Shown in pieces: positions 1-64,000 of a stretch of 64,000 nt of DNA. Both the position numbers and the translations under genes were made by a program. The stretch comes from Congeria kusceri. Its lineage: Eukaryota > Mollusca > Bivalvia > Myida > Dreissenidae. Below the pieces are notes generated by a model, which ran no database searches, was not told the DNA's origin, and saw only the letters and a list, made by a program, of their open reading frames with translations. Each line of letters opens with the position of its first letter. Position 1 is the stretch's first letter. Where the stretch lies: contig CM051034.1 of the NCBI GenBank assembly GCA_027627225.1, positions 7,912,058-7,976,057 of the forward strand, read 5' to 3'.

Positions 1-2516
1 TAGAAATCTGGGCCTTGCAGTTTCAGGAGAAGATTTTTATAGTCTATATAAACCATGTGACCCACAGAGCATGGCCACTTTCTACTCCAGGGGTATAATT
101 TGAGCAATATGTGTAGAGGACCAAATATGAAACCTATGGGCCTTGCAGTTTCAGAAGCAGAGATTTTCAAAGCCCACTTTCCATATAAGTCTATAGAAAC
201 CATGTGACCCCAGGGTGTGGCTTCTTTTTACTCCAGGGGCATCATTTGAACAATATTTGTAGACGACCACTATACAATGTTACATACAAAAGATGAAACC
301 TCTTGGCTTTGCAGTTTCAAAGAAGATTTGTTAAGTCCACTTGCCATATAAGTCTATACAAACCTTGTGACCCCTGGGGCGTGGCTAGGTTTGACCCCAG
401 TGGCATAACTTGAACAATCTTTGCAGAAGACCAATCTGGGCCTTAAGGTTTCAAAGAAGACAATTTTTTAAGTCATTTTGTCATTTAAGTCAATATAAAA
501 CATGTGACCATCAGGGTGTGCCCTCTTTTTACCCATGGGCATAATTTGAACATTCTTTGTAGAGGGCCACTATACAATGTTACATACCAAATACAAAACC
601 TTTGGGTCTTGCAGTTTCAGAGAAGAAGATTTTTAAAGTCCACTTGCCATATATAAGTCTATAGAAACCATGTGACCCCCAGGGCATGGCCAGGTTTGAC
701 CCCAGGGGCATAATTTGAACAATCTTTGTATAGAACCACTATACAATGTCACATACAAAATATGAAACCTCTGGGCCTTGCAGTTTCAGAGAAGATTATT
801 AAAGTCCACTTGCCATATAAGTCTAAAGAAACCATTTGTCCCCAGGGCATCACCAGGTTTGATTCCAGAGGCATAATTTAAATAATCTTTGTAGAGGATC
901 ACTTTACTATTACAAACCAAATATGAAACCTTGGGGCCTTCCGGTTTCATAGGAGAAGATTTTTAAAGTCATTTTGCTATTTAAGTCTATATAAACCATG
1001 TGACCACTGGGGCGTGGCCAGTTTTGACCCCAGGGGCATAATATGAACAATCTTTGTAGGGGGCCACAATACAATGTTACATACCAAATACTAAACCACT
1101 GGGCCTTGCAGTTTCAGAGAAAAAGATTTTTGAAGTCATTTTGTTATTTAAGTCTATATAAACAATGTGACCCTTAGCTATTTAAGTATATATAAACAAT
1201 GTGAACCCTGGGGCGTGGCCAGTTTTTACCCCAGGGGCATCATTTGACAGTCTTTGTAGAGGATCACTATACAATGTTACATACCAAATATGAAACCTTT
1301 AGGCCTTGCGGTTTCAGAGGAGAATATTTTTAAAGTCACTTTGCTATTTATGTCGATATAATCCATGTGACCCCCGGGCGTGACCAGTATTGACCCCAGG
1401 GGCATCATTTGAACACTCTTTGTAGAGGACCCCTATACAATGTTACCAACCAAAAAAACCTCTGGGCCTTGCATTTTTAGAGAAGATGTTCAAAGTCATT
1501 TAGCTATTTTAGTCTATATAAACCATTTGACCGCGGGGCGTGGCCAGTTTTGAAACCAAAGGCATCATTTTAACAGTCTTTGTAGAGGACCACTATGCAA
1601 TGTTACATACCATATATGAAACCTCTGGGCCTAGTCTATATAAACAATGTGACCCCCAGGGCGTGGCCAGTTTTGACCCCAGGGGCATCATTTGAACAAT
1701 CTTTGTAGAGGACCACTACAGGATGCCACAAACCAAATATGAAACCTCTGGGCCTTGCGGTTTCAGAGGAGAAGATTTTAAAAGTCATTTTGCTATTGAA
1801 GTCTATATAAACAATGTGACCCCCGGGGCGTGGCCAGTTTTGACCCCAGGGGCACAATTTGAACAATCTTTGTAGAGGACCACTAGGCAATGCTACCAAC
1901 CAAATACCAACTCTCTGGGCCTTGCGGTTTTAGGGAAGATTTCAAAATCATTTAGCCATTAGTCTAAATAAACATTGTGACCCCCGGGGCGTGGCCGGTT
2001 TTGACCCAAGGGGCATAATTTGAAAAATCTTTGTAGAGGACCACTAGGCAATGTTACATACCAAATATCAAACCTCTGGGCCTTGCGGTTTCAGAGGAGA
2101 TGATTTTTAAAGTCATTTTGCTATAGAAGTCTATATAAACCATGTGACCCCCGGGGCGTGGCCAGTTTTGACCCCAGGGGCATCATTTGAACAATCTTTG
2201 TAGAGAACCACTAGATGATGCCACATACCAAATATGAAAGCTCTCAACCATGCAGTTTCAGAAAAGAAGATTTTTAAAGTTTTTACTTTTTTAATCTATT
2301 GTTAGCTCTGGTGACCTACATATGCAGCGGACCAAAACGATTTGAACAATTTTGAAAGAGGGTCACCCAAGGATCATTCCTGTGAAGTTTGGTGAAAATC
2401 TGCCAAGCGGTTTAGGAGGACAATGTTGACTCATGACAGCCGATGTACGACGGACGAAAGGTGATCACAAAAGCTCACCATGAGCACGTTGTGCTCAGTT
2501 GAGCTAAAAAAATATG
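1..2516 (+). repeat. Block of about 14 degenerate units, bivalve 'aggtgagctaaaaa' family
   Basis: Units of roughly 130-190 bases recur with 'gggccttgcagtttcagag', 'gaccccaggggcataatttg' and 'caatctttgtagaggaccac'. The block ends at 2437-2516 with 'gacggacgaaaggtgatcac' and 'gagcacgttgtgctcagttg', then agctaaaaaa: the same right end as the elements at 15326 and 29532. The left end is off the window. No coding sequence; probably a non-autonomous element with an internally amplified core, downstream of or within the JAKMIP-like gene. Confidence 0.75.
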
Positions 2517-3021
2517 GATGTTCATGAACACTGAACACTTTGGAATGACCATGAACATAAAATAAAAAAGGAAAAAATGGAAATTATACCAGTAAGAACA
2601 CTGAGAACATCATGAACATAAATAACTGAAAATAATAAGGGAACTTAACAATGCTCAGTACAAATGATTTGAATGAAGTAATTAATTCACAAGTTCACAT
2701 AAATATTAAACATCCTCCATGACTAGAAAACAACAGTTTTTCACAACATTCAGGATAAAGAAATGTAACACTTTGCATTTACAACAGACATGAATTACAG
2801 TGCTCACTTTTTCTTTTACCACATTTGTACAATATATTAACATAATTTATGGAAAAGAATGTTGTGCAATAATTCTGGTTACAGATAACGACAACAGAAT
2901 ATAAACAAACTTATCTTTAAAGTTTCTTCAACACTATCCTATTCTCTATACCCTTTGCATAATTGTATGCAGCAGACTAACCCCCCACCTCTCGCCCCCA
3001 CTCAACCCCCATGCAGCCTAC
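2517..3021. other. Intron, no feature seen
   Basis: AT-rich intron after JAKMIP-like exon 11, with several loose repeats of 'atgaacat' and a C-rich tract near 2981-3010. No exon with a plausible frame and splice sites was found. Confidence 0.6.
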
Positions 3022-3132
3022 CTGGCTGTTCTCCTGGGTTTCCAGGACCAAGAACTCCAGGTGCTCTGAATGTTCCTTAAGGTCTTCATACGCTCCAGTT
3101 GTCTCCCTTAGCTTCAACTCTAGTTGCTCAAT
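3022..3132 (-). CDS. JAKMIP: JAKMIP-like coding exon 11, last one in the window
   Basis: 37 codons, phase 0-0, acceptor 'ttgtttatag', donor GTAGGC. It encodes IEQLELKLRETTGAYEDL, then EHLEFLVLETQENSQ, matching the JAKMIP 'N-E-L-L-E-F-R-N-L-E-L' region. An intact donor shows the gene continues; no further exon is visible in 1-3021. Confidence 0.82.
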
Positions 3133-6100
3133 CTATAAACAACAAATGCCAATATTTTATACTTTTAATGTATGTTTTGTTGGTTTATCCATTAAAAATA
3201 TACATACATATACATTTAGAGTTACCTATAACAGTGTTATTTAAAAACTTGTGTTCCTATATTAAGGCTAATCAAGGTCTTGTCTCGTCGATGTCATCCA
3301 ATGTTGCACACAAACATGGGGAAAGTTGAAAAAGGCCAAGCTTGTTGTTGAGTCATGTTTATTTTGAAGTAAAATTGTGGACTTTCCATTGCATGTTCAA
3401 TATTGACATAATATAATGAACATTGTTTATATACAGACACTAGCATTTTATGCTCATGTGTAAACTCTAATGCATAATGGGCACAAACTTCAGGGGTAGA
3501 GGCTCCATGTTTATATTTTGTCTTAGTTTCAGGGTATATAACTCTACAATGCCTTGGTCTAAAAAGATAATTAAAATGCCACCTGCATGTAATATTAGGA
3601 CTAAAACAACATCCTAACTCTGAGAAATTCCACACTTGCACACAGAACCAGATAATGGCAAACTGCTCTAATGACAGAATGGGCCTTTTGAGATTTTGAA
3701 GAATATTTGCAGACATTACAGTGTATATTTACAACTATTGACAACTACCATTTGCTTCCGAGTTTGTATCTATACTATAGTTTTGACAGCACATATTGAT
3801 ACCTACCGTTTGCTCCTGAGTTAGTATCTATACAATAGTTTTGACAGTAGAAATTGCTCCTGAACTAGTATCTATACTGTGAAATAAATAATTTTCGCGG
3901 AGGTCTAATTTTCACGCATTTTGCATTCCAGCCATTGCGCGAATTTATGACCACCGTGAATAATTACCGATTTAAGACGTTCTTTCATATGTATTTAGTT
4001 CATCATTCATAAACATATGCAGGTATATGTGAATGTTGTGATGTGAATGTTTTTACTTATAATTTTGGTTTTAATAAAAAACATTTATAAGTATGATCTG
4101 TTTGAAAAAATAATGCATTGATTGCAATAAACGTTAATTTGGTATAAAAGGTAATGCACAGTGTAGAAGTGGACCCCTGTTATGAATTAAGACCCTATTC
4201 CAGTACCAATACAAGTTTTTTGCAATAAACAAGCTGTCATAATAGGACCCTCTACCAGGGTTCTGCCCAGTCGGTCGTTACACTGATAACTCAATACGTA
4301 TTTTTGATCGTAAAACACAGCTGACTTTTTTAAAACTGAGTTTGCGCAAATTTAAGACTGCGCAAATATGTCCGCGATCACATTTACGCGAAATTTGTAC
4401 CCCGCAAATTTAAGTGATTCCACGGTATACTATAGTTTTGACAGCAGACACTGACACCTACTGTTTGCTCGTGAGTTCGTATCCGATCAGAGAGCTGCTC
4501 CTTCTCTGAAGTCCAGCTGGCATCGTTGTCCTGTAACACAGCAGGATACAATGAAAAATATGCTTCCTTTCATTAAATCACAAACATCAAATCTTAAAAT
4601 GCATATAAATAACATACATGGGGTATTTTATGGAACCCTTCTAAAAAAGAAAACATCACAGTTTTAGGAGTAGATCTAGAAGAAAAAAAGGGTACAGGGT
4701 GCTGCTCAAAAGGAGCAGGGGGGGGGGGGGGGGCGTTGGAAAAGTTCGACATCAGCTAACAGTTTGATAAGTCTAGTATTGTTATCATTTTGGCGCTTCT
4801 ATATAAACTTAATCACTACATTTGGCATTGAATTCTTGCAAAAATATATTACATTTTAACAGATATCAAACATGCCCGTGTTTATCATCCCAGAGGGATA
4901 GCAAAGGTGGGCCAAATAGGAGATGGGTGCAGCACCCTGCTATTACGATCTTTCCCTACACCTTTTACTGGTAGTTTTTAACTCCAAGGCTTGTACCTTA
5001 TATTTCTCCAAGCACTCTTCCAGACTGTCTATCTTACACTGGAACACATACAGGTCCGCTTCAAAATCCAGCTTGGACTGGAACAGTAAAACACAATTAT
5101 ATAGTTTGATGACTAATAGTAATATTAATGGGAAGTGTAGATACAGGTGTTCTGCTATCAATGACACATAAGTGACCCACTATGAACACTGACCTTGACA
5201 TACAAATGACCCACTATGAAGACTAACCTTGACATACAAATGACCCTCTATGAAGACTGACCTTGACATACAAATGACCCACTATGAATGACCAACGTTA
5301 ACATACAAATGACCCACTATGAATGACTGACCTTGACATACAAATGACCCTCTATGAATAACTGACCTTGACATACAAATGACCCTCTATGAATGACTGA
5401 CCTTGACATACAAATGACCATCTATGAATGACCGACATGAACATACAAATGACCCACTATGAATGACTGACCTTGACATACAATGACCCAACATGAATGA
5501 CTGACCTTGGCATACCAAAGACCCACTATGAATGACTGACCGTGACATACCAAAGACCCACTATGAATGACTGACCTTGACATACTAAATACCCGCTATG
5601 AATGACTGACCTTGACATACCAAAGACCCACTATGAATGACTGACCTTGACATATCTCTGGGGGTCAGTTCCCCATCCCAGGACACCTTGCAGCTTTGCC
5701 GTAGATTTCTGAAGCAACAGGTGTTCTTTCTGCAATGTCCGGAATTTCCTGTCCAGTTTTTCGTTATCATCAGTTGGCAACTAAAAGTAATAAAATATTT
5801 GCATAAAGAAAAACAAATCAAAACTTGACAGATATCTGTAATAACATACATACAGAACACACTTAATTCTCTGGCTAATGGTGACTTGTATTTCCTATAT
5901 TTACTCGATCTCACAAATATGACAAACCCTTTTGAGAGCACTACAATTTTTATAACTAAATGCCTGTTGGCAACATATCCAGCCTGTTGTCTTGTATTGT
6001 AATTAATTTAAAATCACATTTTCTAACAAGCAGGTCTTCTCCTTTGATCTCTAAGTGTGACCTAGACCTTTAAGCTAGGGACACAGGTCTTGCGTCTCCA

Positions 6101-9100
6101 CATGAAGAACATTTGTGGCAAGTTATTTTAAAATTGCCTGCTGAATGATGAAGTTACAGTCAGGACAAGCTGTACTATGCCCCTATTTGACCTTTGAACT
6201 CTAATTGTGACCTTGACCTTTGAGCTAGAGACACAGGTCTTGCGCGGGACACGCAGTCTCCACACGGTGAACGTTTGTGGCAAGTTATTTAAAAATTGCC
6301 TGATGAATGATAAAGTTACAGTCTGGACAAGATTGGACGGATGGATGCACACACGGACACAAATACACAAACCGCCATTGTGACAACTAAGTCGAGCTGA
6401 CCGCAGATGTGCTCGACAAAAATTAAAATACATGACAAACAAACAACAATTTAAATAGGCTAACTTCTTCCATTATGTCGTCATCAGACAAGTTGCTGTG
6501 TGACACAGATGACACGGACAGATCCGAGTCCTGTGAACGCTCATCATCAGCGCTGCTCGGACTGCCCAGTCGCGACAACTGAAACACATTAAGTCAGAAA
6601 ATAAAACTGCCTGATTGCATCTGACTAACTTCTAACATTAAATCATATAATAATACAGGATTATAGTCATTTTGATAAAAATATGGAAATCTGAAGATTT
6701 TTAGATTGACCTGGTAAAGAAAACTATAATCTGCATTTTGCCACCTTGGGATCTTCAGATCTTGAGTTTAATCTCTACTCAGGAAATGTTTAAGCAAGCT
6801 TTCTCGAAGACACCGAGTACTGGGTTTTTTACTAGTAAGCAGACTAAAAAATGCATCAAAAAGCATTTGTCATTCAACATTATTCAGCTAAAAATAAGGT
6901 TTAAATAGGTATAAATAAATCTGAACAGAACAGAGATCGTAAAGAAGCACATAATGGTTGTAAACTCGGGGGACTGAGGGTATATGGCTACTACGGAAGC
7001 ACCCTTACATATTCAGGTGAGAGGCGCAGTCGGCGTTTCTTCCTGTGTTGAAGTACTTCCATTCTTCTGTCTTTTTCCTGAAGGAAATATGAATACCTGA
7101 AAAAGGGTTTTATTTTCAAAAATAATTTTCTGGAATTCAAAGATAGAAGTGCAATCAAGTAAAAACAAATCATGGGCCCACCATACCATGTTTCATGTTA
7201 ATCTTTTCATACCTTTGCTACCTATCAAAATTAATGGATTAGATATCTGATAATAAACATACGATCACGTTAACAAAAAATACAACAAAACCAAACCTGG
7301 GTTGTTCCAACTTACAGCTGCCAGTAGCTTCATAGCAGAAATAGTTTTAGCCTGTTCCTCGTTATCAGCTTTGAGCCTATCCACTTCCTGTGCACGTTTC
7401 TCCAGCTTGGCTCGTTCTTCCTCAGCGTCGTTCAGTTGCCGTGACAACCCAGAACACTTTTGTCGGCAGACATTGAGTTGCTCTTTCTACAAACATGGAA
7501 AATCATGCGATACAAACTGCATACGAAACTTTACAGCAGTAAATTTATTAAGTAAGAAGCACACATATACCTTACATTGGACACTATAAGTACCCAGTAA
7601 TTAATAAAATGTTGAAAAGAATTTGAACATGAGGGTTTGATTGCTTAACTGTCAGCAGAAATCTTTGATGAAACATACGTAAACCATAAAGAGTCAACAT
7701 AGTTTTGCTCCTCACTACATACTGCACACTTTAGTTTTGCTCCTCACTTCATACTGCACACTTTAGTTTTGCTCCTCACTACATACTGCACACTTTAGTT
7801 TTGCTCCTCACTACATACTGCACACTTTAGTTTTGCTCCTCACTACATACTGCACACTTTAGTTTTGCTCCTCACTACATACTGCACACTGTAGTTTTGC
7901 TCCTCACTACATACTGCACACTTTAGTTTTGCTCCTCACTACATACTGCACATTTAGTTTTGCTCCTCACTACATACTGCACATTTAGTTTTGCTCCTCA
8001 CTACATACTGTACACTTTAGTTTTGCTCCTCACTTCATACTGTACACGTTAGTTTTGCTCCTCACTACATACCGCACACTTTAGTTTTGCTCCTCACTAC
8101 ATACTGCACACTTTAGTTTTGCTCCTCACTACATACTGCACACTTTAGTTTTGCTCCTCACTACATACTGCACACTTTAGTTTTGCTCCTCACTACATAC
8201 TGCACACTTTAGTTTTGCTCCTCACTACATACTGCACACTTTAGTTTTGCTCCTCACTTCATACAGTACACTTTAGTTTTGCTCCTCACTACATACTGCA
8301 CACTTTAGTTTTGCTCCTCACTTCATACTGCACACTTTAGTTTTGCTCCTCACTACATACTGCACAATTTAGTTTTGCTCCTCACTACATACTGCACACT
8401 TTAGTTTTGCTCCTCACTACATACTGCACACTTTAGTTTTGCTCCTCACTACATACTGCACACTTTAGTTTTGCTCCTCACTACATACTGCACACTTTAG
8501 TTTTGCTCCTCACTTCATACAGTACACTTTAGTTTTGCTCCTCACTACATACTGCACACTTTAGTTTTGCTCCTCACTTCATACTGCACACTTTAGTTTT
8601 GCTCCTCACTACATACTGCACACTTTAGTTTTGCTCCTCACTTCATACTGCACACTTTAGTTTTGCTCCTCACTACATACTGCACACTTTAGTTTTGCTC
8701 CTCACTACATACTGCACACTTTAGTTTTGCTCCTCACTTCATACTGCACACTTTAGTTTTGCTCCTCACTACATACTGCACACTTTAGTTTTGCTCCTCA
8801 CTACATACTGCACACTTTAGTTTTGCTCCTCACTACATACTGCACACTTTAGTTTTGCTCCTCACTACATACTGCACACTTTAGTTTTGCTCCTCACTAC
8901 ATACTGCACACTTTAGTTTTGCTCCTCACTACATACTGCACATTTAGTTTTGCTCCTCACTACATACTGCACATTTAGTTTTGCTCCTCACTACATACTG
9001 TACACTTTAGTTTTGCTCCTCACTTCATACTGTACACTTTAGTTTTGCTCCTCACTACATACCGCACACTTTAGTTTTGCTCCTCACTACATACTGCACA

Positions 9101-12100
9101 CTTTAGTTTTGCTCCTCACTACACACTGCACACTTTAGTTTTGCTCCTCACTACATACTGCACACTTTAGTTTTGCTCCTCACTACATACTGCACACTTT
9201 AGCCTCCTCACTACATACTGCACACTTTAGTTTTGCTCCTCACTACATACTGCACACTTTAGTTTTGTTCCTCACTTCATACTGCACACTTTAGTTTTGC
9301 TCCTCACTACATACTGCACACTTTAGTTTTGCTCCTCACTACATACTGCACACTTTAGTTTTGCTCCTCACTACATACTGCACACTTTAGTTTTGCTCCT
9401 CACTACATACTGCACACTTTAGTTTTGCTCCTCACTACATACTGCACACTTTAGTTTTGCTCCTCACTACATACTGCACATTTAGTTTTGCTCCTCACTA
9501 CATACTGCACATTTAGTTTTGCTCCTCACTACATACTGTACACTTTAGTTTTGCTCCTCACTTCATACTGTACACTTTAGTTTTGCTCCTCACTACATAC
9601 CGCACACTTTAGTTTTGCTCCTCACTACATACTGCACACTTTAGTTTTGCTCCTCACTACACACTGCACACTTTAGTTTTGCTCCTCACTACATACTGCA
9701 CACTTTAGTTTTGCTCCTCACTACATACTGCACACTTTAGCCTCCTCACTACATACTGCACACTTTAGTTTTGCTCCTCACTACATACTGCACACTTTAG
9801 TTTTGCTCCTCACTACATACTGCACACATTAGTTTTGCTCCTCACTACATACTGCACACTTTAGTTTTGCTCCTCACTACATACTGCACACTTTAGTTTT
9901 CACCAAGTTATTGCTACATCTAGTATTCCCTTTCATACATAATCATTCATTTCAACAATCTGCAACAATTTATATATGAATGTATTCTGAACTATATTTT
10001 TCACCAAAAATTGGATGGAAAACCATTATAATTAAAATCTCCATTCATTCTGCACAAGTTCATGATCTAATTAGGTCTTCTACATAACATACCAGTGTCT
10101 TGTTTTCGCCGACCACATTCCGTATTTGTTCCTTCAAGTTCCTGTTCAGCATCGTAAGTTCCATGTTTCTTTCTAGAAACTTCTTATTTTTTTCTTGTAA
10201 GGGTTTACACTTCTGTTCGAAGTCCCTTATCTTTTTCATCTGAATGAAATAAATATAAAACCACACTGACACAAAAGGGACTGTTTGTATTTTTTTTATA
10301 AATTGTTCCAGATATGCATATAGTACTGAAATATTTATACAAAAGAAAAACTATTATTTTTTTCACAAGTTAACTGGCCATTATCTTAACCAGGATTGAA
10401 AAGTTTACACATGTAAAAACTCATTTTCAAACAAAACTAATTAAGCAGGACAAATATTTTAACAACCTTTGTACATTCTTGCTAATTGTTTCTTACTAGT
10501 ATCCACATTTAACTTGTAAAAACAAACTAGAACAGGAGATTTGTCCAATAAATTAATTGAAGATACATGTGTAGTTAAGTACTGGACTACTTACAAGATA
10601 CAGACTATCCTGTTTGGATAGTGAAAGATTACGGCCTTCAGTTGCGGCCTTCAACACCCGTTCCCCACCCACTTTGCTTGTACCTGGGGTCTCGTCCGAG
10701 ACTCGAGCCTGAAAATAACGAGTGTCGATTACTGACCAATGGAACTTGGTTTTACTTCTGTTCCTACTCAGTACCATCTCCAACACATGCAAGTTAAGCA
10801 GTTTTCCTTCTCTGTCAGGTTTCTGTAAAATTCACATTCCCAGTGGCAACTCGCTGTATTTTTCTCAATTAGTCCAATTGGCAAAAACTTCCTAATTCTG
10901 TTAAAACAAATTTCCAGATACAAAGAAAATGTAAACTTCTGTTGTAAATATTGACGTGAATTGCATGTTTATCTATAAAAACATTAAATATGACAATTTT
11001 TAAATAATCAATGAATTTAATTTACATTTTTTTCCAAATACATAAGATTTCACAATGTGAAAAATCGTAATCAGACGGGTACCAGTTCCATGCCCAAACC
11101 TGAAAACAATCGCTGATGCTGGTTTGATTATTGACAAATCACTCTGGTTTTAGAACTGTGCCTACTAAGTTCAATCTCTATTCTATTCTAGATAGAGTGA
11201 ATAGTTGTTGTCAATTACATGCCTATGATTTTAATAAAATAAAAGGTTAAAAACCAGCATTATTATAATATCAAAAGAAAATATATTTTCTAACAAAACT
11301 ATGAATACCATCAGATTATAAAAAATAAATAAATAACTTTACCATGACAGTTTTCCCTTCGGCCAATAATATATCCGACTATCAACATAAATAACTTTAA
11401 ATAAGCTGAAAAGGATGCACTGCTTTTTTACCATCACATCTGTCAATGATTACAATAGATAACTTTATAGCATTAACTTCACAGAGTAAGCAAAAAAGAT
11501 TCCATTGAATGCAATAATTAGAAAGAAACACACACCAAGATGGTGAAGTCTGTACGCGTACAATTTTCTAAACATTCATTGCCTGCCGAATCCGTGATTT
11601 ATAACCACTTACCTCCATGGATAATTTATCCGCACATAGATCGCTAAATATACACAATTTATACAATTCCAGTATTAAATACCATAGAGATATGTACCAG
11701 TAGACGCAGACTACCTGTTTCAGTTTCGGAAACGAAGACCAGAAGTTATTTTCATGAATAAATTATTAGGAAAAACTCGAATCAAATCCATTAATCAACT
11801 TAATGACATCAAGTGGCCTTCATTGGTGAGCTGGGTCACATGCCCTTCCTATGTAATTCATATGAATGCATAGGTACCATGACATCACAGATGGGATGAT
11901 GAAAGTCAGCATTGCATTTTAATACAGATAATAAATATCTGGTTTTGACTTTAAAACAATGCAAAAACAAAATTATTTGGAGTATTTTTTCAAACAGGCA
12001 CCCACAAAAACTAGACATATAACCCCTATATTGTTTGCTAAAATAAGACTGTAAATGGAATTAATTCTAATTTTTTCCGCAAACACAAGTTCACTTCTAT

Positions 12101-15100
12101 ATTATACACGAACATCGGTAGAACCAATGGATGCTACCCGATGCTGCTTTGATACTGCTTGACAACGTTGTCAAGTAAAAGTGACACAGCGTTTCATTGC
12201 GGAAACATTTGTGCCAAGGCATTGAAAAATCCCTGTATGCATACAGCACACTTCAAACAAACCACTAATCTGGGCAAACAAGGATATGAACTTTATGTTA
12301 ATAATGACAATTAACTAACTGAAACTGACGTCAGTACTAACCAGGTCGACAGAGGAGGCGAAAGTGGTCCCATGGTTTTGTACCGAAGTCATGTCAGAAC
12401 GTCCGCCGCTACGTGAAGTGTCACGGGGGGAGTTCAGCGTGCCGAGGACCCGAGAGATCTTGATGATCGTGCTCGGATCTAACTCGACGTGTGCACCGAG
12501 GCCTTGTGGCGCGGCGCTATCGTCGGCTTCTGTCACAAGTTTCTGCAGCTTGCTACGAAGATCTTCGCTGGGTTGCAGCTGCTCCAACTGGAAAATATAA
12601 TAAACAGTGTTGTTACAACAATTTAGCAGGGTGGGAAAATTGATCAATTTACTTTATTTGTTTTAATTTTCTTCTTATTTTCATCAGAAAAAATAAATAA
12701 ACTCCCTTAAATAAAGAAGAACCTGAAATAAATATCACTATATATTTGGGATGCAACAAATAGAAAAGTACAACAATAAAATCATATACAGTCGAAACGT
12801 GATACTGCGAAATGATGGGATACTATGAATAAGGTGGCTGGTCCCGTCCGTTTTCCTTATATGTTTAACTAGAAAAAGACGCGATCCTACAAATTCACGA
12901 TACTACGAAAGATGCGTTATTACGAACACATTTTCCGGTCCCATCATAGTTTTTGCGCTGAATATACACGCGATACAACAAATCATATTGTCCTTGAGTT
13001 TTCACAGCTTCTCAACAAAGATTTTACACATCTGCCAAGTCAGACAGAAATCCAGTTTGATTGCACCTTGGACAAAGATAGTTGTTAACAGTTAGTTACC
13101 TGTTGAAGTCACTTTAAAGATGCAGTGTGAGATATTATAAGCGTTTGACTAAAAGACTTTTGCGTTTACAGATTGGCATCGCGTGTTAGATTATTGTGTG
13201 TGGATTTCATACTTTAATTTTATATCTTTATAATGCGAATACATAAACAAATTGTATTGTCAAAATCATGCAATTAGTTTAATAAAAGCGCTAATGTCCT
13301 TCAATAAGTGCACTATACTGTTCGTAAACGCTACAATATTATGCAAATAAACACTTTATGTAAGAAGATTATGATACTACTGTAATTTGCTCAAAATGCA
13401 GTACTACGAAAAACGCGATACTACATACAAATCCGTGTCTCCCGTGACTATTTGTAGTATCGCGTTTCAACTGTACATTCATCGATGCAAACAATGTATT
13501 AGATAAACTATTTTACACCAGAGGCATTGTACATGTGTTATATTGCAATACATCTTTAATATCTATACCACTTCCTTTTGGGTAAAAACCCATAAGTTGC
13601 CACACTGGCTCGTGTAAACTCCAAACGTCGTTAAGCTTTCGCTTTCTGTCGTATTACACACTCTAGTAACTTATTATTAAAGAGTATCTGGTGCCAATTT
13701 TGCATTGACAAGTATACAATTTAAGGTGTTCAAATTAACTGAAATAACTAACTGCATAAAATAAAATATACTTGCAGGTTATATTAACCCATCAGATCTG
13801 TAATGTCAAGTCTGCAGTCAAAATTGTCAATCTCAATCAAAATGCTGACAGCGAAGAAAGACTGCTGGCGACAAAAGAAACTAAAAGCATGTGAATTATG
13901 AGTGCATTTTTGCTTAAAGACACTATTTGTTTAAATGCAAATATAATTGTTTTAGTTTGAGTTCACGAATTAAAGAAAATTAATTTCCCTTCACATAACG
14001 TATAGTCAGCTATGTGGCGTAGTCAATTTATCTAGCACGGGTAATTGGTTGTAAGTCATTCAGCTTTGGGCAGTCGACAAGACCAGTTTGGAAAAGAATA
14101 ATGAATTGCAACAATGTATGATTTTGTAGTTTGAATATATAGACGTAATTGGTTACATGCATATGTATAAAATGATAAGTGTTCAGTGATTGACCAATAT
14201 GTAAAGTATTACTGTGGGTACATGAACTCAGCAAATTCGCCCAAGTGCTAAATACAAATAACAATTTGAATTTCTTGAATTAAATGTGTGTTATTATTGT
14301 CAGACTAGGAGTGAGTTTATGGGAATTCAATTCCCAACCTTTAAATTTGAGAATATGGCTTATTTAAAAATTTATTTGTAAGTAACGCACGTTTATTTTT
14401 CAAGCTAATTATCTAATGCAAACAGAATTATATACATGCCAGTTAACAAGTCAATCTGTAACAAGCCATGCAGAATAACCAATAAAGCCTGGAAGTTTGG
14501 AGCATTGACTGTTAGTGATTCGTAGCCTACTGAGTCAAAAGTAGGTCACATGATGCGTGCTCACGATTTTCCATACCGCAGTTTAAAATTAATACATTAC
14601 AATAATTTCTTGTCAAAAGATTCAGAATAAGAATCAGTAAATAGAAATAACACTTTCACGAGTCTAAACGAACCGATGTAGCTCATGAATTTAGTGTTCT
14701 TATTCCAGGACACCCAGGTGAACATTTCGGTTACATTCAAGTAAATAGCGAAAATAGGGGTGTCATTAATTTTACGTAACATTTTTAATAAATTGACTAT
14801 TTTTTAGAAATTGTAATTGTAACAAATCACATAATATACACCATATTATACACATCACGTACATTATTTTAAATAATTAAAAGGTAAGAAAACATTCATG
14901 AAGAGAGAGAAGAAAGACCCTTTCAGGTTTTGATTCGTAGCCTGCAAAGAAAATAAGTAGTTTTCCACAATACCTTTTTTGAAAATTCCCCTCTCAAAAG
15001 ACTGTTGGCGACCGCCAACAGTCTGAAAAAGATTCCATCAAATTCAATATTTCATATACCTGTTGTATCACTAATATATACTATATTCGAACACTGTTAT

Positions 15101-18100
15101 TTCGAAGTCAACGGGAACGGCGAGAAAATTATGAAATAACGATAGTTCGGATTAAACATTTTCACCATTTTATATATAAAAAAAACGTTCACAGTTGCGT
15201 CACATTTTGCTTTTTATCCACATACGCAATTATAAAGGAGCTGAATATACTTCCGAAACTAGTAAATAACAAACTTTTACAATCAAAATTCTTATCAAGC
15301 ATACCTGACTTGGTATAATGATAACAAGAGGGCCATATGGCCCTAGGTCGCTCACCTGAGGGGCTAAGGAATTAAACTGTTCTGAGCATGTTACATGAAG
15401 ATTCGGCTAAAATTGTGGCCTCTAGATTGTTCACAAGCTTGTTTATTTTTAATTTGGCCTGGTGACCTAGTATTTTACCACATGTGACCTGGGTTCGAAC
15501 TTGTCAGAGATATCATTGCGACAAATGTTCTGAGAAAGTTTCATGATGATTGGGATACAAATGTGGCCTCTAGAGTGTTCACAAGCTTTTTAAAATTTTC
15601 AATAGATCCATATAAGGAAAACTGAACTCCCTCCCCTCCCCTGGCGGCCATGTTTTTCAACAGACCGTAACCATTTTCTTACTCAGCCAAGATATCATAT
15701 GAACCAATGTTCTGAGCAAGTTTCATGCTGATTGGGCAAAAAATGTGACTTCCAGAGTGTTCAAAAGTTTTTTCTATAGCCCATTAGGAAACCTTACCCA
15801 CCCACCCCCCCCCCTTCTGGCGGCCATGTTTATTGACAGACCGGAACCATTTTTGATATCGGTCAAGATATCATAAGAATAACGGTTCTGACCCCCCACC
15901 CCCCTGGCGGCCATGTCTTTTAACGGACTGGAACTATTTTCTAACTTGGCCGAGATATCATAAGAACAAAGGATCTGAGCAAGTTTAATGTTGATTGGGC
16001 AAAAAATGTGACTTCTAGAGTGTTCACAAGCTTTTCCTATAGCCATATAAGGAAATCCCCCCCCTGGCGGCCAGGTTTTTCAACAGACCGGAACCATTTT
16101 CGAACTCGGCCTAGATATCATTACAACAAATGTTATGAGCTAGTTTCATGATGATTGGGCAAAAAATGTGACTTCTAGAGTATTAACAAGCTTTTTCTTC
16201 AATTTGACCTAATGACCTAGTTTTTGACCCCACATGACCCAGTTTCGAACTCGGCCGAGATATCATTGGGACAAATGTTCTGACCAAATTTCATGAAGAT
16301 TGGCCAATACGATGGACAATACATGACGGACAAAAGGCAATCACAAAAGCTCACCATGAGCACGTTGTGCTCAGGTGAGCTAAAAATGCAACCCATTAGT
16401 TATTTGGTGTACCTTTTTACGTGGGTAAACTGTTTCACCACTGGTGGACAACTAACCAATTTGATAGTCTTACGTTGGCGAGCCATCATTAAGAAAGTAG
16501 CTTTAAATACCCAGAAATACCTTGCACAAACTTACACAGGTTGCATGTCACTTTCCTTAATGAGCGTTAATATCGCCCATTAGCGGTCCGCGAATCTTTA
16601 TTGAAGGTGTGAAAACATCGGGTCCCAATCAAAACCGCGACTTTGAATTAACAATAAGTAAATAAGTGTGAAATTTCAGACTTTGAAATTAAAACAGTTC
16701 AAATTAAATGAGTTTATTTTATTTAAATAAAGAAGAAACCAATTTGGGATTAGAAAACTACTTCGAAATAACGCTGATTTCGAATTAACAGAGTTCGAAA
16801 TAACGATGTTCAAATGTATATTTCTGTATTAATTACTGGCCTCTGACCTAAACTGTGTAAACTATAGGTAATGCCCCTAACAAGGAAATATTGTGCTTAG
16901 CATTTGGACATAGTACAGACTCTAGAATACATGTACAATCATTCATATGTGCCACAAATGTACAATTCATGTGTGATGTTGGGTGGTCTACAGGAATGCA
17001 ACTTTTACACCAGTAAGTCATCTAGAAGGCAACGGGCATACCTGGAACTTGATACATTTCCATTTACAATTTTCATAAAATAAAACTATACAAATACATA
17101 ACTATTATACTTTAACCTCTATTTGCCATATTATGTTATTTTATAATTATTTTAAAGGGTTAAGTCCTTTTAAAAAGCTACTATGTATATGTTATGTATT
17201 GAACACCAATGTCAGACCAATATTTCTCAGAAACAAATTGAAATTTTAACAATGAATTCTGCTACAAACATGTTCTCATTTATTTAGGTTGGCAAAATTA
17301 GGTGCCATAAATATCAGATGTTCACTAAATTCTTCACTATATGACTACTTTTTACAATGTTTTTGCAAACACGTGTTTTTATTGATTACTAACATCATAT
17401 CTGAGTACACCTGATTAATTTACCTGGCACGAATTGCTTCTAAGAAGCAAAGCACCACTGTCTTCCCTGTTGTTTTAAAGCTAGGAAATACGGCCTCAGT
17501 ATATTATACAGCAGCCGGTTATTATCGGTGGCATTTACCTCTGGAATTCTTGCCAAACATACCAAATCCCAACGTGGTGCGTTGAGTCAAAATAGCTGCA
17601 TGTAAATGATATAAGTAATTTACTGGTATTAAGCATCATTTACAGGCACTGAATCAGGACACCCAATTACTGTTCTCTATCTACATGCATTTTACAGCTA
17701 GTTATTACTTATATTATCCGTGTATGCGTTTAGATGAATGCAAATAGGAGAGAAGTAATTTTTCTACATCACATACGACAGATGAGCAATTCTCTACCTT
17801 CCACATGCAAGTTCTTACTGTAGATTTTGTACAGTCTGTTTCATACATTTACAATTCAGTATTTTGTTCACACATGTACAATGCACTATCTTTACATATA
17901 CAGTAAGTTTACTATCTCTTCCATACATGTACAGTTCACTATCTCTTTCAGACATGTACACTTTACTATCTCTTTCAGAAATGTACAGTTCACTATCTCT
18001 TTCAGACATGTACACTTTACTATCTCTTTCATACATGTACAGTTCACTGTCTCTTTCAAATATGTACACTTTACTATCTCTTTCAGATATGTACAGTTCA

Positions 18101-21100
18101 CTATATCTTTCAGACATGTACAGTTTACTATCTCTTTCAGATATGTACAGTTCACTATCTCTTTCAGACAAGTACACTTTACTATCTCTTTCATGCATGT
18201 ACAGTTCACTATCTCTTTCAGACATGTACACTTTACTATCTCTTTCAGAAATGTACAGTTCACTATCTCTTTCAGACATGTACACTTTACTATCTCTTTC
18301 ATACATGTACAGTTCACTGTCTCTTTCAAATATGTACACTTTACTATCTCTTTCAGATATGTACAGTTCACTATATCTTTCAGACATGTACAGTTTACTA
18401 TCTCTTTCAGATATGTACAGTTCACTATCTCTTTCAGACAAGTACACTTTACTATCTCTTTCATGCATGTACAGTTCACTATCTCTTTCAGACATGTACA
18501 CTTTACTATCTCTTTCAGATATTTACAGTTCACTATCTCTTTCAGACAAGTACAGTTCACTATCTCTCAGATATGTAGAGTTCACTATCTCTTTAACATA
18601 TGTAGAGTTCACTATCTTTTTCTGACATGTACAGTGTTTAATCCCTTTCATCTAGGTCACACATACAAAATACTTCATCTCTGTGACACATGTACCTTTC
18701 TTTATCTCTGTAATACATGTACAATTCTTTGTTTCTATCACACATGTACAATTCTTCATCTCTGTCACACAATTCTTTACATCTTTCACACATTAAAAAT
18801 TCTTCATCTTTGTCATACATGTAAAATTCTTCATATCAATCACACATGTACAATTCTTCATCTCTGTCACACATAAAAAATTCTTTATATCTGTCACACA
18901 TGTACAATTCTTCATCTCTGTCACACATATATACAATGCTTAATCTCTGTCACACATATATACAATTCTTAATCTCTGTCACACATACATACAATTCTTC
19001 ATCTCTGTCACACATATATACAGTTCTTCATCTCTGTCAAACATACATACAATGCTTAATCTCTGCCACACATACATACAATTCTTAATCTTTGTCACAC
19101 ATACATACAATTCTTCATCTCTGTCTCACATATATACAGTTCTTCATCTCTGTCACACATCCATACAAATTTTCATCTCTGTCACAAATATATTCAATTA
19201 TTAATCTCTGTCACACATACATACAATTCTTCATCTCTGTCACACATATATACAATTCTGCATCTCTGTCACACATCCATACAATTTGTAATCTCTGTCA
19301 CAAATATATACAATTCTTAATCTATGTCACACATACATACAATTCTTCAACTCTGTCACACATATATACAATTCTTCATCTCTGTCACACATCCATACAA
19401 GTTTTTATCTCTGTCACAAATATATACAATTTTTCGTTTTTATCACACATGTTTAATTCTTCATCTCTGTCACACATATACAATTCTACATCTCTGCCAC
19501 ACATGTACAATTCTACAACTCTGCCACACTTGTACAATTATTTATATCTGTCAAACATGTACAATTCTTCATCTCTGTCACACATGTACAATTCTTCATC
19601 TCTGCCACACATGTACAATTCTTCATCTCTGTCACACATGTACAATTCTTTATATCTGTCACACATGTACAATTCTTTATATCTGTCACACATGTACAAT
19701 TCTTTATATGTGTCACACATGTAGAAATTCGTCATCTCTAACACACATGTACAATCCTTTATATCTGTCACACATGGACAATTCTTCATCTCTGCCACAC
19801 ATGTACAATTCTTAATCTCTGCCACACGTGTACTTCATATCTGCCACACATGTACAATTCTTCATCTCTGCCACACATGTACAATTCTTTATATCTGTCA
19901 CATGTGTACAATTTTTCCTCTCTGCCACACATGTACAATTCTTCATATTTGCCACAGATGTACAATTCTTCATCTCTGCCAAACATGTTCAATTCTTTAT
20001 ATGTGTCACACATGTACAATTCTTCATCTCTGTCACATATGTACAGTTCTTTCTATCTGTCACACATGTACAATTCTTCATCTATGTCACACATGTACAA
20101 CTCTTCATCTCTGTCACATATATACAATTCTTCATCTCTATCACATATGTACAATTTTTTCTATCTGTCACATATGTACAATTCTTCATCTATGTCACAC
20201 ATGTACAATTCTTCATATCTTTGACACACATGTACAATTCTTTATATGTGTCACACATGTAAAATGCTTCATCTCTGCCAAACATGTAAGATTCTTCATC
20301 TCTGCCAAACGTGTACAATTCTTTATATGTGTCACACATGTACAATTCTTCATCTCTGTCACACATGTACAATTTTTCATCTTCATATGTACAATTCTTT
20401 CTATCTGTCACACATGTAGAAATCTTCATCTCTGTCGCACATGTACAATTCTTTCTATCTGTCACACATGTAGAAATCTTCATCTCTGTCACACATGTAC
20501 AATTCTTCGTATCTTTGACACATGTACAAGTTGTTTCATGTGTCACACATGTACGATTCTTCATCTCTGTCACACTCATACAATTCTTAATCTGTGTCAC
20601 ACATGTAGAAATTCTTCATCTCTGTCACACATGTACAATTCTTAGTATCTTTTACACATGTACAATTCGTATTATCTGTCACACATGTATAATTCTTCAT
20701 CTCTGTCACACATGTACAATTCTTAATCTCTGTCACTCATGTAGAAATTCTTCATCTTTGTCACACATGTGTACAATTCTTCATCTCTGTCACACATGTG
20801 TACAATTCTTAATCTCTGTCATGCATGTGTACAATTCTTCATCTCTGTCACACATAAACAATTCTTCATCTCTGCCACACGTGTACAATTATTCATAAGC
20901 GCCACACATGTACAATTCTTTATATGTGCCATACATGTACAATTATTCATAAGTGCCACACATGTTCAATTCTTCATATGTGCCACAGAAGTACAATTTT
21001 TTATATGTGCCACACATGTACAATTATTCATAAGTGCCACATATGTACAATTCTTCATATGTGCCACATAGATACAATTATTTTTATGTGAGACACATAC

Positions 21101-23730
21101 ACAATTCTTTGTATGTGCCACACATGTACAATTATTCATATGTGTCATACATGTACAATTATTCATAAGTGCCACACATGTACAATTATTCATATGTGCC
21201 ACACAAGTACAATTATTCATCTTCGAAACACATGTACACCTATTCATCTCTGCCACACATGTACAATTATTCATAAGTGCCACACATGTACAATTCTTCA
21301 TATGTGCTACATACATGTAGATACAATTATTTTTATGTGCCACACATACACAATTCTTTATATGTGCCATACATACACAATTCTTTATATGTGCCATACA
21401 TGTACAATCATTTATATGTGCTACAAATGTACAATTCTTCATATGTGCCAAACAAGTACAATTCTTCATATTTGCCATACATGTACAATCATTCATATGT
21501 GCCACACATGTACAATTCTTGATATGTGTCACAAATGTACAATTCTTTATATGTGCCACACATGTATAATTCTTCATATGTGCCACACAAGTACAATTCT
21601 TCATATGTACAATTCTTTCGCACATGATCATTTCCATATCTCTTTCATATATGCACGTTCCAATATCTCTGTCATGCATTACACATTAATTAAATTATAA
21701 GATAAATTAAAGGCAAGATAACATTTTGAAACGAGACTAAATAAGTATCTGAATTATTTAAATTTAATATACATGTTGTTTTTTCTATCATCAGTAATAC
21801 CTTTTATTAAACAAACTGCTAAACATACAGTTTCATATTTAACTATGAATTGTACATAATGTGCAATATTCCATCAAATGGAAGATTGCATCACTGTGCA
21901 TATGTGGATCCATGAGTCATCCGTTATTCCTGGGAAATCAACTCTTTTGCAGTAAATAACGAAGTGGGCTTGGTTTTAAAGTGAAGAATGCAGAAAGAAT
22001 TTCATGACACATCAGTAGACTCTTAACTTTATACGAGCCTGCCATTTTCAAGGCTACAGCATGTTTCTGCCACATTCCAAATCATCAAATGTTTATATGT
22101 TCCCTTGACAAAAACATTTCCCAATGTTTAATCTTTTTGTTGTTGTTATTGAAAGGCATGCAAAATTTCTGTCAGTAACTCAGTTTCAAACAATCACCAT
22201 TATCATCATCATCATCTTCATCATCATAAACAACAGCAACAACATCATCATCATCATCAGCAGCAGCAGCGTGTTCGACAACATCATCATGAACATGATC
22301 TATCATCATCATCATCATCATCATCAAGATTATCATCATCTTCATTATTATTATTATCTTCATTATAATTTAATATATTGATAGTATTATTATAACTGTT
22401 ATTATGTGTTTTTTACAGAGCACCTATACAGTTTCGTACACCATTATGATTGATCAACCTCAGTGCACACACACAGACCACTGGAGATGTAACTAACAGC
22501 CTGTCTAGAAAGCACACAGCTAGCTAACACTCTCAAGATTACAGATGTCTGTGAAAATCAATAACAACACTTACATCGGCCTTCCATGAGATTTTGTAAC
22601 AAATTTCTCACACTTTTCTGCTAAATACAGGGAGAAAACTTACCAAAATTCTATAATGAGAATATGTTTTCGGACACTTAAAAATAAATAAAAAAATTTG
22701 TTCGAAAATTTGGATACACAAAAATATTTCCAAATTACAGGTGTCCGAAAATGTAAGACAATATGACAATATTGCAATTTCGTTCGGATTTGTCCGGTGT
22801 ATAACGTTTTTTACCGTTTCATGATTCAGTATCGATTCATGATTGCGCGTGCTTGTTTAATACCAAGCTGTATAGTATTATTAATTTTTAGCGATGTTTG
22901 CTATTAATTTGGAATCTGTTCATATGTATGATTTTGTTTTACAGAAAATTACCCCAATACTGCATTTTTGTCGACCAAGCTCAAAGATTACCATCTCGTA
23001 TATTATTTACCTGTAATAAATGCCAAAAAATAAGCAAATTATGATTTTGTTGTTTGTTCTTGAACCAAAAATCTTAAACAAATGTCTTTAACATCTTCAA
23101 ATATTCGTGCAACTTGTGATAGTGTGCGATAAAACTGGAGCCTGTTTGTCACACTTATCATGTTGAGTAGGGGCTAGTACCGTAAATACATTGTTATTTG
23201 CCACTAATTGGCATATTTATTTACCGATATCACAACCGGTATACACAATCGGGTAAACCCATTATTTATGGCACATGGCCCTTGACCTAATAACGCTTAT
23301 GTAACGGTCCACCGCCCCCACTCATTCATCTGCCAGGTTTTATGACCTTCGTCCAGTTGTAAAAACACATGTGTGATGTGTCACCGGGTTAACGCAAACA
23401 CGTTAGAATTCTGCCAAAATACCACTGTCATATAAAATGTCCGAAAATTTAGATTCTTTAATTATGGGTAAAAATCAAGATGTCCGAAAATATATAGTGA
23501 CAAAAAAATAATTATTTTGGCTAAAAAAGAGGGTGTCTGAAAATGTATAGTGTCCGAAAACATAGAGTTTTTATGGTATTTACATATTAGTTATTACAAA
23601 TAACAATTGTACTCACAATATCGAGGAGTTGTCCAAGAGTAGAGTAAACTTTATGTGACAGGCGACGAGAAGTGGGTGGGTGGGGTAATCTCCGAACTAC
23701 TGGTGGTAACACAGAATGACCAGATTCCAT
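3022..23730 (-). CDS. JAKMIP: JAKMIP-family coiled-coil protein, 11 coding exons, 3' end off the window
   Basis: Join, in transcript order: 23730-23617, 12587-12342, 10708-10595, 10239-10093, 7486-7316, 7077-7009, 6578-6465, 5780-5646, 5077-4997, 4530-4462, 3132-3022. All exons are phase 0-0 multiples of three with AG/GT borders, and together encode 457 residues without a stop. The family call rests on matches, in the right order, to what I know of vertebrate JAKMIP proteins: a block reading EQKCKPLQEKNKKFLERN, a basic patch HRKKRRLR, an acidic Ser-rich stretch, KFRTLQKEHLLLQ, and a C-terminal SEHLEFLVLET segment. JAKMIPs are coiled-coil proteins that bind microtubules and, in vertebrates, Janus kinases. 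The amino end is odd: about 158 non-coiled residues replace the long N-terminal coil of vertebrate JAKMIPs. This may be an alternative first exon or a derived paralogue. The family's C-terminal region is not in the window. The exons and family are well supported; orthology to a particular JAKMIP is not. Confidence 0.78.
3731..3873 (-). repeat. Three diverged copies of the exon-10 end plus donor
   Basis: On the reverse strand each roughly 57-base unit carries a version of the last exon-10 bases (GATACTAACTCAGGAGCAAA), then GGTAGGTATC, then intron sequence ending TGTCAAAACTATAGTA. The middle copy differs from the true exon end at only about 3 of 22 positions and keeps a GTAGGT donor; the copy nearest the gene is truncated. 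Confidence 0.75.
3874..4428. mobile_element. MITE with imperfect terminal inverted repeats
   Basis: The left end 'atactgtgaaataa' and the complement of the right end 'ataccgtggaatca' match with few differences, and both lead into TTTCGCG-type sequence. About 555 bases, no ORF; the flanks suggest a TA target. It splits the tandem copies of the exon-10 junction from the exon itself. Confidence 0.7.
4462..4530 (-). CDS. JAKMIP: JAKMIP-like coding exon 10
   Basis: 23 codons, phase 0-0, acceptor 'gtgttacag', donor GTAGGT. It starts DNDASWTSEKEQL, matching the JAKMIP D-S-H-W-V-E-D-K-Q-L stretch, and ends RIRTHEQT. Diverged copies of its last 22 bases plus donor lie further down the intron at 3731-3873. 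Confidence 0.82.
4718..4733 (+). repeat. Run of 16 G
   Basis: Uninterrupted G run in the intron between JAKMIP-like exons 9 and 10. The exact length may be unreliable because of assembly or polymerase slippage. Confidence 0.8.
4997..5077 (-). CDS. JAKMIP: JAKMIP-like coding exon 9 (coiled coil)
   Basis: 27 codons, phase 0-0, acceptor 'ttactgttccag', donor GTACAA. It encodes FEADLYVFQCKIDSLEE, equivalent to the JAKMIP segment with L-R-Y-K-A-K-I-E-D-L-E. Confidence 0.82.
5168..5645 (-). repeat. 35-bp minisatellite built on the exon-8 splice donor
   Basis: About 14 units of 'gaatgactgaccttgacata' plus 'caaatgacccactat'. On the coding strand each unit reads TATGTCAAG then GTCAGTCATTC. The first nine bases are the end of exon 8 and the rest is its intron start. 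The array starts directly at the exon border. Confidence 0.85.
5646..5780 (-). CDS. JAKMIP: JAKMIP-like coding exon 8; its 3' end seeds a satellite
   Basis: 45 codons, phase 0-0, acceptor 'acttttag'. The sequence KFRTLQKEHLLLQ resembles the JAKMIP block F-R-Q-L-T-K-E-Y-Q-A-L-Q, and the exon ends QRYVK before a GTCAGT donor. The last nine exon bases plus the donor form part of every unit of the 35-bp array that follows downstream in the intron (5168-5645). Confidence 0.82.
6010..6415. repeat. GACCTT-type interspersed repeat, two units
   Basis: Two about 150-base units with 'gtgaccttgacctttgagct' and 'acacaggtcttgcg', ending 'gtggcaagttatttaaaaat'. The same family occupies 24480-27060. It lies in the intron between exons 7 and 8. 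Confidence 0.65.
6465..6578 (-). CDS. JAKMIP: JAKMIP-like coding exon 7 (acidic Ser-rich linker)
   Basis: 38 codons, phase 0-0, acceptor 'gtgtttcag', donor GTTAGC. Low-complexity Ser/Asp sequence with SDLSVSSVSHSNLSDDD. It occupies the same place as the acidic Ser-rich linker after the basic patch in JAKMIPs; phosphorylation is plausible but not shown. Confidence 0.78.
7009..7077 (-). CDS. JAKMIP: JAKMIP-like coding exon 6 (basic patch)
   Basis: 23 codons, phase 0-0, acceptor 'tccttcag', donor GTAAGG. It encodes EKDRRMEVLQHRKKRRLR followed by LSPEY. The Arg/Lys cluster corresponds to the R-R-R-K-H-R-R patch of vertebrate JAKMIPs. Confidence 0.8.
7316..7486 (-). CDS. JAKMIP: JAKMIP-like coding exon 5 (coiled coil)
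   Basis: 57 codons, phase 0-0, with a GTAAGT donor. Continuous coiled coil beginning KEQLNVCRQKCSGL and ending TISAMKLLAA. A D-N-E-E-Q core aligns with the A-N-E-E-Q stretch of JAKMIPs that precedes their basic patch. Confidence 0.82.
7701..9900 (+). repeat. 32-bp satellite, about 68 copies, with higher-order structure
   Basis: Unit 'agttttgctcctcactacat' plus 'actgcacacttt', highly homogeneous, filling most of the intron between JAKMIP-like exons 4 and 5. A variant series (two 'gcacattt' units, then 'tgtacac' units, then 'taccgcac') occurs near 7945, 8938 and 9476, showing duplication of multi-unit blocks. On the gene's strand each unit contains CAGTATGTAG, a donor-like GTATGT. Confidence 0.93.
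10093..10239 (-). CDS. JAKMIP: JAKMIP-like coding exon 4 (diagnostic coiled coil)
   Basis: 49 codons, phase 0-0, acceptor 'tttcattcag', donor GTATGT. Heptad-rich, with the block EQKCKPLQEKNKKFLERN that parallels the Q-C-K-P-L-x-E-R-N-K region of vertebrate JAKMIPs. This is the strongest family marker in the gene. Confidence 0.85.
10595..10708 (-). CDS. JAKMIP: JAKMIP-like coding exon 3
   Basis: 38 codons, phase 0-0, with a 'gttattttcag' acceptor and GTAAGT donor. It starts ARVSDETPGTSK and ends SKQDSLYL, leading into the coiled coil that begins in the next exon. Confidence 0.75.
10709..12341. other. Intron 2, no feature seen
   Basis: AT-rich intron sequence between JAKMIP-like exons 3 and 2. 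I see no coding exon or clear repeat. Confidence 0.55.
12342..12587 (-). CDS. JAKMIP: JAKMIP-like coding exon 2
   Basis: 82 codons between a 'tattttccag' acceptor and a GTTAGT donor. It opens LEQLQPSEDLRSKLQKLV, a short helical stretch, and turns into a Ser/Thr/Gly-rich, probably disordered segment ending SSVDL. Base composition is clearly more GC-rich than the surrounding intron. Phase 0-0. Confidence 0.75.
12787..13475 (+). mobile_element. TIR element, copy 1 ('tacagtcgaaacg' family)
   Basis: Ends 'tacagtcgaaacgtgata' and 'tatcgcgtttcaactgta' are inverted repeats, followed inside by 'ctgcgaaatgatgggatact'. About 690 bases with no transposase ORF. A second copy lies in opposite orientation at 26134-26746. 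Located in intron 1 of the JAKMIP-like gene. Confidence 0.82.
13846..15040 (+). mobile_element. Repeat with TIR-like ends; inverted copy near 36.2-37.1 kb
   Basis: It begins near 'gaagaaagactgctggcgac' and ends near the palindrome 'gttggcgaccgccaac'. Shared landmarks with 36208-37075 in inverted order include 'actaaaagcatgtgaatt' and 'agtcaaaagtaggtca'. No ORF of note. Confidence 0.6.
15084..16816. mobile_element. TIR element carrying a nested insertion
   Basis: The left end 'attcgaacactgttatttcg' is matched by the complement of the right end, 'atttgaacatcgttatttcg'. Sub-terminal sequence is also rich in TTCGAAATAACG motifs. About 670 bases belong to the outer element; the rest is the insertion at 15326-16386. 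Confidence 0.75.
15326..16386 (+). repeat. 'gggccatatggccctaggtc' element, nested copy
   Basis: Left end 'aagagggccatatggcccta' and 'ggtcgctcacctgag'; right end 'cacgttgtgctcaggtgagc' then taaaaa. The inside has repeated units with 'ctcggccgagatatcat', 'gcaaaaaatgtgacttctag' and 'ctggcggccatg'. No ORF that looks like a protein gene. Confidence 0.82.
16817..17826. other. Intron 1, no feature seen
   Basis: AT-rich intron sequence between a TIR element and the 27-bp satellite. No exon or recognisable repeat. Confidence 0.55.
17827..21660 (+). repeat. 3.8-kb satellite of 27-bp units in intron 1
   Basis: Roughly 140 units. The left part uses 'atgtacagttcactatctct' plus 'ttcagac' with a 270-bp (ten-unit) higher-order period, so that 17953 onwards is repeated from 18223. 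The right part uses 'acacatgtacaattcttcat' plus 'ctctgtc' and later '...catatgtgcc' variants. Because 27 is a multiple of three and few units contain stops, several frames on both strands stay open for 60-350 codons. These are repeat artefacts: no start context, introns or family match. Confidence 0.93.
21661..22196. other. Intron 1, no feature seen
   Basis: Unique-looking AT-rich sequence between the 27-bp satellite and the ATC microsatellite. Confidence 0.55.
22197..22375 (+). repeat. ATC/CAT microsatellite with CAA and CAG interruptions
   Basis: A trinucleotide tract dominated by 'atcatcatc', with short 'aacaacagc' and 'agcagcagc' islands, drifting into 'attattatt'. It yields poly-His and poly-Ile frames that are not genes. 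Confidence 0.92.
22663..23564. mobile_element. TIR-like element with 'tatgttttcggacact' ends
   Basis: The left end 'tatgttttcggacact' and right end 'agtgtccgaaaacata' are inverted repeats; several internal 'tgtccgaaaa' copies lie near the right end. About 900 bases, no ORF, ending some 50 bases from the JAKMIP-like exon 1 donor. Confidence 0.7.
23617..23730 (-). CDS. JAKMIP: JAKMIP-like coding exon 1 with start codon
   Basis: The reverse strand reads ATG at 23730-23728, then MESGHSVLPPVVRRLPHP, and ends GQLLDI directly before a strong GTGAGT donor. The exon is 38 codons, phase 0 at its 3' end. The segment is Pro/Arg-rich and not coiled coil. Kozak context is moderate (G at +4, T at -3). An upstream non-coding exon or another first exon cannot be excluded, because intron 1 is 11 kb and full of repeats. 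Confidence 0.7.
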
Positions 23731-24479
23731 GGAGGAACTCTCAATCCACACGAGCTGTGTAGATGTTCACTACAGCATGCTTCCTACTCTACTGAGGCTT
23801 CTGGAGCAGACAGCAGATATTTATATGGCTCTACATACACTGCCAGCCTGCCCCCCTGCCAGCTGATCTCCGTAAATAGCTCATGCTGCTACAGCCTGTC
23901 TGTTGGAAAATCTGCAGATAGGAAAACACATTCTACATGTGGGTTATATTTGTATATAGAACTTCATTTCAGACAAATATTTGTAATTTTTAAATATATT
24001 TACTTCCATCTAAATATCTATTACCAATACATTTCAAATAACGTGCAAAAACATTGTAGATACTGGATAATGGTTTATACAATGTCCAAGCCAGGTTGAT
24101 GAATAATATTATAAAACACAGGGATAAATTTAAATAGAAACACAGAAAAAAGAGTTCAAGTACTGGAAGATAGGCAAACATCTTTCATGATAGAAAGCAA
24201 TGCCAAACATATACACCTGTATTGGCTCTTCGACAAAACATGTAGAATTCATAGAAAACTGGTAGGATGTACACATTAAATTATACAAAAGAACAATGAC
24301 TGCAATATTTGTCCCAAAAGTAACTTTTGTTTATATTTCAATATATAATTACTTCTTTCATGGAATGCAAATTTACCAAGAACTGTTAGTAAAACAGGTA
24401 TGCCTCCATTTAGGTCCAGAGAAATCTCTGTACAAAATTGCAAGGATGACAAGTACAATGATGCAAGTTTTGTTTAAAC
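23731..24479. other. Presumed 5' UTR and promoter side of the JAKMIP-like gene
   Basis: Sequence upstream of the minus-strand start codon. No clear TATA box in a convincing position or CpG-rich island was recognised, so the transcription start cannot be placed. Confidence 0.35.
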
Positions 24480-24639
24480 TATTAGTCAGTTTGACCTTGA
24501 CCTTTGACCAATAATCAATAGGGATTTACTTCTTGTCATAACCAACCTACCTACCAAATTTTACAAACCTAGATCTAAGGGTTCCATAGTTATTGTTTGT
24601 TTGTTTGGATTTTTCTCTGTTTTTAACAGTATTTCAGTC

Positions 24640-24896
24640 AAATCACGGCGGGCAGTTAACCTACTCACACTTTTCCTGGGCAAGCTTAGCCGATCTTAGC
24701 GGTTTACCAGCACTAAGTGCGCATACCTATGCCAGTAACTGACAACTGCCCTACTTGAATCAGAGGTAGAGGGAGAATGGCAGTAGAAATAATTTCATCA
24801 CCAATCCCTGCACAAGTTATGTGGTCGGGCTGGGGTTCTAACTCATGATGCCCGGATTGACAGTCCAGCGCTCTACCAACTGAGCTAGCCAGGCCA
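24640..24896 (-). mobile_element. SINE with tRNA-Asp-like head
   Basis: On the reverse strand 24896-24823 reads like a tRNA: 'ggctagctcagttggtagag' (good A box), 'ctggactgtcaatccgg' (GTC anticodon position), then a degenerate B box 'agttagaaccc'. The body runs to 'atttcagtcaaatcacggcg' at the other end. The changed B box and the tail argue for a SINE rather than a tRNA gene. Confidence 0.65.
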
Positions 24897-26133
24897 TTGC
24901 CTGGACAAGGTTTTATGTCAGTTTGATCTTAACCTATAACCCGAGGGCCACAAAATCATTAGGGATCCTCAATAGTTATGACCAATGTACCTACCTGTTT
25001 GAAGAACATAGGTCTAAGTGTTCAGTAGTTATTGCCCAGACAAAGTTTGCATCTACTGGTCAGTTGTTTTGTTTTATCTTCTGGTCAGTTTGATCTTGAC
25101 CTTTGGCCCAATAACCCAAAAATCAATAGGGATCCTCAATAGTCATTACCAACCTACCTACCAAGACTGACGAACCTAGGTCTAAAGGTTGCAAAGTTAT
25201 TGCCCGGACAAGGTTTTACAATTATTGGATGTTATATCTACTATACATTGAATTTTTCCCTGAAACAGGTAAATACATGTAACTCTGTTTGCATATAACA
25301 TACAACATTTAACGCATTACAGATTATGAGATATGAACATTATTGGCGCTAAGAAATCTGAATTAGTAGCCGACAATTTTGATTTTGCAACAAGAATGCC
25401 ATTGTCACAAAGATACGCCCGTCAAAAAAGCATTTTTAGGGGTAAAGATTTAACGACTAAAAAGAGAAAATCCATGCATGCTGGACAAAGATATGCTACG
25501 GACAAAGTGGTAAGGATTGATTTCTTATAATTGACCTTTGACCTTGAATTGCGACATTGACCTTGGACCTAGGGACCTGGTTCTTGCAAGTGAGTCTCAC
25601 CATGCTTATCACTTCTCCTAAGTTATTTGAAAATCCATCCATGCTGGACAAAGATATGCTCCGGACAAAGTGGTAAGGATTGATTTGTTATATTTGACCT
25701 TTAACCTTGTTGTGACCTTGACCTTGGACCTAGGAACCTAGTTCTTGCATGCGAAACTGTGTCTCATCTAGCTTACCACTTCTGCCAAGTTATTAGAAAA
25801 TCCATGCATGCTGGACAAAGATAATTCTCCGCACAAAGTGGTAAGGATTGATTTCTTACGTTTGACCATTGACCTTGAGTTGTGACCCTGACTTTGGACC
25901 TAGGGACCTGGTTCTTGCGCGCGACGCTCTGTCTCACCATGCTTATCACTTCTGATAGGTTATTTAAAAAATCCATCCATGCTTTACAAAGATATGCTCC
26001 GGACAAAGTGTTAAGGATTGATTTCCTATATATTTGACCCTTCGACCTTGAATTATGACCTTGACCTTGGACCTAGGGACCTGGTTCTGGCGCACAACAT
26101 TCCGTCTCATCATGCTTATCACTTCTGCCAAGT

Positions 26134-26746
26134 TACAGTCGAAACGCGATAATACGAATAGTCATGGGAGACACCGATTTGTTCGTAGTATCTCATCTTT
26201 CGGAAATAACGTAATATTCTTACATTTGGTGTTAATTTAATGTCATGTCGTAGCGTTTAAGAACACAAGCACACTTAATAAAGTAATTGCATTTGACAAT
26301 AGCCTTGTATGCCATTGTAAAAAAAATAGAATCCACACACAGCAATTGAACTCGCATTGACATATTATCGGTAAATACGAAAGTCATTTAAGTCAAACGC
26401 ATATCTCGCACTGCATCATTTAGTGGGTTAAAGTGGTAACTAAACTTATTAACAACTATCTTTGTCCATGGTGCAAACAAACTGGCCAGGTGTCTGCCTG
26501 AGCAGAGGTGTGAAATCTTCGTTGAAAAGGTGTTAAAAGTCTCTGTTAAATATGATTCGTAGTATCGCGTTAAAATTTAAATACAGACATTATGATGGGA
26601 CCGCAAAATTAGTTCGTAGTAACGCATTTTTCGTAGTATCTTTTTGTAGTTTAACATATAAGGAAACCAGACAGGACCGGCAGCCTTATTTGTAGTATCC
26701 CATCATTTCGTATTATTGCGATTTGCAGTATCGCGTTTCAACTGTA
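26134..26746 (-). mobile_element. TIR element, copy 2 ('tacagtcgaaacg' family)
   Basis: Ends 'tacagtcgaaacgcgata' and 'tatcgcgtttcaactgta'. Relative to the copy at 12787-13475 it is inverted: its right end carries 'gtagtatcccatcatttcgt'. About 613 bases, no ORF. It sits inside a GACCTT-type unit whose sequence resumes after it. Confidence 0.82.
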
Positions 26747-27060
26747 TTTGAAAATCCATTCATGCTGGACAAAGATATGCTCCGGACAGAGTGGTAGGGA
26801 TTTATTTCCTATATTTGACCTTTGACCATGAATTGTGACCTTGACCTTGGAACCTTATTCTTGTGCGCGACACTCCATCTTACCATGCTTATCACTTCTA
26901 CCAAGTTATTTGAAAATCCATCCATGCTTGACAAAGATATGCTCCGGAAAAAGTGTTAAGGATTTATTTCCTATATTTGATCTTTCACCTTAACTTGTGA
27001 CCGTGACCTTGGACCTGGTTCTTGCGCGCGACACTCCGTCCACTCCCTCCCATCCTCTGC

Positions 27061-28184
27061 TTGGGCATTCCCATAATATGGGCATATAAAAATAACTTAT
27101 TTAGAAAGATTAAAAATATGCTTCATTTTTAAATGTTTTCATCAGCATTTTTTCTAGCCAATTAGAAACTTTTATTGGTATTTTGGCTCCTGTTAGTGCT
27201 AACATCTACATGGAAAAGTCCAATGCAGGGAAAGATCTAGATACAGTAACAGACATTGTGTACATGCAGAAGGTGCCTGAAAAGCAAGCAATATAATGGC
27301 TATATGCAATATTTGCAAGTTGATCAAGAATGGTAGCATCGTCGGAACCCATGTTCATTCAAATACACTATGCTTCTTGATCAGACCCTGGGAGATTAAT
27401 ACTAGCAAAATTTCGTAGTCATGAATAATTAATGAGACATCTCATTGGTCCCGTGTCGAAGTCTGCACACAAATTCAACCAATGAAACAACTTGTTATTA
27501 AAACTGTTACATATAGGCGGTGTTTACCATATGTACTGTTATCCGGTCAATTAAAAGTGGCTTTCCAGATTTCATTTTACGTGTAATTTCGTTGGTCAGC
27601 AGGTTGCTCATCAATATTCATGAAAACAAACTTTTGACAGCCAATTCTCCCACAGTATATAATGTAGTGATAACGGAATATATACCGTGGGTTTCGACGA
27701 TGGATTGCTAGAAAACTGACAAATTTATCATTGCACGTAAGAACATGCATTTGTTCTTTAATCAAAAAAAGGACCTATAACTGGTGTTTCTTGTCTGATC
27801 TCACCCACTATCAAACTCATTCAAGATTATTTAGTCATAAACTGTGCACGTTTGGTTATGACTGCATAAACAATGATTTGTTTACTCCATTTTGTTCATA
27901 AAAAGGGGCAATAACTCTGTTGTGAACTGACTTATCTGGCTTTAATTTTAGGAAAGATGGCCATACTCAGTCCAAGCAAGATTGTCCAAGATTGATATTA
28001 AAATGAAGCATATACCAAGCATACAATAACAATCACTTTTTGTTTTCATCGAGAATAAGTCTTATCTCTGGTGTAACCAATAATATGATGTAACCCCTTA
28101 TCAAACTGATCCAAGATCATAATTATGGTCATACACAAAACAGTGTGCAAGTTTGGACTGTAAGCTAAAAGCTGCACATAGTAT
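27061..28184. other. Intergenic, no feature seen
   Basis: AT-rich sequence with fragments of 'ggggcaataactctg'-type interspersed repeat from about 27770. No gene. Confidence 0.5.
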
Positions 28185-28370
28185 TTCATGTGATGCACAA
28201 TCATTCATGATATATGATATGTGATGCACATAGTATTTCATGTGATGCACAATCATTCATGACATATGATATTGATGCACATAGTATTTCATGTGATGCA
28301 CAATCATTCATGACATATGATATGTGATGCACATAGTATTTCATGTGATGCACAATCATTAATATGATAT
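28185..28370 (+). repeat. Tandem repeat of about 57 bp, 3-4 copies
   Basis: Unit built from 'tgatgcacatagtatttcat' and 'gtgatgcacaatcattcatg', ending 'atatgatat'. Confidence 0.8.
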
Positions 28371-28464
28371 GCCTAATCATTAGTCTTATTTACACTTTAA
28401 GACTTGCAGTGAATTAAATGTTACTTTTTTAATTTTAAGCTTGACTTTTTTAAGAATGGCAAGC

Positions 28465-31400
28465 TATTCTACTCGCTCTGGCGTCGGCGTCCGGGCTAGG
28501 TTAAAGTTTTTTGGTAAGCTAGTTTCTCAGGAAGTACTTGAGGGATTTAATTCAAACTTAAAACACATATTCCCTATATTGAAATGAACCCATAGACCAA
28601 TATATGAACCCACAGACCAATTTTGAATACTCTAGTTAAAAATTTGTCAAAATTATGGGCCTTTTTACTAATGATTGGAATAAGTCCTAAAAATATTTGT
28701 TGATTAATCAGAGCAAAAAGTGACTGATTAATCAAATAATTATGACTAAATATGTGGATTGTTGTTGTTCAGTAGAAATAATTTTTTACCAAGTTTGTAA
28801 ATTTATTGTGTTACACTGGCTCCTATAGTTTAAACAACAAGAGCTGTCAGAGGACAGCGCGCTTGACTATACTTAATTTCAGTTGGTACCTATTTTGGAT
28901 AGTGGAAGGGGCATAAATTTGTTCAAATACAAAACTTTTAAGTGAAGCCTTGTATAGTTTATACATTTTTGGAACAAAAACTTTAACCACAAATCTATGT
29001 AAAAAGTGTGCATAACTCTGTCAAAATACAAAACAGAGTTATTGGTAATGTTGCCCCTGATACTAGAGTTGATGACAAAGGTTATTTAGAAGTTTCAAGT
29101 GAATAACTAATGTAGTTTTGAAGTTAAAAAACTTATGAATATAAACTTTAACCAGAAAATCTATGTGAAAAAAGGGGCATAATTCTGTTAAAATACCTTT
29201 CAGAGTAATGGGTAATGTTGCCCCTGATACTAGAGTTGATGACAAAACTTAGTTCTAAGTTTCAGGTGAATAACTCATGTAGTTTTGAAGTTACCAAACT
29301 TTTGAATATAAACTTTAAACAGACAATCTAAGTGAAAAGGGGGCATAACTCTGTCAAAATACAAAATAGAGTTATGGGTAATGTTATTCCCGATACTAGA
29401 GTTGATGACAAAGGTTAGTTCCAAGTTTCAAGTGAAAAGCTTATGTAGTATTGAAGTTACCAAACTTTTGAATATAAATTTTAACCAGAAAATCTATGTG
29501 GAAAAGGGGCATAAGTCTGTCAAAATACAAAAAGAGGGCCAAAAGGCCCCAGGTCGCTTACCTGAGAGGCTAAGGAATTAAACTGTTCTGAGCAAGTTTT
29601 GTGATGATTGGCCTATAAATGTGGCCTCAAGAATGTTTTAAAGATTTTTGTTCAATTTTTCCATGGTAACCTAGTTATTTTACCCCACATGAACCAGTTT
29701 CGAACATGTCCCAAGATATTATTGAAACAAATGTTCTGAGCAATTTTCAAAAAGATTAGGCAAAACTAGAGTTTGCATATTTTTTTCTATTTGACCTAGT
29801 GACCTAGTTTTTGACCACACATGAGCCATTTTTAAACTCTGTCGAGGTATCATCGGAAGAAAGGATCTGGGGAAGTTTTATGAAGATTGGGTAATAAATG
29901 TGGCCTTTAGAGTGTTCACAAGCTTTTTCAAGTTTTTATTTTACCCATATAAGGAAAACTGTCCCGCCCCATGACGGCCAGTTTTTTTCAGCAGAGTGGA
30001 ACCATTATCAAACTCAGCCAAGATATCAGGAAAACTGCCCCGCCCCCTGGTGGCCATGTTTTTCAAGGGAGCGGAACCATTTTCGAACTCAGCCGAGATA
30101 TTATAAGAACAAAGGTCCTGAGCAAGTTTCATGCTGATTGGGCAAAAAATGTGACTTCTAGAGTGTAAACAAGCTTTTTCTATAGCCACATAAGGAAAAC
30201 TGCGCCGACGCCCTGGCGGCCAAGTTTTTGAAACGAGCGGAACCATTTTTGATCTTGGTCGAGATATCATCAGAACACTGTTCTGACCAAGTTTCATGAA
30301 GATTGGGCAAACAATGTGACTTCTAGAGTGTTAACAAGCTTTTTCTTCAATTTGACCTAGTGATCTACTTTTTGAACCCAGATGACCCAGATTCGAACTC
30401 GGCCGAGATATCATTGGGACAAATGTTCTCAACAAGTTCCATGAAGATTGGGTAAACATGTGACTTCTAGAATGTTAACAAGCTTTTACTTCAATTTGAC
30501 CTAGTGACCTAGTTTTTGATCCCACATGACGCAGATTTGAGCTCGGCCGATATATCATAGGGACAAATGTTCTGACCAAGTTTCATAAAGATTTGGCAAA
30601 AAGTGTGACTTCTAGAGTGTTAACAAGCTTTTCTTCAATTTGACCTAGTGACCTAATTTTTGACCCCACGTGACCCAGATTTGATCTCGGTTGAGATATC
30701 ATTGGGACAAATGTTCTGACCAAGTTTCATGAAGATTGGGCAAAAAATGTTACTTCTAGAGTGTTAACAAGCTTTTTCTGCAATTTGACCTAGTGACCTA
30801 GTTTTTTACCCCACATGTCCCAGATTCAAACCAGGCTGAGATATCATTAAGACAAATATTCTGACCAAGTTTCATAATGACTGGGCAAAAAATGTGACTT
30901 CTACAGTGTTAACAAGCTTTTTCTTCCATTTGAACTAGTGACCTAGTTTATGACCCCACATGGTGCAAATTCGAACTCGTCCGAGATATCATTTGGTCAA
31001 ATGTTCTGACCAAGTTTCATGAAGATTGGCCAATAAATGTGGCCTCTAGAGTGTTAACGAGGTAAATATTGACAATGCACGACGGACGACAGACAAAAGG
31101 CGATCACAAAAGCTCACCATGAGCATGTTGTGCTTAGGTGAGCTAAAAAGAGTTATTGGGAATGTTGCCCCTGATGCTGGAGTTGATGACAAAGGTTAGT
31201 TCCAAGTTTCAAGTTAATAACTTATGTAGTTTTGAAGTTACAAAACTTTTGAATATAAACTTTAACCAGAAAATGTAAGTGAAAATGGGGCATATCTATG
31301 TCAAAATACAATACAGAGTTATGGGGAATGTTACCCCTGATACTGTAGTTAATGACAAAGGTATATTTCAAGTTTCAAGTGAATAACTTATGTAGTTTTG

Positions 31401-31510
31401 AAGTTACAAGACTTTTGAATAAAAACTTTAACCAATTCAGACGCGGACAGGGACGCCGACGCCAGGGGTAGTAGGATAGCTCACCTATTCTTCGAATAGT
31501 TGAGCTAAAA
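28465..31510. repeat. Composite interspersed repeat block
   Basis: It contains repeated 'ggcataactctgtcaaaata' and 'cccctgatactagagttgat' units of about 190 bases. It ends on the right with 'gacgccgacgccaggggtag' and 'ctcacctattcttcgaatag'. The start at 28465-28510 has a related 'ctggcgtcggcgtccgg' in opposite orientation, and an 'agagctgtcagaggacagcg' end lies at 28846. A different element is nested at 29532-31147. Confidence 0.65.
29532..31147 (+). repeat. 'gggccaaaaggccccaggtc' element nested in another repeat
   Basis: Left end 'agagggccaaaaggccccag'; right end 'gagcatgttgtgcttaggtg' followed by agctaaaaa. Same family as 15326-16386. Host-repeat sequence 'ctgtcaaaatacaaaa' stops at the left edge and resumes as 'agagttattgggaatgttgc' at the right, so the insertion interrupted a pre-existing unit. 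Confidence 0.78.
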
Positions 31511-32610
31511 ATGGTTTGAATTTGCAGATTTGCTGTTGTTAAAACACACACAAAAAAAGGAATTTAACTGCTTGACTAAATAAGACAAAAGATTTATTAA
31601 TATTTACATAATAATATTATATCTACAAAGGCACTTTATAGACTAAATGTATAGTGTAAAACAATGACACCCCCTTCACATTGTAGTGATTTGTCGGTTA
31701 TACATGTAATAAATGTAAAAGACATAATGTCTCAAAACTAAACGAAGTATAATTTTTTTTTTAAATAAAGAATTACTTGTTAATACAAGTAGAATGCATT
31801 GCATTTTTTTGATTTTAAACTCACATGCAATAATTTACTTGTGTTATGTATATTACATAAATGATATATGATAAATCATTAACCAATCCATACTAAAATG
31901 CATATAAAATCATGAAAATCCTTTAGTGGACACAATGATAACCTATTAAGGAATGTTATATAGCATTGCATATTGCATTAGATGTACATTTGACCATATG
32001 ATTAATCATATAGCATTGCATATTGCATTAGGTGTACATTTGACTACATGATTAATCAGCCCACCACTACTTTTTACACTTAGAAATTTTACATTCAAGG
32101 CGGGTGCGTCAACTTTTGATTTCCACTCTCTAACTCGATCTATGGATGTTCATACATAGATACCCTAAAGCAACACTTTACATGGGACTGCATTTGGGGT
32201 GGGGTGGATTGGGTAGATTGGGTCAAGGTCTAGCTCACTGTAAATAAAAATAGAAAAAAAAAAGTTTCTGCTCACTAACTCAAAAAAACAAACAAATTAA
32301 AACATTTTAATGAAACTCAATGTATAGATACCGTATAGCGAGAGATTGCATGAGATTGCATATGGAATGGGTGGGGTCAAGGTAAGGTCATTGGTTTGAA
32401 AATTAGAAAAATGCTTTCCACTCAGTAACTCGAGAATGAAATTAACTTTGTTTAATTTAATGGGCCCCTGCTATCCAAACTGTTTGTTTTAGAAAAAATG
32501 CCAGTTACTCTGACAAGTACAAGAAAAGTTGAGTGCGCTGTCCTCAGACAGCTCTGGTTTTTATACAGAGTTATATTGAGTTAAATTTACTGCATGTGAA
32601 TGCAATATTC
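31511..32610. repeat. Intergenic with a local duplication and repeat fragments
   Basis: A direct duplication 'tagcattgcatattgcatta' at about 31961 and 32009; poly-A/T tracts; and 'gcgctgtcctcagacagctc' at 32537, the inverted counterpart of the end at 28846. No gene. Confidence 0.55.
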
Positions 32611-34193
32611 AAGAGGGCCATGATGGCCCAAAGTGCTCACCTGAGTACTGGCAATGACAGAGATCAGCTAAATGTCAAAACCAACAAAATGACCCAAATG
32701 AGACAACCTGATCTGGCAATTCGACAGGTGCAATACAGATGCCTGTCTGGCCTTCTTCTGTAGCTAACCTGGCAATCTACAGGCGATATACAGTCTCATG
32801 CCTGCCCGACCTACTTCTGTTATTTACCTGGCAATTAAATGGCGCAATACAGATGCATTTATGGTCGAAACTGTTGGGACCAAGATGAACCACAAGCAAA
32901 CGATGATATGTTTACCATGCACAATCACACTTTCATTTCACAGAGGTTGACATCCAATCTTTGCAATGGCACATTTTTTAGGTTCAAACATCCAGCTGAA
33001 TTCCATGTACTGTGCTGTGTTCTTATTTCAACAGAACAATAATTAAAACAGTCACAAAAGACAGCAATACAAGACAACTGTCAGCATTATGTATTTCATT
33101 GATTAGGACTATTCAATCAAACAGACAATTGTACTTGATGTATTTCCATTTTATTTGTATTTCAGGTCTTGTAAATGATACTTAGCTCACTGGTTAACAG
33201 CTCAAATACCAAAACTAATTAACTGGTTGCTGAAATACTATCTGCTGCCATCCCAAATGAAAAATGAAGTCTCTATCCTGAACATAGAGACTTCATTTTT
33301 TGCTTCTTTTTCACAAACAAATGGGCAAATAACTTTGTTCTTTATACCCTAATCAGCACAAAACCTTGGTTTATTATGAGATCTTATGGTCATACACAAG
33401 CTTTGCAAGTATTATCAAGATTAGATGTAAAATGAAGTTTCTATGTCTCACTAAGTCCATTTTTTGCAAAGTTTCTCACAAAGAAGGGGAAATAACTCCA
33501 GTGTTCCTGGTTCCATCTGGCCCATCATTGCACCTTGATGAAATCTTATGGTCATACACAAACTGTGTAAGTTTAGTCAACAAGGAATGAAAAGTTAATT
33601 ACTATGGTACTATGGAGACTGAAAGCCAATTTTTGACAAATAATGGAATTTTTTTCACAAACAAGGGATCATAACTCTGGTCTTTCTTGTCTGATCTGTT
33701 CCATTTTGGGAATTGCCAGAGACCTTATGCTCAAACACAAACAGTGCAAGTTGGTAAAGATTAGACAATAAATGAAGTCTCTATACTCCACATTGTCCAT
33801 TTTTTCACACAAACAAGGGGCAATAACTCTGGTGTTTGTAGACCAATCTAAGCCATTTTATTGATTATTTTGAAATATTCAGTTCATGTACATGCTGTGC
33901 AAGTTTGGTCAAATTCAGAGGAAAAATGAACTTTATATGTTGCACAAAGTCCAGTTTGCAGATTTTCTCATGAAAAACGGGCAATAACTCTGGTGTTCAT
34001 GGTCGGACTTGGCCCATTATCTATCCGAGAGTTTATACACAAACTGTGCAAGTTTGGTAAAGATTGAATGAAAGTGAAGTTTGTATCACGTCCACATGCC
34101 CAATTGTTCCCATGCACTATGGATGACGGACAACGCAGGATAGTCCCCCTATACCAATAGCTCATCGAGCATGAAGTGCTCAGGTGAGATGAA
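32611..34193 (+). repeat. 'gggccatgatggcccaaag' element, full-length-looking copy
   Basis: Left end 'aagagggccatgatggccca'; right end 'ccctataccaatagctcatc', then 'tgctcaggtgagatgaaa'. The inside has about 170-base units with 'ggtcatacacaaactgtgca' and 'ggggcaataactctggtgt'. Same family as 38501-40540. Confidence 0.78.
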
Positions 34194-34879
34194 ATGTAAT
34201 GAGAGTGATGCATGGGAAGTCACTTTTATTTTGTTGAACTATAAAAATAGTCCCCAAACTACAAGCCGTTACTTATACATACCATACAAGCAGATATCAG
34301 CAAGTAGCATGGTGCACTCTAAATAGTGTATGAATATTTCTCAATTAGGGAGAAACTGTAAATAAGTGTAGAAGTATTTTTCAATTAAGGAGAAATAATA
34401 AATCAGCTTCAAACATCATGTAAATCCCAATTCAAAAGTAAAAGTCAGTCCAAAAGTTACATGATTAAATGATACTGAATTAACTAAACAGTCCAAAAAC
34501 TACAGAAAATAATTAACCCTTTCAGGCACTAGATCACATGATCTAAATCCTATGTTCTGATTGCTTGATTACAACATGAATTTTAGCTATTGATTGTTGT
34601 TTACATCTTTTTCCTGACTGGATGCAAAGACAGACAGTGGACAATTTTATAGGTCAGAAGCAGGATATCAATGGTTACTATGTGTAATGATGCTGATCTA
34701 AAATAGAAGTATCATGTTGACTCAGAGTGATGTATTGATTTACTGATAAGCAGACTCCACTATCTGGCTTATATCTGTGACTGAGATACAAAGGGAAATA
34801 ACACATTTCTGGCACTTATCTTCATGCTACTTCATTTACCTCCCTTTACCAGGTGAGTTATTCAGGAATAGATGTATTT
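34194..34879. other. Intergenic, no feature seen
   Basis: AT-rich sequence between two copies of the same repeat family. Confidence 0.5.
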
Positions 34880-35127
34880 TCAGGAATAGATGTATTTGGG
34901 GCCAAAAAAGGGACAATAACTCTGGTGTTCCTAGCCGATCGGGCCCATTATTGAACCTGTCCAAGAGTTTATGGTCATACACAAACTGTGCAAGTTTGGT
35001 CAAGATTGAATAAAAAATGTAGTCTTTATCGCGGTAACGGGCAAAATTGTAGACAGCATACGGAAGATGCCGGAGAGGTCCCCTATACCAATAGCTCACC
35101 GAGCACTTCGCGCTCAGGTGAGCTAAA
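34880..35127 (+). repeat. Truncated right end of the 'gggccatgatggccc' family
   Basis: One internal unit ('gggacaataactctggtgtt', 'ggtcatacacaaactgtgca') and an intact right end 'caatagctcaccgagcactt', 'cgcgctcaggtgagctaaaa'. No left end is present. Confidence 0.72.
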
Positions 35128-35185
35128 AAGTAGCTCAATATTTGCCAAGCACTATCAAGTTTGAAGTTATAATGTTAATTTTTTA

Positions 35186-36052
35186 AAGTGGCCTATTCAC
35201 AGATTGACGAATTGACAATTTCCAAAATTTGTGTCACGTATTTCCAAAATAAAAGAATTGTGTATATAAAAGAGCCAAATAGCACTAGTGACATAGAAAT
35301 ATATGTGAAATAATGTTTCCTTAATAAGTAATCATCGGTTGAAATGGATAAACTTTTAAAGTGATTTCAACATGAGACGATTGAATTATTTGTAGTATTT
35401 GTGTTGTTTTAGTTGAAAACATGTTAATCACTTACATAAAGTAAAAAATACATGTACCTGCATATAATATCGACTAGCCGAGTGGTTAGAGCATCAGTCT
35501 TTTGATCCAGAGATTGGGTTCTACAAAACGTTTGTCTTTTCTGATGCCAGTGTTTTTTTTCACCTTTGAGGGCCCTTCAGATGGGGAATTTTGCGGCAAA
35601 AGGAGAATTATGTTTAAAGAAAAGCATTATTACATGTTTCTACTTTGTTATAAAACATTAATCAATTGCTTGACTATAAATGATAACTAAGATTATGCTC
35701 TAACTTGGTTTGATAAAAAATTGCTGGAATTGATTAAAAAAGATTTAAAAAATTCCTCATATCTTGGTCAATTTTTGTCCAATTTTTTTTTGTTTTCATT
35801 TTTTTTTCAAAATAAAGCTGACATTCTGAAGGGAATTTTAAGGTAAATGTAGGGAAAAAAATATATACGTTTTTTTAGCAGGCGAATTGGGCCGAAATTT
35901 CGGCCCCAAATTGGTTCTAAGAAAACACGGGATGCTTAAATGTTCTTGTTATAATTCTTGTTCTCTTTTGCTTGTGTTTTTCAAGTTAAAATGTTTTATG
36001 GCCTATTTCAACAGTACAATAGTCAATAATCTGCAAATAAGTCCCTTTAAGG
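35186..36052. mobile_element. TIR-like element with tRNA-like segment, relative of 38391-40904
   Basis: The left end 'ttaaagtggcctattcacag' and right end 'aagtccctttaa' correspond to the 'ttaaagggacctgttcacag' ends at 38391 and 40904. A tRNA-like piece at 35471-35525 ('gactagccgagtggttagag', 'tcttttgatccag') is shared in position with one at 40556-40632. Degenerate; no ORF. Confidence 0.5.
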
Positions 36053-36207
36053 ATGAGTAGAATTTAGATTTCTCTAGATTATTTTATTTTTTTATTATTA
36101 TTTAAAAAATGCTTACATAAAGACGTAGATTGATCAATCAAAGATGTTTATGCAGCATATTTTAATTTATTTTAAGTAAAAAAAAATCAAACACTATACA
36201 CATTTTT

Positions 36208-37075
36208 AGACTGTTTGCGGAAGCCTACGGTCTTTTGAGAGGGTAATTTCCAAAACAGGTATCGCGAAAAACTACTTCTTTTCTTTGCAGGCTATTAGTC
36301 AGTAAATCGAAACAAGAAAGGGTCCTTCTTCAAAACAGCAAAAATTGTACACCAGTTTTCTTACATTTTAATCATTCAAAGATAATGTATGTAATATGTA
36401 TTATAATGTGTATATCATTTGATTTATTATAATTTCACTTTGTAAAAAAGGTCAATTTATAAAAAAAAAAGTAACTTTAAACTAATGACACCCCTACTTT
36501 TGCGTTTTACTTGTAAGTAACGGAAATATTCAACTGAGTGTCCTGAAATTAGACCACCAAATTAATGCGCTACATCGGTTATTTTTGACTTGTTGTGAAA
36601 GTGTTTTTTCTTGTTACTAATTCTCATTCTGAATATTTTGACAACAAATTACCGCAATTTATAAATTTTAAATAGTACTATGGAAAATTGAGAGCTTGCA
36701 ACATATGACCTACTTTTGACTTAGTAGGCTACAAATATCTATAAATAAACATGTTTATTTATGGGTCTTTTGCTAAGAAGCACTAACAATCGATGCGCCT
36801 AACTGCTATCCTTCATCGGTTATTCTGGCACATTACAGATTGACTTGTATATTATTCTGTTTGCATTAGATAATTAGCTTGAAAAAAATATTGTATCGTT
36901 ACTTACAAATGAGTTTTTATTTTGATGTCGTATACTATAGAAGAAGACTCTGAAGAGGACACATTATAAAGTTTAAAGGTGGGAAATTGAACTTCATTCA
37001 AACAAATGTTTCCTTTCTAGCACTCATGATTCACATGCTTTTAGTTTCTTTTGCCTCCAGCAGTCTTTCTACACT
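36208..37075 (-). mobile_element. Inverted copy of the 13.8-15.0 kb repeat
   Basis: It reads in opposite orientation to 13846-15040, with shared 'tcacatgcttttagtttctt', 'tgacctacttttgactta' and 'ctttcttgtttcg'-type segments and the closing 'cagcagtctttct'. It ends about 460 bases before the SPEF1 start codon. Confidence 0.58.
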
Positions 37076-37535
37076 ATCAGCGTTTTGATTTATGCTTCCC
37101 TGCGTATCACTGGACATTTTCTTAGTAAGGGGTGTAACTCTGTTCGTTTTTTTAACGCCACATTCAAAAGTTGAGAGAACTGTGGTGATTTTATTTGTAG
37201 AAATAGATTTACGTCAAAATATTCCAAGAAATATGAGAAAACAATAGATTCATGTGTGTACCTTTGTATAAAATTTGCGTAATTATATGTGTATGGGTAA
37301 AAATAACCCCATATACTGATCTCAGCTTCTGATTCGCATGATAGACCAGTTGCGTACTGTTAACTTAAGTAAGTACGATGTGCAGGTGCTCCAGATGAAT
37401 TATGGGAAGCCTCGTTACCGAAATAAACAAATGTCCGACCAGTGTTTTGTTGAAAATATTTTGTCTGTTACTTGGGATTTCTATATAAATTTAATTTAAA
37501 CGTAAACGTTAATTGTATGTGTGTGCCTTTTATAA
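37076..37535 (+). promoter_or_regulatory. Presumed SPEF1 promoter and 5' UTR
   Basis: AT-rich sequence between the repeat and the first ATG. A loose X-box-like site is noted separately. No reliable core promoter motif can be assigned. Confidence 0.35.
37414..37428 (+). promoter_or_regulatory. Weak X-box-like site upstream of SPEF1
   Basis: About 120 bases before the start codon, GTTACC followed by three bases and ATAAAC resembles an RFX X-box half-site pair with one mismatch in the second half. RFX factors drive many ciliary genes, so the position is suggestive, but a match this loose can arise by chance. Confidence 0.2.
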
Positions 37536-37719
37536 ATGGACAAAATGGCATCAAAGACTAAAGGTGTTAAAGCTCCGAAAGTTACAGAAGAACAGCGAGT
37601 TCAAGAAAAAATGGAGGAACCACTTGATGAGCAAGAATTGGAATCGTTGTATGCCTGGGTCGACAGCATTCCATTGTCACGACCAAAACGGAATATCAGT
37701 AGAGATTTTGCAGATGGAG
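37536..37719 (+). CDS. SPEF1: SPEF1 coding exon 1 (start of CH domain)
   Basis: A Lys-rich leader is followed by EQELESLYAWVDSIPLSR and the PKRNISRDFADG motif, nearly identical to human SPEF1. It ends one base into the next codon, before a GTTATT donor (phase 1). Start is either 37536 or 37545; the latter has A at -3 and G at +4. Confidence 0.93.
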
Positions 37720-40700
37720 GTTATTATTATTCATTACATTTTCTTTATTTTTAACAGTTTGACACTCTTCTTTGTCCATTATGTTTTGTTAATTTTTAGG
37801 GATGGCAAAACTATTTGAATACCCGATTGAATGACCGTTATTCGAATAGTTAAAACGTTATTCGAATATTTGTATATTTGTATTGCTTTTTAAAACATTA
37901 ATTTATTGATTGTAGAAAGTAGTTGTCTTTTAACGTAAAAGGCTAAAAGCAGTATTTCCACAGTAGATACATAACATCGTGTTTCCAATAGATTATTCCC
38001 GTGTCATGTGTCAGACAAATAGATTGAATAAAGATTGAATATACGGGTCCGTGTCAGCGGTTAACTTCTAGTCGCCAGTAATACACAATTACAATATCAT
38101 TATGAAGCCATAACATTTAACAGGTAATTAAACATGAAAAGATTAACAAAACAAATAATTACTTAAGTGCGATCACACATTTGGCAGTCATTATAGCCAA
38201 GAAATGTTGCTAAACTTCGCCTATAAACATTAGGCTTATTGACACATTTCAAACTTGATAAGAAATATGAGCATTGTAGATTTTGCAAATACGCTTAATT
38301 AAAAACAACACTTAACATGGGATTTCAGTGGTTTATGCTTACTGTCATTAACGCATTCATATATATGATATTGCATTTTGTTAAAGGGACTTGTTCACAG
38401 ATTTTCGCATTTTTTGAAATTTGCCATGAAATTTCTTAACCAGATTACAGCATGGGAACTAAAAAGCTCAAGTATAATAACAAGACAAGTTTTTAAAAAC
38501 AAGAGGGCCATGATGGCCCAAAGCGCTCACCTGTGAACTGGTAGAGATGAAGACCATACTGTTGTGACAGGTTTGAAAATTAAGGTATCTGAACAATACG
38601 CAAAGGGGGATAGGGTCAATTTTGATTTAAAACATCTGTTAGTGCAATGGGCTAATTAAAGTATGAGTTGGGTAGTGGATGGGCGTTTTTTTGCTAATGG
38701 TTTTCATATCATTTTTCTCGATATTCTTACCTGACCATTTTTCATTTTGTCATTGAAAATGCTGGAAAATACAGAAACAGTAGATTTTTATGTATTTTTC
38801 GCAAACAGTTTTGGAGAACTAGTTGCAATGTGATCATTGCGATTGCTGTGCTATAAGGTAAAGTTTTGCTTTCTCTTTTATAATTTTTTGTCCAATGATT
38901 ATTAATGATGTTAATGCAGGCTCTGAAGACATCAATGTTGCATGTACAAATAACTGCATGCAAGTCTTGCAACTGTTGGAAATCAAATTTTATCAATCAA
39001 TTTTTATGGTCATGCAAAAACTGCGTAAGTTTGGTCAACATTTAATAAAAAATCATGCATGCAAGCCAATCATTGAAAACTTGTTGATGTTTTTTGTGTC
39101 GCCTGACTAGGCGACCTATTGGTGTTACTTATGTCGGTGACGGTTTTGGCGGCGGCAGCCCCTGTCGTTTGTCCGGAGCATAACTCTTAGACTATTAAAG
39201 CTATCAACATGAAACTTCATAGGTAGATATATCTCATGGAGGAGAAGTTCAGTACACAAGAACCGTTACTTTGCACCTCATACTTTTGGAGTTATTGCCC
39301 TTTGTTTATTTTCATCCTTAATTTTTGTCCGGAGCATAACTCTAATACTATGAAAGCTATCAACTTGAAACTTCATAGGTAGATAGATCTCATTGAGTTG
39401 AAGTACAGTGCACAAGAACCGTTACTCTGCACCTCATACTTTCGGAGTTATTGCCCTTTGTAAATTTTCATACTTATTTTTGTGTCGCATTTTTTGTTTT
39501 AATAAGTATTTTCTTTGCAATTAGCCAGAGTGCAGTGCTTTTGAAGATTTCAATAAATCTGTTAAACAAAATTTGAGCATTAACCTTAAGTGCTTCTTCA
39601 TTTGGATTCACGTAAGCTATCCGGTGTCAGGCGACACATCCGACTCGCAGAGTTCTAGTTTCCAAACACAAGTGGCAATAACAATAATGGTTTTTCTTGC
39701 CCGATCATGCTTATACTCTAATTCACCTGTAGTCTTACCTTCATAGACAAACTGTACACGATTGGTGAAGATTGGATGAAAAATGAAGTCTCTATCCTGA
39801 ATAATGTCCATTTTTGCATATTTTTTTTCACAAAAAAAGGACAATAACTCTGGTGTTTCTGGTCCGATCTTGCTTATATTCGACTTCACCTTTAATCTTA
39901 TGGTCATAGACAAACTGTGCAAGATTGGTGAAGATTGAATGAAAAATGAAGTCTGTATCCTGAATAATGTCCATTTTTGCATATTTTTTTTCACAAACAA
40001 AGGGCAATAACTCTAGTGTTTATGGTCGGATCTTGCTTATATTCGACTTCCACTGTAATCCCATGATAATAGACAAACTTTGCAAGATTGGTGTAGATTG
40101 GATGAAAAATGAAGTCTCTATCTTGAATAATGTCCATTTTTGTATATTTTTTTAATAAACAAATAACTCTGGTGTTTGAAACACGATTAATCCAATGTTT
40201 GGCGTCTGCTGAGATCTGATCGTCATACACAAACTGTGAAAGTTTGGTTAAGATTGGATGGAAAATAAAGTCTATGTTGGAAAAGGGCATTTTTGCACTT
40301 TTTTTGCATGAAAAAGGGGCAATAACTCTGGTGTTACTGGTGTGATCTGACCCAATAACAAACCCATCTGAGATTTTATGGTCATACACAAACTGCGAGT
40401 TAAGTAAAGATTGAATAAAAAATGTAGCTTTATTGCGGTAACGGTCCAAATTGTTGATGGCATACAGACGCCGGACAACGCCGGAGAGGTCCCCTATACT
40501 AATAGCTCACCGAGCGCTTCGTTCTCAGGTCAGCTAAAAACAAGATAATAAAAAACTTTGTCCCACAGGGGTTCGAACTCGGAAACTCTGGATTAAAAGG
40601 CTATCGCTTTAACAACTCGACCATTCCGACTTCTGTATTTCACCCTGCATTATTTACTTTATGTAAGCGTTCCACGTGATGTGAACAGAAACACTCCAAA

Positions 40701-43700
40701 TTATGCCATCATTTAGCGTTACAAACGCTTTATAATTTTATCAAATTCAACTGATGATTACTCATAAACAAATTGGTTTTTACAGTATATTTTTAGGTCC
40801 GTAGTGTTATTTTGCTCCCTTGTATACACTGCTATTATTTTTGCAATTGGTGACAAAAACTTGAAAAATTGTCCATTTGTCAATCTGTGAACAGGTCCCT
40901 TTAATGAAGATATGACGATAATGTGTACTAAAACTCTGTACCATTATTTACATGGTGTGGACTAGTCACTAGGTCACAAAGCTTGATGAAGTAAATATGA
41001 ATCTATGTGAATATTCGATTGAATGGAAAAGCAAATATTCAAATACCGATTTTCGCATTTCGCATTCGTTAGTTGAAACCTATTTCTTTTAGCTCGATTG
41101 CATCGAAAGCCTAAGGCTTATTGAGACACTTTCGAGTCCGTTTCCTGGGAAGAACCAGTATTTGGTGTCTTTGGGGGAGATCTTGAGTACGCTCCCACAG
41201 TGGGGATCGAACCCGGGACCTCCTGATCGCTAGGTGGACACCGTATCCACTACGCCACCGCAATAAATGGTATTTGTTGCCATCCCTATTAATTTTATAT
41301 CCTCCCCTTAATGGCCTTATCTAAAATCACGATGTAACTTGAGTCACACGCATATTTTTTCAGACCAGGTCTCTTGTAAAATAGCAAACATTTTGGCGTA
41401 ATAATATCAAATTATTCATAAAAATTACTGTAGCATTTTCTCTGTAAACTTTCCACTTGTATGGTTTAAACAGAAATTGGTTGTTGTTCTGTAAAATGAG
41501 GTAGGTGTAAGAAACATAATACCCGTTTACCGCAATTAAATCACCTTACATTGAGGATATAAAATAAACACTGTAGACTCGTAATCGTATAAAATTGTAA
41601 AAAATCTATATATATAACAACCTGTAAAAAACACACACAAAGCCACAGTATTTTGTTATGATCATTTAAATCATATGCATTGATATGTTTTTTTTATGTA
41701 ACAGAACATACTAGGTTATGTTTGTTGTTTTCCTGTAACATTTGTATTCACTTTTTAGAGAAGCAATTCAGTAAAAATGAATGTATAATGTTATGGTGCA
41801 CATTTTGTTGCATTGTAGTACCTAATTGTATTCTGACATCGTTTTATTTGTGTTTATAAATCTAGTGATGGTGTTAGAGGTAATAAAAAATAGATTTCCA
41901 AACTATGTTGGGGTGTGTATACCGGCTGCAAATACATTCCAACAGAAAAAAGACAACTGGCTGCAGTTAAACAGGTACAGTTAGGAGGAAAGTTGGCTGC
42001 ATTTCTCAGTGACAACGCATTGGAATGAACAATAATTGACCTACTACTTACAGATAGCTGTCCTTACGGAGTAGAAATGAAAGTGATTGCAAACTGTTAA
42101 GTCATTCGAAGTGTGTCATTCATAAAAACTGTCAACAGAAAACAATGAATCTGAGTGTTTAGTTTATATGCTTTAGCAAGGTTGTAGAAATGTTAAAATG
42201 CAGTGCAAATTCAGTTCAGACAACCCTGCTTTATTCCAGCTGTTTGATTTTTTCCATATTGTAAGCTCTTGAGAAAGTTATTTTGGTACCGTTTATAATC
42301 AAATTATAAAAATCTACCAGTCACTTTCATTTTGTAATGCATGGTTTTTGCAGTTTACTTGAAGCAGCAGTCAAGTGCCTCATTGATTATTTATAAATTC
42401 TAGAAATTCTAGACATATAAAAACTATAGTTATTTGCAGATCAGTGGACAATTATTTTGTCATCTTTCAGTGGGTGTGAATAACACATCAAAAAGTACAT
42501 GAAAATTATTGTTTACATTCAGTAAGAAATTACACATGATTTTTGTTATTGTTTATTGTCAGTTTATAAGAGATTGTACACCGTACATTTTAAGTACATG
42601 TATAACTTGTTGTTACATTATTTTCAGTTGATTGGAATCATAGAATGATGGCATTTGACTAATAACAATATACTACATTGTGTAACTGTAGTCTGCTAAA
42701 ATTCTGACATGCTTATCGCAAGACCTTGCTAAAGCTGTGCATTACTTGTAATTCAATATTGATCAACATTCATCATTTGGAAGAAAGGTTGCCATGTACA
42801 TGTAATGTCACGCCAATTGTGGTTCATTTCAATGTACAGATTAACGTTATATTTGCTTGGTTTCTTATTATTATTTCCTGCTATGCCTTGACTTCTTGGT
42901 GTGGCTAATTGTGAATATAGTGTAGTTTACATTTCTAACTAATTGTACTTATATCCTGAGCACACATATCTGCTACCTAGGACCAGATTGGCTCAGAAAA
43001 TGTTGCGTTCATACTCCTAGGATTGGTAGATGACCTTTCTTGCTATGAATGTTGGTCAGATCTTGTTTTATCCACACAGGAATTATGTTGCTCTCTGCAT
43101 GATCCCACAAGAAGGATTAGTGCTTTTTTAAGAAGTGATTTTCTATAAAACAAACAAACATGTGCTTGCTTTGGTTTACTGTACTACAGTTATTTAGTTG
43201 AACTATTATTCATTTAGGAAACATCCATTTTTATAATCATGCTTTCTAACATTGTAAATTGCAATTAAATTCTGTAGATTAGAATGGACATAAATTTACT
43301 ACCAAAGCATTAACATATAGTTCAGTCGATGATATGTCATTATTCATGTGCTTTTGTTTCTTCTTAGATAGTGAATGAAAGTGATCTCATTGGCAAACTA
43401 ATATTCTTGGTTTGTTTTGTTTTGTAGGAAATTGTATGAAAGCTAAAATGCTTACAGCTGCAAAGAAAACAATATGCCTTTTATGTCACATTCTGGTCTT
43501 TTGGTCTAATATAACATTGTTCAAGGCTGTAGATAGTCCGTTCATTATTACCATGCCACATGTTTTACTTTCAGTCCTTGTGGCAGAAATAATGGCTCAT
43601 TTCTTTCCACAAATTGTGGATAAGCATAACTATTCCCCAGCAAATAATAGTAAAGGGAAGCAACTCAATTGGGAGACGCTCAACAGGTACAGTAGAAGTG

Positions 43701-46700
43701 TTTGGACAAGGGAGATCACTGGGGGAAATGCTTGTGCTTTCATGTTCTTGTCATGCTCTAGTCATAACAGTTATAACAGAAGTATTCATAAAGTTTCATC
43801 AAAATTCTGTGTCATATTGCCATTGCACAAAATTTTTAATTTTGTGAGGCACATCAAAGACACATTATAGCGTAGGGTTTTGAACTGATGATTTTCTAAG
43901 CTGGGAAATGGTGAATTTGTTTGTGAACTGTTTTGGTTTATTGAAAGCATTATGAATACTGATCTGGGTCCATATTTCTACAGCATCTTGTATTTGTTAA
44001 GCTGAAGATATACTTAAAATGTAGTGTTTTGTTTGACATTTAGTGCTGTTGTTGTACAGCATGTTAGAAACAAGAAAGGGTCTGAATACAAAATGAAGTT
44101 ATTTGACCAATAAATCTATCAGTTCATTAACTAAAAATATCAAGCCTAACAAAAAATACTGGTGCTATATGAAATGTCCCCAGATCATCCTATATATCTT
44201 ATCATCTTCCATCATCAGGGTTGTCATTATCAATGGACACAAGCGATTTTTATCGAAATCTAAGCGATTTAGCTTGTGATATTACCTTTTGCAATTTATA
44301 AGTTCCTGAAAAAAAAGAAAGATTTTCTCATGATTTTAAACGATGAATTTGATTGGCAATCGATTAATAATGGCAACCCTGCATCATCCCTCATCTTCGG
44401 ACACCCATGGGTTCATATCTGGCTACACTGCACTTGTTTGTGGAATATTTCACTACCATTTCACAGTTTTTGCATTGCAGTTTAATAATCTGATTTGACA
44501 GGTTTACTGCATTCTGCACTTTGAATATTATCTATTGCAATCATATTTGTAAATAGGTGTAAAAATAAAGTTTAAACATATAGTGCCAATTATGTAAACT
44601 TGAATTTATGGGATGATGTTTGCCATCACTAAGTATTGGTAAGGAAGTATCCAGTAAAGTTCTGAGGATAACAGGGCCAGATTTGGACAACCTTGCATGG
44701 CCAGCATCATCATGTTTATGTTTGTTAACTGTCCAAATCTGAGCCGTTATCACAGTCTTTCACACCATGTAATTATTGTTCATTACTCAATTGATGTGAC
44801 TGTACTACGGAAAGATCTGGATCACAAACACGGGGCGGGCATGTGGTTACTTTTTGACCAACAGGGCGGGCATGTGGTTACTTTTTGATCAACAGGGCAG
44901 GCATGTGGTTACTTTTTGATCAACGGGGCGGGCATGTGGTTACTTTTTTATCAACAGGGCGGGCATGTGGTTACTTTTTGATCAACGGGGCGGGCATGTG
45001 GTTACTTTTTGATCAACGGGGCGTGCATGTGGTTACTTTTTGATCAACGGGGCGGGCATGTGGTTACTTTTTGATCAACGGGGCGGGCATGTGGTTACTT
45101 TTTGATCAACGGGGCAGGCATGTGGTTACTTTTTGATCAACGGGGCGGGCATGTGGTTACTTTTTGATCAACGGGGCGGGCATGTGGTTACTTTTTGATC
45201 AACGGGGCGGGCATGTGGTGACTTTGATCAACGGGGCGGGCATGTGGTTACTTTTTGATCAACGGGACGGGCATGTGGTGACTTTTTGATCAACGGGGCG
45301 GGCATGTGGTGACTTTTTTGTCAACGGGGCGGGCATGTGGTGACTTTTTGATCAACGGGGCGGGCATGTGGTTACTTTTTGATCAACGGGGCGGGCATGT
45401 GGTTACTTTTTGATCAACGGGGCGGGCATGTGGTTACTTTTTGATCAACGGGGCGGGCATGTGGTTACTTTTTGATCACCGGGGCGGGCATGTGGTTACT
45501 TTTTGATCAACGGGGCGGGCATGTGTTTTTGATCAACGGGGCGGGCATGTGGTTACTTTTTGATCAACGGGGCGGGCATGTGGTTACTTTTTGGTCAACG
45601 GGGCGGGCATGTGGTTACTTTTTGATCAACGGGGCGGGCATGTGGTTACTTTTTGATCAACGGGGCGGGCATGTGGTTACTTTTTGATCAACGGGGCGGG
45701 CATGTGGTTACTTTTTGATCAACGGGGCGGGCATGTGGTTACTTTTTGATCACTTATGGTTATGTTTTGATTTGAACAGGAATTTTGCAGAATGCACAAA
45801 AGCAAGATAAAGTACATGTACCTGCACTTAATGTTCTCAATCATTTTGCAGAACATACAAAAGCAAGATAAAGTACATGTACCTGCACTAAATATCTTAA
45901 ATCTAAAGCATAAAAAAAGAAAACTATGGAGTTGATATGCCACTCCTTGTTGCCAAAAACATTTCTGTCATTTTCTCCTGATGTATTTGTTTGGACGCAC
46001 AATGTCTCTTTCTGATCCTGGATCTTTCCATCCTGCATAGCGTGCTTGCAGTCAGGCCATGCCATTAGTATATCACTGTGTGATAGGACATATTTCTTCT
46101 TCGGCCAAAAACAGTTCCGTTTCTGGTCTCCTGCCCAGAAAAATAAGGGTCGGTAGGTAGGGATTTTTTTTTTATGACGAGAGAATGGTTTGTGTTGTAC
46201 ACAGTAACAGTCTTTTTCAGTCTTTATTATTTGTGGACCAAAAATATGTAGAGTTGGCAGCAAAAGTATAGGGTCGGTCGGGAGACCAGAAACGGGACTA
46301 TTTTTTGGGGGGGCCTACCAACATCTCTGTCTGTACTGTTGTTTGATTCCTGTCCACTCATTGCACATTCATTGAATATGCAACCAAATGCATGAATATG
46401 TCAAAACAAGTTAAAACACTGGGAAAGTTATCTCGACTGGTATATAAGAGTATGGATGTAAACATTTGGAGCAGTAATACACAATAATGTATTTATGTAT
46501 TTACTGTTTATATTCTACAAGTCTATGTTGTGTTCTGCAAGTGTCTAAAAATATCCCAGATTCAAAAGTTTGTAAAATGATTCTGGTATATGCCTAAATT
46601 AACATCTGGTGAGGAGTCAGTTTTGGAAGAAAGGTCCCTGTTTTCTCATATAAACATGACTGATCAATATTTAAAGGAGCACATTGAATACATATCGACA

Positions 46701-49700
46701 TATATTAAAACAAGATAATTTCCTGTTTTTGACGACACATCATGTACCTTTCCTTCATGCGATTTTACTACTACCACTAATTTTCTCACGTCTGCAAAAG
46801 TGTCATCAATGACCACTGTTTATATAATACAATAATATATATTTGTCAAATGTTCATAGAGACAAAACCATCATATTTAATAAAGCTTTAATATCAGTTC
46901 TCTGTGAATGAACTTAATTTTAGCAAATGTTATTGTCTACCTTATGTTAATAATTTGTGTTGAATAAAATGTCTTAACATACCAGTTTTTTAGCTTTCTT
47001 CGTCATTGCGTATTAAATGAATCAACAACTTGTCACACACACGCATGAACCATCTCCTATGTAGACTATGTTAGTGCGGTGTAACCTATGCACATGTCCC
47101 CCACATGTGTCGGGCTCTCCTATCTGTGCTCTGTATCTTGTCTAGGAATCCAAAGCAAAGCACATGTTTATTAGTATTCGCTACGGTGTGTGAAAATCTG
47201 GAAGTCGGAGTTTAAATTACGGACAAAATGTCCCGGAACAGTCTACAAAATGCAGAGTGGCTCAGATTTTTAGCTGTTAGAATTAGTCGTAAAAAGGCTT
47301 AAAATTGAATGCCATGAAAAATTCAGTCTTTTTTGTTAATTTTCAGTGCTAGTTGCTGAGATAATAAAACATTTTTTTCCTGATGATGGGCTAGTTGAAT
47401 TACACAACTATACAGCTGCAAATGCTTCAAATAAAAAGAAGGAAAATTGGTATTATCTTAACAGGTAAAACTAAAGCCTTTAAATTCAGCCTATTAGATT
47501 TGAAATTGTTTATTACGAAAAAAAACATAGGTAGTGCGTGGCTTAAAATATTGTTTGCATGGTGTGTGACAGGCTTGGTAGAGTTTTGTTTAATTGAAAT
47601 TTAATATTGCTTCCATTAGAGAATGGTAGGCTTAACCAAACAATGTCACGGGTAATTGATAACCATGAAGAAGATCATTTTCAATATGTGCTCTGTATAA
47701 ACCCTGTGTATTAATGCCTCAAATCTGTCTTGGTCTTTTGTTTTTGCTCTGCTGAACCACTAATTAATATTTGATTTGCACAATGTTTTATGACATCTTT
47801 GTTTGTGTTATTGACATATTAACATTTAATACATCTTTAATCATTTAACTATTAATTTTTTTTGTTTCTATTTGTAGTTATAAAAAATAGTTTTCATAAA
47901 ATCTATATCTTACTTATACTTAAAAATAATCAAAGTAAATCATGAAATATGTAAACAATTTATTTAAAGTTATATATTAATTAGTCAACAGAACATTGTA
48001 TTGCATTTTTACCACTTCTTTTCTTGACATAAAATATAAAGTTAATCACTTGTAAATGGTCTTATTTCTGGTGTCCACGGATTGCAGGCGTGTGTTTTCT
48101 CGTTTGAACTTTGAACTGGCCGAAGATGTGATAAACGACCTTGTAGGAGGCAAGCCCGGAATGATTGAGAAAGTGCTGCTCATGCTGCAAGTGAAAATCA
48201 AGCGGGCAGAGTACGCGCGGGGTCGACAGAACGACAAACCAGAGGCCGACCAGCACCAGAGTAGTAAGAAATCTAACTTCTACTTTCTAGCTATTCAAGT
48301 ATGGCGAGCGATATGAATATGCTTAGGTGAAATTCATCTGTTCAAGTTTGCGAAGCATGTGTGCAGAAATATGCAAGATTGCGTTGAATAACCTGTATCA
48401 AAGAAAATTAGCTATTATGTCTTAGCCATGATTGCTTAGTTTCGTTTCTTTCAATGACTCGCAGAAAATATTGACTTTTTGTGTCGCCTGTCCCCTTTCG
48501 CTTGTCCAGAGCATAACTCTTAGACTATTAAAGCTATCAACATGAAACTTCATAGGTAGATATATCTCTTTGAGGGGAAGTGCAGTGCACAAGAACCGTT
48601 ACTCTGCATCACATACTTTTGGAGTTATTGCCCTTTGTTTATTTTCATACTTCATTTTTGTCCGGAGCATAACTCTATGACTATGAAAGCTATCAACTTG
48701 AAACTTCATAGGTAGATGGATCTCATTGAGGAAAAGTGCATAGTGAAAGAACCATTACTCTGCACCTCTTACTTTCTGAGTTATTGCCCTTTGTAAATTT
48801 TCATACTTATTTTTGTGTCACATTTTTTGTTTTAATAAGTCTTTTCTTTGCAATTAGCCAGATTGCAGTGCTTTTGAAGATTTCAATAAATCTGTTTTAT
48901 AAAATAAATAAATTTGAGCATTAACCTTAAGTGCTTCTTCATTTGGATTCACATAAGCTATCAGGTGTCAGGCGACACATCCGACTTGCGGAGTTCTAGT
49001 TGATTCAATATTTTTCAAAAAATGTACTTTACACTTGCACTGTTATTGTCTTATAAATAGTATTCACTATGTTGCCATATTTTCCACGATTTCTCAAGGC
49101 CTGGTCCCCATGCCCAAGATTTTAAAAATATTATGATTTGTACCTGGTTGTAGCAATGCTATTAACCTCCATTGGGTTTGCAGTGTCTCCAGGCCGCAAG
49201 GACAGCAAGCTGATCAAGGTGGGCATGGAGGACACGAAGGGTAGCCGCTTTATCAAGACCAAACAGTATGTATACCACACATCTCACTATCAAGACCAAA
49301 CAGTACGTATACACCATGTCCCACTATCAAACACCAACCAGTACACATCTCACTATCCAACACCAAACAGTGCGTATACCACACATCTCACTATCCAACA
49401 TCAAACAGTATGTATACCACACATCTCACTATCCAACACCAAACAGTACGTACACCACATCTCACTATCCAACACCAGACAGTACGTATACCACACATCT
49501 CACTATCCAACACCAAACAGTATGTATACCACACATCTCACTATCCAACACCAAACAGTATGTATACCACACATCTCACTATCAAACACCAAAAACAGTA
49601 CGTATACCACACATCTCACTATCCAACACCAAACAGTATGTATACCACACATCTCACTATCCAACACCAAACAGTATGTATACCACACATCTCACTATCC

Positions 49701-52700
49701 AACACCAAACAGTGCGTATACCACACATCTCACTATCCAACACCAAACAGTATGTATACCACACATCTCACTATCCAACACCAAACAGTACGTACACCAC
49801 ATCTCACTATCCAACACCAAACAGTACGTATACCACACATCTCACTATCAAGACAAAACAGTATGTATACCACACATCTCAATATCCAACACCAAACAGT
49901 ACGTATACCACACATCTCACTATCCTACACCAAACAGTGCGTAGACCACACATCTCACTATCCAACACCAAACAGTACATAGACCACACATCTCACTATC
50001 AAGACCAAACAGTACATACACCACACATTTCACTATCAAGACCAAACAGTACATACACCACACATTTCACTATAAGGCCAAACAGTACATACACCACACA
50101 TTTCACTATCATGACCAAACAGTACATACACCACACATTTCACTATCAAGACCAAACAGTACATACACCACACATTTCACTATCAAGACCAAACAGTACA
50201 CCACACATTTCACTATCAAGACCAAACAGTACATACACCACACATCTCACTATCAAGACCAAACAGTACATACACCACACATTTCACTATCAAGACCAAA
50301 CAGTATGTTCACCACAGAGATCACTGCTAGGCTCTGTTCTGTGACACAGCTTCCAGGGGGGGCACTGTTAATAAAACTGTTAAGAAGTTCTTTTCATTTG
50401 TCATAATTTAACTTCATAACAGTGGACTAAGGATGCAGAGATACAGATTTTTTGAGGCAATAAAATATACCAGGGCTTGCATTAAAGGAAGTCTGGCAGT
50501 ATGGTAATTTGCTCTCAGTTATGCACCTATCAATATTTTCCCCCGGGGGGGGGGGAGCGGCGGGCATATACAGGACTTTAGACTGAAAGCGATTCCCAAC
50601 AGGCCGGACTTTGACACACCGAATAATTCCGGGTCCCGGGAAATAGACTTAGTCGGATTTTAGATCCTGCTAATATTGAGGCCATAAGCATCTCCCACTG
50701 TGGGGATTTAGACAAAAATGCTTGGATCCAGGGATGGGAATTAGACCCCAAAAAATAAAATTTCTCAAATTCCCCTGGGTCAGCCCACCGCTCCCCCTGG
50801 GGGAAAATATTGATAGGTGCATTACTGTCACAGGACTTCCAAAATTGCAACCATGGAAGTCCCGTGTAAGGATGAAAGTCAGGAAAACAACTTACTATGT
50901 TATATCTAAAAGTATACACTTTTGTTTTGAATTAATTGGCCTATACTCACCTATTGACAAAAAACTGGCCTTAAACAGAGCCTGAATTTTATACTGACTT
51001 CTCCATTCTTGAATCCTAAATTAACAAGACATATTGACATTTAGAAATATAAAGGACTGTTCTTATCAAATAAAGGACTGTTCTTATCAAATAAAGGACT
51101 GTTCTTATAAAATAAGGGACTGTTCTTATCAAATAAAGGACTGTTCTTATCATATAAAGGACTGTTCTTGTCAAGCAAAGGACTGTTTTTATCAAATAAA
51201 GGACTGTTCTTATCATATAAAGGACTGTTCTTATCAAATAAAGGACTGTTCTTATCAAATAAAGGACTGTTCTTATCAAATAAAGGACTGTATGAATACA
51301 AGCTTAGCCATGAGCTCTCACCTTAGGTCAGTCTCCACGGTGAGCTGTCACCTTAGGTCAGTCTCCACGGTGAGCTGTCACCTTAGGTCTGTCTCCACGG
51401 TGAGCTGTCACCTTAGGTCTGTCTCCACGGTGAGCTGTTACCTTAGGTCTGTCTCCACGGTGAGCTGTCACCTTAGGTCAGTCTCCACTGTGAGCTGTCA
51501 CCTTAGGCCAGTCTCCACGGTGACCTGTCACCTTAGGTCAGTCTCCACGGTGAGCTTTCACCTTAGGTCAGTCTCCACGGTGAGCTGTCACCTTAGGCCA
51601 GTCTCCACGGTGAGCTGTCACCTTAGGCCAGTCTCCACAGTGAGCTGTCACCTTAGGTCAGTCTCCACGGTGAGCTGTCACCTTAGGTCAATATCCACTA
51701 TGAGCTGTCACCTTAGGTCAGTCTCCACGGTGAGCTGTCACCTTAGGCCAGTCTCCACGGTTCTTGACCACTTATTCCAAGCTGTGAAGATTTTCTCATT
51801 AAATATTTTTTTTTAAAGAAATGTCAGTTAATTTATAAATCCTTCTTTGTACTGGTCAAACTATATTCTTGTGTGTTCAAACAGAGAGATAGACAAACTG
51901 TAAGTGCCTGTATGTTCATATTTTCCTTCGTATATTCATCACTCAGTCTGTCTCACTTTGTCTTGGGGGACATTTTGCCTACCAGGTTTCTCTGCATTTT
52001 GTAACAACCCAACCCTGAATTAAATTCTAGCCAATCTAACAAAATTTTTCTCCTCTTTGTTATGAACTTGTATAGAATCATTTTCTACTAGGTTCAACAA
52101 TATCTTGGATTCCTAACATTCTGCTGTTACTCATGTGCATACAGTAGGCCACTAGATTTCATGTTGTTGTACCTGTAATTTTGTCAATATGTAAACAACT
52201 ATTGTTTATTTTCTTATTTATCTCTGGAACATGTTTCCCATCACCAAAAACATTATTTCCCTGTGTATTATTAAAATTTGGGTAAAATAAAATTTTGGTT
52301 CAAACTGAATGATTTAAATTGTAAGCCATTTTGTTTGAGATTTGTTATTCTCCAGTTTTCAATGTTTGATAACTCTAAATGTCCAGTGTCAATGGATGCC
52401 ACAATCTTTCCCAATAGTTGTGAAAAAATTAGCTAAATAGATCACATTAAACAAATTCACATCTTGCTACACGAATGTGTGACTGTATGCTTCTTTTCTT
52501 TGCTCTTCAAATTAAATTTTATTAATTTCAGTCAACTGAACTGCCTTATAATACATTCCTGTTCTTTTTAAAATGTCATGCCCATTTCTTACCTTGGCTT
52601 ATAATTTTTTTATTGAGTAAATAATATTACAATATGTTCTCTAAATGACACAAACAAGTAGTCATCTGTAATAGTAACAATGTATATAATGATTACAACC

Positions 52701-55700
52701 GATGATTTTACTGTCTTGTCATCCGATATCATAATTTTAAATACTATATTTATATAAAAAATATTGTAACAATATATTCACAGAGTTGGAGTGTCTCACT
52801 GACTTGTTTAAATTGCTTCAGACATATCGTGTTGGTGTATGAATTACTACGTCTGTGCATGTACCAATTTATACCTGTTTATTTAAATGCATGATGAAAA
52901 TCAAAAACATTTATTTTACTCTCTACATAAGTTAGGAAATATAATTACTATATTTTTGTGTGAAATGTTTAGTAAGATTTTTTATAATGAGAGTAATTTA
53001 ATAACGCGTTGGAAACATAAATACTGGCAATGTTTAATTTTTTACTATGTTTATATAAGAACTAGTGTGAAGAAATGAAATAAAACTATATGTTCGTTAC
53101 TATTATTCTAAACCATATGTTCACACAAATAAAACAACACATTTGGTCTAAGAACAGGTCAGTGTTGTTATCTGGGCTAGAGGTATTTACCAGTTTGTGA
53201 AATTTAATTGAGTTATTGTAGGTTTCGAGTTATCAATGCTCAAGTTAAAGAAAATGTTACTGTATAAATTACTGCATACATTTTCCTTCACTGAACCCAA
53301 TATCTTGTCTCACAGATCTATACACAACATGCAGAACAAGTGAGTGGAGACTTTTTAGCCCTTCTATAGTGTGTGACAGCATTTCTCCTGAACTTTGAAT
53401 GTATTTGTTTGTTCCATTTAAAGAAGTGGGTTGGTCTCGTATGATACTGAGCAAAATGGATCTTTTAGTTTTTTAATAACGCTTTTTTTGTTATTTTAGA
53501 AATGTAGTTAGGTTTAGTATTATTTGTAATTGTCTTAGCTGAAGGCCTAATTTACAGATATGCTATTATTTATGTTGGATGAAATTAATGATATTATTCC
53601 TTTATTTGTGTTGTGTGAAAATGATTGTGAAATATGCACAGAACTAACTGTGACATGGAGTGTAATTTCACAGGACCTGCTTAATTTGAAAGCACACTTG
53701 GTTCCAAAGTCCTGTCACAATCTTCAGTTGATCCCACAGCAGACCAAGTTTTGCATGATTAAAGTCCCATATCAACTCTTCACTTGTTCCAGCTACCGTT
53801 TATACTCGTGTATAGGACACCACTGTGTAAAAGAAGCCCCCAAATTTGAGATAAAAATCTCTGCATGACTCTATAAAGACTTGAAGACACATTTCAGACC
53901 ATCATTTTTGCGTCTATTGTTTACTGACACAAACAATTTTGTGTCGTGACTGCATGGCATGGCTCAGGTTCTATTATGTACATTGAGATAAAAAGTGGCC
54001 ATAAGTCATTGGTTTTAAATCTAAAATATGTGAAAGTCCAGCTGAACCTGCAGGACAGAAATCCTTATTATCATCAGAATAATGGTCCTTTATTTAGGGC
54101 ATTTGACCATTTGCAAATAAAACTAAACACAATATAAACAAACGTAACATGCACAAAACACATGTTAAGAATCATTTAAACATGCATGTCACTTAAAGTG
54201 ATATCTGTTTTGATCAGATCAGTGTCAAAGTCCAAATTGGACTCTCGGTACCCAATGAAAATGCGGAAGTGAGTATACATGGTTGATGTGCGCTCGTAGA
54301 AACTTGATATACGATCTCACGCTAAGTCTGTTATGACATCATTTCCTGTATGGAGCGTAGCTGTGCGTAGTCTGGCATTCATCTGGACTGGACACTAGCT
54401 GTGTAGATTATCTCCCCTGGACTGGACAGTAGTTGTGTAGATTATCTCCCCTGGACTGGACACTAGCTGTGTAGATTATCTCCCGTGGACTGGACACTAG
54501 CTGTGTAGATTATCTCCCCTGGACTGGACACTAGCTGTGTAGATTATCTCCACTGGACTGGACACTAGTTGTGTAGATTATCTCCCCTGGACTGGACACC
54601 AGCTGTGTAGATCATCTCCCCTGGACTGGACACTAGCTGTGTAGAGTATCTCAGTAGTGGGTCTTCATGGGGTATAACTTATGGGGACTACCCTGGGTGA
54701 TCCATTGAAAATAGTGTCAATTTATTATAAAAAGAAATGATTTTCATCACATCTTGGAAATCATAAGTATTAGCCTAAATAAATCAATCATTGAAAGAAA
54801 ATAATAAACAAATCTAAGTTGTTGTTTTTTTCAAAAAATTTAAATTTTAAGGAATAGTTTCTGTATGATAAATGTTTTCATGTTGTTATGTTAATTTGTA
54901 GATTCTCTTTGGCTGATGCAAATGTTTTTTTTTAAAGACCTTTCTCACTCAGCAGAAAATATAACATTTTCCAGTTGTTTCCAATTATGTCACGATGGTT
55001 TGTTGTAGTGACACTGATCTTAAAAGTGGTGGTAAAAAGTCAGTAACATTTGAGGACAACCCCAGTAGAAGGTATTCTGGGCATATATCACTAAGCTGTT
55101 CTGGGCACTAGCCGTTGTCTGTCTACTGTATGTCTCATCGAAATATCATTTCAATGCTTATCACGCAAGTTGACTCCATTCTCCAATCTTCCATACCACA
55201 TCTCCCATAAGTTGCTCTCATCTCAAAGTAGCGGCAGATCACTGATTTAGACATTTGTGAGTGATATTTTCTTCCTTTTTTTTTTGTAGATACACTAATC
55301 ATAGTGGTTTTACTCAACAGTAAGTATGGGTACAACACTGGAGGGTTGTATTGAATGTAAACACTTCTGTGTTTCCTCCTTACAATACTGACCTTGGTCG
55401 GAACTGTTGGCGGCATGATCTTCTGGCTGTTTGTTACTAATGAAGTAACAGTGTAGACTTCACTTTCAACTCCTCTTTAAGTACACGGGCCTCGGTGCCA
55501 GTACGGGGGTACTTGAAACTTTGTCCCAGGTCCAGAATTTCGTGGAACATTAGTTTGTTAGCATGGTTTTAAGATATAAAAAGAAAACAACTTTAAGAGT
55601 CTGATTTCAGTTTGTTTATCTATTCTTTTGTATTTACCAAATGTTTACTACAGGTAGCTTCATTTAAAATTACTAATTTACCATTACATATGCTGTTCCA

Positions 55701-58700
55701 TTCATCTGTTTATTTTTAGCTCACCTGAGCACAACGTGCTCATGCTGAGCTTTTGTGATCGCCTTTTGTCCGTCATGCGTCATGAATCGTTTGTCGTCTA
55801 CATTTACCTTGTGAAACTCTAGAGGCTACATTTGTTGCCCAATCTTCATGAAACTTGCTCAGAACATTTGTCCAAATGATGTCTCGGACGAGTTCGAAAC
55901 TGGGTCATGTGGGGTCTAAAACTAGGTCACTTGTTCAAATTGAATAAAAAGCTTGTGAACACTCTAGAAGTCGCATTGTACCATGGCATGCGGCTAGTGG
56001 TGCATAGATAAAGAAGGAAAATCACGGTGGGTTATTCTGCAACAAATAATGGGCAGGGCCTAATGTTTTGAAAATATTTCCGGAAATTCAAAGAAATTGT
56101 TCCGTAAAATGCACGTGCTTAAACGCGCGATAGTAAATTGTGACAAACAAATCATTTTCTGCATCATGTAGCACAATAAAACCACACTTGTACTACACAT
56201 TTCATACTTAAGTTCACAAAAACGTTTATGTTTTGTTAATATGCTTTTAATTTGTGCTTTTTAGCATCATATTTTCACTGTATTATATCGATAAGTATGA
56301 TGTCATTCCTCAATGTTTATCAATAAAGCTGACGTCATTTTGAATTGTTATGATTTATTGACGTCACTGAAACGCACGTGTAAATTCTCTTCTCGGAAAA
56401 TGGGTGGAGTAAAGATAAATATAGTTCTCATTCATAACCTTTAAAAATACGAATTTTATATAAGATCGTGTTAGAATCTAAATAATTAACGGGTAACAGT
56501 TGATTATTGCGGTAATAACCAACGGTTTGTCGTTCCGATGCTTGTTTTCAAACCACTTGGGCTACCGCCCTCGTGGTTTCATTCCTATGCATCGGAACTC
56601 CAAACAGTTAGTTATTACCGCAATAACCAACAGTTACACGTCAATTATTTCATAATTGTTTGCCCAATCAACATGAAACTTGCTCAGAACATTTGTTCTT
56701 ATGATATCTCAGCCGAGTTCGAAAATGGTTCTGTTCCGTTGAAAAACATGGCCACCGGGCGGCGGGGCAGTTTTCCTTATATGGCTATAGAAAAAGCTTT
56801 TGAACACTGTAGAAGTCACAATTTTGGCCCAATCAACATGAAACTTGATCTGAACATTTGTTTTTATTATATCCGGCCAAGTTCGAAAATGGTTCAGCTC
56901 CGTTGAAAAACATGGCCGCCAGGGGACAGGGCAGCTTTCCTCTTATGGCTATAGAAAAAGCTTGTGAACACTCTAGGAGTTACATTTTTTGCCCAATCAA
57001 CATGAAAATGGTTCCACTCCATGGAAAAACATGGCCGCCAGGGGGTGGGGCAGTTTTCCTTATATGGCTATATTGAAAACTTTAAAAAGCTTGTGAACAC
57101 TCTAGAGGCCAACATTTCTTGTCAGCTCTTGCCCAAAAAATTTGTTCTTATGATATCTCGGACGAGTTCGAAACAGGGTCATGTGGGGTTAAAAACTAGG
57201 TCACTAGGTCATATTGAAGAAAAAGCTTGTGAACACTCTTGAAGTCATTTTTTTACCCGATCTTCTTGAAACTCGCTCAGAACATTTGTTTCAATAATAT
57301 ATTGGACGAGTTCGAAACTGGGTGACGTGGGTAAAGAACTAGGTCACCAGGCCAAATTGAAGGAAAACCTTGTGAACATTCTAGAGGCCAGATTTATATC
57401 CTAATCATCAAGAAACTTTCTCAGAACATTTGTCCCAATGCTATCTCAGACGAGTTAAAAAACAGGGTCATGTGGGGTCAAAAACTAGGTCACTAGGGCA
57501 AATTGAAGAAAAAGCTTGTGAACACTTTAGAAGTCACATTTTTTGCACAATGTTTTTGAAACTTGCTCAGAAATTTGTTTAAATGATATCTCAGACAAGT
57601 TCGAAACTAGCTGATGTCGGGTCAAAAACTAGGTAACCAGGACAAATTGAAAAAAGCATGTATTTACTCTAGATGCCACATTTATAGCCCAATCATCATG
57701 AAACTTGCTCAGAACATTTGTCCAAATGATATCTGGGATACGTTAAAAACCAGGTCACATGGGGTCAAAAACTAGGTCACCAGGCCAATTGAAAAAAAAG
57801 CTCGTGAACATTCTAGAGGCCACATTTTTAGCCGAATCTTCATGAAACTTGCTCAGAACAGTAGTTCCTTAGCCCCTCAGGTGAGCGACCTAGGGCCTTT
57901 TGGCCCTCTTGTATTTATATAAAGTAATACTGCTAGGAAATGCTTGACGCTGCTGTTAGCATTTCTATACACTTTTTGGTAGTAAATATGACAACATGCA
58001 CCACTGAATTTTGAAATTACGAATACGTTTGTAAATGGGTGAAGTTGCAATGTCTAGAACTTACAAAAAATGGATATTTTGTAACTAACTATCCAAATTT
58101 GATGTGACCTTACTGTAGTAATATTGGTTAAAATGTTTTGAGCTTTTTAAGCATGTACATTGTCAAATCTTTGCTTCACTACCTGATAGCGTTGTGCATG
58201 GGTCAAGGTCATTACTATATATCTAGGTCATCATCAAGGGTCATGGTTAACATCAAGAGTCATCATCAAGGGTAAAGGTCACCATCAAGTGTCAAGGTCA
58301 TCATAAATTGTCATTGTTATTATGTTGTCTTTGTTATCATGTGCACATTGTAATCAGTGAAGTAGTTTAGTTTACACAGTTTTTCGTGTCAGACTCTGCA
58401 TTTGTATAAAATTATTTTCTGGTACATGAAATGACAAGGTAAACAGTTATCAATTCTTTGATCTGGAATTTGATAATAGTGCATAATAGATGACCTTTGA
58501 AGTTTCCTTATGTTCAAGGTTATTTGTATAAACTGAGGTCAGATTATCTGTATCTTTCACCTTTACAACAAAATAGAAACAATTCCAAATGTTAAAACAA
58601 TTAAGTGGATTTGTATTAGTGTATGAAACTGCACCATATAAGAAAATGGATTTGTTTATGATAGTATAGCTTTAAAACAGAGCTGTCCCAGATTGTAAGA

Positions 58701-61700
58701 CTCCGAAGTTAGTTAATTTATTTGGACTTGTTTGTCTGTGAAGGAGGCAAGGTTAGGGATATGACTGATCAGACCCTATATGTGATCGCTAATGTTTCAG
58801 GATTGACGACTACGGCCATATCATTACCCATCGTTACCTTGACAACAGGGGATGGAACTCTGGGTACTATACATGCACAAAGTGACAAATATACACATGT
58901 TCACGTCTTGGTAGCTACCTGGAATTAGTTCTAAACATATTGAACAAAAACTTTAAATGATCTACAATGTACATGTTTTCAAAATTTCAAGTTTTGCTTT
59001 TCTGTTCATAAGCAATATTATATAAGTAAGACAGAAAATGTATACAGGTTGGTAGTAATATAATTCCACACCACACTCATGCAGGTATTATTTCAATTTT
59101 CTGAATGTTTGTTTTTCTGGAATCAGCTTAAGCTAAATGTTACTGTAAAATTAATTAAAAATTAGAACCACTCACCGTATAAAGGTATTTCTGACTTGGC
59201 CCTAAGAAAGAAGCATGTGTTGCCATATAGCTGTCACAATAAAATATTTTGTAAGAAAATGTTAAAATTAAAAATATGCCTCATTTTCAAACATTTAGTT
59301 AAGTGTCTGGTAGTGTTTCAAGGTAGCTGCCAAGTGTTTGAGGTTGCAACATTGTCCTGTATGTTTGTTTGACTTGTCTGTTGGTGTTTGCTTTGGCAGT
59401 TGGTTGTCATTGTGTTACAGTAGTCGTTGTACAGCGTGTACAGTGTATGGCAGTGGTGTAGCTAGCTGTCCGGCATTCTTGGATGTCTCTGGGTTGTGCG
59501 TGAACTTACGTATGCAAATAATGGTTTAACTTTTCATCAAGTCCCCAATAAATTTTGATGGTTGGTCCTGAGATAAAGAAATCTGTTGTGTTCTTTTATT
59601 TTAAAAAAATTCCAAAACTGTACAAATGTATCGATGAAACAGATTGGCAGAATAAAATAACATAGTTTATAGCAAATAAATTTATGAAAATTATTTGTTA
59701 AAATCTCATTAATATAAAGGTTTCATTTGAGCGGATTTCAGCACAGTGTTTTCACATATGTATGTATTTTTGTTTCTGTATTTTATATTGTTAATAATGT
59801 TTTTTTCTTTTTTTTATAGCTCCAGTTTTATAATTTAAGTTTTGTAAATGATAAAACATTAACTAGCAGTGGTTATTTTAAATTATCTTTTATCACATGC
59901 TATACCTTGTTTTCTATGTAATACAACCATTACGAATATTTTTATTTTACACATGTGTAAGATAACATTTTGAGCGTTTTCATTCGTTACATATTTTTTG
60001 AATGACCAATCGCATGACGTTATTTTGGTGAAATGACATCGTGAACATGAAATGACGTCAATGCAGTAAACAACTTATCGACATGCTTTGGTAAAATTAG
60101 AAGCATTTTTTTCGTTTAAAAGCATGTGATAAAAAAGATCTGACACTCGTCATTTCATATCATGTTATATTAAAATCGTCCAGGAAATTCGTTAGTAAGC
60201 TCGCCAAAGGCTCGCTTACTAACAAAATTTATTAAAATATGATATGAAATGACAACTCGTGTCAGATCCCATATTTCTTGTGAGTCTCATATTTGTGTTC
60301 ATGTTAACAAAACTCCCACTAGTTGAAAATTATATTTATGCATGTGTATTTGTATTGATATTATCTTCACAATACTTTTACATCACCACACAATTTTGAG
60401 CTGTGTGTAATGTATTCTATCTGTATTCATTTTATTTATTACTCCTTTAAAATTTCTTTTTATTCCAATAGATTGACGTACCTGTAAAACAGCACAAGTT
60501 TTAAGCTAAACCTTAGAGCTAAACAAACTGAACAAAGATTGTCACTTGTGTCAATCTAAACTGAACAAACAGGCTATTGAACATGTCAATGAAAAATATA
60601 TTCCAGGGGTGTTTGTGTGAACCAGAGGAATATAGTGGGAAAAAGCGTGCAGTTGCTGATTGCAGCTTATGCTGAGTGTTTCGTGGATATGTTGATAACT
60701 AAACTGTTTATGTGGAGCTTCATGCAGACTGTGTCGGGGTGCTGGCTGGGGTACTACCTGTTGAGAGCCGTGTGGGAGTTGTACACATGTTCATTTTATG
60801 TACTATGTTGTGGCTAGGATGGCAGTGTTATGAAGTTAATAATTCACATCAGTTTTCATTTTGTGAGAAACAAAATTAATGTTGTTGTGTACAATAATAT
60901 TGCAGAGAGTACAAAATATTACTCTTAATTTTACTAGTAAAAGGAATTGTTTGTGGAAATAATACTACATCGAAAACTCTTACAGGTAGTGGTAATAATT
61001 TTAGAGTATTACAATTACAAACATATTAATTGTTTTGCTCTCCATGAACAAGGCAGGATTTTCAGTCTGCAAACACCTGCCAGCCTAATGGCTGTGAACA
61101 TCATTTTATCTTACTGTCAAAACTATTACAGACTCCAAGATCAAAAACCTTCTCCCAGGAAAGCCGCCCCCACTACTGTGATACCCAAACGTCGACCTGG
61201 GCCGATAGGGGAGTCTGACCTGGTGCCGAGATACGTAGTGGAGGAGAAAGAACAGGAAGTCTTGACTCGTGATGAAACTATACAAGTAAGTGTTGGTTTG
61301 CCCAATTGTGACTAATCTCTCTTGACTTGTAATCTTTCAGAGTGGAGCATATGCCACCGAGGCACCGGCTCAAAGCGAATTTAGGGGAGATGGATATTGT
61401 CCCGCGGATCATGCTGGAAGAGCGCGAGCAGGAAGTGCTTGCTAAAGATGAGATGATTAAGGTCAGTGGCGGACACAGTCTCGTGCGCACCACTGTTTGT
61501 TGTATGCTAGCGTGGAGTGTTTGTAGCTGGCCGCCTTGTTTGCACCACTGTGTTTCTTACGCTAGCGTGGTGTGTTTGGTAAAGGCCTCAAGTCACTGAG
61601 ATCTGTGTGAGACTTATTTGGCTTCTTACTACTGTAGATGTTCTGCTGACACCAGCTTAGTTGTTTCTTCTGTTTGCAGTGTTACAGAAACTATTTGCTG

Positions 61701-63693
61701 TACAGTTTGCTGTACTGTTTGCCATAACACATGAGCTATGTGGTTTCCTGTTGCTGTGTCATGACTTCAAGATCAAAGATGGTTTGCGTCAAGCCTTCTG
61801 GAACAGACAGAACACCAAAAGCCTTGGGTTGTTTTTTTTCAAAGTTGATTTTGCTTTGCCATGCAAGCTACCAGTAGCTGTTTCTGTGTCACAATCGCTA
61901 GTTGGTGGCTCACACAAGTTAGTTGTGGTCCTGTTGCCATTTCACAGAAGCTATTTGCAGTTGCAGTTGTGGTCCTGTTGCCATTTCACAGAATTGCAAT
62001 TTGCCGGGCATCTAAAATAGAACGCTGTTAGCAACAGCCATAGCAACAGTGACTTTCAAACTGCGGCTAGCAGTTTGTAGCTGAAAATCGTGTTACACGC
62101 TTAGCACGTGAATAGTGTTTAAAAGCATCAATCTGTAATACTATATCTGAACAATGCAAATGCTAGAGCATAAATGAATTAGCATTCTATGGAAATAAAA
62201 ACAAATAGGACTTTCTTCATTAATAAAAAGAAAACAATATAACATCTTTGATAAATTAAAATAAAAAGAAAAGGCGCTGAAGTTTATTTACTTTCATTTT
62301 TGACAAAGACTTTAGTTCCGCTAACTTTCATTAAAATGTTGCCTCAGCCAACGTTTTTGCATAATTCTAATCCGTGTGCAGTGATGATTTTGAATAACAC
62401 TTTCGTAAATTATTACTTGATCTAGTAATTTTATTTTTTTGACAAAATAAGACGTTTGACGCGATCAGTTTGTCGAGTTAAATGACGTCGTAATTCATAT
62501 TCTTAGCAAACGGTTCCTTTCACCAAAATTCACCAAAATTATGATATTTATTTATTTATTTTCTATTTTAATTGTAGTAATTTATTACAAACGCGGCTGT
62601 TAAAAACACACATATCTATAAAAAAAGCACATACCTAACGCAAATGTGTTACAAATGATTGCACCTTTACAAATTAAAATTAGAATGAGGGCTCGATAAA
62701 CTTTCTAACGACGACGCTCATTTGCATATTTGAAATTTTATGCATTCTCATTGGCTGACTATTTAGCTCTTGTTAAACTGACTCCTCCTGCGTCAAGATT
62801 TTATTGATAATGGACACTTGGTGCATAAAGGCGAGTTTGTTCATTGCCGGTGGGCGTTCTTTGTCTTTAAAAAAAAACATGCATATGCAAGCGGAAATGG
62901 TTGCGCTCTAGAATCTGACACTGAATGTTATGGCGTCCTTTTCGTAAAAGCATGCGTCAAAATACGCCGAATTACAGAGAACTGTCCGTTTAAAGTCATT
63001 TTATAAGCGTCTTTTGAAAGTAAGATTTGTACACGCTATTAATACCCGTATTCTTTTTAAGGATTCGCACCCCGCATTTTCACACACAAATAAAATAAAA
63101 TATTGTTTTCTTTGGTCTGTAACATTTTTTGGGTCCGGCGATTTTGCTGGGTCGGTCGCGGGAGGGGAAACAAACAATATTTTATTTTAGGCCCTAAGTT
63201 GTAATTGCCTTTAGACATTTCTCCTGCCAATGGGTCACTGCTATAAAAGTCAAAGCTTCATGTTTAACTAACACTATTTGCTCATAGAATGCAACCTGTA
63301 ACCTTTGACATTGTGTTATTTGACTTGAACATATTAGTTTGAATGCACCTGGTCCATATGTTTTTGTAATTTAAATGTAATAATGTTTTAAAGAATGCAT
63401 TGTGTATTAATATATAAATGCACCTATTACATGATATATTTTGCTCTGTACTTTACACATACAAGTTTATTCCACAAATGTAAACATGCATGTACCAAAT
63501 TGTTCTAAACAGGAAACCATATCCATTACTAACATGTTGTACCCACTTATATGCCTACCTCAAGCTTTTGTATTTGTAGATTTTACAAGCCAAAATATCC
63601 CGATTAGAGCACTTGCTCCACTTAAAAGACATGCGCATAGATGACCTTCAAAATCGGGTCGAGGCGACACGCCCCACTGGCGTCAGGAGATGA
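37536..63693 (+). CDS. SPEF1: SPEF1/CLAMP: CH-domain ciliary microtubule protein with two clusters of alternative exons
   Basis: Join: 37536-37719, one of (41866-41974, 43575-43686, 47347-47464), 48088-48263, 49184-49265, 51885-51899, 53316-53339, 55009-55071, one of (61132-61285, 61341-61461), 63580-63693. Phases agree at every junction and the frame stays open from ATG to TGA, giving 295-309 aa depending on exon choice; the human protein is about 235 aa. The N-terminal CH domain holds the family motif SIPLSRPKRNISRDF, then V-L-V-A-E, H-N-Y and N-W-x-x-L-N-R. The C-terminal coil ends RLEHLLHLKDMRIDDL, close to the human end. SPEF1 binds and bundles microtubules and is needed for the central pair of motile cilia and flagella. 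The middle (exons 4-7) is not conserved with human and is probably a linker. A second ATG at 37545 has the better Kozak context and gives M-A-S-K, resembling the human M-A-S start. The gene assignment is firm; which alternative exons are expressed is inferred. Confidence 0.92.
38501..40540 (+). repeat. 'gggccatgatggccc' element, third nesting level
   Basis: Left end 'aagagggccatgatggccca'; right end 'aatagctcaccgagcgcttc' and 'tcaggtcagctaaaaa'. It has internal units with 'ttatggtcatagacaaactg' and 'caataactctggtgtt'. It is interrupted by a fourth element at 39096-39660. Confidence 0.78.
39096..39660 (+). mobile_element. 'gtgtcgcctga' TIR element, copy 1 (fourth nesting level)
   Basis: It starts 'gtgtcgcctgactaggcgac' and ends near 'tcaggcgacac', then 'gagttctagtt'. 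Inside are two direct repeats of 'ggagcataactct' with 'aacttcataggtagat'. About 565 bases. A second copy is at 48481-49001. Confidence 0.75.
40556..40632 (-). other. tRNA-like segment of a repeat
   Basis: The reverse strand reads 'gtcggaatggtcgagttgtt', then 'ccttttaatccagag' and a good B box 'gagttcgaacccc'. It is part of the TIR element 38391-40904, and its D-arm is degenerate, so it is not called a functional tRNA gene. Confidence 0.5.
41093..41284 (-). mobile_element. tRNA-headed SINE
   Basis: On the reverse strand, 'gcggtggcgtagtggatacg' (A box) and 'gtcccgggttcgatccccac' (B box) form a tRNA-like head at 41276-41208. A body follows, ending 'ctttcgatgcaatcgagct'. It is inserted at the right edge of the hAT-like shell. 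Confidence 0.72.
41297..41865. other. SPEF1 intron 1, unique part
   Basis: AT-rich sequence before exon 2a with nothing recognisable beyond the exon 2a acceptor. Confidence 0.5.
41866..41974 (+). CDS. SPEF1: SPEF1 exon 2a, alternative CH-domain exon (most diverged)
   Basis: 109 nt, phase 1 to 2, acceptor 'aaatctag', donor GTACAG. It encodes VMVLEVIKNRFPNYV, then PAANTFQQKKDNWLQLNR. It keeps the E-V-I-K, F-P, Q-Q-K and N-W-x-x-L-N-R landmarks but is one residue shorter and has lost the H-N-Y motif before P-A-N. The frame is open and both splice sites are intact, so it is not an obvious pseudo-exon. Confidence 0.8.
41975..43574. other. SPEF1 intron between exons 2a and 2b
   Basis: AT-rich and repeat-poor compared with the rest of the window. 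I looked for a further copy of exon 2 (N-W-x-x-L-N-R before a donor) and saw none. Confidence 0.5.
43575..43686 (+). CDS. SPEF1: SPEF1 exon 2b, alternative CH-domain exon
   Basis: 112 nt, phase 1 to 2, acceptor 'ttttactttcag', donor GTACAG. It encodes VLVAEIMAHFFPQIVDKH, then NYSPANNSKGKQLNWETLNR. It has the same length as the human segment and keeps V-L-V-A-E, F-F-P, H-N-Y, P-A-N and N-W-x-x-L-N-R. On length it is the best candidate for the ancestral form. Confidence 0.88.
43687..44831. other. SPEF1 intron between exons 2b and 2c, left part
   Basis: AT-rich sequence without a recognisable feature before the 31-bp satellite. Confidence 0.5.
44832..45750 (+). repeat. 31-bp GC-rich minisatellite, about 30 copies
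   Basis: Unit 'cggggcgggcatgtggttac' plus 'tttttgatcaa', very homogeneous, with single-unit variants (truncated 'gtgtttttgatc' near 45520). It is much more GC-rich than the intron around it and lies between alternative exons 2b and 2c. Confidence 0.93.
45751..47346. other. SPEF1 intron before exon 2c, with small repeats
   Basis: A direct duplication of about 60 bases ('aaaagcaagataaagtacat') lies at 45797 and 45858. An inverted repeat at about 46110-46305 pairs 'cgtttctggtctcctgccc' with 'cgggagaccagaaacg', a probable short TIR element. Nothing else recognised. Confidence 0.6.
47347..47464 (+). CDS. SPEF1: SPEF1 exon 2c, alternative CH-domain exon
   Basis: 118 nt, phase 1 to 2, acceptor 'gttaattttcag', donor GTAAAA. 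It encodes VLVAEIIKHFFPDDGLVELH, then NYTAANASNKKKENWYYLNR. It is two residues longer than 2b, through a D-D-G-like insertion after F-F-P, with H-N-Y and N-W-x-x-L-N-R kept. It is the copy nearest to exon 3. Confidence 0.88.
48088..48263 (+). CDS. SPEF1: SPEF1 coding exon 3 (end of CH domain)
   Basis: 176 nt, phase 2 to 1, acceptor 'cggattgcag', donor GTAAGA. It encodes RVFSRLNFELAEDVINDL and then GKPGMIEKVLLMLQVKIK, paralleling human K-V-L-x-R-L-N-F-S-V-P-x-D-V and A-P-G-V-V-E-L-V-L. It ends in a basic and polar stretch beyond the CH domain. Confidence 0.92.
48481..49001 (+). mobile_element. 'gtgtcgcctg' TIR element, copy 2
   Basis: It starts 'gtgtcgcctgtcccctttcg' and ends 'tcaggcgacacatccgactt', then 'gcggagttctagtt'. 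Very similar to 39096-39660 but missing some sequence after the left end. It lies in SPEF1 intron 3, ending about 180 bases before exon 4. Confidence 0.78.
49184..49265 (+). CDS. SPEF1: SPEF1 coding exon 4; its 3' end seeds a satellite
   Basis: 82 nt, phase 1 to 2, acceptor 'gggtttgcag', donor GTATGT. It encodes SPGRKDSKLIKVGMEDTK and ends RFIKTK plus two bases. It is GC-rich relative to its flanks. The donor is chosen because it keeps the frame with the two microexons and exon 7. The terminal exon bases and the donor are repeated in the array at 49266-50310. Confidence 0.8.
49266..50310 (+). repeat. 38-bp minisatellite made from the exon-4 end and splice donor
   Basis: About 28 units. The first downstream unit repeats 'tatcaagaccaaaca' from the end of exon 4 exactly, followed by GTACGT in place of the real GTATGT. 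Later units drift to 'tccaacaccaaaca' with GTATGT, GTACGT or GTGCGT, and at the right end to 'gaccaaaca' with GTACAT. The exon frame stays open into the array as far as 49944, so read-through would add a Tyr/His/Thr-rich tail. Long ORFs here are repeat-derived. Confidence 0.9.
50521..50822. mobile_element. Short TIR/foldback element with G-rich ends
   Basis: The left end 'atgcacctatcaatattttc' followed by a C/G tract is matched in inverted orientation by 'gaaaatattgataggtgcat'. The inverted arms are about 35 bases. No ORF. Located between exon 4 and microexon 5 of SPEF1. Confidence 0.75.
51045..51295 (+). repeat. 21-bp minisatellite, about 12 copies
   Basis: Unit 'aaaggactgttcttatcaaa' plus t, with minor variants. 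Being a multiple of three, it gives spurious long frames on both strands. Confidence 0.92.
51301..51765 (+). repeat. 30-bp minisatellite, about 15 copies, donor-like motifs in each unit
   Basis: Unit 'gagctgtcaccttaggtcag' plus 'tctccacggt'. Every unit contains CGGTGAGC and AGGTCAGTC, both of which resemble 5' splice sites on the SPEF1 strand. It follows directly on the 21-bp array and lies about 120 bases before microexon 5. Confidence 0.92.
51885..51899 (+). CDS. SPEF1: SPEF1 microexon 5 (15 nt)
   Basis: A 15-nt segment between acceptor 'gttcaaacag' and a near-consensus GTAAGT donor. Read in the phase set by exon 4 it gives Q-E-I-D-K and the first two bases of the next codon. Being a multiple of three, it can be included or skipped without changing frame. 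The call rests on splice sites and frame, not homology. Confidence 0.55.
51900..53315. other. SPEF1 intron between microexons
   Basis: AT-rich intron sequence; no repeat or further exon recognised. Confidence 0.5.
53316..53339 (+). CDS. SPEF1: SPEF1 microexon 6 (24 nt)
   Basis: A 24-nt segment between acceptor 'cttgtctcacag' and a consensus GTGAGT donor. Following microexon 5 it reads S-I-H-N-M-Q-N in the same phase; spliced directly to exon 4 it also stays open. No homology support. Confidence 0.55.
53340..54381. other. SPEF1 intron after microexon 6
   Basis: AT-rich sequence; a 102-codon open frame at 53560-53868 has no recognisable domain and no splice-site support. Confidence 0.5.
54382..54652 (+). 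repeat. 34-bp minisatellite, about 8 copies
   Basis: Unit 'agctgtgtagattatctccc' plus 'ctggactggacact'. It lies in the intron before SPEF1 exon 7. Confidence 0.92.
55009..55071 (+). CDS. SPEF1: SPEF1 coding exon 7
   Basis: 63 nt, phase 2 to 2, acceptor 'gtttgttgtag', donor GTATTC. It encodes DTDLKSGGKKSVTFEDNPSR. Its phases link exon 4 or the microexons to either copy of exon 8. A polar linker of no known fold. Confidence 0.72.
55072..55712. other. SPEF1 intron after exon 7
   Basis: No recognisable feature before the large interspersed repeat. A 93-codon reverse frame at 55135-55416 shows no domain. Confidence 0.5.
55713..57910 (-). repeat. 'gggccaaaaggccctaggtc' family element, reverse orientation, with insertion
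   Basis: It begins 'tttttagctcacctgagcac' and 'aacgtgctcatgctgagc', and ends 'ggtgagcgacctagggcctt' and 'ttggccctctt', so it is inverted relative to 15326-16386 and 29532-31147. The usual units ('gaacactctagaagtcac', 'cccaatcatcatgaaacttg') are broken at about 55981-56659 by unrelated sequence. Confidence 0.82.
55981..56659. mobile_element. Insertion inside the repeat, ending in a foldback
   Basis: Repeat sequence stops after 'ctagaagtcgcattgta' and resumes at 'tgcccaatcaacatgaaact'. Within the insert, 56493-56637 is a large inverted repeat: 'gttgattattgcggtaataa' pairs with 'ttattaccgcaataaccaac', enclosing 'ccgatgc'/'gcatcgg' and 'aaaccac'/'gtggttt'. Confidence 0.7.
57911..60135. other. 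SPEF1 intron 7, no exon seen
   Basis: AT-rich sequence with a short imperfect 'catcaagggtcaaggtca' repeat at about 58220-58310. Small open frames at 58722 and 59338 lack domains and clear phase-2 splice borders. Confidence 0.5.
60136..60268. repeat. Foldback repeat of about 133 bases
   Basis: 'gatctgacactcgtcatttc' at the left is inverted as 'gaaatgacaactcgtgtcag' plus atc at the right. The centre is a second palindrome, 'gttagtaagctcgcc' aaa 'ggctcgcttactaac'. The whole could form one long hairpin. Confidence 0.82.
61132..61285 (+). CDS. SPEF1: SPEF1 exon 8A, alternative coiled-coil exon
   Basis: 154 nt, phase 2 to 0, acceptor 'aactattacag', donor GTAAGT. A Pro/Lys-rich start (QDQKPSPRKAAPTTVIPKRR) leads into VPRYVVEEKEQEVLTRDETI, which matches human I-A-E-K-E-Q-E-L-L-A-S-Q-E-T-V at the start of the C-terminal coil. 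Confidence 0.9.
61341..61461 (+). CDS. SPEF1: SPEF1 exon 8B, alternative coiled-coil exon
   Basis: 121 nt, phase 2 to 0, acceptor 'aatctttcag', donor GTCAGT. It reads VEHMPPRHRLKANLGEMD, then IVPRIMLEEREQEVLAKDEM, clearly a duplicate of exon 8A: D-x-V-P-R, E-E-x-E-Q-E-V-L and D-E-x-I are shared. It starts only 56 nt after exon 8A ends and is 11 codons shorter, with a different leader. Confidence 0.88.
61462..63579. other. Last SPEF1 intron
   Basis: A direct duplication 'gttgtggtcctgttgccatt' lies at 61922 and 61966, and an inverted pair near 63095-63185 ('aaataaaatattgttt' and 'aaacaatattttattt') marks a probable small TIR element. No third copy of exon 8 was seen. Confidence 0.55.
63580..63693 (+). 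CDS. SPEF1: SPEF1 terminal coding exon 9 with stop
   Basis: Acceptor 'tttgtatttgtag', phase 0. It encodes ILQAKISRLEHLLHLKDM, then RIDDLQNRVEATRPTGVRR and TGA at 63691-63693. This matches human V-L-Q-M-K-V-R-R-L-E-H-L-L-Q-L-K-N-V-R-I-E-D-L. No AATAAA is evident before the window ends at 64000, so the 3' UTR is probably cut off. Confidence 0.92.
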   Translation: MLQAKISRLEHLLHLKDMRIDDLQNRVEATRPTGVRR

Positions 63694-64000
63694 ACTTAAC
63701 ACGTCATACACAACCTAGTTTTTATGCAGGTCTAAACATTAGATGTCTTGTGTGTTGTCGTCATCATTGGCTTTGGTCACCATACATGTAGATTTGTATT
63801 GTACCTGTCAGTTCATATATACAGTTCTTAAAGTCACTACTCCTGGTTCATAACATACAGATGTATCATTGATTACCATTACCACTGCTAAAAAAACATA
63901 GTATGACAGCCTACATGTTCAAGCCCATTCAGCCAATGTTGACAGACTACTTTTTCATGCACAAACTGTTAAGTATTATTTGTGACATCTTTGACAGTTA
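63694..64000 (+). other. Presumed SPEF1 3' UTR start
   Basis: Sequence after the stop codon. No AATAAA or ATTAAA polyadenylation signal was seen before the window ends. Confidence 0.4.

What the first reader, a model, noticed from the sequence alone, without database searches (positions are those of the whole stretch)
41866..47464. Three mutually exclusive versions of a SPEF1 CH-domain exon
Exons 2a, 2b and 2c each encode the same stretch of the CH domain, from V-(L/M)-V to N-W-x-x-L-N-R, with 37, 38 and 40 residues. All have intact AG and GT borders, open frames and the same phases (1 in, 2 out). Joining two copies (2a-2b, 2a-2c or 2b-2c) puts a stop into the second copy. Skipping all three gives a stop six codons into exon 3. 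Only one copy at a time makes a protein. To my knowledge SPEF1 is a plain single-copy CH protein elsewhere. A switchable microtubule-binding domain in a ciliary central-pair protein would be new, and could let one gene serve gill, sperm and other cilia differently.
Basis: partly seen in the sequence, partly recalled or inferred. Interest (0 to 1): 0.92.

Follow-up and report, generated by a model that had tools for sequence, protein, structure and literature searches.

The report
Swappable microtubule-gripping segment in SPEF1
In DNA that likely comes from a Dreissena mussel, the gene for the cilia protein SPEF1 carries three alternative copies of one exon of its microtubule-gripping domain that cannot be read together; two of them recur in separate predicted SPEF1 isoforms of other bivalves, so one gene would likely make clamps with different grips for the central microtubules of cilia, while the third copy may be decaying.

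Summary
The sequence claims hold. Exons 2a (41866-41974), 2b (43575-43686) and 2c (47347-47464) are in-frame, AG/GT-bordered homologues of one stretch of the SPEF1 CH domain; joining any two, or skipping all, gives a premature stop. 2b and 2c are well supported: predicted D. polymorpha isoforms carry 2b (38/38 residues identical) or 2c (35/40), and the same choice with unchanged flanks appears in 10 SPEF1 genes of 9 named species (8 bivalves, 1 nemertean). A bivalve SPEF1 paralogue with many isoforms shows one exon 2 only. 2a is doubtful: no relative was found, and it lacks a histidine kept in 84 of 84 other versions, one of the proposed tubulin contacts at the microtubule seam. The exon encodes helix 3, the loop with that histidine and most of helix 4, with 4 of 9 proposed tubulin contacts. 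Most likely one gene makes SPEF1 with alternative alpha-tubulin-facing surfaces and alternative coil approaches. Tissue use and binding differences are untested here. My searches of an open-access library listed no printed account.

The parts
37545..37719 (+). SPEF1 exon 1, coding part (a second possible ATG lies at 37536); constant; holds R25/R28/R32-equivalents (Tetrahymena numbering)
   Evidence: mapping from the alignment and contacts
41866..41974 (+). exon 2a, 37 residues; no histidine; status doubtful
43575..43686 (+). exon 2b, 38 residues; identical to the D. polymorpha version
47347..47464 (+). exon 2c, 40 residues; class shared with Mya, Mercenaria, Ruditapes, Mytilus
48088..48260 (+). 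exon 3, end of CH domain (constant); the donor could also lie 3 nt later
49184..49265 (+). exon 4, linker
58801..58863 (+). frame-neutral cassette exon (IDDYGHIITHRYLDNRGWNS..)
61132..61285 (+). exon 5a, approach to the coiled coil, phase 2 in and 0 out
61286..61340 (+). 55-nt intron between 5a and 5b, with a branch-point-like TGACTAAT (by eye) about 30 nt from its 5' end
   Evidence: threshold from PMC7969005 passages
61341..61461 (+). exon 5b, alternative to 5a, same phases
63580..63693 (+). terminal exon, coiled coil and stop

Best explanation
This is a SPEF1 gene, likely of a Dreissena mussel, whose exon 2 exists in three tandem copies that cannot be read together, of which 2b and 2c are likely both used, one per transcript, so that one gene is predicted to make SPEF1 with two different alpha-tubulin-facing surfaces. 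Shown from sequence: exons 1 and 3 are single, and exon 2 replaces the stretch from helix 3 through the HNY loop into helix 4. Shown in relatives' records: predicted isoforms with identical flanks carry one version or the other. Inferred: the choice changes how the CH domain reads the microtubule seam (4 of 9 proposed tubulin contacts lie in exon 2), while the beta-tubulin side, mostly in exon 1, stays; the second pair 5a/5b changes the approach to the coiled coil and is likely kept exclusive by a 55-nt intron too short to splice. The regulator of the 2b/2c choice is unknown; double inclusion or skipping would give frameshifted transcripts, likely removed by nonsense-mediated decay. 2a is either a pseudo-exon in decay (my lean) or a rare variant without the seam-facing histidine.
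For: Reading frames and borders. Two exon-2 versions between identical flanks in 10 genes of 9 named species. D. polymorpha: 4 representatives (standing for 8 member sequences) carry 2b (1) or 2c (3). No protein of 160 shows the exon-2 end motif twice. Paralogue with 20 listed representatives in 4 species has one exon-2 version per species. 2b is unchanged between window and D. polymorpha (38 of 38) and 2c 35 of 40. Exon 2 covers helix 3 to helix 4 in models of both D. polymorpha forms, whose best structural matches are SPEF1 chains. Contacts from PMC11642885 passages, mapped.
Against: No RNA from this species was available; relatives' isoforms are database predictions whose reads I did not see. 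Only the best 120 of 523 and 120 of 1456 hits were listed, as representatives of 90% clusters. The 2b class is weakly supported as one group (46/78) and the exon tree rests on 38 columns. One Mya model (P0005) contains both 5a and 5b, against exclusivity of that pair. Introns between 2a, 2b and 2c are 1600 and 3660 nt, so no steric block applies there, and a repeat scan showed no convincing RNA-pairing elements. No binding difference has been measured.
Confidence: 0.75

Rival explanations
1. All three copies are functional, and 2a is a specialised seam-blind form: without the histidine it would keep the exon-1 contacts to beta-tubulin but lose one alpha-tubulin contact, so it would bind elsewhere on the lattice or compete with the other forms.
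For: 2a has an open frame and intact splice borders, CH_2 match 84.7 bits, and keeps conserved columns better than variable ones (10 of 15 against 6 of 23, one-sided P 0.016).
Against: No relative found (weak test); 84 of 84 other distinct versions keep the histidine; the four listed D. polymorpha representatives lack 2a, though 90% clustering could hide it; simulated neutral decay to a similar loss leaves the frame intact in about 12-15% of runs, so an open frame is weak evidence.
Confidence: 0.2
2. Only one copy is used in this species; the others are relics.
For: No RNA from this species in hand; 2a shows signs of decay.
Against: Both 2b and 2c match D. polymorpha isoforms closely and keep 15 of 15 conserved columns; both classes persist in distant bivalves.
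Confidence: 0.04
3. Assembly or paralogue artefact: the copies belong to different genes or haplotypes stitched together.
For: D. polymorpha has a second SPEF1 gene on another contig.
Against: That paralogue has a different exon 2 and different flanks; the window's other exons match one D. polymorpha gene; the same exon choice occurs in independent assemblies of other species.
Confidence: 0.01

Closest known systems
SPEF1/CLAMP, seam-binding CH protein of the ciliary central pair (human 2ee7, 9ntm; Tetrahymena 9nw3)
   Same: CH_2 domain, 51% identical to human SPEF1 over the CH domain in the D. polymorpha models, basic exon-1 residues, C-terminal coil
   Different: Exon 2 of the CH domain and the coil-approach exon exist in alternative copies; I recall no such switch in human, mouse or Tetrahymena SPEF1 and none was listed
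Tandem duplicated exon substitutions (mutually exclusive homologous exons), e.g. the 236 human events of PMC9741552 (abstract and passages)
   Same: Adjacent homologous exons, one used per product, mostly conservative changes that keep structural residues (fits 2b and 2c, not 2a)
   Different: In a ciliary seam-binding protein, with the swap inside the proposed tubulin interface; SPEF1 is not mentioned in that main text (0 occurrences; supplement not seen)
OGDH exons 4a/4b and alpha-tropomyosin: exclusivity by a branch point too close to the 5' splice site (PMC7969005 passages)
   Same: 5a/5b: 55-nt intron, below the about 50-nt 5' splice site to branch point threshold if the branch point lies where I read it
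   Different: Not applicable to 2a/2b/2c (introns 1600 and 3660 nt); branch point not mapped
Multi-cluster exon-choice genes such as Drosophila Mhc and Dscam (recalled, not tested)
   Same: More than one exclusive cluster in one gene
   Different: Few copies per cluster; a ciliary microtubule protein

Membership tests
SPEF1 | CH_2 domain above Pfam cut-off | tested here: met
   113 (2b), 105.1 (2c), 84.7 bits (2a), cut-off 27
SPEF1 | SPEF1 is the closest protein with a solved structure | tested here: met
   2ee7 first for all three forms, then 9ntm and 9nw3
SPEF1 | C-terminal coiled coil | tested here: met
   terminal exon identical to D. polymorpha over 37 residues; long C-terminal helix in models of the D. 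polymorpha proteins
SPEF1 | Seam-facing histidine (H55 of Tetrahymena SPEF1A) | tested here: inconclusive
   met in 2b and 2c, not met in 2a; kept in 84 of 84 other distinct versions
SPEF1 | Binds the microtubule seam | not testable with these tools
   needs protein and microtubules
Mutually exclusive tandem-duplicated exons (exon 2) | Adjacent homologous exons with equal phases whose joint use breaks the frame | tested here: met
Mutually exclusive tandem-duplicated exons (exon 2) | One copy per transcript | tested here: inconclusive
   in relatives' predicted isoforms none of 160 proteins shows the exon-end motif twice; no RNA from this species
Mutually exclusive tandem-duplicated exons (exon 2) | Alternative copies conserved between species | tested here: inconclusive
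   met for 2b and 2c; no relative found for 2a
Steric (short-intron) exclusive splicing | Intervening intron too short for joint splicing: 5a/5b | tested here: inconclusive
   intron is 55 nt; branch point read by eye, not mapped; the threshold comes from other animals
Steric (short-intron) exclusive splicing | Intervening intron too short for joint splicing: 2a/2b/2c | tested here: not met
   1600 and 3660 nt, from the coordinates

The most novel reading that the evidence does not exclude
Bivalve SPEF1 is a combinatorial seam reader: separate exon switches in the CH domain (2a/2b/2c), the coil approach (5a/5b) and, in some clams, the last coil exon let one gene build a different central-pair clamp for each cilium type (gill, sperm, larval), with 2a as a seam-blind form that lost the key histidine.
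Probability: 0.15. Interest if true: 0.85.

Novelty: new variant of a known kind. Interest (0 to 1): 0.62.

Why it matters
SPEF1 stabilises central-pair microtubules by gripping their seam. A natural set of CH domains that differ only in the alpha-tubulin-facing piece would give a ready panel to learn which residues read the seam, and would make testable whether different cilia of one animal use different central-pair clamps. It also points to an old exon switch in a ciliary gene that work on human, mouse and Tetrahymena SPEF1 would not reveal.

Tried and rejected
Fourth exon-2 copy: none in a six-frame profile scan of the window. RNA-structure control of exon 2: repeats of 37720-48087 showed minisatellites and short arms that may be chance, no convincing docking/selector set; not pursued. 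Orthologue of 2a: none found, but that search needs shared 5-residue words and returns 90% cluster representatives; in the exon tree 2a sits on a long branch (0.67) with no sure home. Coupling of the switches: of 38 listed representatives from D. polymorpha, Mya, Mercenaria and Ruditapes, 2b occurs with 5a (7) or with both 5a and 5b in one model (1), never with 5b alone, and 2c occurs with 5a (10) or 5b (20); clustering may hide the missing combination, so I do not claim it. Of 16 flank groups with more than one exon-2 sequence among 73, 9 pair versions within one named species' own rows and one (Mytilus) mixes species but holds both versions of M. galloprovincialis, giving 10; I left out 2 that pair a named species with an unnamed contig (C. 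angulata gene A, C. virginica gene B) and 4 that look like species or allele differences. dN/dS against D. polymorpha could not be computed (no D. polymorpha DNA in hand). The search of the window's own genome did not complete.
Full report
WHAT IS THERE. The window holds a SPEF1 gene on the + strand, coding from 37545 to 63693. Exon 1 ends at 37719; three homologous exons follow at 41866-41974, 43575-43686 and 47347-47464; exon 3 starts at 48088. All three alternative exons have AG/GT borders, length 1 mod 3, and fit the same phases. Any two together, all three, or none give a premature stop; each alone is open. A profile of 63 distinct exon-2 segments from relatives finds these three well above anything else in the window: 82.9, 73.0 and 31.5 bits against 8.8 for the next.

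WHOSE GENE. The best-scoring relatives are D. polymorpha sperm flagellar protein 1-like isoforms, 91% identical over exon 1 and 93% over exon 3. So the window is likely from another Dreissena; that it is the quagga mussel is my guess. With these proteins I placed exon 4 (49184-49265), a frame-neutral cassette (58801-58863) and the terminal exon (63580-63693).

A SECOND SWITCH. Using both shifts the frame. They are separated by only 55 nt, with a branch-point-like TGACTAAT (read by eye) about 30 nt from the 5' splice site, below the about 50-nt steric threshold cited for exclusive splicing of OGDH exons in PMC7969005 (passages). Listed D. polymorpha isoforms carry 5a or 5b, and two proteins from unnamed contigs with identical flanks (P0014, P0026) differ in the same way. 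All 12 combinations of exon-2 copy, exon-5 copy and cassette read through to the same C-terminus. Against exclusivity, one Mya gene model (P0005) contains both 5a and 5b; I read it as a prediction error, unproven. In Mya, Mercenaria and Ruditapes the last coil exon also occurs in two versions.

RELATIVES. With identical flanks on both sides, two exon-2 versions occur within one named species in 10 genes of 9 species: D. polymorpha, Mya arenaria, Mercenaria mercenaria, Ruditapes philippinarum, Mytilus galloprovincialis, Crassostrea virginica, Ostrea edulis (two genes), Saccostrea cucullata and the nemertean Lineus longissimus. Two further genes rest partly on unnamed contigs. These counts come from the best 120 of 523 and 120 of 1456 hits, each a representative of a 90% cluster, so absence elsewhere means little. 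Among pulmonate snails, Physella and Bradybaena share one version (87% identical) and Biomphalaria and Lymnaea another (92%), while versions across the two pairs are 58-68% alike and flanks 89-94% throughout; this suggests a switch there too, not shown within one species. The 40-residue 2c class joins Dreissena, Mya, Mercenaria, Ruditapes and Mytilus in one branch with moderate support (89/79; Solemya's 38-residue version falls inside), so it likely predates their split; the 2b class is weakly supported (46/78) (38 columns only).

CONTROLS. A second SPEF1 gene in D. polymorpha, Mya, Mercenaria and Ruditapes is listed with 20 representatives (5, 7, 2, 6), rich in linker variants, yet with one exon-2 version per species. 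None of 160 proteins shows the exon-2 end motif twice. Both speak against an annotation habit. The isoforms are database predictions and I have not seen their reads. Some unnamed short contigs (for example 1872 and 970 nt, P0052 and P0054) encode whole proteins with different versions, which would fit mRNA; that is inference.

WHAT THE SWAP WOULD DO. A preprint on the Tetrahymena ciliary tip (PMC11642885; passages) proposes nine tubulin contacts of SPEF1A: R25, K28, R32 and S62 to beta-tubulin, and H55, Y68, T72, R76 and K80 to alpha-tubulin; it counts the alpha-tubulin residue facing H55 (Q342) among those that mark the seam. By the alignments, exon 1 carries the R25/K28/R32 positions, exon 3 those of R76/K80, and exon 2 those of H55, S62, Y68 and T72. 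The four exon-2 positions read H/N/L/T in 2b, H/A/E/Y in 2c and T/D/Q after a missing His in 2a. Among 84 other versions the last three positions vary freely, so only the histidine looks strictly kept; this weakens any residue-by-residue reading. Models of the D. polymorpha 2c and 2b isoforms place exon 2 in helix 3, the HNY loop and most of helix 4, with high confidence over the CH domain (10-residue blocks of 85-97 pLDDT); both match 9nw3, 9ntm and 2ee7 best. So exon choice would rewrite most of the alpha-tubulin-facing side while the exon-1 contacts stay. That this changes binding is inferred.

THE STATUS OF 2a. No homologue was found (a weak test). Among 84 distinct other versions the histidine is kept in 84; 2a keeps 10 of 15 conserved columns where 2b and 2c keep 15. 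It still keeps conserved columns better than variable ones (10 of 15 against 6 of 23, one-sided P 0.016), so it was likely once under selection. Neutral drift to a similar loss leaves an intact frame in about 12-15% of simulated runs. I lean towards decay, with a seam-blind variant as the alternative.

LITERATURE. Searches for SPEF1 with mutually exclusive; SPEF1 with isoform, calponin homology and microtubule; mutually exclusive exon with bivalve; sperm flagellar protein 1 with alternative splicing; tandem exon duplication with mutually exclusive and mollusc; mutually exclusive exon with axoneme; and SPEF1 with exon and oyster listed no paper that announces this; I saw the listings, and passages of a few papers. 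Subscription papers are mostly not covered. A study of SPEF1 in ciliary evolution (PMC12979858, passages) uses one mussel SPEF1 accession and does not contain the word isoform. The isoform records themselves are public.

VERDICT. A real, conserved exon choice in a seam-binding ciliary protein, with two well supported versions rather than three, plus a second frame-exclusive pair in the same gene. The kind of switch is known; its place in SPEF1, inside the proposed tubulin interface, appears undescribed as far as these searches reach.

Noticed in passing
61132-61461: Second duplicated, frame-exclusive exon pair 5a/5b in the same gene, separated by 55 nt.
   Followed up: yes
relatives: P0016/P0042 (Mya), P0012/P0031 (Mercenaria), P0015/P0030 (Ruditapes): The last coiled-coil exon of SPEF1 also exists in two versions in these clams; the window ends 307 nt after the known one, so a second copy could lie beyond it.
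   Followed up: partly
relatives P0001-P0045 (38 rows of four heterodont species): 2b is never listed with 5b alone, while 2c occurs with either 5a or 5b; possible coupling of distant exons, or an effect of 90% clustering.
   Followed up: partly
P0127 (Physella), P0149 (Bradybaena) against P0108, P0082, P0110: Pulmonate snails show two classes of exon 2 across species with near-identical flanks, suggesting an exon choice there too.
   Followed up: partly
P0136, P0139, P0143-P0145: D. polymorpha has a second SPEF1 gene on another contig with one exon-2 version and many linker isoforms.
   Followed up: partly
44698-45889: Minisatellite of about 31-nt units inside the intron between 2b and 2c.
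   Followed up: no
17815-21700, 49138-50344, 51034-51816: Long ORFs made of short repeats, evidently tandem-repeat DNA rather than genes; the last two lie in SPEF1 introns.
   Followed up: no
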